Below, one piece after another: positions 1 through 64,000 of a stretch of 64,000 nucleotides of DNA (positions are counted from its first letter, which is position 1; every line of letters begins with the position of its first letter). Under the pieces are notes generated by a model. It was given only the letters and a program-made list of their open reading frames with translations, was not told the origin of the DNA and did no database searches. Source of the stretch: Chitinophagaceae bacterium (GTDB taxonomy: Bacteria > Bacteroidota > Bacteroidia > Chitinophagales > Chitinophagaceae). The translations under genes were made by a program, and so were the position numbers. The stretch lies in assembly GCA_027486835.1 (NCBI GenBank), contig JAIXOJ010000023.1, forward strand, positions 1 to 64,000. The letters are read 5' to 3'.

Positions 1-189
1 CGAGTACTTGCGCCTTCCTCCCGAGTACTTGCGCCTTCCTCCCGAGTACTTGCGCCTTCCTCCCGAGTACTTGCGCTTTCCTCCCGAGTACTTGCACCTT
101 CCTCCCAAGTACTTGCGCTTTCCTCCCGAGTACTTGCACCTTCCTCCCGAGTACTTGCACCTTCCTCCCAAGTACTTGCACCTTCCTCC
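1..189. repeat. 21-bp tandem repeat array A (cut by window edge)
   Basis: Nine consecutive 21-bp units run from base 1, each starting C(G/A)AGTACTTGC and ending TTCCTCC, with a decayed partial unit to about 199. Units differ only at a few positions (CGAG/CAAG, GCG/GCA, CCTT/CTTT). The array continues beyond the left edge. Because 21 is divisible by three, all frames stay open and one reads as 7-residue repeats, but there is no sign that it is translated. By analogy with the three other 21-bp arrays here, an associated gene would lie off the left edge on the minus strand. Confidence 0.95.
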
Positions 190-224
190 CAAGGGAGTTG
201 ATGCAAAAAACTTTTTTCCACTTA

Positions 225-923
225 TTAATGACAAGAAATAGTTGCCCCCATTTCTTTTCCCAAAAAAGGACTGAGATAAGGAATACCCAAATTCAAGCCA
301 CGCAACACTAGTAAAACAGAAACGGTCATCATGGCATAAGGAATAAATTTTCGCATGTTGGTGCGTATGGTTGGGGTAATGAAAACCAAACCAAATTGAT
401 GAATGGCTATCAACAGTGGAAATGTTCCTACACCAAACAAAAGCATATACCCCATTGCTTGCACCGTATCCCCCATACTCAGCGCTCCTGCTAAAGCAAA
501 ATACACCATGCCACAGGGCAATAACCCATTGGCCATCCCTAGCAATAAGGTAGAAAATGGGGTACGTTTTTCCCAGATGATTTGTATAAGGCGATAAATG
601 CCTTTGGAAAAACTATTGCCAATTACTGGTAAGGGAATAGCTGGCAACCAATTGCGTGCAATGGTAAAAAGTAGCATGGCTACACCTAAGGAAATGGAGA
701 GTTTTTGTTGATAACCTGCTAAGAAAAAATGCCTCCCTAGTATTCCAAATGCCAAACCTAGCAGCATGTAAGTTATTATTCTGCCTATATGATATTGGAA
801 AACAGTCATCATCTGGCGGATGGGTGTTTGTTGTTGCATCGGCAGCGACATTGCCAAAGGCCCACACATGCCAATGCAATGGAAACTACTCACAAATCCG
901 ATGATGATGGCCGTATAAAACAT
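225..923 (-). CDS. Sulfite exporter TauE/SafE family membrane protein of the cbb3 operon
   Basis: A 232-residue polytopic membrane protein with about six hydrophobic segments. The first carries HCIGMCGPL (His15, Cys16, Cys20), the signature of the TauE/SafE-like proteins (DsbD_2/UreH-like) that close cbb3 oxidase operons in Bacteroidota. The family is thought to help metal handling or maturation of the oxidase, but its substrate is not established. It is the last gene of the minus-strand cco cluster, 306 bp after ccoH, with a dispersed repeat in the gap. The start at MFYTAII places the first transmembrane segment at the N-terminus as usual. Confidence 0.85.
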   Translation of the reverse strand: MFYTAIIIGFVSSFHCIGMCGPLAMSLPMQQQTPIRQMMTVFQYHIGRIITYMLLGLAFGILGRHFFLAGYQQKLSISLGVAMLLFTIARNWLPAIPLPVIGNSFSKGIYRLIQIIWEKRTPFSTLLLGMANGLLPCGMVYFALAGALSMGDTVQAMGYMLLFGVGTFPLLIAIHQFGLVFITPTIRTNMRKFIPYAMMTVSVLLVLRGLNLGIPYLSPFLGKEMGATISCH

Positions 924-1026
924 AAGTAAAGAGGCAAAGTGAAAGTATAAAGGGTTTTAGGATGTTGATGATATACTGATGAAACTCTATTAAGGTGCAT
1001 AAAAGTTTTTCTCTTCTACTGTCCCA

Positions 1027-1041
1027 AACCCCTAAGGGGTT
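1027..1041. other. Small palindrome
   Basis: A 7-bp perfect inverted repeat, AACCCCT / AGGGGTT, with a 1-nt centre, lies between ccoH and the safE-like gene. There is no T-run, so a terminator role is doubtful. Confidence 0.35.
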
Positions 1042-1083
1042 AAAGTTTGATAATTGCTAACTGTCGAAAAAATTAGTTACATG

Positions 1084-1178
1084 TACCAAATAAACAAAGT
1101 GTATAAATATCTTGCAATCAATACCAGATGAACATTCCAGTTCCCTCTCCTTTGGAGAGGTGTTGGGGTGAAGTTCAA
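1084..1178 (-). repeat. Dispersed CCTCACCCC-type repeat, copy 1
   Basis: Read on the minus strand this is a near copy of the tandem units at 9218-9533. It has CACCCCAACACCTCTCC, then AAAGGAGAGGGAACTGGAATG, a GGTATTGATTGCAAGA block and CACTTTGTTTATTTGG. The CCTCTCC/GGAGAGG part forms a hairpin. It fills the ccoH to safE-like gap and has no coding capacity. Confidence 0.9.
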
Positions 1179-1229
1179 ATTATGGGAGCAAAAAACTTTT
1201 ATGAATTCGCTAAGCTACTACACTTTAGT

Positions 1230-1670
1230 TTATAAGTTCAACCGAAAAGGTTGCTCAGAATAATAGTGATGCCCCTCGCCTACCCAATCAATTTTTACGG
1301 TGTAGTTACCTTTTTTCAACTTGTTTTTATCAATTTCCTGCATACCCTGTTCGTTGGTTTGTAAAGCAAAATGTTGGTCATTTTCTGAATTGCTGGGGCA
1401 ATAAAAAAACACGGTACCGTTTACCAGTTTTCCACTCATTTCCTTTGGCAATTGAATTTGCACCGAATGTTGATTTTGTACAATGGTAGTACTCGTTGCT
1501 AGCGCATTGGCATTATTGCTACCATCAATTACAGTTTGGTAAGCAATTTCATCTTTATAGTATTCTTTGCTCACCAAATTAACGGAGGTGTGCATACATT
1601 GGTATACCATGTACATCATTAAACTGGCAAACACCGCAAAAACTAACAATAACCTATTTCCCCAATTCAT
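1230..1670 (-). CDS. ccoH: FixH/CcoH family cbb3 oxidase assembly protein
   Basis: A 146-residue protein with one N-terminal transmembrane helix (about residues 7-25) and an extracytoplasmic beta-rich domain. The segment LVSKEYYKDEIAYQ just after the membrane helix is typical of FixH. CcoH is needed for stable assembly of cbb3 oxidase in other bacteria. The gene follows ccoG by 46 bp on the same strand, which is the usual order. Family assignment is by motif and context. Confidence 0.85.
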   Translation of the reverse strand: MNWGNRLLLVFAVFASLMMYMVYQCMHTSVNLVSKEYYKDEIAYQTVIDGSNNANALATSTTIVQNQHSVQIQLPKEMSGKLVNGTVFFYCPSNSENDQHFALQTNEQGMQEIDKNKLKKGNYTVKIDWVGEGHHYYSEQPFRLNL

Positions 1671-1716
1671 AATTCATCCTTTTTACAATAAAACAATTTG
1701 GCTTTTCAATAAACGT

Positions 1717-3138
1717 CTAATTACGATCGTTAGGCCCTAAGAAATTTGTGCTAAGCACGTCAATTTGTTTGTTGCCTTCGTACAGACCAATTTTCAATTT
1801 TGTTTTTCGGTTGTGTAGTGCCTCTTTTGGCAATACCACAAAGAAATTTCCAGAACATTCTTCCTCTTTTTTCACGGGAATTATAGTGCCGCCAATCACC
1901 TCTATTGTGCCATGATCACTCTCAATACGCAAACCAAGTGGAATGTTATTAATGGTTTTGTTGGCTATTTTTATATTGTAGAGATTAGAAATACTGTCGC
2001 TACCCCGTTCTTGGTAAAGCATACCCGGTGTGCGCATAATGGTAGCATCAATATCTTTTCTAGTCATTAACAATGTGGCCAAAATCACCAATAATGTGGT
2101 AAGCAGGGCGGTATAAAACCGCATCCTGTTCGTAAACTTGAGTGGTAGATTTTCGGCAAGATTATTTTCTGACACATACCGAATCAATCCTTGTGGACGA
2201 TTGATTTTGGCCATCATGCTATCGCAAGCATCAATACAGGCGGTGCACCCCACACATTCCATTTGCGTCCCGTTTCTAATATCAATTCCCGTAGGACACA
2301 CTTTTACACATTGGTGGCAATCGATACATGCACCCAAACCACTGTTTTCTGCCTTGGTAAATTTTCCCCTTGGCTCCCCACGTTGATAATCGTAGGCTAC
2401 TATCATGGAATTTTTATCGAGCAACACGCTTTGCAACCTTCCATAAGGGCAAACCACCGTACATACTTGCTCCCTGAAAAAGGCATACACCCCATAAAAC
2501 ACACTGGAAAACAAAATAATAGAGGTAAACCCAGCAAAATGTTCTTCAATGGGTTCGGTCATAATATGCCAAAGTGCTTTTCTGCCAATAATGTAGGACA
2601 GGAAAAAGTTGGCAATGACAAAAGCAAGCACAAAAAAAGCAATGTGCTTACCGGTTTTCTTGGCTATTTTCTCGTTTGTCCATGGCATTTCTTTGAGTCT
2701 TTTTTGTTCAGCACCATCTCCTTCTATTAGAAATTCAACTTTTCTAAACAGCATTTCCATAAACACCGTTTGAGGGCATACCCAGCCACAAAATAAGCGA
2801 CCGAATGCAGAGGTAAACAAGATGATGAACACAATAAAAGTGACCATCGTTAATCCAAAAATGAAAAAATCTTGTGGCCAAAATATTTTTCCGAATATTA
2901 TGAATTTAGCAGCGGGAATATTGAATAAGAACAATGGATGCCCATTATAATCAACGAAAGGCAAGGAAAAAAACAAGGCAAAGAAGAACCAACTTACATA
3001 AGTTCTAGCATTGTAAAAAACACCATTCGGCTTATGGGCAAATACCCATTTCCGTTCGCCTTGCGCCCCCACTGTGGCAAGCCGATCCCGAAAAGAATCT
3101 TCTGTAGGGTTATTCAGGGTTGGTTTAACTGAAAGCAT
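1717..3138 (-). CDS. ccoG: Cytochrome c oxidase accessory protein CcoG (FixG/RdxA)
   Basis: A 473-residue membrane ferredoxin-like protein. It shows CGWVCPQ (Cys117, Cys121) after the early membrane helices, then a CTVVCPYGR motif, and a double cluster block CIDCHQCVKVCP followed by CVGCTACIDACD, enough cysteines for two [4Fe-4S] clusters. The C-terminal third is the Ig-like FixG_C domain outside the membrane. CcoG is a copper-handling or Cu(II)-reducing factor for cbb3 oxidase in proteobacteria. Length and order match the family. Confidence 0.95.
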   Translation of the reverse strand: MLSVKPTLNNPTEDSFRDRLATVGAQGERKWVFAHKPNGVFYNARTYVSWFFFALFFSLPFVDYNGHPLFLFNIPAAKFIIFGKIFWPQDFFIFGLTMVTFIVFIILFTSAFGRLFCGWVCPQTVFMEMLFRKVEFLIEGDGAEQKRLKEMPWTNEKIAKKTGKHIAFFVLAFVIANFFLSYIIGRKALWHIMTEPIEEHFAGFTSIILFSSVFYGVYAFFREQVCTVVCPYGRLQSVLLDKNSMIVAYDYQRGEPRGKFTKAENSGLGACIDCHQCVKVCPTGIDIRNGTQMECVGCTACIDACDSMMAKINRPQGLIRYVSENNLAENLPLKFTNRMRFYTALLTTLLVILATLLMTRKDIDATIMRTPGMLYQERGSDSISNLYNIKIANKTINNIPLGLRIESDHGTIEVIGGTIIPVKKEEECSGNFFVVLPKEALHNRKTKLKIGLYEGNKQIDVLSTNFLGPNDRN

Positions 3139-3196
3139 AGTAAATAGTATTGTAGGATAACTGTAAATGGGCGAATTTCATAGAGGCTACCGTTTC

Positions 3197-3232
3197 AACT
3201 TTTATAGGGCTTTGAAACACCCTATAAAAGTT
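3197..3232. repeat. Dispersed palindrome, family TTTGAAAC, copy 1
   Basis: Perfect 13-bp arms AACTTTTATAGGG (3197-3209) and CCCTATAAAAGTT (3220-3232) enclose a 10-nt loop containing TTTGAAAC. It sits between ccoP and ccoG and could fold in mRNA of the operon. Related palindromes with the same loop core occur at 44466, 48787, 59410 and weakly at 62821. Confidence 0.85.
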
Positions 3233-3269
3233 AATAATTACAGGTTTGTATGTAGAAAAGGATTCCACC

Positions 3270-4421
3270 TTATTTCGTACTGGTAACCACGGTACTGTCC
3301 TTTTTAGGAGCTGCAGCAGAATCTGGTTTGACACCCGCTTCTTGATACAATACACCCTGTGGAGCTTTGGGACTTGGAGGGTTGGTACCTCTAAGTGATT
3401 TTACAAAACTGGCTAACTGCGCAAGCTGCATGGGAGAATAATCGTCTTTCCAGCTTTTCATCCCCTTTTCTGGCCAACCGTATTTTAGGGTTTTAAACAC
3501 ATCTTGAATACTACCCCCATGTAACCAATAATCATCCGTCAAATTAGGCCCTACAGACCCACTACCATTTTTGTTGTGACAAGCTGCACAGGTGGTTTCA
3601 AATATTTTACGAGCTGGTGCTAAACTGGCTTCATCGGTAAGTAGTTTAACCGTGTTTTCATCCACATTATTGGCTGATTTTTCCAAATACGCAGCTTTGG
3701 CCACTTCTGCATCTGCCACAGCTATTTCGTATTCTTCTTTACTCAAAGGGGCTGATTCTGCAACATGAAAACGCCACAAATAAATTACCGCAAATAGAAT
3801 ACAGCAGTAAAATCCATATAGCCACCATGGTGGTAAACGGTTGTCCAATTCGCGAATGCCATCATAATTATGGCCTAAATCAATATCCGCTTCTTGCTGA
3901 ATGGGTTTAAAACTGTTTATCTTATCCCACCAAGATACGGTAGGAGCTTTCGATACTACTGCATCAGCATCCGCCGCAGTGGCAGGTTTGTTCACTGATA
4001 TCACCGAACGAAGCATTAACAGCATGGTGAGTATAATGCCCAATTCTAGTACTGCAACACTAGCCAAAGTGTAATAGGTAGCTTCGGACACGGTAGTGGA
4101 AATATTGGAAGCAGCCTCTCCGCTCTGTGCATATGCGCTAGTTGATACCAATAAAACAGCCCCAATCAATAGTACAAGAGTGGTTTTACCCAAGTTGGCA
4201 GCTTTTTCTTTTAATTCATTTTCCACTTTTATGGAGGCGGCATTGACCAAAACATACGCCAATAAGGCAATAATTAACGCTAAAAAACCGATAATAGTAA
4301 CCATGAGTACTACAAAAGAATTACTCATCGATGAGGGTGCAGGTGCTTGCGCATTGGCACTTACAGCACAAATAATGGAGAGAAAAAGAGTGAGGAAACT
4401 AGTTCTACATATTGTTCGCAT
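3270..4421 (-). CDS. ccoP: cbb3-type cytochrome c oxidase subunit III (CcoP), single heme-c motif
   Basis: A 383-residue protein with a signal-like N-terminus (...CAVSANAQA), two N-terminal transmembrane segments, another near residues 200-220 (LYGFYCCILFAVIYLW) and a C-terminal cytochrome c domain. Only one heme-c motif is present, CAACH (Cys278, Cys281, His282), with a later GMKSW methionine likely to be the axial ligand. Proteobacterial CcoP carries two hemes c; the single-heme form with an extended membrane part fits Bacteroidota. It passes electrons to CcoNO. It lies 23 bp after ccoQ. Confidence 0.9.
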   Translation of the reverse strand: MRTICRTSFLTLFLSIICAVSANAQAPAPSSMSNSFVVLMVTIIGFLALIIALLAYVLVNAASIKVENELKEKAANLGKTTLVLLIGAVLLVSTSAYAQSGEAASNISTTVSEATYYTLASVAVLELGIILTMLLMLRSVISVNKPATAADADAVVSKAPTVSWWDKINSFKPIQQEADIDLGHNYDGIRELDNRLPPWWLYGFYCCILFAVIYLWRFHVAESAPLSKEEYEIAVADAEVAKAAYLEKSANNVDENTVKLLTDEASLAPARKIFETTCAACHNKNGSGSVGPNLTDDYWLHGGSIQDVFKTLKYGWPEKGMKSWKDDYSPMQLAQLASFVKSLRGTNPPSPKAPQGVLYQEAGVKPDSAAAPKKDSTVVTSTK

Positions 4422-4444
4422 ATAAATAGGTTGAAGGTTAATGA

Positions 4445-4606
4445 TTAGGGGTTTAATGGAATCTGTTTGATTTCATTAATCAAATTTTTATCGGCCTTTA
4501 GTGCCCATACTGTCATAATGATAAAAAAAGAACTAAAGATGACAAACGAAGCAATACCGTAAACACTTACGCTGCTAATTTTTTCGAGATAATGTATAAA
4601 TTTCAT
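4445..4606 (-). CDS. ccoQ: Small CcoQ-like subunit
   Basis: A 53-residue reading frame starting MKFIHYLEKISS and ending QIPLNP, with one transmembrane helix (about residues 14-36). It lies exactly between ccoNO and ccoP on the same strand, where CcoQ is expected, and its size and topology match. Sequence conservation of CcoQ is weak, so the name rests mainly on position. Confidence 0.75.
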   Translation of the reverse strand: MKFIHYLEKISSVSVYGIASFVIFSSFFIIMTVWALKADKNLINEIKQIPLNP

Positions 4607-4717
4607 GTTGCTAAATCAGTGTAAAAGGAAATGAGCGAATCGATGCTTTTGAAGGGTTGGTTATCTAGTAAACTAGTTGGCCAACTTACTTCAAGGAACA
4701 TCTTGGGTTAATGGGTA

Positions 4718-6874
4718 TTAGTTGCCAAGTATGCCAGCTTCGGTTACTTGAGCGGTGGTTGATTTTGGTGCGGCTTTTATGTCTTTACCCAACCTTTGTA
4801 AATAAGCAATCAAGGCTACAATTTCTTTTTCTGGCTTCACGTTTATTTTATCTGCCTTCAATCCATTTGCAATTTCAGTGGCTTGCTTTTGTAAGTCGGC
4901 ATTGCATTTATTTTCATAGCCTTCTTCATAAGGAACACCCAATTTGCGCATAGCCCAAATCATTTTTGGTGTTCTAAAAGCATTGATATCATTGTCATAC
5001 ATCCAACTGTAGGTAGGCATGATAGAACCAGGTGACATAGACTGTGGGTCGAGCATGTGGTTGTAATGCCAGCTATCGGGATACTTACCCCCTACTCTAG
5101 CTAAATCTGGGCCTGTTCTTTTTGAACCCCATTGGAACGGATGATCATAAATAAATTCACCAGCTTTGGAATATTCACCATAACGAGCCACTTCATCTCT
5201 AAACGGACGCACCATTTGCGAATGGCAGAGGTAGCAACCTTCTCTTATGTAAATATCACGACCGTGTAATTCTAATGGTGTGTAGGGTTTTACACTGCTG
5301 ATGGTAGGAATATTTGATTTTACCAAAAATGTAGGCACCATTTCAATAGCACCACCAATGGCAACTGCTACCAAGCTAAACACCAACATTTGCATGGGTC
5401 TTTTTTCAATCCATCTATGCCAATGATGATGGCCGTGTAATTCTACATGGGCGGATAATGGGGCTGCTTCTGCTGCTTCATCAGCTACAAAACTACCTTG
5501 ACCAACTGTCTTGATTAAGTTATACACCATGATTACCGCACCAACTATATACACTGCACCGCCTACACTTCTGGCGATATACATGGGTAAAATATGGGTT
5601 ACAGTTTCTAGGAATTGAAATTTCAATTGGCCTTCTTCGGTAAAGCTTTTCCACATCATACTTTGGGTAAAACCTGCCCAGTATAAGGGTACAGCATACA
5701 ATACAATACCAATAGTACCCAACCAAAAATGTGCGCCCGCCAATCTTTTAGAATACAAAGTGGTGTTCCACATTTTAGGGATTAGATAATATAATACCCC
5801 AAAAGTCATGAATCCATTCCAGCCCAAGGCGCCCACATGTACGTGTGCTATGGTCCAATCGGTAAAGTGGGATATGGCATTTACGTTTTTTAGACTTAAC
5901 AAAGGGCCTTCAAAAGTGGCCATACCATAGCAGGTAACGGCTACTACCAAGAATTTTAATACAGGTTCTTCTCTCACTTTGTCCCAAGCACCCCGCAAGG
6001 TGAACAGACCATTGAGCATTCCACCCCAGCTTGGCGCAATTAGCATGATGCTAAACACAGTACCTAGAGACTGCGCCCAATCGGGCAAAGCGGTGTATAA
6101 CAAGTGGTGCGGCCCTGCCCAGATGTAGATAAATATCAACGCCCAAAAGTGAATGATAGACAAACGGTAGGAATATACGGGACGGTTAGCTGCCTTGGGT
6201 AAGAAGTAATACATCAAGCCCAAATAAGGTGTGGTGAGGAAAAACGCCACAGCATTATGCCCATACCACCATTGCACCAACGCATCTTGTACACCCGCAT
6301 ACATGCTATAGCTCTTGAGGAATGAAATGGGTAATTCCATTGAGTTTACAATGTGCAACATGGCAACGGTAACCCAAGTGGCGATGTAAAACCAAATAGC
6401 TACATAAATATGACTCTCCCTTCGCTTGATAATGGTACCAAAAAGATTGATGCCAAAAACCACCCACACCAGCGTGATAGCTATATCAATAGGCCATTCT
6501 AACTCGGCGTATTCTTTACCAGTGGTGTTGCCCATCCAAAGTGTTAACGCGGCGGCCACAATAATCAATTGCCAACCCCAAAAATGTATTTTACTCAAGG
6601 CATCGCTAAACATCCTGCTTTTGCACAAGCGTTGTAAGGAATAATAAACGCCCATAAAAATACCATTGCCCACAAAAGCGAAGATGACAGCGTTCGTATG
6701 TACTGGGCGCATACGGCCAAATGTGGTGGGCGCAAAGCCTAAATTAATGGGGGGATAAAACATAGCAATAGAAGCCCACAAACCCACCAACATACCCACG
6801 AGACCCCAAACCATTACCGCGTATGCAAACCATTTAACTGTTTTGTTATCGTAATAAAATTGTTCTACCTGCAT
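4718..6874 (-). CDS. ccoNO: Fused cbb3 oxidase subunits I and II (CcoN-CcoO)
   Basis: A 718-residue fusion. Residues 1 to about 480 form the polytopic CcoN heme-copper oxidase core with conserved histidine-bearing helices (for example WWYGHNAVAFF and GPHHLLY). After a His-rich linker (HVELHGHHHWHRW) comes a membrane anchor and the CcoO mono-heme domain with CYLCHSQMVRPF (Cys547, Cys550, His551). The enzyme reduces O2 with high affinity and pumps protons. The N-O fusion is common in Bacteroidota. It lies 42 bp downstream of ccoS and ends 111 bp before ccoQ. Confidence 0.95.
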   Translation of the reverse strand: MQVEQFYYDNKTVKWFAYAVMVWGLVGMLVGLWASIAMFYPPINLGFAPTTFGRMRPVHTNAVIFAFVGNGIFMGVYYSLQRLCKSRMFSDALSKIHFWGWQLIIVAAALTLWMGNTTGKEYAELEWPIDIAITLVWVVFGINLFGTIIKRRESHIYVAIWFYIATWVTVAMLHIVNSMELPISFLKSYSMYAGVQDALVQWWYGHNAVAFFLTTPYLGLMYYFLPKAANRPVYSYRLSIIHFWALIFIYIWAGPHHLLYTALPDWAQSLGTVFSIMLIAPSWGGMLNGLFTLRGAWDKVREEPVLKFLVVAVTCYGMATFEGPLLSLKNVNAISHFTDWTIAHVHVGALGWNGFMTFGVLYYLIPKMWNTTLYSKRLAGAHFWLGTIGIVLYAVPLYWAGFTQSMMWKSFTEEGQLKFQFLETVTHILPMYIARSVGGAVYIVGAVIMVYNLIKTVGQGSFVADEAAEAAPLSAHVELHGHHHWHRWIEKRPMQMLVFSLVAVAIGGAIEMVPTFLVKSNIPTISSVKPYTPLELHGRDIYIREGCYLCHSQMVRPFRDEVARYGEYSKAGEFIYDHPFQWGSKRTGPDLARVGGKYPDSWHYNHMLDPQSMSPGSIMPTYSWMYDNDINAFRTPKMIWAMRKLGVPYEEGYENKCNADLQKQATEIANGLKADKINVKPEKEIVALIAYLQRLGKDIKAAPKSTTAQVTEAGILGN

Positions 6875-6916
6875 ATAAATTCTAGTTAATAAATTTTAAA
6901 AGATGATGAAATTGAA

Positions 6917-7117
6917 TTAAGGAACAATGGGGGCACCCTCGCTAGCTGCTTTGATATTGTTTGAAGGCTTGGTATCGTCAAACAAAATTCGATAAGGCGG
7001 AGAAAAATCATCATCAAATTGCCTCGTTTTTACGCCCCATAAAAAAGCAAGCAAAAACAACGACGCTATTCCAATGCTGACAAATAGTAGAAGGATAATC
7101 ACACTCATAGCACTCAT
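6917..7117 (-). CDS. ccoS: cbb3 oxidase assembly protein CcoS
   Basis: A 66-residue protein with one transmembrane helix followed by WGVKTRQFDDDFSPPYRILFDD, the CcoS signature. CcoS is required for cofactor insertion into cbb3 oxidase. Family members usually start MSVI, which matches codon 4 here (base 7108), so that start is at least as likely as the first ATG. A TACTTTTG promoter box lies only 12 bp upstream of the first ATG. The usual partner ccoI (copper P-type ATPase) is not adjacent. Confidence 0.9.
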   Translation of the reverse strand: MSAMSVIILLLFVSIGIASLFLLAFLWGVKTRQFDDDFSPPYRILFDDTKPSNNIKAASEGAPIVP

Positions 7118-7128
7118 ATTTTAGAGGC

Positions 7129-7136
7129 CAAAAGTA
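7129..7136 (-). promoter_or_regulatory. Candidate -7 promoter element for the cco operon
   Basis: On the minus strand the sequence TACTTTTG fits the Bacteroidota TAnnTTTG box. It implies a very short leader for ccoS, which favours the second ATG. No clear -33 element is seen. Confidence 0.45.
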
Positions 7137-7181
7137 TTTTCCGCACTCACCGTGGCTAGTGATGTTCATTAGGATAGAAAA

Positions 7182-7193
7182 TGATTATTGTCA
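7182..7193. promoter_or_regulatory. Possible Crp/FNR-type half-site palindrome
   Basis: TGATTATTGTCA has TGA and TCA half-sites with six bases between, about 65 bp upstream of ccoS. An oxygen-responsive Crp/FNR-family regulator would suit a cbb3 operon, but the match is short and unproven. Confidence 0.25.
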
Positions 7194-7276
7194 GCAGAGG
7201 GGGTTTTAGTTGTTAGGGGTTAAGGATTAGGGATTAGGGATTTGTGTTTTTTTGGGTGGGTATGAATAATAGTTGT

Positions 7277-7499
7277 CGTAGGGGCGGCCTGCGCCCCCCC
7301 GCTCTACCATATTCATTCGCAAAAGGAACATAGCCTGTTTTATAATCTTTCCCCTTTTTGAAAATCAAATAATTCATGAAAATCATGATTCTGAATAAGA
7401 CTAAATACTTTTCGTTAGCATATCCATAGGTATAAAACCTCTCTATTTTCATGAAGCGGTTGATGGCCTCAGATTGGGCGGGCGCAGGCCGCCCCTACG
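7277..7499. mobile_element. 223-bp inverted-repeat (MITE-like) element
   Basis: Perfect 20-bp terminal inverted repeats, CGTAGGGGCGGCCTGCGCCC at 7277-7296 and its complement at 7480-7499, bound an AT-rich interior. A minus-strand 72-codon reading frame starts inside and reads out through the left repeat as GRRPPLRQ, which is probably not a real gene. No transposase is encoded. A related GTAGGGGCGG hairpin occurs at 56942-56971. The element is non-autonomous or a decayed insertion; no clear target duplication was found. Confidence 0.6.
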
Positions 7500-7597
7500 T
7501 TTGGGACACAAATAAATTTAATCTCCCATTCACGGCTATCATAAAAATCAAATAAATCACAGTTCAGATAATTGCCCAATCATAGCCATCAAAAAAA

Positions 7598-9079
7598 TCA
7601 CCCTTGAGACAACTTCTCTAAAAACTCCGCCGCCGTCTTTTGCACTGCCTCTTTTTTGCTTTCCTCCCATTTATCATATAGCGGCACCAACATGCCTAAT
7701 CGTTGATTTGCTAGAAAATAGAATCGGTTATTGTTTAGAAAATTCCAGAATAGGGCATCCCATATTTCTTGCCAATCACCTTTGGGATAATCACTCATTT
7801 TCATGATGTAGTTACTGCCGCTGATGTAGGGTTTGGAGGACATCATTCCGCCGTCGGCAAATTGACTCATGCCATACACATTGGGCACCATTACCCAATC
7901 GTAGGCATCAATAAACAGCTCCATAAACCAACGATACACTTCGTTTGGGTCAAATTCGCACAGTAAAAAAAAGTTACCCAATACCATCAATCGCTCAATG
8001 TGGTGGCAATATCCCGTTTTCAACACTTTTTTAATGGTTTCATCTACGGGCACAATTCCGGTAGTGCCATCATAAAAGCTTGGGGGTATTTTTCGGGTAA
8101 AGCCCCAGAAATTCTTGGTGCGCTCTTCCCTACCCACGGCCACATACACCCCACGGATAAACTCCCTCCAGCCCATTATTTGCCGAATAAACCCTTCTAA
8201 AGAATTGAGCGGAATCAAGTCACTAGCTGCCAGCACTAGTGTACGCCCCATTATTTGGGAAGGTGTAATCATTCCCACATTCAGCAGGGGCGTTAACAAA
8301 CTATGTTTTAGCAGGCTTTCTTTTTGTACGATAGCATCTTCATAATCGCCAAATTCAGCTAAACGATGCATCAAAAATTGATGGAGCCACTCCTCCCCTG
8401 ATTGAAAACCAATGGGATACACAATGGCATCGCTCAAAGTGCCGATATTTTGTGAAAAATGTTCGTTTACGTAAGCAATGGCTTCTTGGTGATATAGACC
8501 CACTTGGGGATAAACTACTTGTGGAATAGGTTTGTTTTTGGGATATTTTTTTCGATTCTCTACATCATACGACCATTTACCGCCCACAGGATTGCCCGAA
8601 TCATCCAGTAATATCTTTCTAGCAATTCGTTCTTTCTTATAAAAATCTGCTTGACGAAAATTTGATTTGTCAGGCGAAAAGAAGTCTCCGAGCTGTGCAC
8701 GGCTATTTAAAAACATCGGCGAATCCAGCACCGTGAGCGATAACTGCAGTTGGGTACATCCTTTTTGTAACCGCCGATGTAGCCAATCATCCACCGGATC
8801 TACCACGGCCACTTCCGTAACGCCTTCGGCATGTAGAAATGGTAACAATTGCCGAACATCAGACCTTGCGTCTGTGGTGGGTATATATATAATGGTGTAA
8901 CCCTTTAACACCAGGTAATCTTCATAATATTTCATGGTGGCTCGATGGAAAGCCAGTTTCTGCTGATGGAAATTAAACTGTTGAAAAAACAACCATTCCT
9001 CTACCAAATAAATAGTTCCTGACAAATCGAACAAGGGGTTTTGCGCAAATAGTTGGTGAGGGAAAATCAGTTTTACCAT
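7598..9079 (-). CDS. Cryptochrome/photolyase family protein (FeS-BCP/DPRP type), cluster cysteines missing
   Basis: A 493-residue member of the bacterial cryptochrome/(6-4) photolyase group (COG3046-like). The N-terminal Rossmann-like antenna domain (LIFPHQLF...) is followed by a C-terminal FAD domain with GYCHHIERLMVLGNF and GMSQFADGG. Known members bind [4Fe-4S] through one Cys near the HHIxRL motif (Cys358 here) and three more in a SDYCxxC...CPF loop. Here that loop reads SDYPKGDW at about residues 427-435 and runs directly into LFWNFL, so three ligands and about ten residues are absent. DNA repair by light is the family role. Confidence 0.88.
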   Translation of the reverse strand: MVKLIFPHQLFAQNPLFDLSGTIYLVEEWLFFQQFNFHQQKLAFHRATMKYYEDYLVLKGYTIIYIPTTDARSDVRQLLPFLHAEGVTEVAVVDPVDDWLHRRLQKGCTQLQLSLTVLDSPMFLNSRAQLGDFFSPDKSNFRQADFYKKERIARKILLDDSGNPVGGKWSYDVENRKKYPKNKPIPQVVYPQVGLYHQEAIAYVNEHFSQNIGTLSDAIVYPIGFQSGEEWLHQFLMHRLAEFGDYEDAIVQKESLLKHSLLTPLLNVGMITPSQIMGRTLVLAASDLIPLNSLEGFIRQIMGWREFIRGVYVAVGREERTKNFWGFTRKIPPSFYDGTTGIVPVDETIKKVLKTGYCHHIERLMVLGNFFLLCEFDPNEVYRWFMELFIDAYDWVMVPNVYGMSQFADGGMMSSKPYISGSNYIMKMSDYPKGDWQEIWDALFWNFLNNNRFYFLANQRLGMLVPLYDKWEESKKEAVQKTAAEFLEKLSQG

Positions 9080-9217
9080 AATTATATTTAAAGTTGCGAT
9101 TATTACAGAGATTGCAATATACAGTTCATTGGCGGGAATGTTTTGGTGAGGTGTACCCCCTACCCTAAAACAATATGGTTCAGGAAGGCACAGAAAAGTT
9201 TATAGCTCCTATCATTT

Positions 9218-9533
9218 AAACCTCACCCCAATCTATCTCCAAGGGAGTGGGAACTGGAATGTTAGCCTAGAATAGATTACAAGACATTTTTACACTTTGT
9301 TTATTTGGCGCATCTAAAAAGTTTCTTGCCCCTTATTTAAACCTCACCCCAACCCCTCTCCAAAGGAGCGGGAACTGGAATGTTAGCCTGGTATTGATTA
9401 CAAGACACTTTTACACTTTGTTTATTTGGCGCATCTAACTTGTTTCTCGCCCTTTATTTAAACCTCACCCCAACCCCTCTCCAAGGGAGAGGGAACTGAA
9501 ATATTAGCCTAGAATTGAGCGAAACACTTTTAT
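9218..9533 (+). repeat. Three tandem ~120-bp copies of the CCTCACCCC dispersed repeat
   Basis: Copies start near 9221, 9341 and 9461, spaced 120 bp. Each contains CCTCACCCCAA, a CTCTCC / GGAGNGGGAACTGGAAT hairpin, and TACAAGACA...CACTTTGTTTATTTGGCGCATCTAA. The third is truncated. Further copies lie at 1084-1178 (opposite strand) and 59317-59358. No open reading frame is shared, so these are intergenic repeats that were locally tandem-duplicated. Confidence 0.92.
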
Positions 9534-9610
9534 TCAGCCGTTAGCATGTGTTCCTACATTGCGCAAAAAAGTCCAGATTTGCTTACTTCTATTGGAAAAT
9601 GGGCTACCAT

Positions 9611-9903
9611 ACCATATCAGCATTTAACCCTACCATTTAAGCATTTAACCCTACCATTTAATCATTTAACCCTACCATATCAGCATTTAACCCCACCATA
9701 TCAACATTTAACCCACCATATCAACATTTAACCCCACCATATCAGCATTTAACCCCATCATTTCAGCATTTAACACCATCATTTCAACATTTTACCCTAC
9801 CAAATCATCATTTTAAGCAACCAAGTGAGCAAATTACTATGCCATAGCAACATTTTTCTAGTTCATGGCAGCGTTTTGCAAGATCATAGTATTATTTTGG
9901 GTG
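9611..9903 (+). repeat. 21-bp tandem repeat array B
   Basis: About fourteen units at a 21-bp period (one unit of 20 bp), with consensus ACCATATCAGCATTTAACCC plus one base. The first seven are nearly uniform. From 9757 they decay but keep phase, and the last four (to 9903) retain only CAT...CATTT positions. The array ends 210 bp before the start of the helical protein gene at 10114. There is no spacer variation, so it is not a CRISPR. Confidence 0.95.
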
Positions 9904-9995
9904 CTCGACACTTTAAGAAGAATAATGTGAAAAATTAAACACTATTCCACTATGTTACTCATCATTATTCTAGTAAAAACGGCACATTTTTTGGA

Positions 9996-10010
9996 CTTTT
10001 TGGAAGAAAT
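9996..10010 (+). promoter_or_regulatory. Upstream motif shared by array-linked loci (B)
   Basis: CTTTTTGGAAGAAAT, 118 bp upstream of the ATG, matches CTTTTTGGCAGAAAA at 55956 in locus D at 13 of 15 bases and CTTTCTGAAAAAAG at 43550 in locus C loosely. It lies between the array and the presumed promoter in all three. Confidence 0.5.
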
Positions 10011-10113
10011 TTCCTGTTTTTAAAAAATTTTTAAAAAAAATTGCTGCCAAATCATTTATTCCCCTACATTCGCTTCATGAAACAATAAATGCTTAACTGA
10101 TTAAAGAATACCC

Positions 10114-11022
10114 ATGGATAAAGTAGTTCAGAACACAGAAACAAGAGTGGTCAAAGTCATTGACTTTTTCGACGAAAAAGAGAACAATGATATATTAAAT
10201 CCCATTGAAGAAATTAGGAATCCTGTAACTGATTTAAAAGCATTACACAAGGACTACGTTACTGCTGCAAAAATTCAATTGGCGCCACATACTACTAGAG
10301 AAGCAGTGGATAAAGCAAGAAAAGCCTTTGCGAGTAAATTGAAAATAAAGCTAGACAGGGTACACGCTACGGTAAAAAAATCGGGCAATAATAATTTACT
10401 AACCTTGGTGGAAAAACCTATGTCGTATATAATGAGTGCGACCAAGGGCGAGGCAACTATTAATGCACAAATTATTATTGATGAACTAGAAAAATACGTA
10501 CCTGATTTACTAAAGAATAAACTGAATAAGGACGATATTGCTGAATTGAGGGCTTTATTAGCAGCTTATGACGACATAAAAGATTTACCCCTTGAATCAA
10601 TTGATAAAAAGAAAGTAAAAGGAACCAATGCTTTGGCTGCTTTAGACCAAAAAGCAAAAGCAATTTTCACTGAATTGAAAATTGGTATTAATGGATTTTT
10701 GTCGGATAATCCTACTTTGAAGGAAAGTTTTTTGGCTGCGCTTGCTGCGCCAAAAATGCCTAAAAAAAGCAATACGGCAAACATAAAATTAGTGGATGAA
10801 AGTGGTAATCCCTTTACCGGTAAGGCAAGGTTGTATGATATTAAGTCAAGGGCCAAAAGAACCCCTTCTTTCAAAGCCAATTCTAATGGTGTAATTCCTA
10901 TTAAAGGCCATAAAGTGGGTAAATTTCCTTTCAAACTCGTTATAAAGGGCAAGCCAGATATTATGGTGACTGTTGAATTTATTAAGGCTGAGGAAGTGGA
11001 GTTTGTGGTTGTTGTTAAGTAA
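10114..11022 (+). CDS. Unknown helical protein with C-terminal Ig-like domain, linked to array B
   Basis: A 302-residue protein I do not recognise. Residues 1 to about 215 are Lys/Glu/Ala-rich and predicted helical (for example the stretch around TREAVDKARKAFASKLKIKLDRV). Residues 225-302 look like a small beta-sandwich of the carboxypeptidase-regulatory type (IKLVDESGNPFTGKARLYD...). There is no signal peptide, membrane segment or cysteine-rich site, so a cytosolic role is likely. It lies 210 bp after array B behind an AT-rich leader with a TACATTCG box (10065-10072). Its setting matches the genes at 43650 and 56053 although the sequences differ. Confidence 0.8.
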   Translation: MDKVVQNTETRVVKVIDFFDEKENNDILNPIEEIRNPVTDLKALHKDYVTAAKIQLAPHTTREAVDKARKAFASKLKIKLDRVHATVKKSGNNNLLTLVEKPMSYIMSATKGEATINAQIIIDELEKYVPDLLKNKLNKDDIAELRALLAAYDDIKDLPLESIDKKKVKGTNALAALDQKAKAIFTELKIGINGFLSDNPTLKESFLAALAAPKMPKKSNTANIKLVDESGNPFTGKARLYDIKSRAKRTPSFKANSNGVIPIKGHKVGKFPFKLVIKGKPDIMVTVEFIKAEEVEFVVVVK

Positions 11023-11240
11023 GCATAAAACAATGGTAATAGTAATGGAGTTTGGAAATTTAATTTGACTGCTTAGATGGGATTCTCTTCGATTATATCT
11101 AGCCCAGCGGAATATGAAAAAAGTGTAGAAGGAGCTTTACTGATGTAAAATATTATTTATTAGAAATTTAAGCAACTTTACAAGTTACAAACATTAGACA
11201 GAAAATTATCCTTGAAGGGATTTGTACGAAACTCATAGCG

Positions 11241-13907
11241 ATGAACAGAAAACTATTTGAAATTAGGAACTTAGAGAGAAAATCAATCATTTGGCTTACG
11301 GGAATCTTATTGCTTCTATTTTCTTGCTTTTTCATTTATCAACTGAAGTTTAACAATGAAAAAAATTTTTTGAAATTTCATGAAAAGAGTGACTACTCAC
11401 CTTTAACTCAAATTGACAAGGGTTTTTACGGAAAAGTAAATAGTTGCTTGAAGAAAGCACTTTTAGAGAAATATAATGTTGAATACGATATTACAAAACT
11501 TGACAGTGTTTACGGACGACTTAAATTTTATTACCCAACAGACACAACAGATTATCTTGTTTCAGTTGATGACATTCGTTTAATTGATTTTGTTCCTGAC
11601 GAAAAAGATAAAGGCGAACTTGCTTTTTACTTCAATAGCGATTTTAAAAACATAATTGAAAAACAAAGAAAGAACTTAACTCAAAAGTATTTCAACATTG
11701 AGTGGAACAGAGCCAAAAGCAAGATTGTACAAATAACTATTGACACAACGCTTTTTAATCTCTCACTTCAAAATGATAATTGGAAAGGGACTTTGAAATT
11801 CAAAGACCCGTTTGTAGAAGTTGATTCTAAAGTAAAATACATATCAACAGGAAAAATAGTTGTTCCTCTATTTACAAGCAATGTTGATTCAACTTTATTT
11901 TACAATAGTGCTATTAAGAAAGATTGGTATGAAATTGAACCACTTAGAACTTCAACCTATTCTGTTGACGATTATGTAAATATGTACAACTCCTTGAATG
12001 ACATTAATCCTGAGAATAGTCAAACAATAAATTTTAATTACCCAATAAAAGATGATGATAGGGAATATTCTATCAGGTTTTTGAATCAGGACAAAAAAAT
12101 ATTTATACAAACTCAAAATATTGATTTAGAAATTTTCGGTAGTAAGAAGATTATTCGTTTTACTCATGATGCCACTATTCAGGTTAATTCGTCTTTTGAT
12201 ATTCTCAAAATTGATGTAACCCCGAGAGGGCATTCAAAAGAACCCACCATTTACATCTCAAACATTTCTCCCTTCTCAATAGCTTCTAAACCATTGAATG
12301 AAGGTGTATCAGGCGAACGTTTACATATTGACACAAACTATTTGGACCTCTTTTCTTTACAACAAATACGGCAAATAGAATCTGGTATCGGTTCAAAAGA
12401 CAGCATCACCCATGTTGACTTAAGCACTAACATCATTTTGTCCAAATTTCTTGAACAGAAAATTAAGGAAACAGTTTCTTTATTAACCAAAAATAAAAAC
12501 TTTTGCCAACGACCTGATGATGTTTTTGAGATGAGTGTTTGCTTAATGGATATTAGTACAGGAGAAATTATTGCAGCACCGTTTTACAGTAATGAGTTTG
12601 AGAAGAACAATATTGACGAAGTTGTTTACCAGCGAAATTTCAATTTGGCAAGACATGATATTGGCAGTACATTTAAACCACTGATTTCTTATGCTGCTTA
12701 TTTAAAATACAAATCCTTATCAGACTTTCAACTATTGCCTGCATACACCGATGCAAATGAAAAGGGAGAATGTGAAATACTGGGATATAAAACAATTCAC
12801 TATGGCTTTAAAAAGGATAAAACTAAAAACCCTTTGTTTTGGTCTGGGTCATCTGTAAATCGGCTAGAATTCTTATCTCAATCCCACGACAATTTTCCTA
12901 TTGCTTTGTCTATGCTTGCATTGACAGAACAAAATGACCCTGCCTATACCTTCCTTATTTCTAACAAATTAAACAATACTGCTATCAATAATTTGCATCA
13001 AATTAATGGTGACACTTCCAGTAGAATTTTATACATGCCATCCAATGAAAGAACAAAGTTCAAGGATATTTCAAATTCTTCTTTCATAAATATCATTTCA
13101 AATCTTTATGATGTTGAATCCGAGAACAAAGACAGCACTTACAACACTATCACCTATGACACTCATTCATGGGATAATTTGAAAACTCATAAAAAAGTTT
13201 TTCACTCTCTTTATCCTGATATTGTTTACTTGGGAACAGACAGATTTGGGAACATCGGTTCGGAGAGAAATGACTTTAAAAAGTTTGAAGGTTTTGTTCT
13301 TGGGCAGGGAGATAATCTTTGGACTAATGTGAAACTTGCTGAGGCATATTCACGACTCTTATCAAAACATAAAGTAACTGCTTCGTTCTTGCAGCATAAT
13401 TCAAGTTCATTTCCAAGTTTATTTCAAGACCCTCATTCTTTATTTCAATCAGAAAGCAATAAGCATTATCAGTTTAATGTAACAACAACCGACGCAAATA
13501 ATTCGTGGAGTGATTTCATGAGAGATTGGAGAACAGCCGTTCAAATTAATACTCCTACATTATTATTGAAAACTGCAATTAACAATTTTCAAAAAGGAGT
13601 TTTAAGAAATGGCGATTATTATTTTTATTGCAAGACTGGCACACCTCAAGAAAACAATGAACATGAAAACGAAAAGGTTTTCAAGAAAGGAAAGTCGCAA
13701 GTATGGTGGGATGAGGGAGTTTTTGTTTTTGGCGTTACTAACAAAGACCCTAATTACCCGAAAGGAATTGTTGGCGTTGTTTACATCAAACATTTATCGT
13801 TGAATAAAATCACAAAGGGTGTAGAATCATCCACAGCAAGAGATTTTCTACAACCTGACATTTTTCAAAAAATTATGTTCTTTAACCAAAACCGTTTCAA
13901 ACAATGA
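11241..13907 (+). CDS. Divergent class-B penicillin-binding-protein-like transpeptidase
   Basis: An 888-residue protein with one N-terminal membrane anchor (about residues 15-36) and a large extracytoplasmic part. The C-terminal half carries penicillin-binding motifs: STFK (Ser476, Lys479) in GSTFKPLISYAA, SHD (Ser548-Asp550) in place of SxN as in some PBP2 enzymes, and KTGT (Lys798-Thr801). VCLMDISTGEIIA preceding the active site is also typical. The expected role is peptidoglycan cross-linking. The N-terminal 400 residues are unlike standard PBPs. First gene of a six-gene operon, overlapping the next by ATGA. Base composition is AT-richer than the flanks. Confidence 0.72.
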   Translation: MNRKLFEIRNLERKSIIWLTGILLLLFSCFFIYQLKFNNEKNFLKFHEKSDYSPLTQIDKGFYGKVNSCLKKALLEKYNVEYDITKLDSVYGRLKFYYPTDTTDYLVSVDDIRLIDFVPDEKDKGELAFYFNSDFKNIIEKQRKNLTQKYFNIEWNRAKSKIVQITIDTTLFNLSLQNDNWKGTLKFKDPFVEVDSKVKYISTGKIVVPLFTSNVDSTLFYNSAIKKDWYEIEPLRTSTYSVDDYVNMYNSLNDINPENSQTINFNYPIKDDDREYSIRFLNQDKKIFIQTQNIDLEIFGSKKIIRFTHDATIQVNSSFDILKIDVTPRGHSKEPTIYISNISPFSIASKPLNEGVSGERLHIDTNYLDLFSLQQIRQIESGIGSKDSITHVDLSTNIILSKFLEQKIKETVSLLTKNKNFCQRPDDVFEMSVCLMDISTGEIIAAPFYSNEFEKNNIDEVVYQRNFNLARHDIGSTFKPLISYAAYLKYKSLSDFQLLPAYTDANEKGECEILGYKTIHYGFKKDKTKNPLFWSGSSVNRLEFLSQSHDNFPIALSMLALTEQNDPAYTFLISNKLNNTAINNLHQINGDTSSRILYMPSNERTKFKDISNSSFINIISNLYDVESENKDSTYNTITYDTHSWDNLKTHKKVFHSLYPDIVYLGTDRFGNIGSERNDFKKFEGFVLGQGDNLWTNVKLAEAYSRLLSKHKVTASFLQHNSSSFPSLFQDPHSLFQSESNKHYQFNVTTTDANNSWSDFMRDWRTAVQINTPTLLLKTAINNFQKGVLRNGDYYFYCKTGTPQENNEHENEKVFKKGKSQVWWDEGVFVFGVTNKDPNYPKGIVGVVYIKHLSLNKITKGVESSTARDFLQPDIFQKIMFFNQNRFKQ

Positions 13908-16510
13908 AGCGCATACTTTACATATTGCCTCTACTCATATTCCTGTATTCATGTAAGGACGCTTTGGTTCTAGATATTAAAACAGTTTCGTTTGATAAAG
14001 CAGACACAATTCTATTTGGCAACAATCAGGACATTATTATCAATGGCTTACCTGATTCAACCTTATCGCTTTCATATTCCGATACTGATTCAACTTTTTC
14101 ATGGCAACTAAATAAACCTGCATACTTCAAAATAAACGGCAAAACACAAAATGCAGTGATGCTGGATTCTGTCAAAGAAATTACGATTGGAAGTAAAAGC
14201 TCTTTTGACATTAAAAACATCAAGGCAATTACAGAAAAGTTCCCCGAAAAAGATGATGGTGTGAAATACATTAGACTAGGTAACTTACTCAAAGCAGCAT
14301 TCCACACTAATAATCCTTTACTTGATTCACTTAATTCTATAGTTGCTTGTGATAGAAATAAAGATGATGTGCCTAAATTGATAATTCTTGATACGATTGT
14401 TTCTGTAATAAAAGTAAACGGTGAGCCGCAAGGATTTAAAGCGTCCGCCAAATTTGATTCAAATAAAATTGACATTGAATTTTTCAGAACATTCAATTCA
14501 GTTATGCTTGACACAATAAATAGTAAATCGTATCATATTGGAGACACAGTTTATTACTCAACTGTAAAATCTTTTTACACTCCTTTTGGTGCAAGCAAGT
14601 TAAGCATTGAAGCAAATGGAAAACTTGATGTTTCATTCAACAGATATTTCAGAGCAGTTATTCCTAAACTCTCAATTGATTCAGCTTTCTCAAAAAACAA
14701 TTCAATTCCTGTAAGCATCAAACAGAAAGCTCAATCCAACACTTACAGTAATGAGATTTACACTTCAAATATTTCAAACAGTAATTCATTTGAATTTGGA
14801 ACAGTAGATAATTCTTTGAAATTTATTCAAACCAAAAACAACACACTTGTAAACGGAAACAATTTAATTAGCTTCAAAATCAATAAGTGTACATTCTTAA
14901 AGTCAATATTGCCCCTGATTTTCGTTTTTACTTTCGGACTTATTGTAATCTACTTTGTAACAGAAAAGAACGATATTTATGAAATTGAATCCTCTCAGGG
15001 AGAAAGCGATAAATGGCGAAATCATTTTTGGATATTATTCACTGCATTATTTTTTCTCTCGGTAGGCAGAATTTTCATTGGTTACAACTTGTCGTTTACA
15101 GCACCTTACTTTTCATTTGCTTTCCCTACTGCAATAATCGTATCACCTTTATTACTCTTAACCGTTCTTTATATTTGGTTAATATTCATTCTGCATAATG
15201 ACCAAGATGCGATTGGTCGTAAATGCAGATATGCTATGGTTGTGGTTCCAATTGTCCTTTGGTGTGTATTGCGTTACTTTGTAATTGACAAACACTTTCC
15301 ATTTTACATGCAGGATTTTCATAGAACTTTTGTATGGAATCTATTTAGAATGGGAGATAATTATGTTCATTATTTAACAATTGTATTGCTTACCTTTTTC
15401 TTAATTCCAATTTCAATACAGTTACTTCCTCTTAGCAGAAACAAGGATACCTCATTTAAGCATTTGCTTTACTTAATATCTTTAGCTTTACTTGCTATAG
15501 GGTTTATCAGATTTGGTAAAAACTCCTATTCTGTGTCAGCATTATTGCTTGCCGTTTGGACTCTTATCGGCTTAGGAAATAAAGGAGTATTAAGCTTAAC
15601 TGGTAATTCAAAGAGTGCTAATTATATAGTTAAACTTTTCAAGCAAAAGGTGAAGCTAGCTCTTGATGTTAATTATGTAGAACGGCTATTTAAATTTGTT
15701 TTGATAGTAACATTGCCTCTAATAGTGGCACTTCTATTAGCCTTATGGAATAGTGATGGAGGTTATTTTATAAATGTTATTATATTCCCTACTATAATTT
15801 CCGTTGTTCTTTTCGGGATTTATAAATACTATTCAGATGCAGATTCAGGCATCAACTGGAACAAAACAAAATTTGGATTTTTCGGTAATATAGGCTTTAT
15901 CTATATTGTCTTTGTCGGCTCATTCTTTTGGGCTAAAAACAAATCTCAAGGATATAACCCACTTGAAAGCGGAAGAATGGGAAGCCGATTTACTTCATTC
16001 TTTGATTTCAACACCGTTCATGAATACGGAACTAGAGAATCTGAAAAACAAGCACAGTTCTTTGCGGAACTTTCCAAATATTCCTATCCTTCTCAACACA
16101 GTCTGTATGAACCTATTCACCCCGGTATCAGTTCGTTTATTGACCCTGTTGTAAAAAATGATTTAAGTGTTCCGTTTGGATTGATTTATCCATTTGGAGA
16201 AAAATGGTTGATACCTGTTTTGGGGTTAATTCTCATTTGGAGTATTATTTTCTTTTCGGTATTACGAACAACAATTACTCCAACAGCCAATTTCAACAAT
16301 CAGCGATATTTTACGCAATATGCCATAATCAGAATTTATTGTGCTTGTATGTTAGTGGGTTCAGGACAATGGCTCATTGCATCTTATTACAATATCGTTC
16401 CGTTTACAGGCAGATTGATTTTTGGCTTAGGGCAGGATTCTATTGCGGAAGTGTTTGAAACGATATTTTTATTTTCCTATATGGGCTTAATCAGTAAAAC
16501 AGATTCTTAA
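13904..16510 (+). CDS. Membrane protein with extracytoplasmic lipoprotein-like domain and SEDS (FtsW/RodA)-like region
   Basis: An 868-residue protein. The N-terminus (...LLIFLYSC, Cys17) resembles a lipoprotein signal and precedes about 310 beta-rich residues. From about residue 330 there are many transmembrane helices. The C-terminus resembles SEDS glycosyltransferases: a segment ending PFGEKWLIPVLGLILIW in the place of IGEELG..G, then GQWLIASYYNIVPFTGRLIF followed by a short loop and final helix, like the [23 protein letters not shown] end of FtsW/RodA. Coupling to the PBP-like gene (4-bp overlap) fits a SEDS-bPBP synthase pair. SEDS membership is inferred by eye. Confidence 0.55.
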   Translation: MKRILYILPLLIFLYSCKDALVLDIKTVSFDKADTILFGNNQDIIINGLPDSTLSLSYSDTDSTFSWQLNKPAYFKINGKTQNAVMLDSVKEITIGSKSSFDIKNIKAITEKFPEKDDGVKYIRLGNLLKAAFHTNNPLLDSLNSIVACDRNKDDVPKLIILDTIVSVIKVNGEPQGFKASAKFDSNKIDIEFFRTFNSVMLDTINSKSYHIGDTVYYSTVKSFYTPFGASKLSIEANGKLDVSFNRYFRAVIPKLSIDSAFSKNNSIPVSIKQKAQSNTYSNEIYTSNISNSNSFEFGTVDNSLKFIQTKNNTLVNGNNLISFKINKCTFLKSILPLIFVFTFGLIVIYFVTEKNDIYEIESSQGESDKWRNHFWILFTALFFLSVGRIFIGYNLSFTAPYFSFAFPTAIIVSPLLLLTVLYIWLIFILHNDQDAIGRKCRYAMVVVPIVLWCVLRYFVIDKHFPFYMQDFHRTFVWNLFRMGDNYVHYLTIVLLTFFLIPISIQLLPLSRNKDTSFKHLLYLISLALLAIGFIRFGKNSYSVSALLLAVWTLIGLGNKGVLSLTGNSKSANYIVKLFKQKVKLALDVNYVERLFKFVLIVTLPLIVALLLALWNSDGGYFINVIIFPTIISVVLFGIYKYYSDADSGINWNKTKFGFFGNIGFIYIVFVGSFFWAKNKSQGYNPLESGRMGSRFTSFFDFNTVHEYGTRESEKQAQFFAELSKYSYPSQHSLYEPIHPGISSFIDPVVKNDLSVPFGLIYPFGEKWLIPVLGLILIWSIIFFSVLRTTITPTANFNNQRYFTQYAIIRIYCACMLVGSGQWLIASYYNIVPFTGRLIFGLGQDSIAEVFETIFLFSYMGLISKTDS

Positions 16511-16511
16511 A

Positions 16512-17735
16512 ATGACTCCAAAAGAAATAACCTTTAAAACGATCATAAAATTTCTATTGCGCTTTGCTCTATTGAATTGTGTTTGGATTATTCCTGCAAT
16601 AGCTTTTTTTATACATGGCACATTGCTAAAAGTTTTATTCTTTTCCTTTTTGGTTTCCTACACTTACCTATCAGCATTAAAGCATTTTGGGAAAAAAATA
16701 GTAACACTTCAAAAAGTAGCCGTCGGAATAAGTTTAACGTATTGGATAACCGTATTCATATTTTTAGGTCTTACTGGAGTTGCTACTTATGAGGGTATTG
16801 TAAATGTGTTTGGCTTAACCGGTAGGCGCGTACTATTTGCAGTAGTTTTTGCAATTGGTATTCCATTGGCATTGTTAGTTATTACGTTAATAATTAAAGA
16901 GCGAAAAACACCATCTGTGATATTAGGAGCACTCATACTTTACATGCTTTTCGATTTTATGACAGCCCTCCCTTATAATTTTCTATTTTTCTACGAACAT
17001 TTGAAAACGGCATCCAATGTTGAATTCGATAGGAGAAATTTGACATTAGTAATAAATGCTTGCGATTCCGTTATTTCGCCTAAATATGAAACAGCTGTAA
17101 AACAGCTTAGAAATATCAATAGTAAAGTATCAAATGCAATGAAAGAAGATGCAACAAACAAGCAAAAAAGATGGGAGAGTGATAAAGATGCACTTAAAGA
17201 ACAACTAAAAGAGGGAACGATATCTCAAGAAGAATACAATAGGCAATTTAATTCCTTAAAGGGAAAATATAGACCTAGTGAAATAAAAAGATCTGACAGT
17301 GATAATAACATTATTAATAATGCAAGTGCAGATTCTATCAGCTATAAAGGGTTGTTAGATACATTGCATACTTGCAAAAAATGGAAACTTAGACTAGATA
17401 GAATTACAAATACCGAAAATGCAAAAAGTTTAGGTGACAGTATAAAAATGGATATAATTTCAGTATGCAATGGTAGTAGAGACACAACGTTAATGGGCAA
17501 TGTAAATTTACTTTATCCCAATAAACCCTCCGCATTGCAGTCCATAAAGCAGCTGTACAGGTTTATAGGAAATAAGATTGTCGGCAAAGAAATGAAAATT
17601 ACAGATAATTCAAACCAGAGCTATGACAAAGACACGGATATGCTGATTATGATGAGCCTTTCTTCGTCATTGGTTATTGATATTCTACCTTTGCTATTAA
17701 GTTTATTGTATGCCAAGTTTAAGAGAGATGATTAA
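16512..17735 (+). CDS. Unknown membrane protein with helical extracytoplasmic or cytoplasmic insert
   Basis: A 407-residue protein. The first 160 residues contain four or five hydrophobic helices. Residues about 165-370 are charged and helical, with a coiled-coil-like run around KKQRWESDKDALKEQLKEGTISQ-type sequence and a short QEEYNRQF segment. A last hydrophobic helix (about 375-397) ends in KFKRDD. I do not recognise a family. It starts one base after the SEDS-like gene stop and overlaps the following gene by 26 bp, so it is translated as part of the same unit and may be a scaffold for the complex. Confidence 0.75.
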   Translation: MTPKEITFKTIIKFLLRFALLNCVWIIPAIAFFIHGTLLKVLFFSFLVSYTYLSALKHFGKKIVTLQKVAVGISLTYWITVFIFLGLTGVATYEGIVNVFGLTGRRVLFAVVFAIGIPLALLVITLIIKERKTPSVILGALILYMLFDFMTALPYNFLFFYEHLKTASNVEFDRRNLTLVINACDSVISPKYETAVKQLRNINSKVSNAMKEDATNKQKRWESDKDALKEQLKEGTISQEEYNRQFNSLKGKYRPSEIKRSDSDNNIINNASADSISYKGLLDTLHTCKKWKLRLDRITNTENAKSLGDSIKMDIISVCNGSRDTTLMGNVNLLYPNKPSALQSIKQLYRFIGNKIVGKEMKITDNSNQSYDKDTDMLIMMSLSSSLVIDILPLLLSLLYAKFKRDD

Positions 17736-18444
17736 GAAGCTATTATTCCCATACGAAAACATTTTGAGCATTGCTGTTATCAGTGATGAGGAGCGAAACT
17801 GCACTTTGCTTAAAACCTTCTTATGTTCTGCTTTTGATGCTTCTGATACTATTCTCAAAGGAATTGGTAATGTAACTTACAAACGGGACAATGATATTTT
17901 CTGCTTCATTGTCAATGAAATAACAGAGATTAAATTTTCAATTCACGTATTTAGTTCCATTAAAATAGATTTTTCTATGCACCATATTTTAATTCCAGTA
18001 TTCCGGCTAAACAAGTATAAGGCACATGAATACGACCAAACGGCTCATGATTCAGAAACTATTTTAAGTTCAATATCTTCAACTAACAAACCCGTTATTT
18101 TTTGTTACATAAATGCTCAATGCATTTTTGAAGATATAATATTGAACAATACCCACTGGCAAATGGTGAATAACGAACTCTACAATCGCATAATTAACAA
18201 CACAAATGAATCAGGAATAAAACTTACTGAACAAGGCAACGCTATTATTCAAGGATTATTTAAGGTTTTTAACTACCATTCAAGAGAACAGAGATTATTT
18301 GCAATATCGCAGAAGGCAACCTTTTTCGCTTTCGATAATTCCGATTCTGAAATTGTGTATGGGAACAATGAATTTACAACAAATCTATTGATGCAATTGC
18401 TTTCATTTGACAGGTTAAATACATATCATTTTCAAATTAACTAA
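17710..18444 (+). CDS. Probable degenerate GTPase-like protein (no Walker A)
   Basis: A 244-residue soluble protein. Its start (ILSIAVISDEERNCTLLKTFL) lines up by eye with the P-loop strand and helix of the next gene, but the GxxxxGKT residues are absent. A later NKPVIFCYINAQ strand resembles the NKxD region of GTPases. It overlaps the previous gene by 26 bp and is 5 bp from the GTPase-like gene. I infer a pseudo-GTPase partner, but it could be an unrelated fold. Confidence 0.6.
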   Translation: MPSLREMIKKLLFPYENILSIAVISDEERNCTLLKTFLCSAFDASDTILKGIGNVTYKRDNDIFCFIVNEITEIKFSIHVFSSIKIDFSMHHILIPVFRLNKYKAHEYDQTAHDSETILSSISSTNKPVIFCYINAQCIFEDIILNNTHWQMVNNELYNRIINNTNESGIKLTEQGNAIIQGLFKVFNYHSREQRLFAISQKATFFAFDNSDSEIVYGNNEFTTNLLMQLLSFDRLNTYHFQIN

Positions 18445-18449
18445 GAACT

Positions 18450-19790
18450 GTGAGCATAGATACAACATACTTTGAAGAAATAAACAGGAAGGATTCAAAC
18501 GTTAAGAAAAAGCTATTTCAGATGAAAGAAAAACTATTTTCAAGCAAACCTGATGTTATACAGATAGGAATAGGGGGCTATTCTTCATCGGGAAAAACCG
18601 TATTGATTGATGCCATGTTCTCATTCTTTGATACATCTACAATTCCAGCTTACATGCCCAAAAACCATGCAGGGGTATTATTAAACGCATATAAATGGCT
18701 ACCAGCATACAAAAGCCATTCAGCATTAAGAAGTTCTGTTGACGATACATTTCACACAGATAATAAAACAATAGATAAGGGTGAATGGGACGAAAATACC
18801 TATTGCACTAAACTTTGTTTTGGGGGCAAGGAAAAAATACTATTAGTCCGAAATATACCCGGAGAGATGTTTGAATTATATTTTAAAAAGTCCACCAATG
18901 ATGATTCCCTAAAGGTAAAGTTTAATCACTTCATTAACCAAAATAAGAAATATAAAAAGGAAATTCAAAAACTCTATAAATTTCAATCAAATTTTGATAA
19001 TACCAATCTAAAAAACATTATTAATGAAATTAGGACAACTTTCTTTAATCATATTAAATTGTCAACTATAGTAGATAATGCTACTTTACTTAAAATTGAA
19101 ACAAATTTTTATGCATTTCTGTTTTATTATACGTCAGACATCAACGTTTATTGTATAAAATCAGAAGGATTAACAGAAGATGCACATAGAATAAATAATG
19201 ATAACATTCGTAATTCTCATGACCGAGTTGAAGATATTGACAATTTTATTATTTGTTACACTCAATTTGACAGAATACTTTCGGAGAAAAAACTACCCGA
19301 TATAGCTATACAAACACCAAGCGATGAAAATGCCAAGCCGACATTCAAGGAACAACTTTTAGAGTTATTCGGTGCAAAAAAACAAGTAAATTCTTTAAGA
19401 AATGGGGTTAATAATGAGATTATAAATTATTGGCTTACCATGAATAAATTTTATATCGACATTGAGAATCGAAAGCATGAAATTATTGATAAGACTAAAT
19501 GGGACGGTATAAAAGACACCACGGATAATGGAAGATACAACTGGTTTATTACCTCTGTTGCCTATAATTTTAACCAAAAAACATTTTTTGATTTTCAGAA
19601 TCAAACAACCACATCTTCTGCAACTGATATTTGGAACATAAATAACAATAAACAAAGAACACCTATCGGTGTATTAGAAGTATTGCTCTACATTTTGAGA
19701 AAAAAGGGCTTTAAAGAAAACAACTGGAAATTAGCCTTAACCCAAGATATAAAATTCTCAATGATTAGAAAAAAAATTGGAATTAAATAA
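18450..19790 (+). CDS. P-loop GTPase-like protein of the PBP/SEDS operon
   Basis: A 446-residue protein starting with GTG. It has a clear Walker A, GYSSSGKT (Gly43-Thr50), and a downstream NIPGEMF resembling the D-x-PGE switch of YcjX-like and 'double GTPase' (DO-GTPase) families, but with Asn in place of the conserved Asp. FIICYTQFDRI is a possible NKxD-equivalent strand. No membrane segment is seen. The next gene begins inside its stop (TAATG). Assignment to the DO-GTPase group is from memory of the family pattern; nucleotide specificity is unknown. Confidence 0.68.
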   Translation: MSIDTTYFEEINRKDSNVKKKLFQMKEKLFSSKPDVIQIGIGGYSSSGKTVLIDAMFSFFDTSTIPAYMPKNHAGVLLNAYKWLPAYKSHSALRSSVDDTFHTDNKTIDKGEWDENTYCTKLCFGGKEKILLVRNIPGEMFELYFKKSTNDDSLKVKFNHFINQNKKYKKEIQKLYKFQSNFDNTNLKNIINEIRTTFFNHIKLSTIVDNATLLKIETNFYAFLFYYTSDINVYCIKSEGLTEDAHRINNDNIRNSHDRVEDIDNFIICYTQFDRILSEKKLPDIAIQTPSDENAKPTFKEQLLELFGAKKQVNSLRNGVNNEIINYWLTMNKFYIDIENRKHEIIDKTKWDGIKDTTDNGRYNWFITSVAYNFNQKTFFDFQNQTTTSSATDIWNINNNKQRTPIGVLEVLLYILRKKGFKENNWKLALTQDIKFSMIRKKIGIK

Positions 19791-22666
19791 TGCGACAAAC
19801 TGAATTTTATATTGCCATTATCGGAGCCATAAGCAAATTCAAGGGATTTGGGGATATTATTGCATCATCTCAAATCTTCTTAAAAGATATGAAGCAAGTA
19901 AGAGCAGTTTCAGAAATTGACAAAGAAGTTGCTTCATTTTACGATAATTATCCAAGTTCATACCTTGATTTGTTCCAATGGTTTGGCTTCCCTAAAAAAA
20001 TTGCAGAAACAAACTGCTTTCTAATTATTAGGGCTAAGAAAAAATTTACCGCATTTCCTGAACAAAATCGTTTTTACGACAGGAGAGAGTATTTTTATTT
20101 AACTCTTGACAATGATATTGACAGCATTGATTTTTCGGCATCAATTCCTGAAATGGTTCAGTATGAAACAGAACAGTTAGGTCAAGTAAATAACTTTCTG
20201 ATAAAAGAAGCCAATTACCCCTCAGACGAAAAGTTTAACAAATACATTATTACATCACTACTAACCCAATCAACAGTAATAGTAAAAGTAACAGAAAATA
20301 ATGCCGATGAAACAAAAGATAAAATACTAGGTTCAATACAAAAATGGCCGGACGTCTATAAAAAGTATTTGGGATTTGGGTTTAACTTAGAGAGTAATGC
20401 CCCTTTTGTAAAAAACTATCTTCATTTGCTTACAACACTTGACGACAATGGAGTGGAGGCAAATACTTTGCCCCCTCTAAAAATTAATGATATAGACTTA
20501 AACGACTTTGCAGAGGCATTGTTAAATATGCAGATACAATATGATGCTTCTGAACTTGAACTTTTAAATACTCCTATAAATCGCGACACATTATTTGAGT
20601 TAGTGAAATATCATAAGCTTCATTTCAGAATTGACAAGTATCTAAACTCATCATTGGAAGAAAGCAAGAAGCAAGATCTTTTTTCAGAATCCCAAAATTA
20701 CATCTCAACTTTCCTTACAAGTGCATTTGCCAGTAACCAATACTTACAAAAACGAATTTTTTGCATTTACAAGTTTTGGCATAACGGTGGCCTTCTAAAA
20801 ACTGAAACTTTTCTTTGGTTTTGGAAAAAATTTGGTGAAGCAAAACTTAAACATGAAAAGTTTTTGAATGACTACGAGGTAAGAGAAAGCGTTAATACAT
20901 TTATTCAAATTGAGTTCCGATCAGTAAAATCACTTCGTGATGCTGATAACAAATATTTTTCTTTATCAGAGTTCCCCTCCTTTAACTATCCCAATGTCTC
21001 ACTACTTGAAGAAATAAAAATTGAGTTCTACAAACAGAAAAAGACAGATACAACTTTAAGCTTTTTAGAAATTAACGAACTGGATAATTACATCAATCCA
21101 ATTGAGAAAAAGGCAAAATTGGATATTCGTGAAAATCTTTTGAGGAATGTTGATTTTAAAAAACAGTCGGGCAGCATATCAAGTGAAGAAGGTTTTGAAT
21201 TGCTTAAAGAGAAAATTGAGCAACTCAGTTCAAGTCAAATTGAAGAAATCATTTCTTACATTGGATTAACAACCCTGTTTCAGATTTTAAAAACTGGTTT
21301 TCAACAAAAACTATTACGAAACAATAACTTCAATGTTCCCGTGTTGGAATTAGCTATCAAACAAGACAACTTCAACGAAATTCTAAAATGGGTTTCTTTA
21401 CTTCAAAACAACAATGTAAAACCAAATTTCAATACTGGTCATTATTTGGATATCCAGTCCACAAAGATTAATTCACATAATGACTTCTCTTTGTTTGATT
21501 CATTGTGCAAATCAATAATTAATAACATATCCTTATTCAAAAATGATGAAGTTTCCGCATTTATTAAAAAAATTCTAGAAAAGACGGGTTGTCAACAAGG
21601 GCAATTTTTTTCTTCAGCTTTTTCCGTTGCTGAAAAATTTAATTTTAAAATCAATGTTTCTAATTTACTCCCCAACGACGATAAGCAATCGATAGACTTT
21701 ATTTCGTTACTTGAAAAAAATATAAAACTAATAGAAAATAGCGAAATATTAGAGAATCTTAAGCAGATTTTTTTTGATTTATTTTCACAAAAAGCGGATA
21801 GGTTCGATAAAGTATTAAGCTTTCCAGATGAGAATTTAGCTTTCGTTTCAGCTAATGCAATTCAGTTTTCTGATTTGCTCAATAATATTTTCTTGCAAGC
21901 TGAAAACGATAGTCTTAAATATCAAAACACTCTTGCTTTGTTTAATAACATAATTGAAAAAGAAAGAAACTTGTTCTTAAATCCTAACAGCAATCTTTAT
22001 AACAGTATTTCGGAACTTGCAAACGCTGATAGTAAATTTATAAATGAACTTTATGACTTAGGACTAAAAATTGAAGAAAAAAATAAAGACGAATTTTCAG
22101 ACGCCATTAAATTGATTGACAAAATAATTGACAATAATTTTCCAACTCAAAATAGTAATTTTCTAATAAACATGAAAAATAAGGTATATTTTATTAGATA
22201 CAGCACTAAACTTCTTTTGTTTGGGTTGCTTTTTACAGTAGTATTCACATTGAGCTTGGCATTTTATTATTGCTTCCAAAATAATAATTTGTCGTTGAAA
22301 CTAGAAAAGGTTAGTCAAGAAAACTCAAACTTAACATATGATATTCAAAATTTAGAGTATCGGCTTTCCAACGGTTCAAAAAATGAAAATAGTTATAATC
22401 TAACCAACGAATTCCCGCTTACTCCAACCCCTAACGGTGAATTGAATTTAAATGATATTAATGTTACTAATAAAAGATTAATCTATGGCATGCACGTTGA
22501 TAGTGTGGTATCAATTATTTATTCGATTAACCCAACTGACATAAGCAGTCATTACAAAAGCCAAATAAAAGCGTACGCCTCAGAATTAATTAAAACCAAT
22601 GTTAATTCATTTAATAATGGAATTTTTACCGGTGCCCCTTTACAGCACATTCCCTCATTTAAATAG
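19790..22666 (+). CDS. Large GTPase-associated-like protein with C-terminal membrane anchor
   Basis: A 958-residue protein. The N-terminus (AIIGAISKFKGFGDIIASS...) recalls the 'GTPase-associated protein 1' (GAP1-N) pattern of an opening Gly-rich strand followed by a LLAxS-type helix, a low-certainty match. The middle is a long helical, repeat-like region. One transmembrane helix lies at about residues 805-828 (KLLLFGLLFTVVFTLSLAFYY), followed by a short coiled coil and about 100 residues outside. It shares one base with the GTPase-like stop and ends the operon. A role linking cytosolic GTPase state to the envelope enzymes is inferred. Confidence 0.7.
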   Translation: MRQTEFYIAIIGAISKFKGFGDIIASSQIFLKDMKQVRAVSEIDKEVASFYDNYPSSYLDLFQWFGFPKKIAETNCFLIIRAKKKFTAFPEQNRFYDRREYFYLTLDNDIDSIDFSASIPEMVQYETEQLGQVNNFLIKEANYPSDEKFNKYIITSLLTQSTVIVKVTENNADETKDKILGSIQKWPDVYKKYLGFGFNLESNAPFVKNYLHLLTTLDDNGVEANTLPPLKINDIDLNDFAEALLNMQIQYDASELELLNTPINRDTLFELVKYHKLHFRIDKYLNSSLEESKKQDLFSESQNYISTFLTSAFASNQYLQKRIFCIYKFWHNGGLLKTETFLWFWKKFGEAKLKHEKFLNDYEVRESVNTFIQIEFRSVKSLRDADNKYFSLSEFPSFNYPNVSLLEEIKIEFYKQKKTDTTLSFLEINELDNYINPIEKKAKLDIRENLLRNVDFKKQSGSISSEEGFELLKEKIEQLSSSQIEEIISYIGLTTLFQILKTGFQQKLLRNNNFNVPVLELAIKQDNFNEILKWVSLLQNNNVKPNFNTGHYLDIQSTKINSHNDFSLFDSLCKSIINNISLFKNDEVSAFIKKILEKTGCQQGQFFSSAFSVAEKFNFKINVSNLLPNDDKQSIDFISLLEKNIKLIENSEILENLKQIFFDLFSQKADRFDKVLSFPDENLAFVSANAIQFSDLLNNIFLQAENDSLKYQNTLALFNNIIEKERNLFLNPNSNLYNSISELANADSKFINELYDLGLKIEEKNKDEFSDAIKLIDKIIDNNFPTQNSNFLINMKNKVYFIRYSTKLLLFGLLFTVVFTLSLAFYYCFQNNNLSLKLEKVSQENSNLTYDIQNLEYRLSNGSKNENSYNLTNEFPLTPTPNGELNLNDINVTNKRLIYGMHVDSVVSIIYSINPTDISSHYKSQIKAYASELIKTNVNSFNNGIFTGAPLQHIPSFK

Positions 22667-23067
22667 AAAAAAATAACCTAATGAATATTTTTTTTCATAT
22701 AACCTAAATATTTATATAACTGTTTGACGTGAACCGCTGAACAGACGAGTGGTCAGTTGAATTACAGTCCAACTCTCTCACAGAACCGTTCCTCGGCGTG
22801 GTTTCTAGCTACCTGCATTTTTACATTCTACATATGAACGTTTGTAATACTCAGACTGTCGTTTTTATATCTTTTTGGCGCAAACATGATGAATATGATA
22901 TTCGCTTATTTTTTTACAAGAAAATACCATTCCATATTCAGAATGTCACATTTTTTCAAACAGCATTAATCTTTGTAAAACGCTTGCTAGAAAGCTAGTT
23001 TTCACATAAGAAAAAGTATTTTGAGGCAAAAAAGCAATTTATAAACTTTCAATAAAGTTAAATTAAA
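22667..23067. other. Intergenic region after the six-gene operon
   Basis: About 400 bp with no convincing gene. A locally GC-richer stretch at 22725-22800 (around GAACCGCTGAACAGACGAG) contrasts with the AT-rich operon and may mark an insertion boundary. I see no strong terminator. Confidence 0.5.
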
Positions 23068-23517
23068 ATGATAAAAATGAGACAAGAACTTAATACTTAT
23101 TTATTTGGTTTAGACAAGATTAATGGAAACTTCGACTTAGCTGGTTATAGTTTTCAGCATACAACTGTGCTAAATGAGGACAAAAGCATTGATCTAATTT
23201 CAACAACAGAAAACAAGGCAACATTTATGAGTAGAGGTTTGAAAAACTCCCTTTTTGAAAAGGCATTTAAATCCATTGAACCGAAAAGGCAGGATGAAGA
23301 AATAAGAATCTGTAAAATACCAGCCCTTAATTTGGAAGCTTTATGGGTTCATTCCGAATCAAATGCAGATAATGATGCGTTTTTTCCAATCTACCAATTT
23401 GGCATTGGTAATAATGAGACCATTCAAAAAAAGTATTCCAAAAGGGATTTTGTACAATTAGTTCAACAATTAGCAGAACGGGTACAACATACGGATGACG
23501 ACTTATTAGGCAGCTAA
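23068..23517 (+). CDS. Unknown small protein
   Basis: A 149-residue soluble protein, not recognised. It begins MIKMRQELNTYLFG, with a second possible start at Met4, and contains no obvious motif beyond a mixed alpha/beta composition. It ends TDDDLLGS. It stands alone between the six-gene operon and the Panacea module. The AT-rich upstream region (ATAAAGTTAAATTAAAATG) could hold its promoter. Confidence 0.6.
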   Translation: MIKMRQELNTYLFGLDKINGNFDLAGYSFQHTTVLNEDKSIDLISTTENKATFMSRGLKNSLFEKAFKSIEPKRQDEEIRICKIPALNLEALWVHSESNADNDAFFPIYQFGIGNNETIQKKYSKRDFVQLVQQLAERVQHTDDDLLGS

Positions 23518-23647
23518 CACCAGACAAGTTTTTAAGGTTACTGTTTATCAACTGGTGAAGGAGTGCCGCATGTGCTGTTCGCTTCTTTCTTCGTATTTTC
23601 TTATTGCTGGGTACAGATTTGAATGATTGACTTAGCTTTTTACCATT

Positions 23648-23692
23648 CCCAGCTAGTTCGAGCTTGTAGCTCATAGCATTCGCTTAGGTCTT
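23648..23692 (+). repeat. 45-bp direct repeat, left copy
   Basis: CCCAGCTAGTTCGAGCTTGT begins a 45-bp block ending CATTCGCTTAGGTCTT. It matches 25647-25691 at 39 of 45 bases. The two copies flank the Panacea module and the beta-barrel gene, each about 100 bp upstream of a gene. Confidence 0.8.
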
Positions 23693-23805
23693 CTTTGTAT
23701 AGTAGTAATCAAATTTATGAAACCAATGCTTTGTAGCAAATAGCAACGTTTCTCTCACCTTTCATTACTATATTCGCCTTACATTTTTAAGATACCTCAA
23801 CTTTT

Positions 23806-24393
23806 ATGCACAATTCTTTAACCTCTCAACAAATAAATAAGTTAGGAAACACACTTGTTTATCTTGCTAATAATGTTGGGGAGTTAAATAAAACAAAAAT
23901 CCTAAAACTGCTCTATTTAATTGAGGAAAAATCAATTAAAAAGTTTGGCTATCCTTTCTTAGGGGTTAATTTTCAGTTGTGGAAATTTGGTCCAGTTTTA
24001 AAAGATATTTATATCGATTTGTCGGAAGACGCTCCACAAATTTTATCCGCATACATAAAAAAGGCAGACTATGACAATAGCCTGTTTGTTCCAATAACCG
24101 AGTTTAATGATGATGAGTTTAGTGATAACGATATGTTTTTACTAGATGCGATAGTAGATTTTGCACGACATAAAACAGCAAAAGATTTAGTTGATTTCAC
24201 CCATTCCGACAACTCACTTTGGAAACTTTCCGCCCTGAAAAATGGTATTTACGAGCAACTAGAGGCTAAAGAAATAAATAGCACCGAGTACTTGATAGAC
24301 TTCTCTTTGTTGTTTGAAGATGATACATTTCATAAGGAACGTTACGAAAGTGCAGTAGATAACTTAGCATTTATTCAACAATTGAAAAGTTAG
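23806..24393 (+). CDS. Panacea (DUF4065/SocA) domain antitoxin
   Basis: A 195-residue protein of the Panacea domain family: helical start (INKLGNTLVYLANNVGELNKTKILKLLYLIEE), then FQLWKFGPVLKDIY, the hallmark W-x-x-GP-V motif, and LWK...ALKNG near residue 145. Panacea proteins neutralise very diverse toxins by direct binding. The candidate toxin gene starts 3 bp downstream, so they are co-transcribed in the usual antitoxin-first order. Confidence 0.85.
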   Translation: MHNSLTSQQINKLGNTLVYLANNVGELNKTKILKLLYLIEEKSIKKFGYPFLGVNFQLWKFGPVLKDIYIDLSEDAPQILSAYIKKADYDNSLFVPITEFNDDEFSDNDMFLLDAIVDFARHKTAKDLVDFTHSDNSLWKLSALKNGIYEQLEAKEINSTEYLIDFSLLFEDDTFHKERYESAVDNLAFIQQLKS

Positions 24394-24396
24394 GTA

Positions 24397-24837
24397 GTGT
24401 TTACTGAAGATCAAATTTTGTATTGCACACCATTCTACTTTAAGAACGGCAATACTGCAAAACCAAAATACTTTATTGTCCTAAAGAATATTGATAACAA
24501 TGTAATCATTGCCTCATTACCTACAAGGTCAAATAAAGCCCCAAGCTTAGTTGATATAACACACGGCTGTATTAATAATGAGGATAGGTTATTTAACTGT
24601 TATGCATTTGAAGCAGAAAGACCAATCACTGATAATGGTTTCGCCTTTCCAATTGCTACTTATATATACGGCAATGAGGTTGAAAGCTATGAGGTAAGTA
24701 CCTTATCATCCGTGTACCAAGTAAGAAATATCGACTATGAAATTATGGGTACACTTACCAAAACAGAATTTACAGCACTCTACCACTGTTTAAAGAATAG
24801 CAGTAGCATCAAAAGAGGGATTAAAAGATTGTTGTAA
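24397..24837 (+). CDS. Probable toxin partner of the Panacea antitoxin (PemK/MazF-like suspected)
   Basis: A 146-residue protein with a GTG start, 3 bp after the antitoxin stop. The opening DQILYCTPFYFKNGNTAKPKYFIVLK, followed by IIASLPT, resembles the beta-barrel start of PemK/MazF-like RNases (G.v....p......R...V). Later parts do not show clear catalytic residues I can name. Toxicity and mechanism are inferred from position beside a Panacea protein. Confidence 0.65.
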   Translation: MFTEDQILYCTPFYFKNGNTAKPKYFIVLKNIDNNVIIASLPTRSNKAPSLVDITHGCINNEDRLFNCYAFEAERPITDNGFAFPIATYIYGNEVESYEVSTLSSVYQVRNIDYEIMGTLTKTEFTALYHCLKNSSSIKRGIKRLL

Positions 24838-24838
24838 C

Positions 24839-24867
24839 CATGTGGTGCGTATTTTCCGAACCACATG
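24839..24867 (+). terminator. Hairpin right after the toxin gene
   Basis: Perfect 8-bp arms CATGTGGT (24839-24846) and ACCACATG (24860-24867) with a 13-nt loop begin one base after the toxin stop. A T-run is missing, so it may be an RNA-stability or weak termination element. Confidence 0.4.
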
Positions 24868-25003
24868 CAGCACTTGAAAGGCTAAGCTTTTTTCAGAATC
24901 CCATTAAATTTGCATCATGGAATAAAAGAAATTAAAACACAATGGTTGGAAAAGCAAATTATTGATGAACTACTTGAACATAATTTTTAAAAAAGAAAGG
25001 TGT

Positions 25004-25603
25004 ATGAACAGTAAAACTTTTATGGGGCTATTTTTATTAGTTGGTATGCTACAGCAAGCCATTGGGCAGGTAACACCAATTAGCCCAACAACAAACAGAC
25101 ATTATCTTGGGGTTAGTTCTGGGTTTAATACCTGTTTTGGAATATTGAACATAAACCCCTTTTATGCGCCTTCTTTTCAATTAAATTATAGCTTGGAGCA
25201 ACAAGAAAAAATGGTGTATTCTGCCAGGTTATCTTATTTCCAGGTATTTGAGTTTCAGCTTTTTGGCAAAAGTTCACCTGCTAATTCACTCTCCACGCTA
25301 GAAATAATGGTGGGGAAAACAAAGCAATATAAAAGCATGACGATGGTACCAAGTGCGGGCATTGCTATCAATCGTTTCGCCATAAGAACTGGCTATAGTC
25401 ATTCCTCTAGCAGTGGTATGTTATCATCAGAAAGTTATTATAATACCGAGGCATTTACCAAGTTGGGAGTTGCGCTTAGTACAGCATTTAAATTTCGATT
25501 AGCAAAAACAAAGCATCGTTACCTGTATGTAGAGCCCCAAGCGAATATCAATTTATACTGTCCGGTTTATGGTTTTAATGTGGGTTTTCAAGGGTGTTTG
25601 TAG
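25004..25603 (+). CDS. Secreted or outer-membrane beta-rich protein, unknown
   Basis: About 199 residues from ATG at 25004, chosen because MNSKTFMGLFLLVGMLQQAIGQ is a signal peptide and an AAAGAAAGG stretch precedes it; a start 42 bp upstream would bury the signal. The mature part alternates aromatic and polar residues (for example SFQLNYSLEQQEKMVYSARL) and ends FNVGFQGCL, consistent with a small outer-membrane beta-barrel. Function unknown. Confidence 0.65.
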   Translation: MNSKTFMGLFLLVGMLQQAIGQVTPISPTTNRHYLGVSSGFNTCFGILNINPFYAPSFQLNYSLEQQEKMVYSARLSYFQVFEFQLFGKSSPANSLSTLEIMVGKTKQYKSMTMVPSAGIAINRFAIRTGYSHSSSSGMLSSESYYNTEAFTKLGVALSTAFKFRLAKTKHRYLYVEPQANINLYCPVYGFNVGFQGCL

Positions 25604-25646
25604 CATAAACGCTGAAAGAGATGGTCTCTTCTTGCTTGCGAAATCT

Positions 25647-25691
25647 CCCAGCTTGTGCGCGCTTGTAGCTCGTTACATTCGCTTAGGTCTT
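25647..25691 (+). repeat. 45-bp direct repeat, right copy
   Basis: It begins CCCAGCTTGTGCGCGCTTGT and ends CATTCGCTTAGGTCTT, 39 of 45 identical to 23648-23692 in the same orientation. It lies upstream of the esterase gene. Confidence 0.8.
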
Positions 25692-25799
25692 AGCTAAAAA
25701 TTACATTTTCAAATAAGCTAGCCGATTTATAATGAACAAGTCATTAAAAAACAAGTAGGCCGTGGAATTTTCTTTTGAATCTTTCTAATATTGTGGCCA

Positions 25800-26657
25800 A
25801 TGAATCACTACGCTCCTATTTGGTATGTAAAAGCAATCTGTTTGCTGTTGTGCTATTGCTGCTCTTTTCCGCTATATGCTCAAAGACAATGGGCGATAGA
25901 AAAGGACAGTTTTTCTATAGTATCTTCTGTAATGAAGGAAAAGAAAATGATACAGTGGGTTAGCATACATCGGTCTCAGGATGGCAATTCGCAATCTCCA
26001 TTGCCTAAAGTAATTTATGCGTTTGATGGGGAATATCAAACCAACTTGATTGCCCGAACCTTGCTTCATTTTCTAGAAACGGACAGTTCTTTGCCAAGCA
26101 ATTGGCTTATTGTTGGCATCACCCACAGCAACCGACGGAAAGACTTAGCTCCTGAGTTACCTACCAACCCATTGCCTGCATTTCCAATGGCCATTTTCAT
26201 TCAAAAAGAATTGTTGCCTTATGTGGACAAACATTTTCCCAATGATGGCAACCGGTGGGTGTTTGGACACTCTTATGGTGGATTGGCTGTCGTGCATTTG
26301 TTTTTGCGTTATACTCATTTGTTTGACTGCTATGTAGCATCTGACCCAAGCTTGTGGTGGAATAATCAATGCTTGGTTCAATCTCCGATATTGCCAAAAT
26401 CTGGTGTACATAAATCGCTTTTTATGGGTTTTTCAAAATCATACAATGGTGCGGAAGATACTGGACAAGTACAAAAAAGGGTTGACGGTTCGTCGATGCA
26501 TATCCGATCTATTTTGGACCTGCATCATTATATCCAGCTTCATCAACCGCCTTTGTTGACTTATTCCGCCAAATATTATCCCGAAGAGCAACACAATTCT
26601 GTTTATATAAAAGCTGAATCTGACGGACTTCGTCAATTGTTGGGTACTTTAAAATGA
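25800..26657 (+). CDS. Alpha/beta-hydrolase-fold esterase (EstD/IroE-like), exported
   Basis: A 285-residue protein from ATG at 25800 (a TTG nine bases upstream is also possible). A signal peptide (ICLLLCYCCSFPLYAQ) leads to an esterase D-like domain: VIYAFDGEYQ near the oxyanion strand, FGHSYGG with the nucleophile at Ser158, DPSLWWNN, and a C-terminal HNSVY His. The family hydrolyses small esters, siderophore esters or acyl groups; the substrate here is unknown. Confidence 0.8.
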   Translation: MNHYAPIWYVKAICLLLCYCCSFPLYAQRQWAIEKDSFSIVSSVMKEKKMIQWVSIHRSQDGNSQSPLPKVIYAFDGEYQTNLIARTLLHFLETDSSLPSNWLIVGITHSNRRKDLAPELPTNPLPAFPMAIFIQKELLPYVDKHFPNDGNRWVFGHSYGGLAVVHLFLRYTHLFDCYVASDPSLWWNNQCLVQSPILPKSGVHKSLFMGFSKSYNGAEDTGQVQKRVDGSSMHIRSILDLHHYIQLHQPPLLTYSAKYYPEEQHNSVYIKAESDGLRQLLGTLK

Positions 26658-26840
26658 TTGGCTAATACACTTTTGCGAAGTGAAGACCAAAGCTTATGAC
26701 TAAAATTAGCGTTGGCATTTTTAAAAGTGGCAACCCATTTTAATAACGACAGCAAAACAATTTAGGCATCATTAAATCAGCAAATCGAATGATGATTGAA
26801 AAAAAGATTTTAGATTAGCACGAATCAATAGATACTCACA

Positions 26841-27713
26841 ATGAGAAAGAAATTAATACGTTTTGATTGGGCAATAAAAAGACTATTAAGAAACAAAGCC
26901 AATTTTGTTGTATTGGAAGGCTTTTTATCTGAGTTGTTGTATGATGACATTAAAATAGAAAGAATTTTAGAAAGCGAAAGCAATCAAGAAACAGATGAGG
27001 ACAAGTTTAACCGAGTGGATATTTTGTGCTTGAATTCAAAAGGTGAATTGGTAATTATTGAGATTCAAAACACTTATGAAATTGATTATTTCCACAGAAT
27101 GGCCTACGGAGCTTCTAAGGTATTAGCCGAACACTTGAGTTTGGGACAGTCCTATTCAGCAATAAAAAAAATAATCTCTATAAATGTGGTCTATTTCGAT
27201 TTAGGTCAAGGTATAGATTATGTGTACAAAGGCAGGACAAACTTTGAAGGTTTACATGAAAAAGATACTTTACAACTTTCGTTGCAGCAAAAACAAACTT
27301 TTATTAAAAAAGAAGTTGCTGATATTTTTCCTGAATACTATATCATAAAGGTGAATCAGTTTAATGACATTGCAAAAGATACGTTGGACGAATGGGTGTA
27401 TTTTCTAAAAAACAGTGAAGTAAAAGATGAGTTTAAGGCAAAGGGGTTAGCAGAAGCAAAGGATGTTTTGGATATTATGCGTTTGAACAAAGAGCAACAT
27501 TATGGTTATAACCGTTATTTGGATTATCTGCACCTAAAAGCCAGCGAAGCATTCACGCTAAGAGTAATGGCAGAAGAGAAAGTAAGAATAGATGAAAGAG
27601 AAAAATTTGCAAAAAGCCTTTTTCAAACCAACTTCTCCAATGACGAAATAGCAAAACATACTGGTTTAACAGTAAAAGAAATAGAAGCGATACGAAACAA
27701 AAGGGAAGAATAA
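26841..27713 (+). CDS. Rpn family PD-(D/E)XK nuclease / putative transposase
   Basis: A 290-residue member of the Rpn/PDDEXK_2 group. It starts with FDWAIKRLLRNKANFVVLEGFLSELL and has the nuclease core RVDILCLNSKGELVIIEIQN (Asp, Glu, Gln), followed by a helical C-terminus ending with a short NDEIAKHTGLTVKEIEAIR helix-turn-helix-like tail. Rpn proteins are DNA endonucleases promoting RecA-independent recombination, and some act in phage defence. Distinct from the two Rpn genes at 51-53 kb. Confidence 0.85.
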   Translation: MRKKLIRFDWAIKRLLRNKANFVVLEGFLSELLYDDIKIERILESESNQETDEDKFNRVDILCLNSKGELVIIEIQNTYEIDYFHRMAYGASKVLAEHLSLGQSYSAIKKIISINVVYFDLGQGIDYVYKGRTNFEGLHEKDTLQLSLQQKQTFIKKEVADIFPEYYIIKVNQFNDIAKDTLDEWVYFLKNSEVKDEFKAKGLAEAKDVLDIMRLNKEQHYGYNRYLDYLHLKASEAFTLRVMAEEKVRIDEREKFAKSLFQTNFSNDEIAKHTGLTVKEIEAIRNKREE

Positions 27714-28243
27714 TAGCTGCTTTAATTGGATAATCAGTGTTGAAAACAAGTATGAAATTACATGGTGCAATGGTAAAAGAATAGCCATTATTGAATACAA
27801 ACACTAAGCACATCACAATAACTTATTGAAACGGTTAAATAATAAGAAAAATTTCAGTGCAATGGGCAGCAGTAAAAAAAATCCGTCTATTGAGTACGTT
27901 TTGTTACCAATCTGATTTAAAACAATTGACACAAGAAAATGGAGTAGCTTCTTTAAAACAAAAAGGTGAGTTGGTACTATATAGATACCTATCACCTGAA
28001 AGCCTATTGAACTTATCTGATTTACTTGCGCGATGTACGAGCGCAAGAACCCGTACTTGTACGCCCACTTTTTGCACACTACTTTCAAATAACCGACCAT
28101 ACCAATAGGCTAATCAAGTCTATTTTACTGCTTTTCACCCTTTAAATTTTCGCATTGGGGAAATTATGTAAGAACTTGTAGCGCAAACAATTACTTTGCA
28201 ACCACTTTATTTATTTACATTAAAACATTAAAAGGATTATCGA
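27714..28243. other. Intergenic region with no recognised gene
   Basis: About 530 bp. A plus-strand frame at 27857-28108 starts well but reads into Cys/Thr/Arg-rich nonsense and lacks support. A short inverted GCGC...GCGC stretch near 28028-28045 is the only structure noted. It may contain a gene remnant. Confidence 0.4.
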
Positions 28244-28816
28244 ATGAAAAAGATTTTATTGGCAGTTGCCTTAGTAGCATCAACGGTGGGTATGTACTCT
28301 TTTAGCACCAAAACAGCGGGTGGTGAAGTATATGCGGTGAACACCTCCAACAGCAAAGTTGAGTTTAGCGGTGCTAAAAGCGAAGGTTACCACCCCGGTT
28401 ATTTCAACCTAAAAGGTGGTGAAGTGAATGTAGAAGGTGGCAAAATAGTAGGTGGCAAATTTGTAATTGATTTGGCATCTGTAAAAGTGACAGATTTTGC
28501 TGGCGAAAAATTAGAAGGCCATTTAAAAGCCCCAGATTTCTTTGACCTAGGCAAAAGTTCCGAAGCTACTTACGTCATTTCAAACGTAAAATACTCAGGC
28601 GCTAACAAAATTTCTGTTGATGGTATTTTGACCTTGAAGGGTGTAACTGCGCCAGTTAAATTCACAGGTGTAGTACGTGGATTAGACGATAAGAAATTGT
28701 TTGCAGAAGCTACTTTTACATTAGATAAATCAGCTTTTGGCATAGCTACTGGCCCTAAATTGGCTGGTGTGGCTAACGATGTACAAATTACCGTGCATTT
28801 GTTTGCTGGTAAATAA
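28244..28816 (+). CDS. YceI family periplasmic protein
   Basis: A 190-residue lipocalin-like YceI protein. A signal peptide (MKKILLAVALVASTVGMYSFS) precedes the domain with VNTSNSKVEFSGAK, FVIDLASVKVTD, LEGHLKAPDFFDLGKSSEATYV and a final DVQITVHLFAGK. Members bind isoprenoid-like lipids; the precise role is unknown. Monocistronic, with its own promoter region and a strong terminator 15 bp downstream. Confidence 0.92.
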   Translation: MKKILLAVALVASTVGMYSFSTKTAGGEVYAVNTSNSKVEFSGAKSEGYHPGYFNLKGGEVNVEGGKIVGGKFVIDLASVKVTDFAGEKLEGHLKAPDFFDLGKSSEATYVISNVKYSGANKISVDGILTLKGVTAPVKFTGVVRGLDDKKLFAEATFTLDKSAFGIATGPKLAGVANDVQITVHLFAGK

Positions 28817-28830
28817 TTCAAAAAATAGTT

Positions 28831-28877
28831 GCATAAAAAAGCCCCCTACGAATTGTAAGTAGGGGGCTTTTTTATGC
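28831..28877 (+). terminator. Strong Rho-independent terminator of the yceI-like gene
   Basis: Perfect 18-bp arms GCATAAAAAAGCCCCCTA (28831-28848) and TAGGGGGCTTTTTTATGC (28860-28877) with an 11-nt loop. The A/T tracts make it usable on both strands. Confidence 0.95.
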
Positions 28878-29013
28878 CAATTAGGTAAGCAAATAACTGT
28901 TTTTGAAATAACTTTTGTAGTAACAATATTACTATACCTACAACTTTTTTCAAAACAACAAATGGTATATGGTTTTCTTTCCGATATTCGTATCTTAATT
29001 GTTTTCTTTTTTT

Positions 29014-30216
29014 ATGGCTAATCTTGCTTTTGATGATGTAATTACAGCCTTTGCCTATAAATCCGACAAAGAGCTTAAGCGTTCTAAATTTCTTTATAGC
29101 CTTATGGGCTATCCTTTATTTGTGCCTATTGCCACAAGACTAACCCCATTTTTAATTAAAACCCGCTTACCTTTTGTAAAAAATTTGATGAGGCATACCA
29201 TATTTAAACAGTTTGTGGGTGGCGAGACATTAGAGCAAACCAAGGTTGTTGCAGGAAATCTAGGTAAATACAATGTACAGGTTATCCTAGACTATGGTAT
29301 AGAAGGGGTGGAAGGAGAAGCGAATTTTGACAAAACCACCCAAGCGTTTATCAATGTAATCGAATATGCCGCTACACAACCAAACATTCCTTTTATCAGT
29401 GTTAAGGTAAGTGCATTTGCTAGACATGGTTTGTTACAAGCATTAAATGAAGCACCCCGCTTACGCAGTGGCATCCATGACCATGAGGCACAAGAGGCGG
29501 AATGGGATAAGGTTTGTGAACGCATGTACAGCATTTGCGAAGCAGCAGCCAAACATAATATTGGCGTGTTAGTAGATGCAGAAGAAAGTTGGCTACAAGA
29601 TCCTGTGGACAGGCTTACCATGGAAATGATGGAAGAGTTTAACACAGAAAAGCCAATTGTGTACAATACCATACAATTGTACCGCCACGATCGCTTGAAT
29701 TTTTTGCAGCTTTCCCATAAAATAGCACAATCCCGGAATTTTATTTTAGGGGTTAAATTGGTTCGTGGAGCCTATATGGAAAAAGAAAGAAGTCGCGCAG
29801 AGCAAAAGGGTTATCCTAGCCTAATTCAACCTACTAAAGAGAAAACAGACCAAGATTATAACCAAGCCCTTGTTTATTGCATTGATAATATTAAGCACAT
29901 TGCAATGGTAGTTGCTACACACAACGAGAAGAGCAACCAATTAGTAGCACAGTTAATCATCGAAAAGCGTTTAAGCCTAGATCATCCCCATGTTCATTTT
30001 TCACAGTTGTACGGCATGAGTGATAACATCACTTTTATACTAGCAAAATCTGGTTTTTCAGTTAGCAAATATGTGCCTTTTGGCTCTATTAGAGATGTTG
30101 TACCCTACCTTATGAGAAGGGCACAAGAAAACAGCAGTGTGAGTGGACAAACAAGCAGGGAGTTGTATTTTATTAACCAAGAAGTAGCCAGAAGAAAAGC
30201 TTTTCAAAAGAAATAA
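29014..30216 (+). CDS. Proline dehydrogenase
   Basis: A 400-residue single-domain PRODH. The ATG at 29014 (MANLAFDDVITAFAYKSD) is preferred over a TTG 15 bp upstream. Conserved TIM-barrel features include ILDYGIEG, FISVKVSAFARHG, VDAEESWLQDP, GVKLVRGAYMEKER, MVVATHNE, and QLYGMSDNI with a C-terminal PYLMRRAQENSS that binds the FAD pocket. It oxidises proline to pyrroline-5-carboxylate. No P5C dehydrogenase domain or neighbour is present. Confidence 0.92.
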   Translation: MANLAFDDVITAFAYKSDKELKRSKFLYSLMGYPLFVPIATRLTPFLIKTRLPFVKNLMRHTIFKQFVGGETLEQTKVVAGNLGKYNVQVILDYGIEGVEGEANFDKTTQAFINVIEYAATQPNIPFISVKVSAFARHGLLQALNEAPRLRSGIHDHEAQEAEWDKVCERMYSICEAAAKHNIGVLVDAEESWLQDPVDRLTMEMMEEFNTEKPIVYNTIQLYRHDRLNFLQLSHKIAQSRNFILGVKLVRGAYMEKERSRAEQKGYPSLIQPTKEKTDQDYNQALVYCIDNIKHIAMVVATHNEKSNQLVAQLIIEKRLSLDHPHVHFSQLYGMSDNITFILAKSGFSVSKYVPFGSIRDVVPYLMRRAQENSSVSGQTSRELYFINQEVARRKAFQKK

Positions 30217-30231
30217 AAAAAGGAGTGAAAA

Positions 30232-30636
30232 TTATTTCACTCCTGCATTATCCACTGCCATAACAGGCGTTGCGCCCAATTTTTTAATTACTTGCATCAC
30301 TTTTATAGCAGTACCCAAGTGCGACAAACTGTCGCCATTAATCACTACAGATGGCTTATCTGTTTCCTTAGAAAGATAGCTGCCCAATTCGGCTTCTAGC
30401 TGCCCAATTGGTATTTGTTTTTGACCCAAATAAATAAGTTGGTTCTTATCCACCGTAATTACAACGGTCTGTTTTGCCTTTGTATCACTTTTCGCTTTAG
30501 GGTTGGCCACTTTTATCACATTTGGATTGGCTAAAGTGGAAACGATTAAAAAGAACAATAAAAGGATAAAGAGTATGTCGTTTAACGCCCCGGTGTGCAC
30601 TTCCGGATGGTTTCTTAATTTTTTTCGAATATTCAT
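30232..30636 (-). CDS. ExbD/TolR family biopolymer transport protein
   Basis: A 134-residue ExbD-type protein. An N-terminal region (KKLRNHPEVHTGALNDILFILLLFFLIVSTL) carries the Asp in the membrane helix that takes part in proton flow, and the periplasmic C-terminal domain has DKNQLIYLGQKQI and VVINGDSLSHLGTAIKVMQVIKKLG. It lies 46 bp downstream of the ExbB-like gene on the same strand. Together they drive TonB or Tol-type energy transfer. Confidence 0.88.
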   Translation of the reverse strand: MNIRKKLRNHPEVHTGALNDILFILLLFFLIVSTLANPNVIKVANPKAKSDTKAKQTVVITVDKNQLIYLGQKQIPIGQLEAELGSYLSKETDKPSVVINGDSLSHLGTAIKVMQVIKKLGATPVMAVDNAGVK

Positions 30637-30682
30637 ATTGATGAGTAAGGGGTAAGGGCAATCAAATGAAATGATGCAATGA

Positions 30683-31399
30683 TTACTTGGTAGGTGCTAA
30701 TAGAATATCTATAAAATCAGAGCTAGCAGCTTCCATTTTGTTGGCGGTTTTATCAATTTGAGTGCTTAAAAAATTATAGCCTACATAAGCAATCAAACCA
30801 ATAATAAGTCCAGTAGCGCTAGTAACCATTTTTGTATAAATACCACCTGCAATAGTGCTAAGGGTGTATTCGCCAGTGGAGGCGATACCATAAAATAGCT
30901 GCACCATCCCCACAATAGTTCCTAAAAATCCAAACATGGGGGCAATACCTGCAATCAATGAAAGGATAGAAAGGTTTTTTTCCATTTTATACATTTCGAG
31001 CTTTCCTACATTTTCCATACTTTTTTCAATAGCATCAATGTTTTTACCCAAACGTTGTAAACCTTTGTCAATCATTCTTGCAACTGGGTTATCTGCGTTT
31101 TTAGCAATACTTTTTGCAGAAGCAATATTTCCAGAAACGATATTATCGCGAATCATCCCCATAAATCCAGGCTCTATTTTGGAGGCTTTTCTAATTGCAA
31201 TGAGCCGTTCGAAAAAAACAAAGATGGAAATTGCTAAAAGAAAATATAGCGGATACATAATAAAGCCTCCTTTTTGAAGCAATTCCAGCATAGAAATTTT
31301 TTCCACTTGGGCTGTATTAGCAGCTATTTTTTGGGCTGTATCAGATACGGCATTACCAATTTGCAACAAATAAAACATGGTTATCTTGATTTTTTTCAA
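30683..31399 (-). CDS. MotA/TolQ/ExbB proton channel family protein
   Basis: A 238-residue three-helix membrane protein. The first helix includes GGFIMYPLYFLLAISIFVFFERLIAI, and the conserved region LLSLIAGIAPMFGFLGTIVGMVQLF with TSATGLIIGLIAYVGYNFL marks the family. It pairs with the ExbD-like protein downstream. An alternative start at MFYLLQ (codon 8) is possible. Confidence 0.88.
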   Translation of the reverse strand: MKKIKITMFYLLQIGNAVSDTAQKIAANTAQVEKISMLELLQKGGFIMYPLYFLLAISIFVFFERLIAIRKASKIEPGFMGMIRDNIVSGNIASAKSIAKNADNPVARMIDKGLQRLGKNIDAIEKSMENVGKLEMYKMEKNLSILSLIAGIAPMFGFLGTIVGMVQLFYGIASTGEYTLSTIAGGIYTKMVTSATGLIIGLIAYVGYNFLSTQIDKTANKMEAASSDFIDILLAPTK

Positions 31400-31408
31400 T
31401 GGCTAAAG

Positions 31409-31430
31409 TAGCCGTTTGTGCATACGGCTA
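31409..31430 (-). other. Small hairpin in the ExbB-like leader
   Basis: Arms TAGCCGT and ACGGCTA with an 8-nt loop lie just upstream of the ExbB-like start, in its probable mRNA leader. Function unknown. Confidence 0.35.
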
Positions 31431-31530
31431 TTAGAATGTGTATAAAATAGGCTAGGCCAATGAAGTTACTCCACTGATTAAACGCTAAGTAGAACTATTT
31501 TATTAATCATTTCCAACTAAAAAATTACCC

Positions 31531-32457
31531 TTAATCTTTTGCTTGTTGCTTCATCATTCCAATAATTTGTTTCATGGTTTTATCCATTCCTTCTGCGCTT
31601 CCATCCAAAAAAATGACGTTTCCAGACCCTAATTCCGCAAAGTTTTTGATGGCTTCTGTCCACATGCTAAATAGAATGACATTGGTATCCAGATTTGCTT
31701 CTTTCATTTTCTCAGCAGCTTGACTCATTCCTTTTGCCACTTCTTCCCTAAAAAGTGCAACCCCCTGCCCTCTTAACCTTGCCGCCTCTTTCTCTGCTTC
31801 TGCTGATATTTTAATAGCATTACCCTCTGCTTCGGCAGATTTGGTTTTGGTAATTAATAATGCTTGGCCTTCGTTTTCCGCTGCTGCTTTTAAGTTATTG
31901 CTTGCGACTACTTTGCTCATACTTTCCATCACCGCTTTATCGAATGTGATGTCATTGATTTGTAAATCTTGCAAGTGGTAGCCCCATTCTTCCAAAGAAT
32001 GATCAATCTGCTCTTTTACATAGTCAACAATTTCCCGCCTTGCTGTGAGTATTTCCGCTTGCTTTTTGGTGGCTACAAATGCTCTAATAGACCCCTCAAC
32101 GGTTCTAATTAAAGCTTGCATCAAATCTTTATCGCTAATAAATTTAAAAGCTACTTTTTTAACGGTCTCTTCCTCTGCGTTTTGTACTGAGTAAAGCAAC
32201 ATACTCTTGAAATATACATTAGCTTGGTCGATGGTAACAGCTTGAAACTCTAATTCTACACTCCTGTTTTGAATGCTGATTCGTTTATAAACTTGTTCTA
32301 TCAGCGGAATTTTAAAGCGCAAACCGGGTAATAAAATCCTTTGGTATTTGCCAAAAAGGGTGATTACGGCAATCGTGCCTTGGGTAATCGTAATCAAACT
32401 GCTGAAACCAATAATAACAAGTAGAATCAACCACCAAAAACTGATTAATACAGGCAT
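31531..32457 (-). CDS. SPFH/Band 7 domain membrane protein
   Basis: A 308-residue protein with an N-terminal membrane helix (ISFWWLILLVIIGFSSLITI) and an SPFH domain starting at TIAVITLFGKYQRILLPGLRFKIPLIE. A long Ala/Glu-rich coiled coil follows (KAAAENEGQALLITKTKSAE...EAARLRGQG). Proteins of this group oligomerise as membrane scaffolds, like HflK/C or stomatins. It stands alone. Confidence 0.88.
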   Translation of the reverse strand: MPVLISFWWLILLVIIGFSSLITITQGTIAVITLFGKYQRILLPGLRFKIPLIEQVYKRISIQNRSVELEFQAVTIDQANVYFKSMLLYSVQNAEEETVKKVAFKFISDKDLMQALIRTVEGSIRAFVATKKQAEILTARREIVDYVKEQIDHSLEEWGYHLQDLQINDITFDKAVMESMSKVVASNNLKAAAENEGQALLITKTKSAEAEGNAIKISAEAEKEAARLRGQGVALFREEVAKGMSQAAEKMKEANLDTNVILFSMWTEAIKNFAELGSGNVIFLDGSAEGMDKTMKQIIGMMKQQAKD

Positions 32458-32702
32458 AATTCAAATTATTTTGTGCTAAAATTAGTGGTGTTTAGTGGTT
32501 GAATAACTTTTTGTTTTATCTACATAAAGTGGTGCATCGAAAATTCGTTAAAAAGAAATGAAAATAAAGGGATGATGTTTTCAACAAATTCTGTTCTTTT
32601 GTATAAAAATGAACGTTTGCCCCCCTTAATGTTCAATTTTCAAGTCTTGTTTCGTCAAAAATGACCAACGAAATTTATTAATCTATTTATTTACCCAAGA
32701 GA

Positions 32703-33923
32703 ATGGAAGATATCACCAAAGAAGAACTACCAATCAATCCCAATGATGAATTAAAGAGCAAAAGCAACTTTCATGAAACAAACTCTAGTACTTCTATTTC
32801 GCTAAACGATACCGCAGAAGGAACAGAAAATGTGGGTCTAGAGGAAAACGCAATAACTGAAGAAAATAATAACAACGAGGCTGAAAAAAAAAGAAAAAAA
32901 GAGAAACTTGATTATTCCTTGAAAAAAGATAGCGTAGCGCTAGTAAAAAACAACCTTGACCTAGCGTTTGTGTACGAAAACGGATTCCGATTTAAAGAAT
33001 TGATGCTATTTAAAACAAGCGGAATAAGGGTTTTGGATCAGAATCATCTGCTTATAGAATCAAAAGACTTAGCAAACGCGAAACCCTATGTATTAGAAGA
33101 TGGTCAATCTATTATGGGATACCAATATTCCAATGGAATGATGATCACGAGATTACCAAGAAATAATTACTTACAACAAGTAAACAGTGTTTTTTTATTA
33201 GGGTCGTTTGTTGATATTGCGATGGTTAGGAAAGGATTTTCGGATGGATTTGCTTACTTTCCTTTTCATTTTTTTGCCAATAAAGCAACAAAAAAAACTT
33301 TTTTTGAGCACAAAATTCCAAAGTTCAATGCTGAAATTGTTCTACAAGTAGAAAAAGCAACTGGCCTTGTTTTTAGTACCAAAGAGTTTACATCAGAACA
33401 GCAATTTAGCCCAATAGAATTATTGGATTATTGTTTTGCAATCTTAAATAGCAACACCTACAAAACCCGATACGAGGTTTTTCTGCGCTTAGATTTTCCA
33501 AGAATTCCATTACCTAAAAACAAAGAACAATTTAAGTTGCTTGCATTACTTGGTTCTGAACTTAGGTTGACACACCTGCTTGATATTGAGCTAAATGAAG
33601 CAGATTTTCCATCGCTTGTTGGCGGAAATGTTGGCTATATAATAACTTCAATACCAAGATATCTACCACGCCCTCGCAACAAAGACAATGGCTATTTACA
33701 AGGAGACGTATTACTGAGCGAAACCTGCTACTTCGAAAACGTTCCGTTACACGCATGGAAATTTTCGATTGCTGGCTATTTACCACTACAAAAATTCATT
33801 AGAGAAAAGGTGGGCCAAGTGATTACAACGGAAATGATTTATCAATTCAAAAGTCTTGTTGCAACTATATTAGAATGTTACAGGCTAATTGATCGAATTG
33901 ATGAGGTTCCATTTTTAGATTAA
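32703..33923 (+). CDS. Orphan protein resembling the C-terminal specificity region of type ISP restriction enzymes
   Basis: A 406-residue protein. Residues 1-85 are acidic, low complexity and disordered, ending in a KKRKKEK patch. The rest resembles the C-terminal part of type ISP restriction-modification proteins: ITRLPRNNYLQQVNSVFL, then FSPIELLDYCFAILNSNTY with YRYEVFLRLDFPRIPLPKN-type sequence, LLGSELRLTHLLD, and a closing WKFSIAGYLPLQKFIREK...CYRLIDRIDEV. Methylase and helicase domains are absent and nothing adjacent supplies them. The match is by eye. Confidence 0.6.
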   Translation: MEDITKEELPINPNDELKSKSNFHETNSSTSISLNDTAEGTENVGLEENAITEENNNNEAEKKRKKEKLDYSLKKDSVALVKNNLDLAFVYENGFRFKELMLFKTSGIRVLDQNHLLIESKDLANAKPYVLEDGQSIMGYQYSNGMMITRLPRNNYLQQVNSVFLLGSFVDIAMVRKGFSDGFAYFPFHFFANKATKKTFFEHKIPKFNAEIVLQVEKATGLVFSTKEFTSEQQFSPIELLDYCFAILNSNTYKTRYEVFLRLDFPRIPLPKNKEQFKLLALLGSELRLTHLLDIELNEADFPSLVGGNVGYIITSIPRYLPRPRNKDNGYLQGDVLLSETCYFENVPLHAWKFSIAGYLPLQKFIREKVGQVITTEMIYQFKSLVATILECYRLIDRIDEVPFLD

Positions 33924-34022
33924 GATAGACTTTATTATTTTCTACCTTGATATTCAGGAATTCCTTAAAAGTGATAAGAGCATCTGTTACTACTGCTTAT
34001 TGCAATGTCAACTATGAAATGG

Positions 34023-34970
34023 TTAAGCTTCAATAACTTTTTTGGTTTGCGCTTTCCATCCGATTAATAGAACTCCAGCTAGAACCAACATCGTACCAAT
34101 TAATTGCTCAGAAAAAATTTGCTCTCCCAAAATAAAATGGGCTTGAAGAATAGTACTTACTGGGCCAATACTCGTAATGATAGAAACATTATTACTACCG
34201 ATCCTTTTCATTGCATTTGAAATTAAAAAGGATGGAACTACTGTTGCTAATATGGCAAGAGCAGCACTGTAGGCTAATAAAGTAGGATTCCAAACTATAC
34301 TTGGGGTTGACGAAGCCGAATGGCTGATTAAATAATGAAGGAAAACACCAATTGTCGCGGATAACATAGCATAGGTAGTGTATCGAGTTGAACCAATTTG
34401 CCCTACCAATTTGCCAGTACCCACTAAATAAAAGGAATAGGTGATACTACACAACAAAATCATTGTTGTGCCAAATAAAAACATCGGGTTGCTGTTATCA
34501 ATTTTTAATTCGCCAAAATATGCCAAACCAATACCTGAGTAGGTGAGTAACAACGCAAGCATCTGCATACGGGTTATTCTCTCTTTGAAAATTATTGCAT
34601 TCAATAGGATAGAAAACGTTGGATACAAAAACAAAATGAGCCGTTCTAACCCAGCAGAAATATATTGCAAACCAATAAAATCAAATAAACTGCTTAGATA
34701 ATAGCCAGCAATGCCCAATACAAGCGTGTAAATCCATTGTTGTTTAGTAAGATTTACGTTACCTTCTTTTCTTAAGACTACCCAACCAATAATTAAATAA
34801 AAAGGAAGGGAAAAAAGCATTCTTAAAAATAACAAATCAATTGCATTGGTGTGTGTGTCTTGAAAAGCTAGTTTTACGAAAATCGCTTTCGTAGAAAACA
34901 ATAAAGCACCAGAAAGTCCAATTACAAAGCCAATTAAGCTTACTTGTTTCGTGTCATTCGATGGAGTCAT
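34023..34970 (-). CDS. EamA/DMT family transporter
   Basis: A 315-residue protein with about ten transmembrane helices arranged as two EamA repeats (LIGFVIGLSGALLFSTKAIFVKLAF... and MFLFGTTMILLCSITYSFYLVG...). The second repeat ends SIGPVSTILQAHFILGEQIF, the typical EamA finish. The substrate cannot be told from sequence. Single gene. Confidence 0.9.
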   Translation of the reverse strand: MTPSNDTKQVSLIGFVIGLSGALLFSTKAIFVKLAFQDTHTNAIDLLFLRMLFSLPFYLIIGWVVLRKEGNVNLTKQQWIYTLVLGIAGYYLSSLFDFIGLQYISAGLERLILFLYPTFSILLNAIIFKERITRMQMLALLLTYSGIGLAYFGELKIDNSNPMFLFGTTMILLCSITYSFYLVGTGKLVGQIGSTRYTTYAMLSATIGVFLHYLISHSASSTPSIVWNPTLLAYSAALAILATVVPSFLISNAMKRIGSNNVSIITSIGPVSTILQAHFILGEQIFSEQLIGTMLVLAGVLLIGWKAQTKKVIEA

Positions 34971-35054
34971 TTATTCTAATGGATGTTGAATGAATATTAG
35001 CGTAAAAGATACACTCCCACTTTTTTCCTTCAACAAATTCTAAGATGAAAAAGA

Positions 35055-35099
35055 TAAGCCTTTCCTCATTAAGATAACACCTAACTAGGGAAAGGCTTA
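35055..35099 (-). terminator. Terminator hairpin downstream of dapD
   Basis: Perfect 11-bp arms TAAGCCTTTCC (35055-35065) and GGAAAGGCTTA (35089-35099) enclose 23 nt. Read on the minus strand it is followed by TCTTTTTCATC, a moderate T-run, 30 bp after the dapD stop. Confidence 0.7.
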
Positions 35100-35128
35100 C
35101 GAAATATTTTAGCTAAATAAAGAGCCTA

Positions 35129-35941
35129 TTATACGCTTACATTAAAATCTCTCAATGCATCATTAAGGCTAGTTTTTAAATCGGTACTGGGCTTTCTAGT
35201 TCCAATAATTAAGGCACAATTTACATGGTACTCACCAGCAGGAAATTTCTTAGCGTAAGTGCCTGGAATTACTACACTCCTAGCAGGTACTCGCCCTTTG
35301 TATTCAATAGGTTCATCACCACTCACATCGATGATTTTAGTAGATTGGGTAAGTACAACATTGGCACCCAATACCGCTTCTTTTTCCACAATAACACCTT
35401 CTACCACAATGCTTCTACTTCCTAGGAAACAGCCATCCTCTATTATAACTGGACTTGCTTGTAATGGTTCTAATACTCCCCCAATGCCCACTCCCCCACT
35501 CAAGTGTACATGTTTACCAATTTGAGCACAACTACCTACCGTTGCCCAAGTATCTACCATTGTACCCTCATCTACGAATGCACCAATATTTACATAGCTG
35601 GGCATGAGTACTACATTTTTTGCCAAATATGCCCCATACCTCGCTACCGCATGTGGTACAGCACGAACACCTAAAGCCGCATAATTCTTTTTCAACAACA
35701 TTTTATCGTAAAACTCAAAAGGGGGTAGCTCGTAAGTCTGCATTTGCTGAATTCCGAAATATAATAAAATGGCTTGTTTTACCCATTCGTTAACTACCCA
35801 GCCAGATTCTGAGGGTGAAGCAGTTCTCAATCTGCCTTTATCTACATGTTCAATCACGTCCCTTACTGTTTCTAGGTATGATTGATCTTTTAGTAATTCC
35901 CTATTGCTCCAAATGGCTTCAATTCGTTCCTTTAATTCCAT
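35129..35941 (-). CDS. dapD: 2,3,4,5-tetrahydropyridine-2,6-dicarboxylate N-succinyltransferase
   Basis: A 270-residue left-handed beta-helix acyltransferase of the lysine/diaminopimelate pathway. The start MELKERIEAIWSNREL is usual for DapD and is preferred over an ATG three codons upstream. Motifs include VPHAVARYGAYLAKNVVLMPSYVNIGA, TWATVGSCAQIG, LSGGVGIGGVLEP and the acyl-CoA region EDGCFLGSRSIVVEGV. It makes N-succinyl-2-amino-6-ketopimelate for peptidoglycan and lysine. Single gene. Confidence 0.96.
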   Translation of the reverse strand: MELKERIEAIWSNRELLKDQSYLETVRDVIEHVDKGRLRTASPSESGWVVNEWVKQAILLYFGIQQMQTYELPPFEFYDKMLLKKNYAALGVRAVPHAVARYGAYLAKNVVLMPSYVNIGAFVDEGTMVDTWATVGSCAQIGKHVHLSGGVGIGGVLEPLQASPVIIEDGCFLGSRSIVVEGVIVEKEAVLGANVVLTQSTKIIDVSGDEPIEYKGRVPARSVVIPGTYAKKFPAGEYHVNCALIIGTRKPSTDLKTSLNDALRDFNVSV

Positions 35942-36060
35942 TGTAATCATTATTTTTTACAAACATAGGGATTGAACCCAATTATTTTCCTTGAAAAAAT
36001 TTAAGCAAGTGCTTTATGGAATAGGCTGTCTAGTACTAAATCTACTTTATTTTCTGGTGG

Positions 36061-37971
36061 CTATTTTGAGGCGTACACATTAATAATCAATATGGCAATA
36101 TCTAAATCGTGCCGCACAGAATCAATGGTTTCGCCAAAGAGATAATCTTTTATCCCCCGATGTCTATGGGCACCAACAACCAATAAATCTGCCTTTGCTT
36201 CTTTTACAAGTCTCACAATTTCTTTCACTCTATTGCGATATCCCAATCGAATGGAAACTTGGTAGCCTTTCGCTATCAATTGGTCGGCATACGTTTGTAA
36301 ACGTTCTGTATCCTTTTGCGTTTCTGCGTCATCACTAGATGCCCCTAAATAATTAGCAGAAACACTTTCAATAATATGCAGCAAGGTGTAATGCGCTTCG
36401 AATTGCCCTTGTGCAATAGCCTGTGCAATTAGTTTTCCATCATTATCACTAAAATCGAGTGCTACCACAATGGCTTTTAGTGGCCTAGTGTGTAAATTAT
36501 CTAATGGCAAAGCACTTGGGTGCATATCCACCTGTCTGTTGTGTAGTTGCTGCTGCTTTTGAACAATGGGCAAGAAAGTCATGGTAAGGAACAACCAAAG
36601 AAATAATCCAGAAAAGACAATTACGCTACCCTTGGCTACAAGGTATCCTTCCAGCGCAAATACCTCCATGATTTTGCCTGCCACCAATTGCACATTTAAA
36701 TAGACAAGTATGGTAGCAATTACCCAAGCAATAACTTTCATCCAGTTGTTTATAGCAAATTGCCCCATTGTTTTTTTATCACTCACAAAATGAATCAATG
36801 GAATAATGGCAAAGCCCAACTGCAAACTCAGCACCACTTGGCTAAACACTAACAAATCATCCACTTTTTCATCCCCGTACAATAGTATCACAACCGCAGC
36901 GGGTGCAATGGCTATAAGCCGTGTGAGTAACCTCCTTAACAGTGGATCAATTCTTAGATTGAGGTATCCTTCCATTACAATTTGCCCCGCTAGTGTGCCA
37001 GTAATGGTAGAGCTTTGGCCAGCAGCAATTAAAGCAATGGCAAAAAGTGTGGGTGCGAATTTGTTGCCTAATAAAGGACTTAACAACTGGTAAGCGTCTT
37101 CAATTTTGGCCACTTGATTATGACCGGTGTTAAAAAAAACAGTAGCAGCAAGAATTAATATAGCAGCATTTACAAAAAATGCACCATTTAGGGCAATAAA
37201 ACTATCGATGTTATTGTATTTCAAAGCCCGTTTAATACCCGCTGTATCGGTACTAATTTTTCTGGTTTGTACCAATGCGGAGTGCAAATACAGGTTGTGC
37301 GGCATAACTGTTGCGCCAATTATTCCTACCGCTATATAGAGCGATGCAGCATTAAGTTTTGTGGGAATAAATCCTTTGATTACCAACCCTAATTCGGGTT
37401 TGGCAAAAATTAATTCAAGCAAAAAAGAAAGACCAATGATGCCAACTAGCGTGATGATGAAAGCTTCCAGTTTACGTATACCCAACTTTTGCAGCCACAT
37501 GAGCAAGAAGGTATCTAAAACAGTAATGGCCACACCAGCAATTAAAGGCAGGCCAAAGAGCAAATGGATGCCAATGGCCATACCCAATACCTCTGCTAAA
37601 TCGCAAGCAGCTATGGCCAATTCGGCCAGTACGTACAAACAAAAATTGACTAAAGGTGGATAAATTTCACGATTTGCTTGCGCCAAGTCTTTGCGGCGAA
37701 CGATACCTAAACGAGCACTAAGGCTTTGGAGAAAAAGGGCAATGATATTGCTCATAAGCAATATCCAAATAAGTTTATAGCCAAATTGTGCCCCTCCCTG
37801 CAAATCCGTAGCCCAGTTGCCCGGATCCATGTAACCAACGCTTACCAAATAGGCTGGTCCAAAATAGGCTAGAATGCGCTTAAACCCTTTGCGCGAAACG
37901 GTGGTATCTACAGAAGCATGTGCTTCGCCTAATGATGCATCATAAAATTCAGAAGTAGTTTTTTGATTCAT
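36061..37971 (-). CDS. mntH: Nramp Mn2+/Fe2+ transporter fused to a universal stress protein domain
   Basis: A 636-residue fusion. Residues about 30-470 are an Nramp transporter with the metal-site motifs DPGNWATDLQGG (helix 1) and MPHNLYLHSALVQTR (helix 6). From about residue 500 a UspA domain follows (KAIVVALDFSDNDGKLIAQA ... LLHIIESVSANYLG ... ADLLVVGAHRHRGIKDYLFG), including the G-x2-G-like ATP-site loop. It takes up Mn2+ by proton symport. The gene lies 13 bp after mntR on the same strand, so the regulator and transporter form an operon. Confidence 0.94.
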   Translation of the reverse strand: MNQKTTSEFYDASLGEAHASVDTTVSRKGFKRILAYFGPAYLVSVGYMDPGNWATDLQGGAQFGYKLIWILLMSNIIALFLQSLSARLGIVRRKDLAQANREIYPPLVNFCLYVLAELAIAACDLAEVLGMAIGIHLLFGLPLIAGVAITVLDTFLLMWLQKLGIRKLEAFIITLVGIIGLSFLLELIFAKPELGLVIKGFIPTKLNAASLYIAVGIIGATVMPHNLYLHSALVQTRKISTDTAGIKRALKYNNIDSFIALNGAFFVNAAILILAATVFFNTGHNQVAKIEDAYQLLSPLLGNKFAPTLFAIALIAAGQSSTITGTLAGQIVMEGYLNLRIDPLLRRLLTRLIAIAPAAVVILLYGDEKVDDLLVFSQVVLSLQLGFAIIPLIHFVSDKKTMGQFAINNWMKVIAWVIATILVYLNVQLVAGKIMEVFALEGYLVAKGSVIVFSGLFLWLFLTMTFLPIVQKQQQLHNRQVDMHPSALPLDNLHTRPLKAIVVALDFSDNDGKLIAQAIAQGQFEAHYTLLHIIESVSANYLGASSDDAETQKDTERLQTYADQLIAKGYQVSIRLGYRNRVKEIVRLVKEAKADLLVVGAHRHRGIKDYLFGETIDSVRHDLDIAILIINVYASK

Positions 37972-37984
37972 GATAGTTCTGTCA

Positions 37985-38650
37985 TTATTTTATACGTACA
38001 AATAATGCCACAGCCAGTTGTTGGCTTATGGTGAAGGTGGGTGAAGACTGGATGGAGATTTCCAAAGAATGATCAAAGGAAAATTTTTTGTGTATAGAGA
38101 GCCAGGTGCCTATTTTAATTTGTCTATGCGTGAGTAACTCCAGCAATTCTGTGCTTTGGCTTCCTACTGCCACCACTTCTGCCAACTGGTTAAGGGGCAG
38201 ATCAAGTAGGTTTATCTGTTCCATTTTTTCCATTTCTCCATTGCTATCAGGGATTGGGTCGCCGTGTGGATCAAATTTGGGATGTCCAAGAAAACTGTCT
38301 AGTTTTTCTACTAATACCCTACTGGTAATATGCTCCAATTCTTCGGCAATGTCGTGTACTTCATCCCAACCGAACTGTAATTTCTCTACCAAGAAATATT
38401 CCCATAGTCTGTGTTTCCTTACAATCGCCAACGCAATTTTTTGACCCTGATTACTCAAAGTAAATCCCTTATACTTTTCGTAATGGACTATTTCTTTGGC
38501 GTTAAGCTTTTTGAGCATGTCGCTTACAGATGCTGCTTTGGTATTGAGTTTTAAGGCTACATCGTTCGTGCTAACATTGCCATCTACCTGCTGGAGGTGA
38601 AAGATAGTTTTGATGTAATTCTCTTCGGCTGCGGTTAAATGTGGAATCAA
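37985..38650 (-). CDS. mntR: DtxR/MntR family metal-dependent transcriptional regulator
   Basis: A 221-residue repressor. An N-terminal winged helix (AAEENYIKTIFHLQQVDGNVSTNDVALKLNTKAASVSDMLKKL) is followed by a dimerisation domain with RKHRLWEYFLVEKLQFGWDEVHDIAEELEHI and a C-terminal FeoA-like domain (LNQLAEVVAVGSQSTELLELL). It would repress mntH when Mn2+ or Fe2+ is plentiful. A near-palindromic operator lies 11 bp upstream of the start. Confidence 0.93.
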   Translation of the reverse strand: MIPHLTAAEENYIKTIFHLQQVDGNVSTNDVALKLNTKAASVSDMLKKLNAKEIVHYEKYKGFTLSNQGQKIALAIVRKHRLWEYFLVEKLQFGWDEVHDIAEELEHITSRVLVEKLDSFLGHPKFDPHGDPIPDSNGEMEKMEQINLLDLPLNQLAEVVAVGSQSTELLELLTHRQIKIGTWLSIHKKFSFDHSLEISIQSSPTFTISQQLAVALFVRIK

Positions 38651-38660
38651 CGGTACAAAA

Positions 38661-38680
38661 AATTTAGGCGAATCTAAATT
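38661..38680. promoter_or_regulatory. Candidate MntR/DtxR operator
   Basis: AATTTAGGCGAATCTAAATT has 7-bp arms AATTTAG / CTAAATT with 6 bp between, close to the TTTAGGC...CTAAA boxes of DtxR/MntR regulators. It is 11 bp upstream of mntR, so autoregulation of mntR-mntH is likely. Confidence 0.6.
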
Positions 38681-38739
38681 ATTTGTTCAATTGTTGTACT
38701 TTCTGTGGATTGCTTTTTGAATAAAGTGATTTTTTTTGG

Positions 38740-38803
38740 GGTTGATCGGTTTATTGAATCGATTATTAGGTTTAATACTCGCTTATTGAGTTTGTGATCA
38801 ACC
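38740..38803. other. Inverted repeat in the mntR to SIMPL gap
   Basis: GGTTGATC at 38740-38747 and GATCAACC at 38796-38803 bracket an AT-rich stretch with repeated TTATTGA(A/G)T steps. It lies in the 318-bp gap downstream of the SIMPL gene and upstream of mntR. Role unknown. Confidence 0.35.
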
Positions 38804-38968
38804 TTAAATTCATGAAAAAATTTAAAACACCAACTCTATTTACATAAAAGGATGACAAGTGTATGTGTAGTTATTTAGTATTTCATGAAAAAACCGTAGA
38901 TCCAAAGTGCTAAGAGCAAGAACAAGGAGCTTTCTGAAAAACTTTTATTGAAATTGGCTAATTATTAA

Positions 38969-39694
38969 TTACGGATTTGAAATTGTATAGATAACCGTTA
39001 TTTGTTCATCTAATTCAACATCTTCAATTTCAAATTTATCAAATGCAGTCTTAAATTTTACTTCCTCGTCTCTAATAATTTTAGGGGGCGAAAATTTTAG
39101 AATCTCTGTCTTATACATTACAGCCCCAGTTGATGATTTTTGAACTTGTTTTACTTTTCCCAATTTTATATCAAGTGCTGTTGCAATATTTATCGCATTA
39201 CTTTTTGCGTTTTCAATAGCAAGTTGAACTAGTTTGTACCGGCTGGATTTTTCTAAACTGTCTGTTAATTTGCTTTCGAAATTAATATCTAAGTCCTGAA
39301 TGTTTGATTGTTGAATTTGAGTATAAATGGCGTCTATGAGTTTATTGTCAACTTGAAATTCCAATTTCAAAGTATTAGTTGCGGTATAAACCTTTTTGTT
39401 TTTTTCATCATAGTATAAACTAGTTACTTTATAATCTGATATCTTTATTGCTGTGTTTGGTAACCCAATCTTATTTAATGCCTTTTCCAAAGTTTCAACA
39501 GCTCTGTTCAACTTATTGATAGCTTTATTTTCAGAAGTGTCCCGTTTTTCTAATGTCATTGCAAAAACGGCTAAATCTGGTTTTACTTTCATTTTAGCAG
39601 TGCCTTCAGAAATAATTTCATTAGAGGTGAGTTGTTGAGAATTTGCAATTGACAAAATGCAAGTTAAAAATAGAAGCAAATAGATTTGTCGCAT
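38969..39694 (-). CDS. SIMPL (DUF541) domain secreted protein
   Basis: A 241-residue periplasmic protein. Signal peptide MRQIYLLLFLTCILSIANS precedes the SIMPL domain (ISEGTAKMKVKPDLAVFAMTLEKRD ... LNRAVETLEKALNKIGLPNTAIKISDYKV ... LEFQVDNKLIDAIYTQIQQ ... AIENAKSNAINIATALDIKLGKVKQVQ). These proteins form oligomeric rings with unclear envelope roles. Single gene. Confidence 0.9.
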   Translation of the reverse strand: MRQIYLLLFLTCILSIANSQQLTSNEIISEGTAKMKVKPDLAVFAMTLEKRDTSENKAINKLNRAVETLEKALNKIGLPNTAIKISDYKVTSLYYDEKNKKVYTATNTLKLEFQVDNKLIDAIYTQIQQSNIQDLDINFESKLTDSLEKSSRYKLVQLAIENAKSNAINIATALDIKLGKVKQVQKSSTGAVMYKTEILKFSPPKIIRDEEVKFKTAFDKFEIEDVELDEQITVIYTISNP

Positions 39695-39927
39695 AAAAGT
39701 TTTATTGTTAGAGTCAAATATTGAGCGTTTCCATAAAAGGCGTTTTCCGATGAATGCATTCTCTCGTTGAGGAATTAGCCTTTAAAGTGCTGATAAGCCA
39801 TGTTAACCATTAAAATGTTACCTCCACCAAGAATGCTAACTCAATGTTTACAGCTATGGGCTAGCATAAATAATGACCAAATCAATTAGCCCAAGCTGCA
39901 CATAAAATAAGGCTACATAGCTACCAT

Positions 39928-42099
39928 TTAATTTTCCTGTATGTCCATGTATTTTTTTATCATTTTGTACAGTTCTTCATTGCTTTGGTGTCCAACATTT
40001 TTGTTAACCACGTTTCCTGATTTATCTACTAAAATAAGCCTTGGAATGGTTTTAATATTGAATCTGATGTTTAGTTCTTTGTATTCATCACCTTCTAGCC
40101 TGTAATGTATGCCTTGGTATTTTTTTCTCAACTCATTCCAGTCGTCAATTGGGGACGATTCATGGGCGATGCATATGAAAGCCACACTACTATCCTTTAA
40201 ATAGGCTTTGAGCGAAGCCATTCTTTCCATACCATTTTTGCAGGGCACACACCAAGTTGCCCAGAAGTCTATCAGAACCACTTTGCCACGGTATTCCTCC
40301 AATAAAGCTCCAAAGAAAGCGCCTCTTTCTGCTTGGGGAACTTTTCCTAACCTTGAATCGACTTTTCCAGCATTTGATGTTGATTTTACTTTGTCGAAAA
40401 TTTCTTCGTAGTCATCTACTACTTGCCTGTACACCCTAGAATCGAGTATTTCTGCTACATTCTTGCTGCCAGGAGTTTTAAAACTCATCGTAACCACTGT
40501 TGCGTTTGCTCTTTTTTCGAGGGAAGCAAAACTGGGAAGCCGTAGCCAGAAAAATATAGAGCCATCTTTTTTGGTTTCTTCCATTTCGGAAGCAAATTTT
40601 TCAACCAATTTTTTTCTCTTTTCTTTAAAACTCGAAGAATAAAAAGTTAATGAATCAATATCGCTTTTTGTGTAGGAGTCCACTTCTTTTTTTTCTTTGA
40701 AAAACTGGTATGCCCTTTCTTCTTCGGGTGTAATTTCAATTCCTCTTTCTTTCATCAGCTCAATTACATTGCTCATGTTAAGGGTATTGGTGCTGAATTC
40801 TCTTAGCTCGTTCAGTGAGTTGAGCAGTGTGAGGTATTGATCGCTTAGAAGCGACAATGTATCTCTTAGACATTGCCCGATCGGAGCAATGTCGCTGTAG
40901 GTAAATTTTTTTTCCTTGTTTAGGTTCGGAAGCAACCTATAGCTAGTACTTGGTAATAGGGTATTTTTTTCTGGGTTATTTGTTTCCTCCATAGTTACTA
41001 CTTGATTGGTTGCATCATGAATTTCTAATTGCTTCGCTTTTTGAAATCTCACATTGGCTTTGTTATAATCGATAAGCCGGCGGAGATAATCCACTTGATT
41101 GGTGATATGTGCCATTTTAAAGGCTTTTTCGGAAATCTGACCAGCGGTAAGATAGGTAATCGCTAAATCATCATTATCCTTGTAAATCTCTTGGCACTTT
41201 GTCTTGTATGATTCATAATCCAATTGATTATTATAATCAAATGAAGTGCGGTTTCTTCGATTATTTCGCAACGCTGCAAAATAATTTTCTGAGGCACTTA
41301 TTTCGGCTTCATTGCCCATAAACAATTGTTTGTGGAGAAATGGATTATCGGTGATTAATGAATCTTTGGATGCGATGAAACTTGTAACGGTACTTCCAGG
41401 TTCCAAATAAAAGTATTTGTATGAATAGGATTTTCTACCATTGATATTGCCTGTAACAATCCATACTCCCACTAGCTGCGGGTGGGCGAGTGAGAGTTCT
41501 AGTGAGAAAACTCCATCCTTTTGTGTGCTTGCTAAAGCACTAGAAAGGGAATAAATGATAAAAGGTTTTTCAGGTTCTTCAGTAAAGGGTTTGGTGTTCT
41601 CGTATTTATACCCCTCCACATAACCCTGAATTATTGCCTTTCCATGTTTGAAAAAAGGATTGGGAAAAGGTTTTTCTGTTGGCGCAGCGTTCATACTTTT
41701 TTTGGTGGGGTTGGCTATACAAGCAATTGGGTTTTGCAGTTTTTCACTAATCCACACTATTCCTCCTTTGTCTGGCCTTAGTTCTATAGACGTGCTTTTG
41801 TTGGGCGATTTACCAATGGGCAATAGGCTTATTTGCCAAATTCCAGTTTTTTGCATCATACTTTCATAATGCCAAAGACAATTGTTATAGATAGCGACAC
41901 TATCAAACAAACCCAGTTTCCAAATTTCTTTGCCTTCTTTCTCAAACCAATTGCCATAAAGTTCTTTGGGAATTCTAATATTAGAGGTTGTTTTATTAAC
42001 TGTACCAGCGTTTATTGCTTGGCAAAACAAACCCAAAATCATTACCTGTAGCAAGAAAAAAAGTAACCCCTTTTTATACATAAAAGCATTTTTGGGCAA
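39928..42099 (-). CDS. TlpA-like thioredoxin-fold protein with large N-terminal region
   Basis: A 723-residue exported protein. After a signal peptide comes a long region of unknown function with a short carboxypeptidase-like segment (AIIQGYVEGY). The C-terminal 150 residues are a TlpA/AhpC thioredoxin domain: YRGKVVLIDFWATWCVPCKNG with the CVPC active site, and a cis-proline site in IKTIPRLILVDKSGNVV. It likely acts as a periplasmic thiol oxidoreductase. Such long forms are common in Bacteroidota. Confidence 0.88.
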   Translation of the reverse strand: MPKNAFMYKKGLLFFLLQVMILGLFCQAINAGTVNKTTSNIRIPKELYGNWFEKEGKEIWKLGLFDSVAIYNNCLWHYESMMQKTGIWQISLLPIGKSPNKSTSIELRPDKGGIVWISEKLQNPIACIANPTKKSMNAAPTEKPFPNPFFKHGKAIIQGYVEGYKYENTKPFTEEPEKPFIIYSLSSALASTQKDGVFSLELSLAHPQLVGVWIVTGNINGRKSYSYKYFYLEPGSTVTSFIASKDSLITDNPFLHKQLFMGNEAEISASENYFAALRNNRRNRTSFDYNNQLDYESYKTKCQEIYKDNDDLAITYLTAGQISEKAFKMAHITNQVDYLRRLIDYNKANVRFQKAKQLEIHDATNQVVTMEETNNPEKNTLLPSTSYRLLPNLNKEKKFTYSDIAPIGQCLRDTLSLLSDQYLTLLNSLNELREFSTNTLNMSNVIELMKERGIEITPEEERAYQFFKEKKEVDSYTKSDIDSLTFYSSSFKEKRKKLVEKFASEMEETKKDGSIFFWLRLPSFASLEKRANATVVTMSFKTPGSKNVAEILDSRVYRQVVDDYEEIFDKVKSTSNAGKVDSRLGKVPQAERGAFFGALLEEYRGKVVLIDFWATWCVPCKNGMERMASLKAYLKDSSVAFICIAHESSPIDDWNELRKKYQGIHYRLEGDEYKELNIRFNIKTIPRLILVDKSGNVVNKNVGHQSNEELYKMIKKYMDIQEN

Positions 42100-42357
42100 A
42101 TGTAATAGTTGGAATATAAAATAAATCAGTTTGAAGGAATTTTTAAAAAAAATGGAAATATTTATTCATTATTATCTCCCCCATACCTCTGTTTTATTTT
42201 AAATACTACTGCGTCTCTTACTTGTATTTCTTGATTTCTTGCTAAGGATTTGTCAATGAATAAGTATGGATCACTTGCTATAATTGCGCTGAATTAAATC
42301 GAAAGAGTTTTTAATCTTGTTTATATGCTCTTTCACATTTTTTGCATTTTACATTTA
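42100..42357. other. Intergenic region, possible gene remnant
   Basis: No complete gene. On the minus strand a frame around 42165-42300 reads SDPYLFIDKSLARNQEIQVR and on to KQRYGG, but it has no start and a TAA upstream, so it may be a decayed 3' end. No HEPN partner is visible for the neighbouring nucleotidyltransferase. Confidence 0.35.
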
Positions 42358-42651
42358 TCATTCAACATAGATGATTTCATTTTTTGCTTTTAACCAAACT
42401 ACAGGGTTTATGTATTTCTTGTTTACCAAATCAATTTTAAGTTGTGTTATTGCAGCAAGATCTCGTTGCAAGCCCAAATAATCGTGTAAATCTAGAAATG
42501 TGTCTGGTAAGGCCTCGTACAGAATATCTAAATCACTCTCGGCAGTTTCTTCGCCACGGCTGTAGGAACCAAAAACAGCTAAGTTGAGCAAAGGATATTT
42601 TGCTTTGAGGATTGGTAGATTATCTTTTAGTATCTGTATTACTGCGATCAT
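42358..42651 (-). CDS. Orphan MNT-type nucleotidyltransferase domain protein
   Basis: A 97-residue protein of the minimal nucleotidyltransferase family, with LNLAVFGSYSRGEETAESDLDILYE giving the GS...DxD catalytic motif and a later KIDLV Asp. In HepT/MntA toxin-antitoxin pairs such proteins AMPylate the HEPN toxin. No HEPN gene flanks it, so it is either an orphan antitoxin or has another partner. Confidence 0.85.
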   Translation of the reverse strand: MIAVIQILKDNLPILKAKYPLLNLAVFGSYSRGEETAESDLDILYEALPDTFLDLHDYLGLQRDLAAITQLKIDLVNKKYINPVVWLKAKNEIIYVE

Positions 42652-43186
42652 GGTAATAATAATTTTAAACCTGATTTTTAGTTATGCAAAGTAAATAAAA
42701 AGGTATAGGAAATGCTAATTAGCAGTAATTCCTGAGAGTACTCATTCTTGTGCTGGTAGCTTGAACCCTCTTTTTAATCAACTCTTTCACTCAAAAAGGA
42801 AATTGTAAACTGTATTTTCATAGTTGTATTGCTATTCATTTAAAAAAGCCGAAACCATAGTACAACATGATTCCTTTTTGTAAAGATTTAGGTCTAGGTT
42901 TAATCAATTACTTTGATTTATTCATAGGGAACGACCTCCCTAACCTTTTGCTTAACCTTTAATATGCCCATTTGAACAACGATACTTAGAAAAGGGAAAT
43001 TAGAATAGACAGCGGTATAATCAATCGATATGCCTATAATGTATGTTTATTTAACCTTTTGCTAAAATAAGCCAGAAGGAAATTAATTTTATCTGAATTT
43101 TGCTTTCGTCATACTTTTTATTTGCAATAATTTTACAAAAGCAAAATAAAAAGAAGTCATTTTGTCATTAAATAGGTCAAAAGAAA
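42652..43186. other. Intergenic region before array C
   Basis: About 530 bp without a supported gene. It is AT-rich, with several ACCTTTTGCT(T/A)A repeats near 42940, 42958 and 43052. No other structure was found. Confidence 0.45.
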
Positions 43187-43194
43187 AGTAAGTT

Positions 43195-43429
43195 GTGACA
43201 AATTTACTCCTTTTAAGTTAACTTACTTTAATTTTGTCTCAACTTACCTTCCACTCTTTTCAACTTACAATTCATTTATGTCAACTTACTTTTCATTTAG
43301 CCTAACTTAGGTTCCATTTAAATCAACTAACTTTCATATTATCTTGACTTACTAATCATTTATGTTAACTTACTTTCCTTTCAACTTAACTTACTATCAT
43401 TTTAAGTAAACTTATCTATCGCTTGAAGC
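43195..43429 (+). repeat. 21-bp tandem repeat array C
   Basis: AACTTAC anchors fall at 43220, 43241, 43262, 43283, 43304, 43325, 43346, 43367, 43388 and 43409, exactly 21 bp apart, with a weaker unit before and after. The consensus is TCAACTTACTTTTCATTTAT plus one base, and units diverge by 3-8 bases. It ends about 220 bp upstream of the gene at 43650, on the same strand. Confidence 0.93.
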
Positions 43430-43549
43430 AAATAAGTACCATTTTACAGTAAAGAAGCATCAAGCCGAAATAATAAAGATTTAAAATGGGGTTATTTAAG
43501 CTTAAAGCGGATTAAATGACGCTCTTTTTTACCTGATAAATAATTACGT

Positions 43550-43563
43550 CTTTCTGAAAAAAG
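43550..43563 (+). promoter_or_regulatory. Upstream motif of array-linked loci (C)
   Basis: CTTTCTGAAAAAAG lies 100 bp upstream of the ATG, at the position of the CTTTTTGGCAGAAA motif in loci B and D. The match is loose. Confidence 0.3.
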
Positions 43564-43608
43564 AACATTTTTACCAGTATAAAGAATATTTTTTTACTCA
43601 CTTATAAC

Positions 43609-43623
43609 CACCTGTAATTTTCG
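43609..43623 (+). promoter_or_regulatory. Promoter-like box shared with locus D
   Basis: CACCTGTAATTTTCG contains an 11-bp block CACCTGTAATT identical to 56015-56025 in locus D. It lies 41 bp upstream of the ATG (38 bp in D). TAATTTTCG is close to the Bacteroidota TAnnTTTG -7 element. Confidence 0.55.
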
Positions 43624-43649
43624 CAAATCAGAATTAAAATCATCACAAC

Positions 43650-44342
43650 ATGGAAAAGAAAGAAGCCCATCGTTTGTACAAAATCTCCGATGCAGAATTA
43701 GTTACTACAACTAGAGAAAAACTTAATGCTGCACGACGCGACAAAGCAGAATTTGACAAAAGAAACATTAAAGAAGCCACTCATTTTGCCCAATTAGAAG
43801 CTGAGTTGGATGCATTTAGCAATTTACCAACCGATGAAGAATTGGAGGCTATTCAAAAAGAAGCAACGGAAATAAAAGGGGCTGTGAAAACATCGCTAAA
43901 AGAAAAAATTAGGACCATCCGAACGGCTTGTGAAAATTTGTTTGGGGCAAAAAGTGCTACAACAGCCCGCTTTTGTTTTAAAGGCTTAGAAGCAATGAAA
44001 GATCCAGAACTTTTTAAGTGTGGCCGAAGAGTTGTGCGTACTGCCACTAAAATGCTTGCAAAGCTGTCCTCAGAGGGCATAACAATTGACTTTATTGCAG
44101 AGTTAAAAACCATCACTGATAGTTTTGAGGATGCGTTTGACGAACAATTAGATGCCATTAACGATCGCGATATTGCAAGAGAGGAGCGCATTGAAGCCGG
44201 TAATTTTATTTATAAAAAACTTGTGAGATTGTGCAATACTGGCAAAGACATTTGGGTAGCAACGAGTGAAGCGAAATACAATGATTATGTAATTTATGAA
44301 GCGGGTACTTGGGGCAGTAAAAATGGCAATTCAAATAAATAA
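43650..44342 (+). CDS. Unknown helical protein linked to array C
   Basis: A 230-residue, almost entirely helical, soluble protein, not recognised. The first 100 residues are charged and coiled-coil-like (LVTTTREKLNAARRDKAEF, LEAIQKEATEIKGAVKTSL). The second half contains FKGLEAMKDPELFKCGRRVVR and ends in a polar tail GSKNGNSNK. There is no signal peptide. It follows array C by about 220 bp with a promoter-like box 41 bp upstream of the ATG. Its setting parallels the genes at 10114 and 56053, but I see no direct sequence similarity. Confidence 0.8.
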   Translation: MEKKEAHRLYKISDAELVTTTREKLNAARRDKAEFDKRNIKEATHFAQLEAELDAFSNLPTDEELEAIQKEATEIKGAVKTSLKEKIRTIRTACENLFGAKSATTARFCFKGLEAMKDPELFKCGRRVVRTATKMLAKLSSEGITIDFIAELKTITDSFEDAFDEQLDAINDRDIAREERIEAGNFIYKKLVRLCNTGKDIWVATSEAKYNDYVIYEAGTWGSKNGNSNK

Positions 44343-44786
44343 TCATTTCCAAGCATGACCAATCCCACAAAGTATAATACGGGTACATAATATTTTTTTG
44401 CTTTAAAGCTTCCTTTTAACCACTATGGGGTTGGAAACCCCATGGAGTTTTTCGCTTCCTTCTCAAACTTATATAAGGTTTGAAATCTTGTATAAGTTAG
44501 AACAAAGCTTTAAATCGAAAAATAGGTGTACACCTTTTGAAACCCAATACAGGTTTGTGAATGAGGCGAAAATTTTTTATACGCACAGTGAGTCACGTCC
44601 TATTTTTATAAGCTAAGCCAAACGCAAAAAACGATTTATTTGATGATGGCCTTATTTCACCTCTTGGGTTGTTTTCATTCACTAAACAATGCTATATACC
44701 TTTAACTTACCACCTACTAGGGATGAACTCCCTATTTTTGAAGGCTAACCTATTATATTAATACACACATTTTTCATAGCATTTTA
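44343..44786. other. Intergenic region before valS
   Basis: No supported gene. It holds a hairpin with arms ATGGGGTT (44425-44432) and AACCCCAT (44436-44443) and the dispersed palindrome at 44466-44498. A 63-codon frame here spans both structures and is not considered real. Confidence 0.5.
44466..44498. repeat. Dispersed palindrome, family TTTGAAAC, copy 2
   Basis: Arms AACTTATATAAG (44466-44477) and CTTGTATAAGTT (44487-44498), one mismatch that is a G-U pair in RNA, with loop GTTTGAAAT. It has the same loop core and arm style as 3197-3232. Confidence 0.7.
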
Positions 44787-44807
44787 ATGGAAGTTGACCA
44801 ACCTCGT

Positions 44808-47483
44808 ATGGAGTTAAGTAAAAATTTTGAACCAAACGCAATAGAAAACAAATGGTATGCCCACTGGATAGAAAAGGGATACTTTGCCAGTACACCTGAT
44901 GAAAGAGAACCTTATACTGTAGTGATTCCACCTCCAAATGTGACTGGTGTATTGCACATGGGGCATTGCCTTAACAATTCTATTCAAGATATATTAATTA
45001 GGCGGGCAAGAATGGAGGGTAAAAACGCTTGTTGGGTGCCTGGAACAGACCACGCTTCTATTGCTACTGAGGCTAAGGTGGTGGCTATGTTGCGGGAGCG
45101 GGGTATTGCCAAATCTAGTTTGAGCCGTGCTGAATTTCTGGCTTATGCCTGGGAATGGAAGGAAAAATATGGCGGTATCATTTTGCAGCAACTAAAAAAG
45201 ATGGGCTGCAGTCTAGATTGGGATCGTACTTCTTTTACCATGGATCCTGATTATTACCAGTCTGTCATCCATGTTTTTGTTGACTTACATGCCAAGGGCC
45301 TTATTTACAGGGGCAAACGCATGATTAATTGGGATGTGAAAGCCAAAACGGCTTTGAGTGACGAAGAAGTTATTCGAAAGGAAACTAGGCAGCAACTGGT
45401 TCATTTGGTGTATAAACTTACAGATGAATCAGGAAATCCTTTACCCGCCATTGCACCAACTGGTGATGAAAATGAAATAATCAAACGTACGGATGCCATT
45501 ATCGTGGCAACCGTGAGACCTGAAACCATCATGGGCGACACCGCTATTTGCGTGCATCCCAACGATGAAAGGTACCAACATTTACATGGAAAGTTTGCCA
45601 TTGTGCCATTGGTAAACAGACGCATACCAATTATTACTGACGAGTATGTAACGATGGATTTTGGAACAGGTGCCTTGAAAGTAACCCCAGCCCATGATAT
45701 AAATGACTATCAGCTTGGCCAAAAACACCAACTTCCAGTGATTGACGTACTGAACGATGACGGCACCATAAGCGAGGAAGCTGGCTTGTTAGTAGGGGAA
45801 GATCGTTTTGCTGCTCGTAAAAAAATCATAGCCATGCTACAAGAAGCTGAATTGGTAGAGGCATTGGAGGAATATACCAGCGAAGTGGGCTATAGCGAAA
45901 GAACGGATGTGGTGGTGGAGCCGAGGCTGAGTTTGCAATGGTGGGTTAGTATGCAAAAAATTAGCGAGCCTGCATTGAAAGACGTAATGGAGGATGCCAT
46001 TAAATTTTATCCGCCAAAATTTAGGAATTTGTATCGGCATTGGATGGAAAACATCAAGGATTGGTGTATTAGCCGCCAATTGTGGTGGGGGCATCAAATA
46101 CCAGCTTGGTACGATGCTGCTGGCAATGTGTATGTGGCTAAGGATGTCGAAGCTGCGTTGGCCTTGGCACGCGAAAAACACCCTTCGATTACTTTGGCTG
46201 ACTTAACGCAGGATGAGGATTGCTTGGACACTTGGTTTTCTAGTTGGCTTTGGCCTTTTGAAGTGTTCAAAGGCTTAAGCAATCCAAATAATGCTGATAT
46301 TAACTACTACTACCCTACTGCTACCTTGGTTACCGCACCCGAAATCATTTTCTTTTGGGTGGCCAGAATGATAATGGCGGGTGAAGAATACATGCAGCAA
46401 AAGCCATTTCAGCAGGTATATTTCACGGGTATTGTGCGGGATAAACTGGGTAGAAAAATGAGCAAAAGCCTTGGTAATTCACCTGATTTATTGGCTTTAA
46501 TTGACCAATATGGTGCAGATGCGGTGAGGTTTGGTATTATGATTTCGTCCCCTGCGGGTAATGATATATTGTTTGACGAAAGTGCGTTGGAGCAAGGCCG
46601 TAACTTCAATAACAAAATTTGGAATGCGCTGAAGTTGTTAAAAATGTGGGAAGGCCGCGTAGGCGAAACTGCCGAAGATGGCAATGCCGCTTTTGCAACT
46701 AATTGGTTTAAGCAAAGACTCCATGAGGTGAAGGCAGAAGTGAATGTGTTATTGCAGCAGTTTAAGCTAAGCGAGGCACTCAAAACCATTTATTCGCTCA
46801 TTTGGGATGATTTCTGTAGCTGGTATTTGGAATGGGCTAAGCCTGGTTTTGAGCAACCCATACATCCTGCTGTTTACCAAAGCACGGTTGAATTTTTTGA
46901 AGAACTGATGCAGTTGATTCATCCGTTTATGCCGTTTATTTCTGAGGAAATTTATCATTTGCTTCGCCCACAAACAACGGATTTGTGCATCAAATTACTA
47001 TCTGAAACATTGCCAGTGGATAAACAGGTGTTGGCACAAGGCGAGTTGTTAAAAAAAGTTATCTCTGCGTTAAGAGATGCGCGTAACAAAAATCAAATTA
47101 AGCCTAAGGAGTCGATACAACTACACATTCAAACGGAGGATTTGGAACAGTATCAAGCCATTGCTACCATTTTGAGTAAACAGATTAATGCTGCATCCAT
47201 TGCTTACACGCAACAAACCATTCCTAACACAATTGTGGTGGCTGTTGAGCGGGATAAATTTTACATAGAGAGTGAAAAAGCATTGGACACCGAGTTGCTA
47301 AAACAAGAATTATTGAAAGATTTGGCACACCAACAAGGATTTTTGGCATCGGTAATGAAAAAATTGTCAAACGAAAAGTTTGTGCAAAATGCTCGACCTG
47401 AGGTGCTGGCTTTGGAACAAAAGAAACAGGCTGACGCCCTTGCTCGAATAAAAACTATTGAAGAGAGTTTGGCGAATATTTAG
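44808..47483 (+). CDS. valS: Valyl-tRNA synthetase
   Basis: About 891 residues. MELSKNFEPNAIENKWYAHW is the usual family start; an ATG seven codons upstream (44787) is possible. Class I motifs HMGHCLNN (HIGH) and KMSKSLGNS (KMSKS) are present, with an editing domain (VRPETIMGDTAICVHP) between them, the CISRQLWWGHQIP core and a C-terminal coiled-coil arm (NEKFVQNARPEVLALEQKK). It charges tRNA-Val in the cytosol. Confidence 0.96.
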   Translation: MELSKNFEPNAIENKWYAHWIEKGYFASTPDEREPYTVVIPPPNVTGVLHMGHCLNNSIQDILIRRARMEGKNACWVPGTDHASIATEAKVVAMLRERGIAKSSLSRAEFLAYAWEWKEKYGGIILQQLKKMGCSLDWDRTSFTMDPDYYQSVIHVFVDLHAKGLIYRGKRMINWDVKAKTALSDEEVIRKETRQQLVHLVYKLTDESGNPLPAIAPTGDENEIIKRTDAIIVATVRPETIMGDTAICVHPNDERYQHLHGKFAIVPLVNRRIPIITDEYVTMDFGTGALKVTPAHDINDYQLGQKHQLPVIDVLNDDGTISEEAGLLVGEDRFAARKKIIAMLQEAELVEALEEYTSEVGYSERTDVVVEPRLSLQWWVSMQKISEPALKDVMEDAIKFYPPKFRNLYRHWMENIKDWCISRQLWWGHQIPAWYDAAGNVYVAKDVEAALALAREKHPSITLADLTQDEDCLDTWFSSWLWPFEVFKGLSNPNNADINYYYPTATLVTAPEIIFFWVARMIMAGEEYMQQKPFQQVYFTGIVRDKLGRKMSKSLGNSPDLLALIDQYGADAVRFGIMISSPAGNDILFDESALEQGRNFNNKIWNALKLLKMWEGRVGETAEDGNAAFATNWFKQRLHEVKAEVNVLLQQFKLSEALKTIYSLIWDDFCSWYLEWAKPGFEQPIHPAVYQSTVEFFEELMQLIHPFMPFISEEIYHLLRPQTTDLCIKLLSETLPVDKQVLAQGELLKKVISALRDARNKNQIKPKESIQLHIQTEDLEQYQAIATILSKQINAASIAYTQQTIPNTIVVAVERDKFYIESEKALDTELLKQELLKDLAHQQGFLASVMKKLSNEKFVQNARPEVLALEQKKQADALARIKTIEESLANI

Positions 47484-47484
47484 G

Positions 47485-47537
47485 GTTAGTTGTTAGTTGT
47501 TAGTTGTTAGTTGTTAGTTGTTGTTGTTAGTTGTTAG
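47485..47537 (+). repeat. TTAGTTG microsatellite
   Basis: About seven copies of the heptamer TTAGTTG, interrupted once by TTGTTG, directly follow valS. A copy-number-variable, slippage-prone tract with no evident coding role. Confidence 0.85.
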
Positions 47538-47623
47538 AGGATATGGGTATTAATCTGTTTTGTTTTTCTCTTCGCTTATCTTAAAATAAATCCTTTTATG
47601 GCTATAGCTTTAGACAAAATATT

Positions 47624-48214
47624 ATGAAACAAAGATTATTGATTGTTCTTTTGTTGTTAGTAGGATGTATGGCCGTGAATGCTCAACCAATCGAAGTTAA
47701 TTGGCTGAATGACCTGAACCCTTCACCTCCCAATGGAACGTTTTGGCCTTCTGTAACAAAATCTGTGTACCCGCTTTCCGTAGGCATACCGATGGGCATA
47801 CTTGCACTTGGGTATGCGCAACACAATGCCGTGCAACAAAGAAAAGGATGGAACCTTATGGGGGCTTTGGCAGTGAATGTAATGGTGTCACAAACCATAA
47901 AATATACGGTTAATAGAAATCGGCCTTATACGGAATATCCTTTAATCATAACTCCGTATGATAATAAGGAAACCAACAAATCTTTTCCCTCTGGGCATAC
48001 CTCTTCTGCCTTTGCATTGGCAGCCTCGTTGAGTATTGAATTTCCTAAATGGTATGTGGCTGTGCCTGCTTATGCTTACGCTGCATCAGTGGGTTATTCC
48101 AGACTGTACCTAGGTGAACATTATCCTTCTGATGTATTAGCAGGTGCAGCAGTTGGTATAGGTAGCGCTTATTTAAGCCATTGGCTCGGCAAAAAATTAT
48201 TTCCCAAAAAATGA
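47624..48214 (+). CDS. PAP2 family phosphatase
   Basis: A 196-residue membrane phosphatase. A signal peptide (MKQRLLIVLLLLVGCMAVNAQ) precedes the three PAP2 motifs: KYTVNRNRP, SFPSGHTSSAFA and SYSRLYLGEHYPSDVLAG, giving the vanadium-peroxidase-type active site. It probably dephosphorylates a lipid pyrophosphate or phosphatidate. It overlaps the GNAT gene by ATGA. Confidence 0.92.
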   Translation: MKQRLLIVLLLLVGCMAVNAQPIEVNWLNDLNPSPPNGTFWPSVTKSVYPLSVGIPMGILALGYAQHNAVQQRKGWNLMGALAVNVMVSQTIKYTVNRNRPYTEYPLIITPYDNKETNKSFPSGHTSSAFALAASLSIEFPKWYVAVPAYAYAASVGYSRLYLGEHYPSDVLAGAAVGIGSAYLSHWLGKKLFPKK

Positions 48215-48729
48215 GTAATCTTTCTACATCAAAAATAGCATTGGTGGTTCGCCAAGCGATTGTGGATGATATTCCCACCATTCAAGCCATAGCTCGTGAA
48301 ACATGGCCAATTACTTATGCAAATATTATTTCGTCGGAGCAAATAGAATACATGCTAAACTGGATGTACTCCGATGAAGCTTTGTCCGAACAAATGTTTA
48401 GTGGTAATCCATTCTTTTTAGCAGAGAAAGATGGAGACGCTTTGGGTTTTACCTCTTTTGGGAGTAGAAGCAATGGCATTTATCGATTGAACAAACTGTA
48501 TGTTTTGCCAACGGCCCAAGCAACGGGTGCAGGAAAACTGCTGCTGCAAACAGTGGTGAATAAAGTGATTGAGGCTAATGGAAAGGAACTACAACTACAA
48601 GTAAACAGGCATAACAAGGCTGTAGGGTTTTACCAAAAAATGGGTTTTGACATCATCGAATCTTTTGACTTTGATATTGGCAATGGCTTTTTTATGGAAG
48701 ATCATTTGATGTCGCTTGTTTTGAACTAA
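48211..48729 (+). CDS. GNAT family N-acetyltransferase
   Basis: A 172-residue GNAT protein, with the start at ATG overlapping the PAP2 stop by 4 bp. Features are VRQAIVDDIPTIQAIARETW (motif C region), LNKLYVLPTAQATGAGKLLLQTV (acetyl-CoA binding, Q/RxxGxG/A-like) and LQVNRHNKAVGFYQKMGF. The acceptor substrate is unknown. Translational coupling with the phosphatase suggests a shared process. Confidence 0.88.
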   Translation: MSNLSTSKIALVVRQAIVDDIPTIQAIARETWPITYANIISSEQIEYMLNWMYSDEALSEQMFSGNPFFLAEKDGDALGFTSFGSRSNGIYRLNKLYVLPTAQATGAGKLLLQTVVNKVIEANGKELQLQVNRHNKAVGFYQKMGFDIIESFDFDIGNGFFMEDHLMSLVLN

Positions 48730-48786
48730 CCCCAAATTAGCTCTAAACGCTCACAAAAAATTAATTTGTTTGATTTTAAAGCGAAA

Positions 48787-48822
48787 CAACCTTAATCGGT
48801 GTTTGAACCCCTATTAAGGTTG
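48787..48822. repeat. Dispersed palindrome, family TTTGAAAC, copy 3
   Basis: Perfect 10-bp arms CAACCTTAAT (48787-48796) and ATTAAGGTTG (48813-48822) with a loop containing GTGTTTGAACCCC. It lies in the 324-bp gap between the GNAT and GH3 genes, which holds nothing else recognisable. Confidence 0.65.
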
Positions 48823-49053
48823 TGGTAACTACCAAACTTCTTTTCCTATCGGCCAATAAGTAATATTCGCCATAATTGATGGAGGAATCTATCTCTCCCG
48901 TGGCTTTTAATTAAAAATATTAACAGCGGTTTATTTGGGATTTACACCTAATCCTTTAATCTAATCTTCATATACAAAAGCAACATTTCTTACTAATAGA
49001 GTCCGTGTTTTTGTATAACTAATCAAAATAAATAACCCCTAACCTGCAATTCC

Positions 49054-51408
49054 TTATTTCACCACTTCCAATTTAATACTTTGATTGTTTACAGAAGAAC
49101 TTCCAAGCATTAGGGTGAAAGTGCCTTCTTCTACAATTTTTTGCATAGACAAATTATAAAAAGCCAATTTTTCTGGAGTTATGGTAAATGAAACTGTCTT
49201 TTTTTCATTGGGCTGTAAACTAATTCGCGTAAAATCTTTTAATTCTTTAACGGGTCGGGTAAGAGAACTGTAGTCATCTCTAATGTAGCATTGCACCACT
49301 TCATCACCAGCTTTACTTCCAGTATTGGTAACATCTATACTTACTGTGGTATTCTCACCATTTTTAATGGAACGATTGTTCAGTTTCAAATTAGAATAGC
49401 TAAATGTGGTATAACTCAATCCATGCCCAAAAGGATATAATGGACTGCTTTCATCAAAGGCATAGCTTCTTAGCTTGGAGGATGGTTTGTGGTTGTAGTA
49501 AATAGGCAAATGCGCTGCCGACCTTGCAATGGAAATAGGTAATTTGCCACTAGGGTTTACATCACCGAAAATAATGTTGGCAATGGCCGTACCACCTTCT
49601 TGCCCTAAATACCAGGCTTGTAAAATAGAACCCACTTGTTCATCTAATTTTTTGAATGACAAAGGAGGGCCGCTGTTTACGATGGCAACTATTGGTTTGC
49701 CTAAAGCTTTTAAGGCATCTATCAAATCGTTTTGTTCGCCCATTAATTCTAAGTTGCTCAAATCGCCATGGTGTTTTTTTGACCAAGCTTCTCTGGAAAG
49801 TGCTTCGTTGCCACCTACAAATAATAGAATGAGGTCGGATTGCGTTGCCGTTTTTACTGCTTCTGCAATTCTTTTTTGGTTTTCTGCTGGGCTAGACAAT
49901 TCTACATCGTCGGTAAACCAATTACCCTTGTCTGTTATTCTACAACCTTCTGCATAAAGCACATCTACTTGCTTACCCACTTTTGCTTTGATTGCTTCTA
50001 GTGGAGTGATGCAGACTTTGGGTTCATCGCTATAACCACCAAGAATACAACGGTTGGCATTAGGGCCAACCACGGCTATCTTTTTATACTGAGCTATATT
50101 GATGGGCAATAAATTGTTATTGTTTTTAAGCAAAACGATGGCTTCTTCTGCGGCTCGCTGGGCAAGTTTTCTATTGGCGGCACAACCTACAAAAGCCTCT
50201 GCCTCTTTAGGGTTGGTGTAAGGATTATCAAACAAACCAAGATTAAACTTGATGGTAAGAATCCTAGAAACGGTTTCGTCCAACACCGAAATAGGCAATT
50301 TGCCATTCGTAATCAATGATGCCAGAGTGTTGTATCCAAATGGATAAGGTGTTTCTACATCTACACCAGCATTGAGGGCAAGCAAGGCCGCTTCAATACT
50401 GTCTTTAGCAACTGAATGTACATCCTTCAAATCAGAAATGCCCCCATAATCCGAAGTGACAATACCCTTGAAGCCCCACTCTTTTCTAAGCAAATCAGTC
50501 AACAACCATTTGTTGGCATGGGCAGGTACCCCACTTAATTCATTATAGCAAGGCATGATGCTTAATGCGCCAGCTTTTACACAGGCTTCAAAAGGAGGAA
50601 AAAATGTTTCTCTTAGGGTTCTTTCGTCATAAAAAGCTGGTCCGATATTGCAACCATTCTCGGGTTGACCATGCACACCAAAGTGTTTAAGGGTGGTCAT
50701 CACATGGTTTTTATCAATCTTTTCGCTACTATTTCCTTGATAAGCTTTTATTTCTGCAAGTGCCATTCTAGAAACATGATAGGGGTCTTCACCCAAAGTT
50801 TCTTCTGTACGCCCCCAACGAGGGTCTCTGCCCAAATCAACCACAGGAGCCAACACTTGCTGTGCACCTCTAAGGCGTACTTCTTTGGCAATAGCCGTAT
50901 AGCATTCTGACAATAAAGCTTCGTCCCAGGTAGCACCCATACCCAAATGACTTGGAAAAACAGTGGCATACATTGCTTGATTGCCATGCAGGGATTCTTC
51001 ATGAAACATCACGGGAATACCCAATCTAGTTTTTTCAATAAAGAAATGTTGAATACTGTTGCTCAACTCTGCTGTTTCTCTTGGGTTAAGGTGCTTAGTT
51101 ATGTATTCATCACCAATGGTTTCGTTGGGTCTAGCCACTTGACCAAGGCCATTAGGAAAGTTTTTAGCCGCCAAAGAATCCACTAACAAACCCTTATTAT
51201 TAATCATCAGCTTTTTTTTCTGCGACCAAATGCATTGGGTTTGCGCCATTTTTTCTTCTAAGGTCATTCGACTAATTAGGTCTTTAACCCTTTCTGCTGT
51301 TGGTAATGACGCATTCTTGTAAGGTGCTTGGGCAATACTGCTTAAACAAACAAATAATACTACAATTGAACTAACCAATTTTTGATGGAATCTTGGGTAA
51401 CAAGTCAT
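49054..51408 (-). CDS. Glycoside hydrolase family 3 protein (beta-glucosidase-like)
   Basis: A 784-residue exported GH3 enzyme. The signal peptide is followed by the (beta/alpha)8 domain with GATWDEALLSECY, LAPVVDLGRDPRWGRTEETLGEDPY, and the nucleophile Asp320 in IVTSDYGG. The alpha/beta sandwich domain has IAVVGPNANRCILGGYS, and a C-terminal fibronectin III-like domain has VDVTNTGSKAGDEVVQCYI-type sequence. It releases beta-linked sugars (glucose or xylose). Single gene. Confidence 0.93.
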   Translation of the reverse strand: MTCYPRFHQKLVSSIVVLFVCLSSIAQAPYKNASLPTAERVKDLISRMTLEEKMAQTQCIWSQKKKLMINNKGLLVDSLAAKNFPNGLGQVARPNETIGDEYITKHLNPRETAELSNSIQHFFIEKTRLGIPVMFHEESLHGNQAMYATVFPSHLGMGATWDEALLSECYTAIAKEVRLRGAQQVLAPVVDLGRDPRWGRTEETLGEDPYHVSRMALAEIKAYQGNSSEKIDKNHVMTTLKHFGVHGQPENGCNIGPAFYDERTLRETFFPPFEACVKAGALSIMPCYNELSGVPAHANKWLLTDLLRKEWGFKGIVTSDYGGISDLKDVHSVAKDSIEAALLALNAGVDVETPYPFGYNTLASLITNGKLPISVLDETVSRILTIKFNLGLFDNPYTNPKEAEAFVGCAANRKLAQRAAEEAIVLLKNNNNLLPINIAQYKKIAVVGPNANRCILGGYSDEPKVCITPLEAIKAKVGKQVDVLYAEGCRITDKGNWFTDDVELSSPAENQKRIAEAVKTATQSDLILLFVGGNEALSREAWSKKHHGDLSNLELMGEQNDLIDALKALGKPIVAIVNSGPPLSFKKLDEQVGSILQAWYLGQEGGTAIANIIFGDVNPSGKLPISIARSAAHLPIYYNHKPSSKLRSYAFDESSPLYPFGHGLSYTTFSYSNLKLNNRSIKNGENTTVSIDVTNTGSKAGDEVVQCYIRDDYSSLTRPVKELKDFTRISLQPNEKKTVSFTITPEKLAFYNLSMQKIVEEGTFTLMLGSSSVNNQSIKLEVVK

Positions 51409-51508
51409 AAGTAATGAAGAAAAGTTAAAAGTAAACCACTTAAATAAACCTCAAATGTATATGCTCACTTAAAAAATGATGATGTTATTTTATCGCTGGT
51501 ATTTAATA

Positions 51509-52342
51509 CTAAAGATTTTCAATTTCCGCTCTGGATAAGCCTGTTGATGAAATGATAATGTCTATTGCTACACCACTTTTCTTTAATGCAGATGCTATTT
51601 CCATATTTCTTCTTATCTCACCTCTTATCTCACCTCTTTTTTCTGCTAACTCTAGTTTCCCCCTTTCATCTCCTTCTTTCATAGAAGCACGCTCATATTC
51701 CTCCAGCTCGGCTTTGGTCCAATTTTGTTTGCTGGCTTGTTCATAAGCCTCTTTTAAACCTGGGTCAATTACATTTTCAGGAATCACAGTGAGGTTTTCA
51801 GCATTTTTGATAAAGTAAGTCCATTGGTCTATGTTGGTTTCTAGTTGATCAATGGTTTTGGTGAATTTGGGTAGCTCTATAAAATTGAATTCAACATCCT
51901 TGATTACTTGTTCATTGGTTTTTACATCTAATACTTTATGACGACTGAAATATTGTTTACTCACCCCAATCTCAAACTCTAAGATGCCGATGAAGTAAAC
52001 TGGTTTCAAATATTTGTAGTCCGCCCCTTTGCTTATTTGGGTTACATAGCTCTGCGAGGTATAGTATAAGATGCGCTTGTGAAAGAAATGATAGGCTGAT
52101 ACTTGCATCTCTACAAGGAAAATATTCCCCTTTTCGTCCTGCGCTTTTACATCGATGATGGTGGATTTGCCATCATTTAAAATACCTAATTGAAACGGAT
52201 TGGCAATGGTTACGTCTATAATTCGTTCCTCCTCGGGCAAATTAATAACTGCATTGAGGAATGAAATCAACGATTTCTTCTTGCTTTCATTGCCAAATAT
52301 TTTTCGGAATGCAATGTCGTTGGTGATGTCTACGAATGTCAT
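51509..52342 (-). CDS. Rpn family PD-(D/E)XK nuclease / putative transposase, copy 1
   Basis: A 277-residue Rpn/PDDEXK_2 protein beginning MTFVDITNDIAFRKIFGNE. The nuclease core is STIIDVKAQDEKGNIFLVEMQV (Asp, Glu, Gln). The C-terminal tail has ELAEKRGEIRGEIRRN, a short internal repeat, and ends in SSTGLSRAEIENL. The first about 220 residues are almost identical to the next gene upstream (52383-53204), so this is a tandem duplication. The family cuts DNA and promotes recombination. Confidence 0.88.
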   Translation of the reverse strand: MTFVDITNDIAFRKIFGNESKKKSLISFLNAVINLPEEERIIDVTIANPFQLGILNDGKSTIIDVKAQDEKGNIFLVEMQVSAYHFFHKRILYYTSQSYVTQISKGADYKYLKPVYFIGILEFEIGVSKQYFSRHKVLDVKTNEQVIKDVEFNFIELPKFTKTIDQLETNIDQWTYFIKNAENLTVIPENVIDPGLKEAYEQASKQNWTKAELEEYERASMKEGDERGKLELAEKRGEIRGEIRRNMEIASALKKSGVAIDIIISSTGLSRAEIENL

Positions 52343-52382
52343 GGGGAAAATTTAATTGAGATACTTACAAAATATTTTGGCA

Positions 52383-53204
52383 TTATAGTTTTTCAATCAC
52401 TTCTCTTGACAAGCCTGTTGATTTCATTATTATTTCTACTGAAACACCATTTTGCTTGAAAGCTGTTGCAATTTCAAGACTTGTTTCAATCTTCGCTTTA
52501 CTCAAAGCAAGCTCCATTCTCCCCCTTTCATCTCCCTCTTTTATAGATGCACGTTCATATTCCTCTAGTTCGGCTTTGGTCCAATTTTGTTTGCTGGCTT
52601 GTTCATAAGCCTCTTTTAAACCTGGGTCAATTACATTTTCAGGAATCACGGTGAGGTTTTCGGCATTTTTGATAAAGTAAGTCCATTGGTCTATGTTGGT
52701 TTCTAGTTGATCAATGGTTTTGGTGAATTTGGGTAGCTCTATAAAATTGAATTCCACATCCTTAATCACTTGTTCATTGGTTTTTACATCTAATACTTTA
52801 TGACGACTGAAATAGTGCTTACTTACCCCTATCTCAAACTCTAAGATGCCGATGAAGTAAACTGGTTTCAACAATTTGTAGTCTGCCCCTTTGCTTATTT
52901 GGGTTACATAGCTATGCGAGGTATAATACAAGAGGCGTTTGTGGAAGAAATTGTATTCAGCCACTTGCATCTCTACAATGAAAATATTGCCTTTCTCGTC
53001 CTGCGCTTTAACATCGATGATGGTGGATTTGCCATCGTTTAAAATGCCTAACTGAAACGGATTGGTAATGGTTACGTCTATAATTTGTTCCTCCTCGGGC
53101 AAATTAATAACTGCATTGAGGAATGAAATCAACGATTTTTTCTTGCTTTCATTGCCAAAGATTTTTCGGAATGCAATGTCGTTGGTGATGTCTACGAATG
53201 TCAT
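52383..53204 (-). CDS. Rpn family PD-(D/E)XK nuclease / putative transposase, copy 2
   Basis: A 273-residue paralogue of the gene at 51509-52342, differing at about a dozen positions over the first 220 residues and diverging afterwards (ALSKAKIETSLEIATAFKQNG instead of the RGEIRGEIR tail). The nuclease core STIIDVKAQDEKGNIFIVEMQV is intact. The short 5' flank (ATGTCTACGAATGTCATGGG on the plus strand) is also duplicated. Confidence 0.88.
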   Translation of the reverse strand: MTFVDITNDIAFRKIFGNESKKKSLISFLNAVINLPEEEQIIDVTITNPFQLGILNDGKSTIIDVKAQDEKGNIFIVEMQVAEYNFFHKRLLYYTSHSYVTQISKGADYKLLKPVYFIGILEFEIGVSKHYFSRHKVLDVKTNEQVIKDVEFNFIELPKFTKTIDQLETNIDQWTYFIKNAENLTVIPENVIDPGLKEAYEQASKQNWTKAELEEYERASIKEGDERGRMELALSKAKIETSLEIATAFKQNGVSVEIIMKSTGLSREVIEKL

Positions 53205-53437
53205 GGGGAAAATTTAGTTTGATTTGGACTGACTTGTACTTATATAAAAATCTTGTTCCTCGATTTGCAAATAAAATAATTTAACCCTAAAAATTTAGAC
53301 TTTTCCAGAGTTATTATCAAGTACCTAGAAAGCATTCATTACTAATTGATTTTTTATTCTTAATCATAGTTTACCTATCAATCGTTTAATTGGTTAGCCA
53401 ATAGCGAAGCAGAACCGCTTAAAAAGGTAAATGGACA

Positions 53438-53455
53438 AACGAGATACTTTCGCTA
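53438..53455. repeat. Short repeat flanking the lipoprotein pair, copy 1
   Basis: AACGAGATACTTTCGCTA. The same AACGAGATAC and CTTTCGCTA blocks occur at 55129-55161, separated there by a small hairpin. The two copies bracket the two lipoprotein genes. Confidence 0.45.
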
Positions 53456-53499
53456 ATCTGGTACACGAGTAAAAACAGGTTAACATACTTCAAAGGATA

Positions 53500-53961
53500 T
53501 CATTTACAATTAGTTGCTGTTAAAGTATCCCCTTTGAAGGTAATCTTGTTTTTATCAACAAACTTTCCGTGCGTGTATGAGGAGTCATATGTATAATTTG
53601 ACGTACCCCACATATCATTGGTTAGGATGTAGGAATTATTCTTTTGTAGCATTGCCATTTCACAAAAAGATTCTTGGCCTTCTTGCGTTGATTGATACAT
53701 TGCAAATAGGGTATCACCACTCCGTTTAATGTTATATAAGGTACCTATTTGGCCGTCTTTCTCGTAGGGTAGATAGTTTAAAATGCCTGTTAGCACATTG
53801 TTGCTGTCTTTCAGTTGCAGCCATACGGTATCTTGATTAAAAGCTGATACATAGCAGGAGGTTGTTACTTGATGCTCGTTTTTGCGATCGTCTTTTTTGT
53901 TGGCTTCGTTCTGGCAACTGCATAAAATCATCACCCATGTAACAATGATAAAATACTTCAT
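53500..53961 (-). CDS. Small unknown lipoprotein
   Basis: A 153-residue protein with a lipobox-type signal, MKYFIIVTWVMILCSCQ. The mature part is polar and beta-rich (SCYVSAFNQDTVWLQLKDSNNVLTG...). Contains about two conserved-looking segments but no family I recognise. It lies between the Rpn pair and a GC-richer attC-like segment. Confidence 0.65.
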   Translation of the reverse strand: MKYFIIVTWVMILCSCQNEANKKDDRKNEHQVTTSCYVSAFNQDTVWLQLKDSNNVLTGILNYLPYEKDGQIGTLYNIKRSGDTLFAMYQSTQEGQESFCEMAMLQKNNSYILTNDMWGTSNYTYDSSYTHGKFVDKNKITFKGDTLTATNCK

Positions 53962-54109
53962 TTCTTTTCTAGTTCTTGTGTTACAAACTTACTAGTATTT
54001 TGAAATGAACTGTATCTATCCTTTTAAGCTGAGGGTAACAATTGTATAAGTTGCTCTTTAGTTGTGTATGTAATCTCGCTTTTTTTCTTGTTAGGGTATC
54101 ATCTTAGCG

Positions 54110-54300
54110 AAGCCACACGCGGCACGCGTGCGGGAGCAGCGAGTTAAATTGACGTGCGCCAGCGGAGAAAAAGCGGATTTCGAAGCACTAAACTGCCTGG
54201 CAGCACTGAACTTGAAACGAAGTACAAAGCTTCATTTAAGCACTGAACTCGTTTTTTTGCCAAACGCCTGTTAGTTGCTGGCATATTTCCATATTGTGTA
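54110..54300. other. GC-richer attC-like segment
   Basis: This segment is distinctly richer in GC and in short inverted and direct repeats than its flanks. On the minus strand it reads GCCAGCAACTAACAGGCG, then two copies of AGTTCAGTGCT 38 bp apart, a third TTTAGTGCTTCG, and GCGCACGTCAATTTAACTCG. Ends of the CAACTAAC / GTTAGTTG type resemble recombination sites of gene cassettes. It follows the 3' end of the lipoprotein gene at 54310-55077. This is an inference, not a recognised attC. Confidence 0.4.
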
Positions 54301-54309
54301 TTTGTCATT

Positions 54310-55077
54310 CTAATAAACCTCTTCTTTAAGTCCGCTCTTGTCAATTAAATATTCTCCTGCTTTCCTAAAGTTATCATTGGGACTCCATTTATTTACAAAC
54401 CAATATTTGCTTTTCAAATGTCCCTCTATTATCCATCTTGAACCATCAAGCCCAAAGCTTTCAACACAAGGTTTAGAGATCCAGAAAGAACAATCAGTTA
54501 TAATTTTTTCAAATTCTTTCCATTCTGTTTCCGATAGTTGTTTCGTCTCATTTAAAACTATTGTAGCCTTTCTGTCTGCTTTTGAAACTGAGTCAACGGG
54601 TAATTCATCGTTTCTTTTTGATTCTGTCGTGTCAATTTCCCCATTTGGAAGGATTATAGGAAGAATAAACTTTACATAAGTAATTTTCATAAAATTCGGT
54701 TGTCTGTCCAGTTCCTTTGTTGTGAGCCAAACTTTGTCTCCGTATTTATGTAGAGAAAAAACAACAGGTCTGTGAAATGAACGAAGCCATAAAAATCTGT
54801 AAATGTCGTGTCCCAAATAATAATTGTATAAAATTGGTTCTTGAGCAAAATACAAAGTACTCGAAAACCAATTCAGCATAAACGTGTCGATATCGGTCTT
54901 GAATATTTGAGTGTCTTTTTGAATTGTCGTTGGGTAATAGAATGAAAGCGAATCTTTCGGTGTGCCGTTAGTTCCTGAAACGGTAGTGTCTTTAGGATAG
55001 TAATCTTTATCGATTGGTGTCTCACTACACGAAACAAATAAAAGTCCAAGGAAAAATGTTATTATATTTTTAGTCAT
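54310..55077 (-). CDS. Unknown lipoprotein
   Basis: A 255-residue protein with a lipobox signal MTKNIITFFLGLLFVSCSE. Mature region has aromatic-rich segments (FMLNWFSSTLYFAQEPILYNYYLG, YKYGDKVWLTTKELD-like) and ends GEYLIDKSGLKEEVY. I do not recognise a family. It sits between the attC-like segment and a short flanking repeat, as a cassette gene would. Confidence 0.7.
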   Translation of the reverse strand: MTKNIITFFLGLLFVSCSETPIDKDYYPKDTTVSGTNGTPKDSLSFYYPTTIQKDTQIFKTDIDTFMLNWFSSTLYFAQEPILYNYYLGHDIYRFLWLRSFHRPVVFSLHKYGDKVWLTTKELDRQPNFMKITYVKFILPIILPNGEIDTTESKRNDELPVDSVSKADRKATIVLNETKQLSETEWKEFEKIITDCSFWISKPCVESFGLDGSRWIIEGHLKSKYWFVNKWSPNDNFRKAGEYLIDKSGLKEEVY

Positions 55078-55128
55078 ATTGTTTCTTTATAGCGATGTCG
55101 TCAAATGCTTGCTGCTAACTCATAAATG

Positions 55129-55161
55129 AACGAGATACCTAAAGTTTTCCAAACTTTCGCT
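55129..55161. repeat. Short repeat flanking the lipoprotein pair, copy 2
   Basis: AACGAGATACC, then a perfect hairpin AAAGTTT / AAACTTT with loop TCC, then CGCTA. The hairpin is missing from copy 1 at 53438. Confidence 0.45.
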
Positions 55162-55423
55162 ATTTCTTATAAGCCCTTGAAAATCAAGAGGTTTTATAAA
55201 TAAACGCAAGTGCATTAACCATTATATACCTTTTCGTAGATTCCAAATTAGTGGAATCAAACTAAATTAGTACAAACCAGTTACCTACATCAAAATAATA
55301 TTCATCAACTTTGTATCAGCGCAAATAAATTAAAGTTTCGCCTAAATTTACATCCGTCTAATCTCCAGTGGCATGTACATAAAAGAGTAACTAAAATCTT
55401 TGTAAAAGCTTGAAAGTTTGAGA

Positions 55424-55780
55424 TGAAAGTTCGAAACTTACACATGAAAGTTCGAGACTTTTACATGAAAGTTTGAAACTTACACATGAAAGTTCGGGAC
55501 TTTTACATGAAAGTTTGAAACTTACACATGAAAGTTTGAGACTTTCACCTGAAAGTATGAGACTTTCACATGAAAGTGTGAGACTTTCACATGAAAGTAT
55601 GAGACTTTCACATGAAAGTGTGAGACTTTCACATGAAAGTATGAGACTTACACATGAAAGTATGAGACTTTCACATGAAAGTGTGAGACTTTCACATTAA
55701 AGTGTGAGACTTTCACATGAAAGTTTGGAACTTACACATGAAAGTTTGGAAATTACACATGAAAGTTTGGAAATTACACG
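55424..55780 (+). repeat. 21-bp tandem repeat array D
   Basis: Seventeen 21-bp units with TGAAAGT anchors at 55424, 55445, 55466 and so on to 55760, every step exactly 21 bp. An isolated TGAAAGT at 55411 precedes it out of phase. The consensus is ACATGAAAGTNTGAGACTTN plus one base. Many units form a 7-bp inverted repeat TGAAAGT-5 nt-ACTTTCA. It ends 273 bp upstream of the broken gene at 56053, same strand. Confidence 0.95.
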
Positions 55781-55955
55781 TTATTTGCTGCTAGTTTGGG
55801 TGAAGTTTTTCTTAAATTGTTGCGATCGAATATCTCCTTGATTACAAACTTATGTCAAATGCATTACTTTGATAAACGCATGAAAACTGCATCCCATAAT
55901 TGAGCAAATTACTTATTTTTTGATTAATTGCCATTCTCGAAATAAATAAAGGGCT

Positions 55956-55970
55956 CTTTTTGGCAGAAAA
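55956..55970 (+). promoter_or_regulatory. Upstream motif of array-linked loci (D)
   Basis: CTTTTTGGCAGAAAA, 97 bp upstream of the ATG, matches locus B (9996-10010) at 13 of 15 bases. Confidence 0.5.
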
Positions 55971-56014
55971 TCACAAAAACTATTTTTCCGTATTTGAATT
56001 CTGCTATTATTTTA

Positions 56015-56025
56015 CACCTGTAATT
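56015..56025 (+). promoter_or_regulatory. Promoter-like box shared with locus C
   Basis: CACCTGTAATT, 38 bp upstream of the ATG, is identical to 43609-43619. It probably covers the -7 region of the promoter. Confidence 0.5.
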
Positions 56026-56052
56026 GATCATTAACAATAAAAAAAATTAAAA

Positions 56053-56469
56053 ATGACAAGTAGAACGGTTAGAATAACTATTCCGGTAGGTTCCCCAGAC
56101 AAGTACATAACCCTTTTGGAAAAAATAGTTGAACAACACTAGCTTGAAGTAGCCACTGGCCCTTTGGCAACAGGGGATGTGAACATGGGAGAATTTGAAA
56201 ATAAGTTAGCCGCTGCTAAAAAATTGCGAGATGACGCAGAGTTGCTCCATAAACAAGCAGAGAAAAAAATGCAGGAGGCGAAACAGATATTGGGCATTGA
56301 AGCTGGTCAAACCATTTCCACCCAAAATACGCTGTATTATATGTTGGATTTAATCAAGAAAAGATTGTTGGCTAAATTTAAAAATGTAGAAGATTCATTG
56401 GGTATTTATGGTTTTCGTGTGGTAATTAGTACTAGTTCTTCCCCTAAGAGAACACCTAAGACTAAATAA
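56053..56469 (+). pseudogene. Array D-linked helical protein gene interrupted by in-frame TAG
   Basis: ATG at 56053 starts MTSRTVRITIPVGSPDKYI, and codon 30 is TAG at 56140-56142. The same frame then continues without a break, through GEFENKLAAAKKLRDDAELL and GIEAGQTISTQNTLYYMLDLI, to TAA at 56467-56469, 138 codons plus stop in all. A restart at ATG 56188 or GTG/TTG upstream could give a C-terminal product. The helical protein has no motif I recognise. The promoter and terminator are intact, so this is a fresh nonsense change, a programmed stop or a sequencing error. Confidence 0.75.
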
Positions 56470-56523
56470 ACCCTTTGCTGTTAATCCCTAATCAGTCAGC
56501 TTTTTTTAAAGATAATATAGTTT

Positions 56524-56558
56524 AAACAGTCAGGTTGTATAAACCTGACTGTTTTTTT
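56524..56558 (+). terminator. Rho-independent terminator of the array D gene
   Basis: Perfect 13-bp arms AAACAGTCAGGTT (56524-56536) and AACCTGACTGTTT (56542-56554) with a 5-nt loop, followed by more T residues, 54 bp after the stop. Confidence 0.92.
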
Positions 56559-57138
56559 ATGCAAAACACCTAAGGCAAAAAGCGTTATTCTATATTGATT
56601 ACTTGATTTCCATTTGCGAAGCTTAAAGGGAATCAATAATTAGCGCTGGTGTATCCCATCAATTAATGCTTAAATGGGTACTTAAACGTTTTTCGCGGTT
56701 ATTAGTTAATGCTCACTCTAACCACTCGCCAAACTAATAGGGTATCTACACATCCGGAGCTATACCTATTTCCCCCGAATAGGGTCATTTTTACCTTTAC
56801 CTATTCCGCTGTATACCTTAGGCTATTTATATTCAACACTTTTGAGGCTTTTACAATTGGTAGATTTCATTTGATAGTTTACACAAAGCGGATGATTAGG
56901 CTTCTTACTAAAGACATTAGGTAATGCGAATGATATTCGTGGTAGGGGCGGGCGCAAGGCACCGCCCCTACGTGTTTTGGATTTAATTTGGATGGTTGGG
57001 TGTTTAGTTATCGGGGGCTGTCCAATATTGTTGTGCTAATTCATCCCTTTTATTGTTTGCAAATGGGCTATCTGAAAACTTAAATTCTTGTGGGATAATC
57101 TTTTCCTATTACTTTAGGCTTTCACAAATAAAGTAAAA
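56559..57138. other. Intergenic region with GC-rich hairpin
   Basis: No supported gene. It contains a perfect hairpin GTAGGGGCGG (56942-56951) / CCGCCCCTAC (56962-56971) with a 10-nt loop, related to the ends of the element at 7277-7499. A 71-codon frame at 56709 is not convincing. Confidence 0.55.
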
Positions 57139-59277
57139 ATGAAACGCGTATTACTCCTATTGATGGTGGTTAACGTACTACTGTCGAGTTCATACACCTT
57201 ATATGCGCAAAAGAATCAGAGAGCTATGAGTTTACATTATCCCCCTACCCAAAAAGACGAAACTGTTGTGGATACGTATTTTGGTACACCTGTTTCGGAC
57301 CCTTACCGATGGCTGGAAAACGATACTTCTGCAGCTACAAAAGCTTGGGTGAAGGCGCAAAATGCGGTGACCCAACAGTATTTGTCGCAGATTCCTTTTA
57401 GAGATATTATTAGAAAGCGATTACAATCGTTGTGGAACTACGAACGCTTTTCTGCACCTGCTAAGGAGGGTGACTATACCTATTATTCTCGTAATTCTGG
57501 TTTGCAAAATCAGTCTGTGGTGTATCGCCAAAAGGGGGATGATACGCCAGAGGTTTTCTTGGATCCTAATACTTTTTCGGCTAAGGGTACTACTTCGTTG
57601 GCTGGTCTCAACTTTACCAAAGATGGGTCGTTGGCTGCGTACCAAATATCGGAGGGTGGGTCGGACTGGCGAAAGATTATTGTTGTGAATACTAGCACCA
57701 AACAGACTATTGGGGATACCCTTTTTGATATTAAATTCAGTGATATTGCCTGGAAGGGAAACGATGGTTTTTATTATAGCAGCTACGACAAACCCAAAGA
57801 TGGCAGCCAATTATCGGGCAAGACTCAGGAACACAAATTGTATTATCACCAACTAGGTACCAAGCAAAGTGATGATGTATTAATTTTTGGTGGTGCTGCT
57901 CAACCCCGCCGATACATTGGCGCGAGCCTTACTGAAAACGAACAATGGTTGGTAATTACGGCTGCTAACGCTACTTCGGGTAATGAATTATATGTACAAA
58001 GCTTGGCAAAGCCCAATGCCCCTATTGTTCCCTTGGTGAGCAATATGCTTTCTAACAGCAATGTACTTCATGCGGATGACCAATATTTTTACATTGAAAC
58101 GGATTGGAATGCGCCCAATAATCGGGTGGTGAAAGCGCCAATTAACAACCCTACACCGGAACATTGGACGGATGTAATTGCCGAAACACAACAAGTATTG
58201 AACGCGACAACGGCGGGTGGTTATTTGTTTTGTAGCTATTTAAAAGATGCCGTATCGCAGGTGTTGCAGTATGATTTTAAGGGGCAAAAAGTGAGAACGG
58301 TGGAGCTACCTGGGGTGGGTACTGCTTCTGGGTTTAGTGGAAAAGCAACGGCAAAAGAAGTGTATTTCAGCTTTACCTCTTATATCTATCCATCTACTAT
58401 TTTCAAGTATGATTTACTACATGGCACTGCAACCATCTTTAAGCAACCAAAGGTGCAGTTTAATCCTGCAGATTATGCGTCTAAACAGGTGTTCTACACT
58501 TCTAAAGATGGCACAAAAGTGCCGATGATTATTACGTATAAAAAAGGATTGGTGTTGAATGGTAAAAACCCAACGGTGCTGTATGGGTACGGTGGTTTCA
58601 ACATTAATTTGACGCCAGCATTTAGCACGGCTAATATTGTTTTACTAGAAAATGGGGGCATCTATGCCGTGCCCAACCTAAGAGGTGGTGGTGAATACGG
58701 CAAAAACTGGCACGATGCGGGTATAAAAACCAAGAAACAAAATGTGTTTGACGATTTTATTGCGGCAGCAGAATACCTAAAAGCGCAACACTATACTTCT
58801 ACGGAATATTTGGCCATTTCTGGTGGATCCAACGGGGGTTTACTGGTGGGCGCTACCATGACGCAACGCCCCGATTTGTGTAAGGTGGCTTTTCCGGCTG
58901 TTGGAGTGCTGGATATGCTACGTTATCACAAGTTTACGGCGGGGGCTGGTTGGGCCTATGATTATGGCACGGCAGAGGATAGCAAAGAAATGTTTACGTA
59001 TCTAAAGGGATATTCACCGCTTCACAACCTTCGAAAAGGCACGCATTATCCTGCCACGATGGTTACCACGGCTGATCATGACGACAGAGTGGTGCCTGCG
59101 CATTCGTTTAAGTTTGCTGCTACACTACAAGCTACCCATGAAGGTGTAAACCCTGTACTGATTAGAATTGAAACCCAAGCTGGTCATGGGGCTGGCATGA
59201 GTACTCAACAATTGATTGAGGGTGTGACGGATAAGTGGGCGTTTCTATTTTACAATATGGGGATTGCTGTTCATTAA
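57139..59277 (+). CDS. Prolyl oligopeptidase family serine peptidase (S9A)
   Basis: A 712-residue exported S9 peptidase. A signal peptide (MKRVLLLLMVVNVLLSSSYTLYAQ) leads to a beta-propeller that starts YPPTQKDETVVDTYFG, and a C-terminal alpha/beta hydrolase domain. The catalytic Ser564 is in SGGSNGGLL, the Asp at about 648 in HDDRVVPAHS and His683 in GHGAGMS. It cleaves short peptides after proline. Single gene. Confidence 0.95.
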   Translation: MKRVLLLLMVVNVLLSSSYTLYAQKNQRAMSLHYPPTQKDETVVDTYFGTPVSDPYRWLENDTSAATKAWVKAQNAVTQQYLSQIPFRDIIRKRLQSLWNYERFSAPAKEGDYTYYSRNSGLQNQSVVYRQKGDDTPEVFLDPNTFSAKGTTSLAGLNFTKDGSLAAYQISEGGSDWRKIIVVNTSTKQTIGDTLFDIKFSDIAWKGNDGFYYSSYDKPKDGSQLSGKTQEHKLYYHQLGTKQSDDVLIFGGAAQPRRYIGASLTENEQWLVITAANATSGNELYVQSLAKPNAPIVPLVSNMLSNSNVLHADDQYFYIETDWNAPNNRVVKAPINNPTPEHWTDVIAETQQVLNATTAGGYLFCSYLKDAVSQVLQYDFKGQKVRTVELPGVGTASGFSGKATAKEVYFSFTSYIYPSTIFKYDLLHGTATIFKQPKVQFNPADYASKQVFYTSKDGTKVPMIITYKKGLVLNGKNPTVLYGYGGFNINLTPAFSTANIVLLENGGIYAVPNLRGGGEYGKNWHDAGIKTKKQNVFDDFIAAAEYLKAQHYTSTEYLAISGGSNGGLLVGATMTQRPDLCKVAFPAVGVLDMLRYHKFTAGAGWAYDYGTAEDSKEMFTYLKGYSPLHNLRKGTHYPATMVTTADHDDRVVPAHSFKFAATLQATHEGVNPVLIRIETQAGHGAGMSTQQLIEGVTDKWAFLFYNMGIAVH

Positions 59278-59316
59278 TCGCTTAATTATTGGAGGTTATA
59301 TGGAACTTTCTTTTAA

Positions 59317-59358
59317 ACCTCACCCCAACCCCTCTCCGAGGGAGAGGGAATTGGAATT
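59317..59358 (+). repeat. Dispersed CCTCACCCC-type repeat, partial copy
   Basis: CCTCACCCCAACCCCTCTCC followed by GAGGGAGAGGGAATTGGAAT, matching the start of the units at 9218-9533. Forms a CCTCTCC / GGAGAGG hairpin. Confidence 0.85.
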
Positions 59359-59409
59359 TTTTGACGGGGAGGGATGGGATATACAAGAGGTTTTGCTCGT
59401 TCGCAAATA

Positions 59410-59434
59410 TTTATAGGGTTTGATACTCTATAAA
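59410..59434. repeat. Dispersed palindrome, family TTTGAAAC, copy 4
   Basis: Arms TTTATAGGGT (59410-59419) and ACTCTATAAA (59425-59434), one mismatch, with a TTGAT loop. It lies between the S9 peptidase gene and cysS. The loop is a variant of TTTGAAAC. Confidence 0.55.
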
Positions 59435-59510
59435 GGTTATCATCAAAAGAGCCAGCTTCTCTCCTATCAATGTTTATCAACCTTATTTTTGATTATCATT
59501 TTACCCTATT

Positions 59511-61034
59511 ATGCCATTAAAAGTTTACAACACGTTATCTAGAAGTAAAGAAATATTTACCCCTATCACGGAAGGCCATGTGGGCATGTATGTGTGCGGC
59601 CCTACGGTAAGTGGGGAGAGCCATTTGGGTCATGCGAGGCCATACGTAACCTTTGATATTGTGCACCGCTACCTAAAACATTTGGGCTATAAAGTGCGCT
59701 ATGTGCGCAACATTACCGATGCGGGGCATTTTGAAGAAGAAGGGCGGGAGGCTGAGGATAAAATCAGTCAAAAAGCGTTGCTTGAAAGATTGGAACCGAT
59801 GGAACTGGTTCAGAAATATACCAACCTGTTTCATTGGGCTATGGATGCTTTTAATACCATCCCGCCTAGTATTGAGCCAACCGCTACGGGGCATATTGTG
59901 GAACAAATTGTGATGATTGAAAAGATTATTGCTGCGGGTTTTGCTTATGTGGCCAATGGATCGGTGTATTTTGATGTGGAAAAATACCATCACGCATTTG
60001 CCCCAAAAGGAATGCCTTATGGTATGCTTAGCGGAAGAAATCTGGACGACCAACTTGATACTACTCGGGAACTGGATAATCAAGAGGAAAAGCGCAACAA
60101 ATCGGATTTTGCCTTGTGGAAAAATGCACCGCCAGAGCATATTATGCGTTGGCCAAGCCCTTGGGGAGAGGGTTTTCCAGGGTGGCATATTGAGTGCAGT
60201 GCAATGAGTAATAAATATTTGGGTAACCAATTTGACATACATGGCGGCGGGATGGACTTGCAATTTCCGCATCATGAGTGCGAAATAGCCCAGAGTGCGG
60301 TGTGCAGCCATGTTACGATGGCTAAGTATTGGATTCATAACAACATGATCACCATCAATGGTCGCAAAATGGGCAAGAGCTATAACAACGTGATTAAATT
60401 GAGCGAATTATTCTCTGGCAACCATCCTTTACTGGAGCAGCCTTATCACCCTATGACCATCCGGTTTTTCATTTTGCAAAGCCACTACCGCAGTACGTTA
60501 GACTTTGGCAATGAGGCACTTAAAGGCGCAGAAAAAGCCTTTAAGCGTTTGTGGGAGGCGTATCAAGTGTTATTAAATCTAACGCATGATTCGTTTGAAC
60601 CCAATGCTGCGGACAGCGCCCAAACCGATGTTGACAATTTAGACGCTAAAGTGAATGCCTTCTTGGATGAATTTACTGAGTTTATGGACGACGATTTTAA
60701 CACGGCCAAGGTATTGGCCAATATGTTTGAATTGGCCCCGATCATCAATGGCATTAAGGATAAGCATCTATCCATCCATGCCCTAAAACCCACTACCCTA
60801 GCGCGATTAAAGTCGGACATGCAATGCTTTATTGAAGAAATTTTTGGTTTGAAACAGGAAAAAGAAGGGGGAGATAAACTTGATGGCGTACTGCAACTAT
60901 TGATGAAATTAAGAAAAGAGGCTAAAGCCAAAAAGGATTTCTTAACCAGCGATACCATCCGCAAGGAATTGGCCACTTTGGGTGTACATCTTAAAGATGA
61001 GAAAGATGGTGGCATGAGTTACCAAATCGATTGA
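59511..61034 (+). CDS. cysS: Cysteinyl-tRNA synthetase
   Basis: A 507-residue class I synthetase. The zinc/active-site motif CGPTV, the HIGH equivalent [28 protein letters not shown] and the KMSKS equivalent KMGKSYNN (Gly in place of the first Ser) are all present. The C-terminal anticodon-binding helix region ends MSYQID. It charges tRNA-Cys. Confidence 0.96.
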
Positions 61035-61158
61035 TTGAGGGACGATGGTTTCTAAAAAATTACTGGTTTGAAATGCTGAATTAATAAAACATTTTCCAAT
61101 CAGAGCCTTATGATTCAATCCATTTTGTGCGTCATTATTTCCCTAAAACAGCCCCTAC

Positions 61159-62616
61159 ATGAATTTTCAATTTCAACATAGTTACGCCAGTTTGTCCGAT
61201 TCATTGTTTACTCCTACGCTACCAACGCCCGTTGCACAGCCAGAACTCTTGCTGTTTAACCAGAGTTTGGCGGCAACTATGGGAATTCATTTTGATGTTT
61301 CCGAAACCTCAGAAATAGCCAAACAGTTGTCGGGCAATACCGTGGTAGCGGGGGCATTCCCTATAGCACAGGCTTATGCAGGACATCAGTTTGGACACTT
61401 TACCATGTTGGGCGATGGGCGTGCTATTTTATTAGGGGAACATCTTACCCCGAATGACACTAGACTAGATGTACAATTAAAAGGAGCAGGCCCAACGCCT
61501 TACTCCCGCAGGGGCGATGGTAGAGCTACTTTGCGTGCTATGTTTCGGGAATACTTAATTAGTGAAGCCATGCATGGGCTTGGGATACCCAGCTCGCGCA
61601 GTTTAGCAGTGGTAACCACAGGGGAAAGCGTGTATCGGGAACAAATTCATGAAGGAGCGGTGCTTACCCGTATTGCTGCCAGCCACATAAGGGTGGGTAC
61701 TTTTGAGTATATCCGACATTTTGAAGATACCTCAACCCTACAGGAGTTTACTAATTACACCATAAAAAGGCATAACCCAACATTGCTTCAGGAACCTAAC
61801 CAAGCATTGGCCTTGCTAGAAGCAGTAATGCATCAACAAATTGACCTCGTTGTTCATTGGATGCGAGTGGGGTTTATTCATGGGGTAATGAATACTGACA
61901 ATACCTCTATTGCGGGCGAAACTTTCGATTATGGCCCTTGCGCTTTTATGAACCAATATCATCCGCAAACAGTGTTTAGTTCCATTGACCAACAGGGTCG
62001 ATATGCTTATGCCAACCAACCCATGATATTGCAATGGAACTTAGGTTGCTTAGCTGGGGCATTGTTGCCGTTGATAAATGAGAACCAAGAAGCAGCGGTT
62101 GAACTAGCCAAAAGTGTTTTAAATAACTATAAACCTATTTATCAAGCAAAATGGTTAGCTATGATGGGAAAAAAAATTGGATTTTCCCATTTCGCTGATG
62201 AAGCGGAACTAAAAAAGTTGGTGGTGGATTTATTGAAATGGATGCAAAACCATCAAGTAGATTATACAAATACTTTTCTAGCTATTGCAAATATGCCATT
62301 AGCGAACTTACCTATTTACCAAACACCAGATTTTAAGCAATGGCTGCTACAACGTGAACAATTGTTGGCTGCTAATCAAATAAACGAGGAAGCAGCCGCT
62401 CAAGTGATGCAGGCAAATAATCCGAATTGGATTGCAAGGAATCATCAAGTGGAAGCGGCTTTAGACAGTGTTTGCGGTGAAAGAGATTTTAGCTTGTTTA
62501 ATCAACTTTTGACAGCCTTGAAAGATCCGTACCAGCATAGTGAACAATATAATTGGCTACAGAATCCACCAAGTATAACCGAGAATGAAGCGTATGCCAC
62601 TTTTTGTGGCACTTAA
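61159..62616 (+). CDS. selO: SelO/YdiU family protein adenylyltransferase
   Basis: A 485-residue pseudokinase-fold AMPylase. Conserved parts are the opening FQHSYASLSDSLFTPTLPTPV, YAGHQFGHFTMLGDGRAILLGE, QLKGAGPTPYSRRGDGRATLRAMFREYL with the nucleotide-binding residues, FIHGVMNTDNTSIAGETFDYGPCAFM and the C-terminal FCGT. It transfers AMP to proteins, in redox regulation in other species. Length fits the family (about 480-500). Confidence 0.94.
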   Translation: MNFQFQHSYASLSDSLFTPTLPTPVAQPELLLFNQSLAATMGIHFDVSETSEIAKQLSGNTVVAGAFPIAQAYAGHQFGHFTMLGDGRAILLGEHLTPNDTRLDVQLKGAGPTPYSRRGDGRATLRAMFREYLISEAMHGLGIPSSRSLAVVTTGESVYREQIHEGAVLTRIAASHIRVGTFEYIRHFEDTSTLQEFTNYTIKRHNPTLLQEPNQALALLEAVMHQQIDLVVHWMRVGFIHGVMNTDNTSIAGETFDYGPCAFMNQYHPQTVFSSIDQQGRYAYANQPMILQWNLGCLAGALLPLINENQEAAVELAKSVLNNYKPIYQAKWLAMMGKKIGFSHFADEAELKKLVVDLLKWMQNHQVDYTNTFLAIANMPLANLPIYQTPDFKQWLLQREQLLAANQINEEAAAQVMQANNPNWIARNHQVEAALDSVCGERDFSLFNQLLTALKDPYQHSEQYNWLQNPPSITENEAYATFCGT

Positions 62617-62820
62617 TAGATAATGGAATTCGATGAAGGGCCTACTTGTATTGATTTTCTCGCAAACTGAGTAAGAGATTGGGGGGGCCAATGTTTCCTA
62701 GTTGTACAACTTGGGCGAAATTACCACCCCGTCGTTCCGCCACCCCTCGAGAGTGGAATTACCCCACCGAGTATCTAGAATCCGACTTTTTCGTAAAGAA
62801 GTTATAAAGTAGAAACAACT

Positions 62821-62848
62821 ATTATAGGGTTTTGTATCCTACAATGGC
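62821..62848. repeat. Weak member of the palindrome family
   Basis: ATTATAGG (62821-62828) and CCTACAAT, one mismatch, around a GTTTTGTAT loop resemble the TTTGAAAC palindromes at lower quality. Confidence 0.3.
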
Positions 62849-62898
62849 TATAAAAAGTGATACAAATTGTACTACCGCCCACCCTCTTCTGCAATTTC

Positions 62899-63747
62899 TC
62901 AATTAGCAATCGTAAATAATTGATCTGCCAATCCAGTGTATTGAAAATTATATCGTGGCTCTTCCAAAATGGAAGTTTTCTCCTCCAATACATTCACCAA
63001 CCCTAACCAAGCAAAATTTCTTTTAAAAGTTCGGAGGGCATAACAACTTAATAAATCTTTTCTCCGAAAATCAGACTCTTGAAGAAACTCATTGTAAAGC
63101 CCAGGAAAAGCAAGCAAATATTTATCTACATAAAATTGCACATTGGTTTGTTCCTTTCCACATTTAAGCAGCATATATAGGGAGTATGCCCATCCATACT
63201 GACCGAAATTTTGGTTGACAAAGCCATCTGGTGAAGCCCAAAGATATTTGTCGGAAAATCCTAGCAAGAATTGCTTGAATAGGGCAATCCGATCTCCTTT
63301 TTCTAGCAATTGAATAGTGGCTTTTTGCAGCATAAATTTTCCATTTGCCTTTCTCGCCAATCGACCATACTCTACGCCATACCTCGCAGCCGTAACGGTG
63401 TGGCTGTCAGACTCCTTAGAAAGTTTGTACATCCCACTATCTAGGTGAAACTCCGAAATCAACTTTTTTTCGTAAAGCTCTAACACTACTTTTTTGGGCA
63501 AAGCATCCGTGGCTGTAAGTTTAAGTTCGCCTGCGTTCTTGATGATATGTAGTAATGCTTCCGCAATACCAAATAATGGAATTTGGTCAAGGCTGGCATC
63601 CTCCGTGTCGTGACGCAATTGCACGGGAGAAACTTCAGTGAATGGCTTGTAGAGTAAGGCATTCATTTGAATTGGGGACAACCCCATGCATTGCTCTAAT
63701 GGTCTATAGTTCTCCTGCCTAAACAATTCGTTTTGATCCTTTTCCAA
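62899..63747 (-). CDS. Unknown cytosolic protein
   Basis: A 282-residue mostly helical protein, not recognised, with no signal peptide or membrane segment. A TTG start (MEKDQNELFRQENYRPLEQ) with AAAAGGA a few bases upstream is proposed; Met21 (MGLSPIQM) is an alternative. A segment reads AEALLHIIKNAGELKLTATDALPKKVVLELYE and the C-terminal half is rich in aromatic residues. Confidence 0.7.
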   Translation of the reverse strand: MEKDQNELFRQENYRPLEQCMGLSPIQMNALLYKPFTEVSPVQLRHDTEDASLDQIPLFGIAEALLHIIKNAGELKLTATDALPKKVVLELYEKKLISEFHLDSGMYKLSKESDSHTVTAARYGVEYGRLARKANGKFMLQKATIQLLEKGDRIALFKQFLLGFSDKYLWASPDGFVNQNFGQYGWAYSLYMLLKCGKEQTNVQFYVDKYLLAFPGLYNEFLQESDFRRKDLLSCYALRTFKRNFAWLGLVNVLEEKTSILEEPRYNFQYTGLADQLFTIAN

Positions 63748-64000
63748 ATCCTTTTGATTAATTTTCGTTTACTATTTATTTTTTTCAATGATTACAATAT
63801 TAACGTAAAACCCCTCTACAATTACAATAGTAATCTCAAAATGAAAAAAGACCAATTAGCAAATGATTGTTGGGGTATTGCTTTTTGTTGGTGTCATTCT
63901 TTGAGGTGGTTATTAGTTTCTCAAATTAAGATGTGCGCAATCAAGGTTCAATTCTGCTGTGCGGTTGGAGACTTTCAACGGTTTAAAATCCATTCTTGTG
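63748..64000. other. End of window, no supported gene
   Basis: A plus-strand frame from ATG 63841 stays open to the edge (MKKDQLANDCWGIAFCW...), but its many Cys and Trp codons argue against coding. No other feature is seen. Confidence 0.4.

Follow-up and report, generated by a model that had tools for sequence, protein, structure and literature searches.

A stand-alone protein, P0001, with the recognition-domain fold of type IIG and type ISP restriction enzymes

Introduction

Why would a genome carry the DNA-recognition end of a restriction enzyme as a gene of its own? The question is raised by an open reading frame (ORF) in a 64 kb stretch of DNA from a Chitinophagaceae bacterium (64,000 nucleotides, termed the window below). 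An initial annotation of its product, P0001, described a free-standing protein resembling the C-terminal end of type ISP restriction enzymes, preceded by an acidic tail of 85 residues and with no methylase or helicase nearby. A relic, a decoy against restriction and an independent DNA-recognition protein were put forward as explanations. The analysis reported here leans towards P0001 being a kept, domesticated stand-alone recognition domain (TRD) of a type IIG/ISP-like restriction-methyltransferase.

Results

Identification of the P0001 gene and its domain content

The ORF opens with an ATG, the putative start codon, and encodes 406 amino acids without internal stops (Table 1). By codon score, its own frame was ahead of the five other frames. 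A scan for sigma-70 promoters and terminators gave nothing beyond chance level, and no promoter was found for the gene.

A single Pfam domain was identified in P0001, Type_ISP_C (PF18135), at residues 160-369 (E 4e-26; 92.4 bits, cut-off 25.9), with the match covering profile positions 125-312 of 342. The best PADLOC match was REase_MTase_IIG (E 2.3e-34). With the Foldseek match to LlaBIII described below, these results bear out the type ISP C-terminal resemblance first proposed, and the stretches quoted for it are present in the protein. P0001 was found to consist of a TRD only, the nuclease, ATPase and methyltransferase being missing from its chain, so that it does not have the one-chain architecture of type ISP enzymes. 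The leader was found to be acidic over residues 1-60 (net charge -12) and basic over residues 61-80 (net +4), meaning that the acidic tail of the initial annotation is shorter than the 85 residues given. The domain itself (residues 86-406) has a net charge of 0.

Table 1. Coordinates of P0001, its parts, its neighbours and the mini-proteins. The first ten rows refer to the window and the remainder to the locus named.
Feature	Position	Strand	Basis or remark
Gene of stand-alone TRD protein P0001	32703..33923	+	ORF; PF18135 92.4 bits
Acidic tail, residues 1-60, net -12	32703..32882	+	AlphaFold2 model (confidence mostly low), charge count
Mostly basic segment, residues 57-80, predicted helix 57-72	32871..32942	+	AlphaFold2 model, charge count
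First half of TRD core in reduced form, residues 86-204; jaw absent, loop V segment poorly alignable	32958..33314	+	Alignment, model (low confidence at 109-134)
'F..EL...KTSGI' box, residues 94-113, aligned with LlaGI recognition loop IV	32982..33041	+	Profile alignment; loop numbering from PMC4872093
Helix layer stacked on core sheet, residues 205-272	33315..33518	+	Alignment, model; kept in the 20 free-standing proteins compared
Guide-like subdomain, residues 273-406	33519..33920	+	Model (confidence mostly high), structure alignment
Basic stretch RYLPRPRNK in guide, residues 319-327, probably near the backbone contacts of LlaGI K1473/K1479	33657..33683	+	Sequence and LlaGI mapping
Left neighbour, SPFH/Band 7 protein, end of exbD-exbB-SPFH block	31531..32457	-	Not part of system
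Right neighbour, EamA transporter, start of EamA-dapD pair	34023..34970	-	Not part of system
Mini-protein, L097	9197-9451
Mini-protein, L098	9341-9595
Mini-protein, L099	9235-9495
Mini-protein, L100	8354-8719
Mini-protein, L101	8956-9369
Mini-protein, L102	9627-9962
Mini-protein, L103	9277-9621
Mini-protein, L104	9383-9745
Mini-protein, L105	9034-9525
Mini-protein, L106	8831-9277
Mini-protein, L107	7797-8126
Mini-protein, L108	9427-9732
Mini-protein, L109	9416-9826

Genomic context

The genome (6.4 Mb, 99% complete) has a single PF18135 domain, that of P0001. A profile built from the methyltransferase halves of six type IIG systems identified no such half in the window and none in the whole genome, the latter search being run without a positive control. 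The same profile was positive at eleven of 15 restriction-type loci, six of which had supplied its rows (five of the nine others were positive). The claim that no methylase lies nearby was thus upheld for type IIG methyltransferase halves, the family searched, over both the 64 kb window and the genome. The missing helicase is uninformative, as the closest full-length relatives are type IIG by PADLOC and have no Pfam helicase.

The exbD-exbB-SPFH block on the left of P0001 is present in part of the genus, and the EamA-dapD pair on its right was found at all twelve congener loci read. SPFH and EamA-dapD lie on different contigs in the eleven congeners having both, the assemblies being fragmented. 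Congener flanks that were read show other neighbours, such as a folP-like gene that lies upstream of SPFH in L028 (by Pfam) and in L029-L032 (by eye). The twelve other genomes of the genus gave no match to P0001, placing it in one of 13.

Elsewhere in the window, two adjacent and very similar genes of the PD-(D/E)XK family transposase (PF12784) were identified on the reverse strand (51509-52342 and 52383-53204), with a third, weaker PF12784 match at 26841-27713 (+). A run of large genes covers 11241-22666 (+), five of which were tested and gave no Pfam match or sub-threshold ones only; a P-loop-like GYSSSGKT motif was seen by eye within this run (18450-19790), and these genes possibly form one multi-gene system. 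A SocA/Panacea-domain protein (PF13274, E 8.6e-19) is encoded at 23806-24393 (+).

Predicted structure of P0001

An AlphaFold2 model of P0001 was built from 33 aligned sequences of the window and the loci. Its mean pLDDT was 70.8, with values mostly above 80 from about residue 211 onward and below 50 at residues 1-53, 71-79 and most of 109-134; a helix was modelled at residues 57-72. Foldseek with this model returned LlaBIII (E 5.4e-11), LlaGI (E 9.9e-10) and DrdV (E 1.2e-8), after which only matches of E above 1 were obtained, the first unrelated chain standing at E 1.3. Alignment with VIA-align gave a Z of 19.6 for DrdV (model residues 83-405, 266 residues), 18.8 for LlaBIII (model residues 77-406 on LlaBIII 1192-1577) and 17.1 for LlaGI, followed by CamA at about 8. 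The overlap with LlaGI, LlaBIII and DrdV amounts to 248-274 residues, indicating that both the core and the guide fold are present. The comparison with LlaBIII that the initial annotation had suggested thus gave a match over nearly the whole domain. In the model, residues ~77-406 of P0001 are nearly a whole TRD, including most of the first half that was missed by Pfam. Against a viral fold library, the only significant match was to a phage methyltransferase.

Differences from full-length enzymes

PMC4872093 describes the type ISP TRD as consisting of a core, a jaw and a guide, in which base reading is done by loops IV, V and VI, sealing of the clamp is aided by the jaw, and the guide contacts the backbone to steer the DNA without reading bases; base readers are described there as differing between true enzymes. 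LlaGI was mapped on P0001 via profile alignment, with a 164-residue offset counted from N1228, N1327, R1329 and H1368. P0001 was found to carry L111 at the position of LlaGI N1228 (loop IV) and A173 at that of H1368 (loop VI), with a loop V segment that is degenerate and poorly alignable, alignment and model being weak there. In the 'F..EL...KTSGI' box, the T and D of the motif GIxTxxD of the restriction-methyltransferase (RM) rows of the alignment are lost. About 50 RM consensus columns, corresponding to the jaw, are missing from P0001 (24 of the 26 RM rows used). The helix layer and the DNA-guiding subdomain are kept relative to full-length relatives.

Over the base-reading half, P0001 shares an identity of 0.16 with the RM rows, and over the remainder 0.36 (24 of 26 rows); the RM rows among themselves gave 0.30 and 0.63 (272 of 325 pairs passing the length filter). 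As the RM rows are themselves low in the base-reading half, a low value there is normal for a TRD, and it is the deletions that set P0001 apart. The jaw is also absent or mostly absent in two further free-standing proteins, L017 and L018, and it is missing from L058, which comes from a broken restriction locus, so that its loss is not confined to free forms. With the jaw absent and the base-reading segments altered, recognition of a defined sequence by P0001 is doubtful. Of the independent DNA-recognition protein initially suggested, DNA binding is the part that may stand.

Relatives of P0001

Matches to P0001 were found in twelve of 147 genomes of the family, its own included, the best sequence relatives showing 30-40% identity over the matched part. 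Full-length relatives are of ~1000-1100 aa, as with L023 (1023 aa) and L024 (1053 aa), in which Pfam identified an N6 methyltransferase and Type_ISP_C and no helicase; L024 was named REase_MTase_IIG by PADLOC. Free-standing L017 (341 aa) and L018 (370 aa) come from two genomes of the same genus, and both have a gltD-like gene next to them. The other family matches were long frames, split genes and contig-end pieces. A contig search with P0001 alone gave no relative, and with a profile only two loci already known (L083 and L084, duplicates of the loci of L018 and L017, respectively).

Among 396 genomes of the order, free-standing forms were identified in at least 16, namely P0001, four proteins of 261-321 aa (L091-L094) and eleven mini-proteins of 84-163 aa (minis), with at least two further minis in 395 genomes of the class. 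These counts are lower bounds, further short frames having been left out (for example in G202, G193, G376, G480, G618, G636 and G765). The neighbourhood survey proposed at the outset covered 20 free-standing loci (P0001 and 19 others), none of which showed a type IIG methyltransferase half in its fetched flanks. All seven larger free forms scored above the PF18135 cut-off (33.5-171.3 bits). Free forms were kept at one place in related species for L017/L018, L091/L092 (in two genomes), L097/L098/L099 and L101/L102, and not for P0001; the frames of L017, L018, L091 and L092 are all open.

Split systems, with the methyltransferase and the TRD on separate genes, also occur in the order (L085, L087). 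In L085 (8927-15120) and L090 (4757-10603), DUF1016/YhcG nuclease genes lie between the two split genes, identified by Pfam for one in L085 and by eye for the others. At L019 (8922-10019), a TRD C-terminus follows a DUF559 domain in one frame, adjoining a truncated type IIG gene, and the junction carries a GSQDGVV repeat.

In a tree of these proteins the seven free rows were not united, with three label changes; trees with one change made up 0% of 200 bootstraps. Starred branches of this tree are nonetheless compatible with a single origin. With long branches (3.99-6.68) and an unsettled bootstrap, the origin and the place given to P0001 are tentative, and the 'RM' label of the tree includes split, broken and contig-end genes (L013, L055, L058, L062, L063, L064).

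Evidence for selection

One alternative is that P0001 is an ancient relic in slow decay: a rearrangement would have left behind the 3' end of a type IIG gene, which is still open by luck and has lost its use. This would suit the presence of P0001 in one of 13 genomes of its genus, its long tree branch (3.99) and its position at the junction of blocks that are apart in congeners, which also fits a fragment left by rearrangement. Broken or partial copies were moreover common among the loci read, with stops in L136 and L110 and C-terminal TRD fragments lacking the methyltransferase half in L089 and L111 (counted as restriction-type loci, not as free forms).

The manner in which P0001 has changed argues against decay. 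P0001 covers 104 of the columns in which at least 85% of the RM rows agree. It departs from the RM residue at 48 of these, and in 25 cases the substitution scores positive in BLOSUM62. Simulated neutral change of equal amount gave 11.3 +/- 2.8 such positive changes and none of 2000 runs reached 25, although part of the change in P0001 may predate its freeing. Over the whole gene, neutral simulation gave a mean of 8.6 stops (0 in the lowest run), and P0001 has none. L136, a broken gene of the same kind carried by a Bernardetia plasmid, is close to the consensus and contains stops as well as an internal deletion; P0001 is the opposite. On this sequence evidence, a recent relic, as initially suggested, is disfavoured, and an old one appears rather unlikely.

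As no orthologue of P0001 was found at its place, its own dN/dS is not measurable. For free relatives, the ratios, which are rough, were 0.32 (L017/L018), 0.26 (L091/L092), 0.40 (L101/L102) and 0.03 (L097/L098, with one amino-acid difference only); synonymous change was saturated for L097/L099. With their open frames and shared places, L017/L018 and L091/L092 are parallel cases in favour of a kept TRD. Tested neighbouring genes gave 0.03-0.13. Ratios 3-9 times those of neighbouring genes in three of the four pairs show that constraint on the free forms is loose. L017 (9229-10254) and L018 (16289-17401) differ with a dS of 1.06, compared to 0.14 for the adjacent gltD pair, which may be due to faster local change, to replacement, or to exchange or a separate move of one copy.

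Mini-proteins and their neighbourhood

The thirteen minis keep the helix layer only, with the signature 'GNVCFAxxxELRxxFK..FTxxD'. The Cys of 'GNVCFA' is invariant in all twelve aligned minis and is missing in P0001. None of the thirteen scored above any Pfam cut-off in the helix-layer part; PF18135 was touched by L106 only (20.5 bits, below 25.9), and NCBIfam gave chance-level matches only. With a profile of RM rows only, L106 (1.2e-11), L105 (7.8e-7) and, weakly, L107 (0.0034) were found and the other minis were not significant, shuffled controls reaching 0.21. A mini-only profile found two enzyme TRDs (2.4e-23, 1.4e-19) and one split-system TRD (5e-22). The remaining minis are tied to TRDs by the larger free forms acting as a bridge and by this reverse profile. 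A mini model (pLDDT 75) gave no significant PDB match, which is not evidence of a new fold. In L109, the mini continues in frame (9416-10324) into a 5-formyltetrahydrofolate cyclo-ligase domain (PF01812, E 1.9e-39), which from the sequence could be a fusion or a lost stop.

Nine neighbours of the free-standing genes were tested and identified by Pfam as Rrf2, bacterial globin or RIC (ScdA/hemerythrin), a set usually linked to the nitric-oxide response. An Rrf2 or globin gene was found within 2 kb at seven of the 20 free-standing loci (L091, L092, L100, L101, L102, L107 and L109), five of these among the thirteen mini loci, with a RIC gene too at some; the mini and globin genes overlap in L101 and L102. 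None of the three was found at the 15 control loci (p 0.012 by locus; by genus, five of 13 compared to none of 13, p 0.020), an association that is post hoc, as it was drawn from the same data with profiles from the neighbours themselves and with some control flanks shorter. An annotated truncated haemoglobin lies ~5 kb away at the L136 locus, and counting it as a control hit gives p 0.045. P0001 has no Rrf2, globin or RIC neighbour in the window.

A second alternative is drawn from these proteins, namely that the helix layer and guide form a scaffold on which a protein partner docks, DNA binding having been lost. All 20 free-standing proteins share the helix layer, and not the base-reading loops or the guide; eleven of the twelve minis scored have a pI of 4.1-6.6 (the other 8.8), and the Rrf2 or globin genes near minis would fit such a role. 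P0001, however, retains the whole guide and its basic hairpin, the minis may differ from it in function, and there is no candidate partner. An interaction module is thus considered unlikely for P0001.

Discussion

Reading P0001 as a kept TRD, the chance that it binds DNA is about even. Since the jaw and methyltransferase are missing, clamp closing and base flipping would be impossible. P0001 may then be a small non-enzymatic protein whose guide and basic hairpin (R319-K327) touch DNA, mostly at the backbone, with a weak or altered sequence preference. Its leader, acidic and then basic, could modulate this binding in competition with DNA. Its role would be that of an accessory or regulatory DNA-binding protein outside restriction. 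Guide-DNA contact would not be common to the whole group, as minis keep the helix layer and not the guide, and the net charge of 0 over residues 86-406 is a further point against this reading.

Orphan HsdS proteins of type I systems are also recognition modules without their enzyme, although of a different family from P0001, and may serve a genomic HsdM. By analogy, P0001 could be a separate specificity subunit lending its TRD to a methyltransferase made elsewhere, as the split systems of the order (L085, L087) might suggest; with no type IIG methyltransferase half in the genome (the only family searched), the identities to the RM rows given above and the jaw gone, this is highly improbable. 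Least probable of all is a decoy occupying recognition sites and blocking restriction, as raised initially. P0001 does resemble a recognition domain that lacks effector domains, but its gene lies between housekeeping genes with its base-reading segments altered, no match was found in 50,697 phage records at E 0.01, frames of 1015-1095 aa were present at 19 of 22 viral loci (the other three at contig ends or broken), and 28 of the 30 plasmid matches listed (48 records) fall under genes annotated as type ISP enzyme, methyltransferase or methylase.

The fold and family of P0001 are known. P0001 shares its TRD fold with the type IIG-like L024, whose nuclease is taken from the PADLOC name with no Pfam match, and with DrdV (PDB 7lo5/7lvv), but lacks their methyltransferase, N-terminal enzyme part and jaw. 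The guide and helix layer are likewise found in the type ISP enzymes LlaBIII (4xqk) and LlaGI (5ffj), whereas the nuclease, ATPase, methyltransferase and jaw of these are absent from P0001 and the loop V segment is degenerate. CamA and M.TaqI-type TRDs have a related core fold (for the latter, according to PMC4872093, in which the guide fold is reported in no other RM enzymes), but are fused to a methyltransferase, unlike free-standing P0001. In the open-access literature, no description was found of a stand-alone, jaw-less TRD of this type or of the minis, and no paper on a nitric-oxide link or on PF18135.

The free forms may be arranged as a series running from near-whole TRDs (P0001, L017/L018) through the proteins of 261-321 aa to the minis with the helix layer only. 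We tentatively suggest that type IIG TRDs were freed and domesticated, perhaps more than once, in the order and class, and that the mini series led to a stress-response component, a proposal we hold at somewhat less than even.

New cell functions are known to have arisen from defence genes. A P0001 domain that still binds DNA would be a compact scaffold for binding, released from catalysis; in the opposite case, the group would show a restriction-enzyme fragment turned into a different, perhaps stress-linked, protein. The mini-proteins offer a concrete, testable case and, should the above reading of them be true, a piece of a defence enzyme would have become a component of a stress response.
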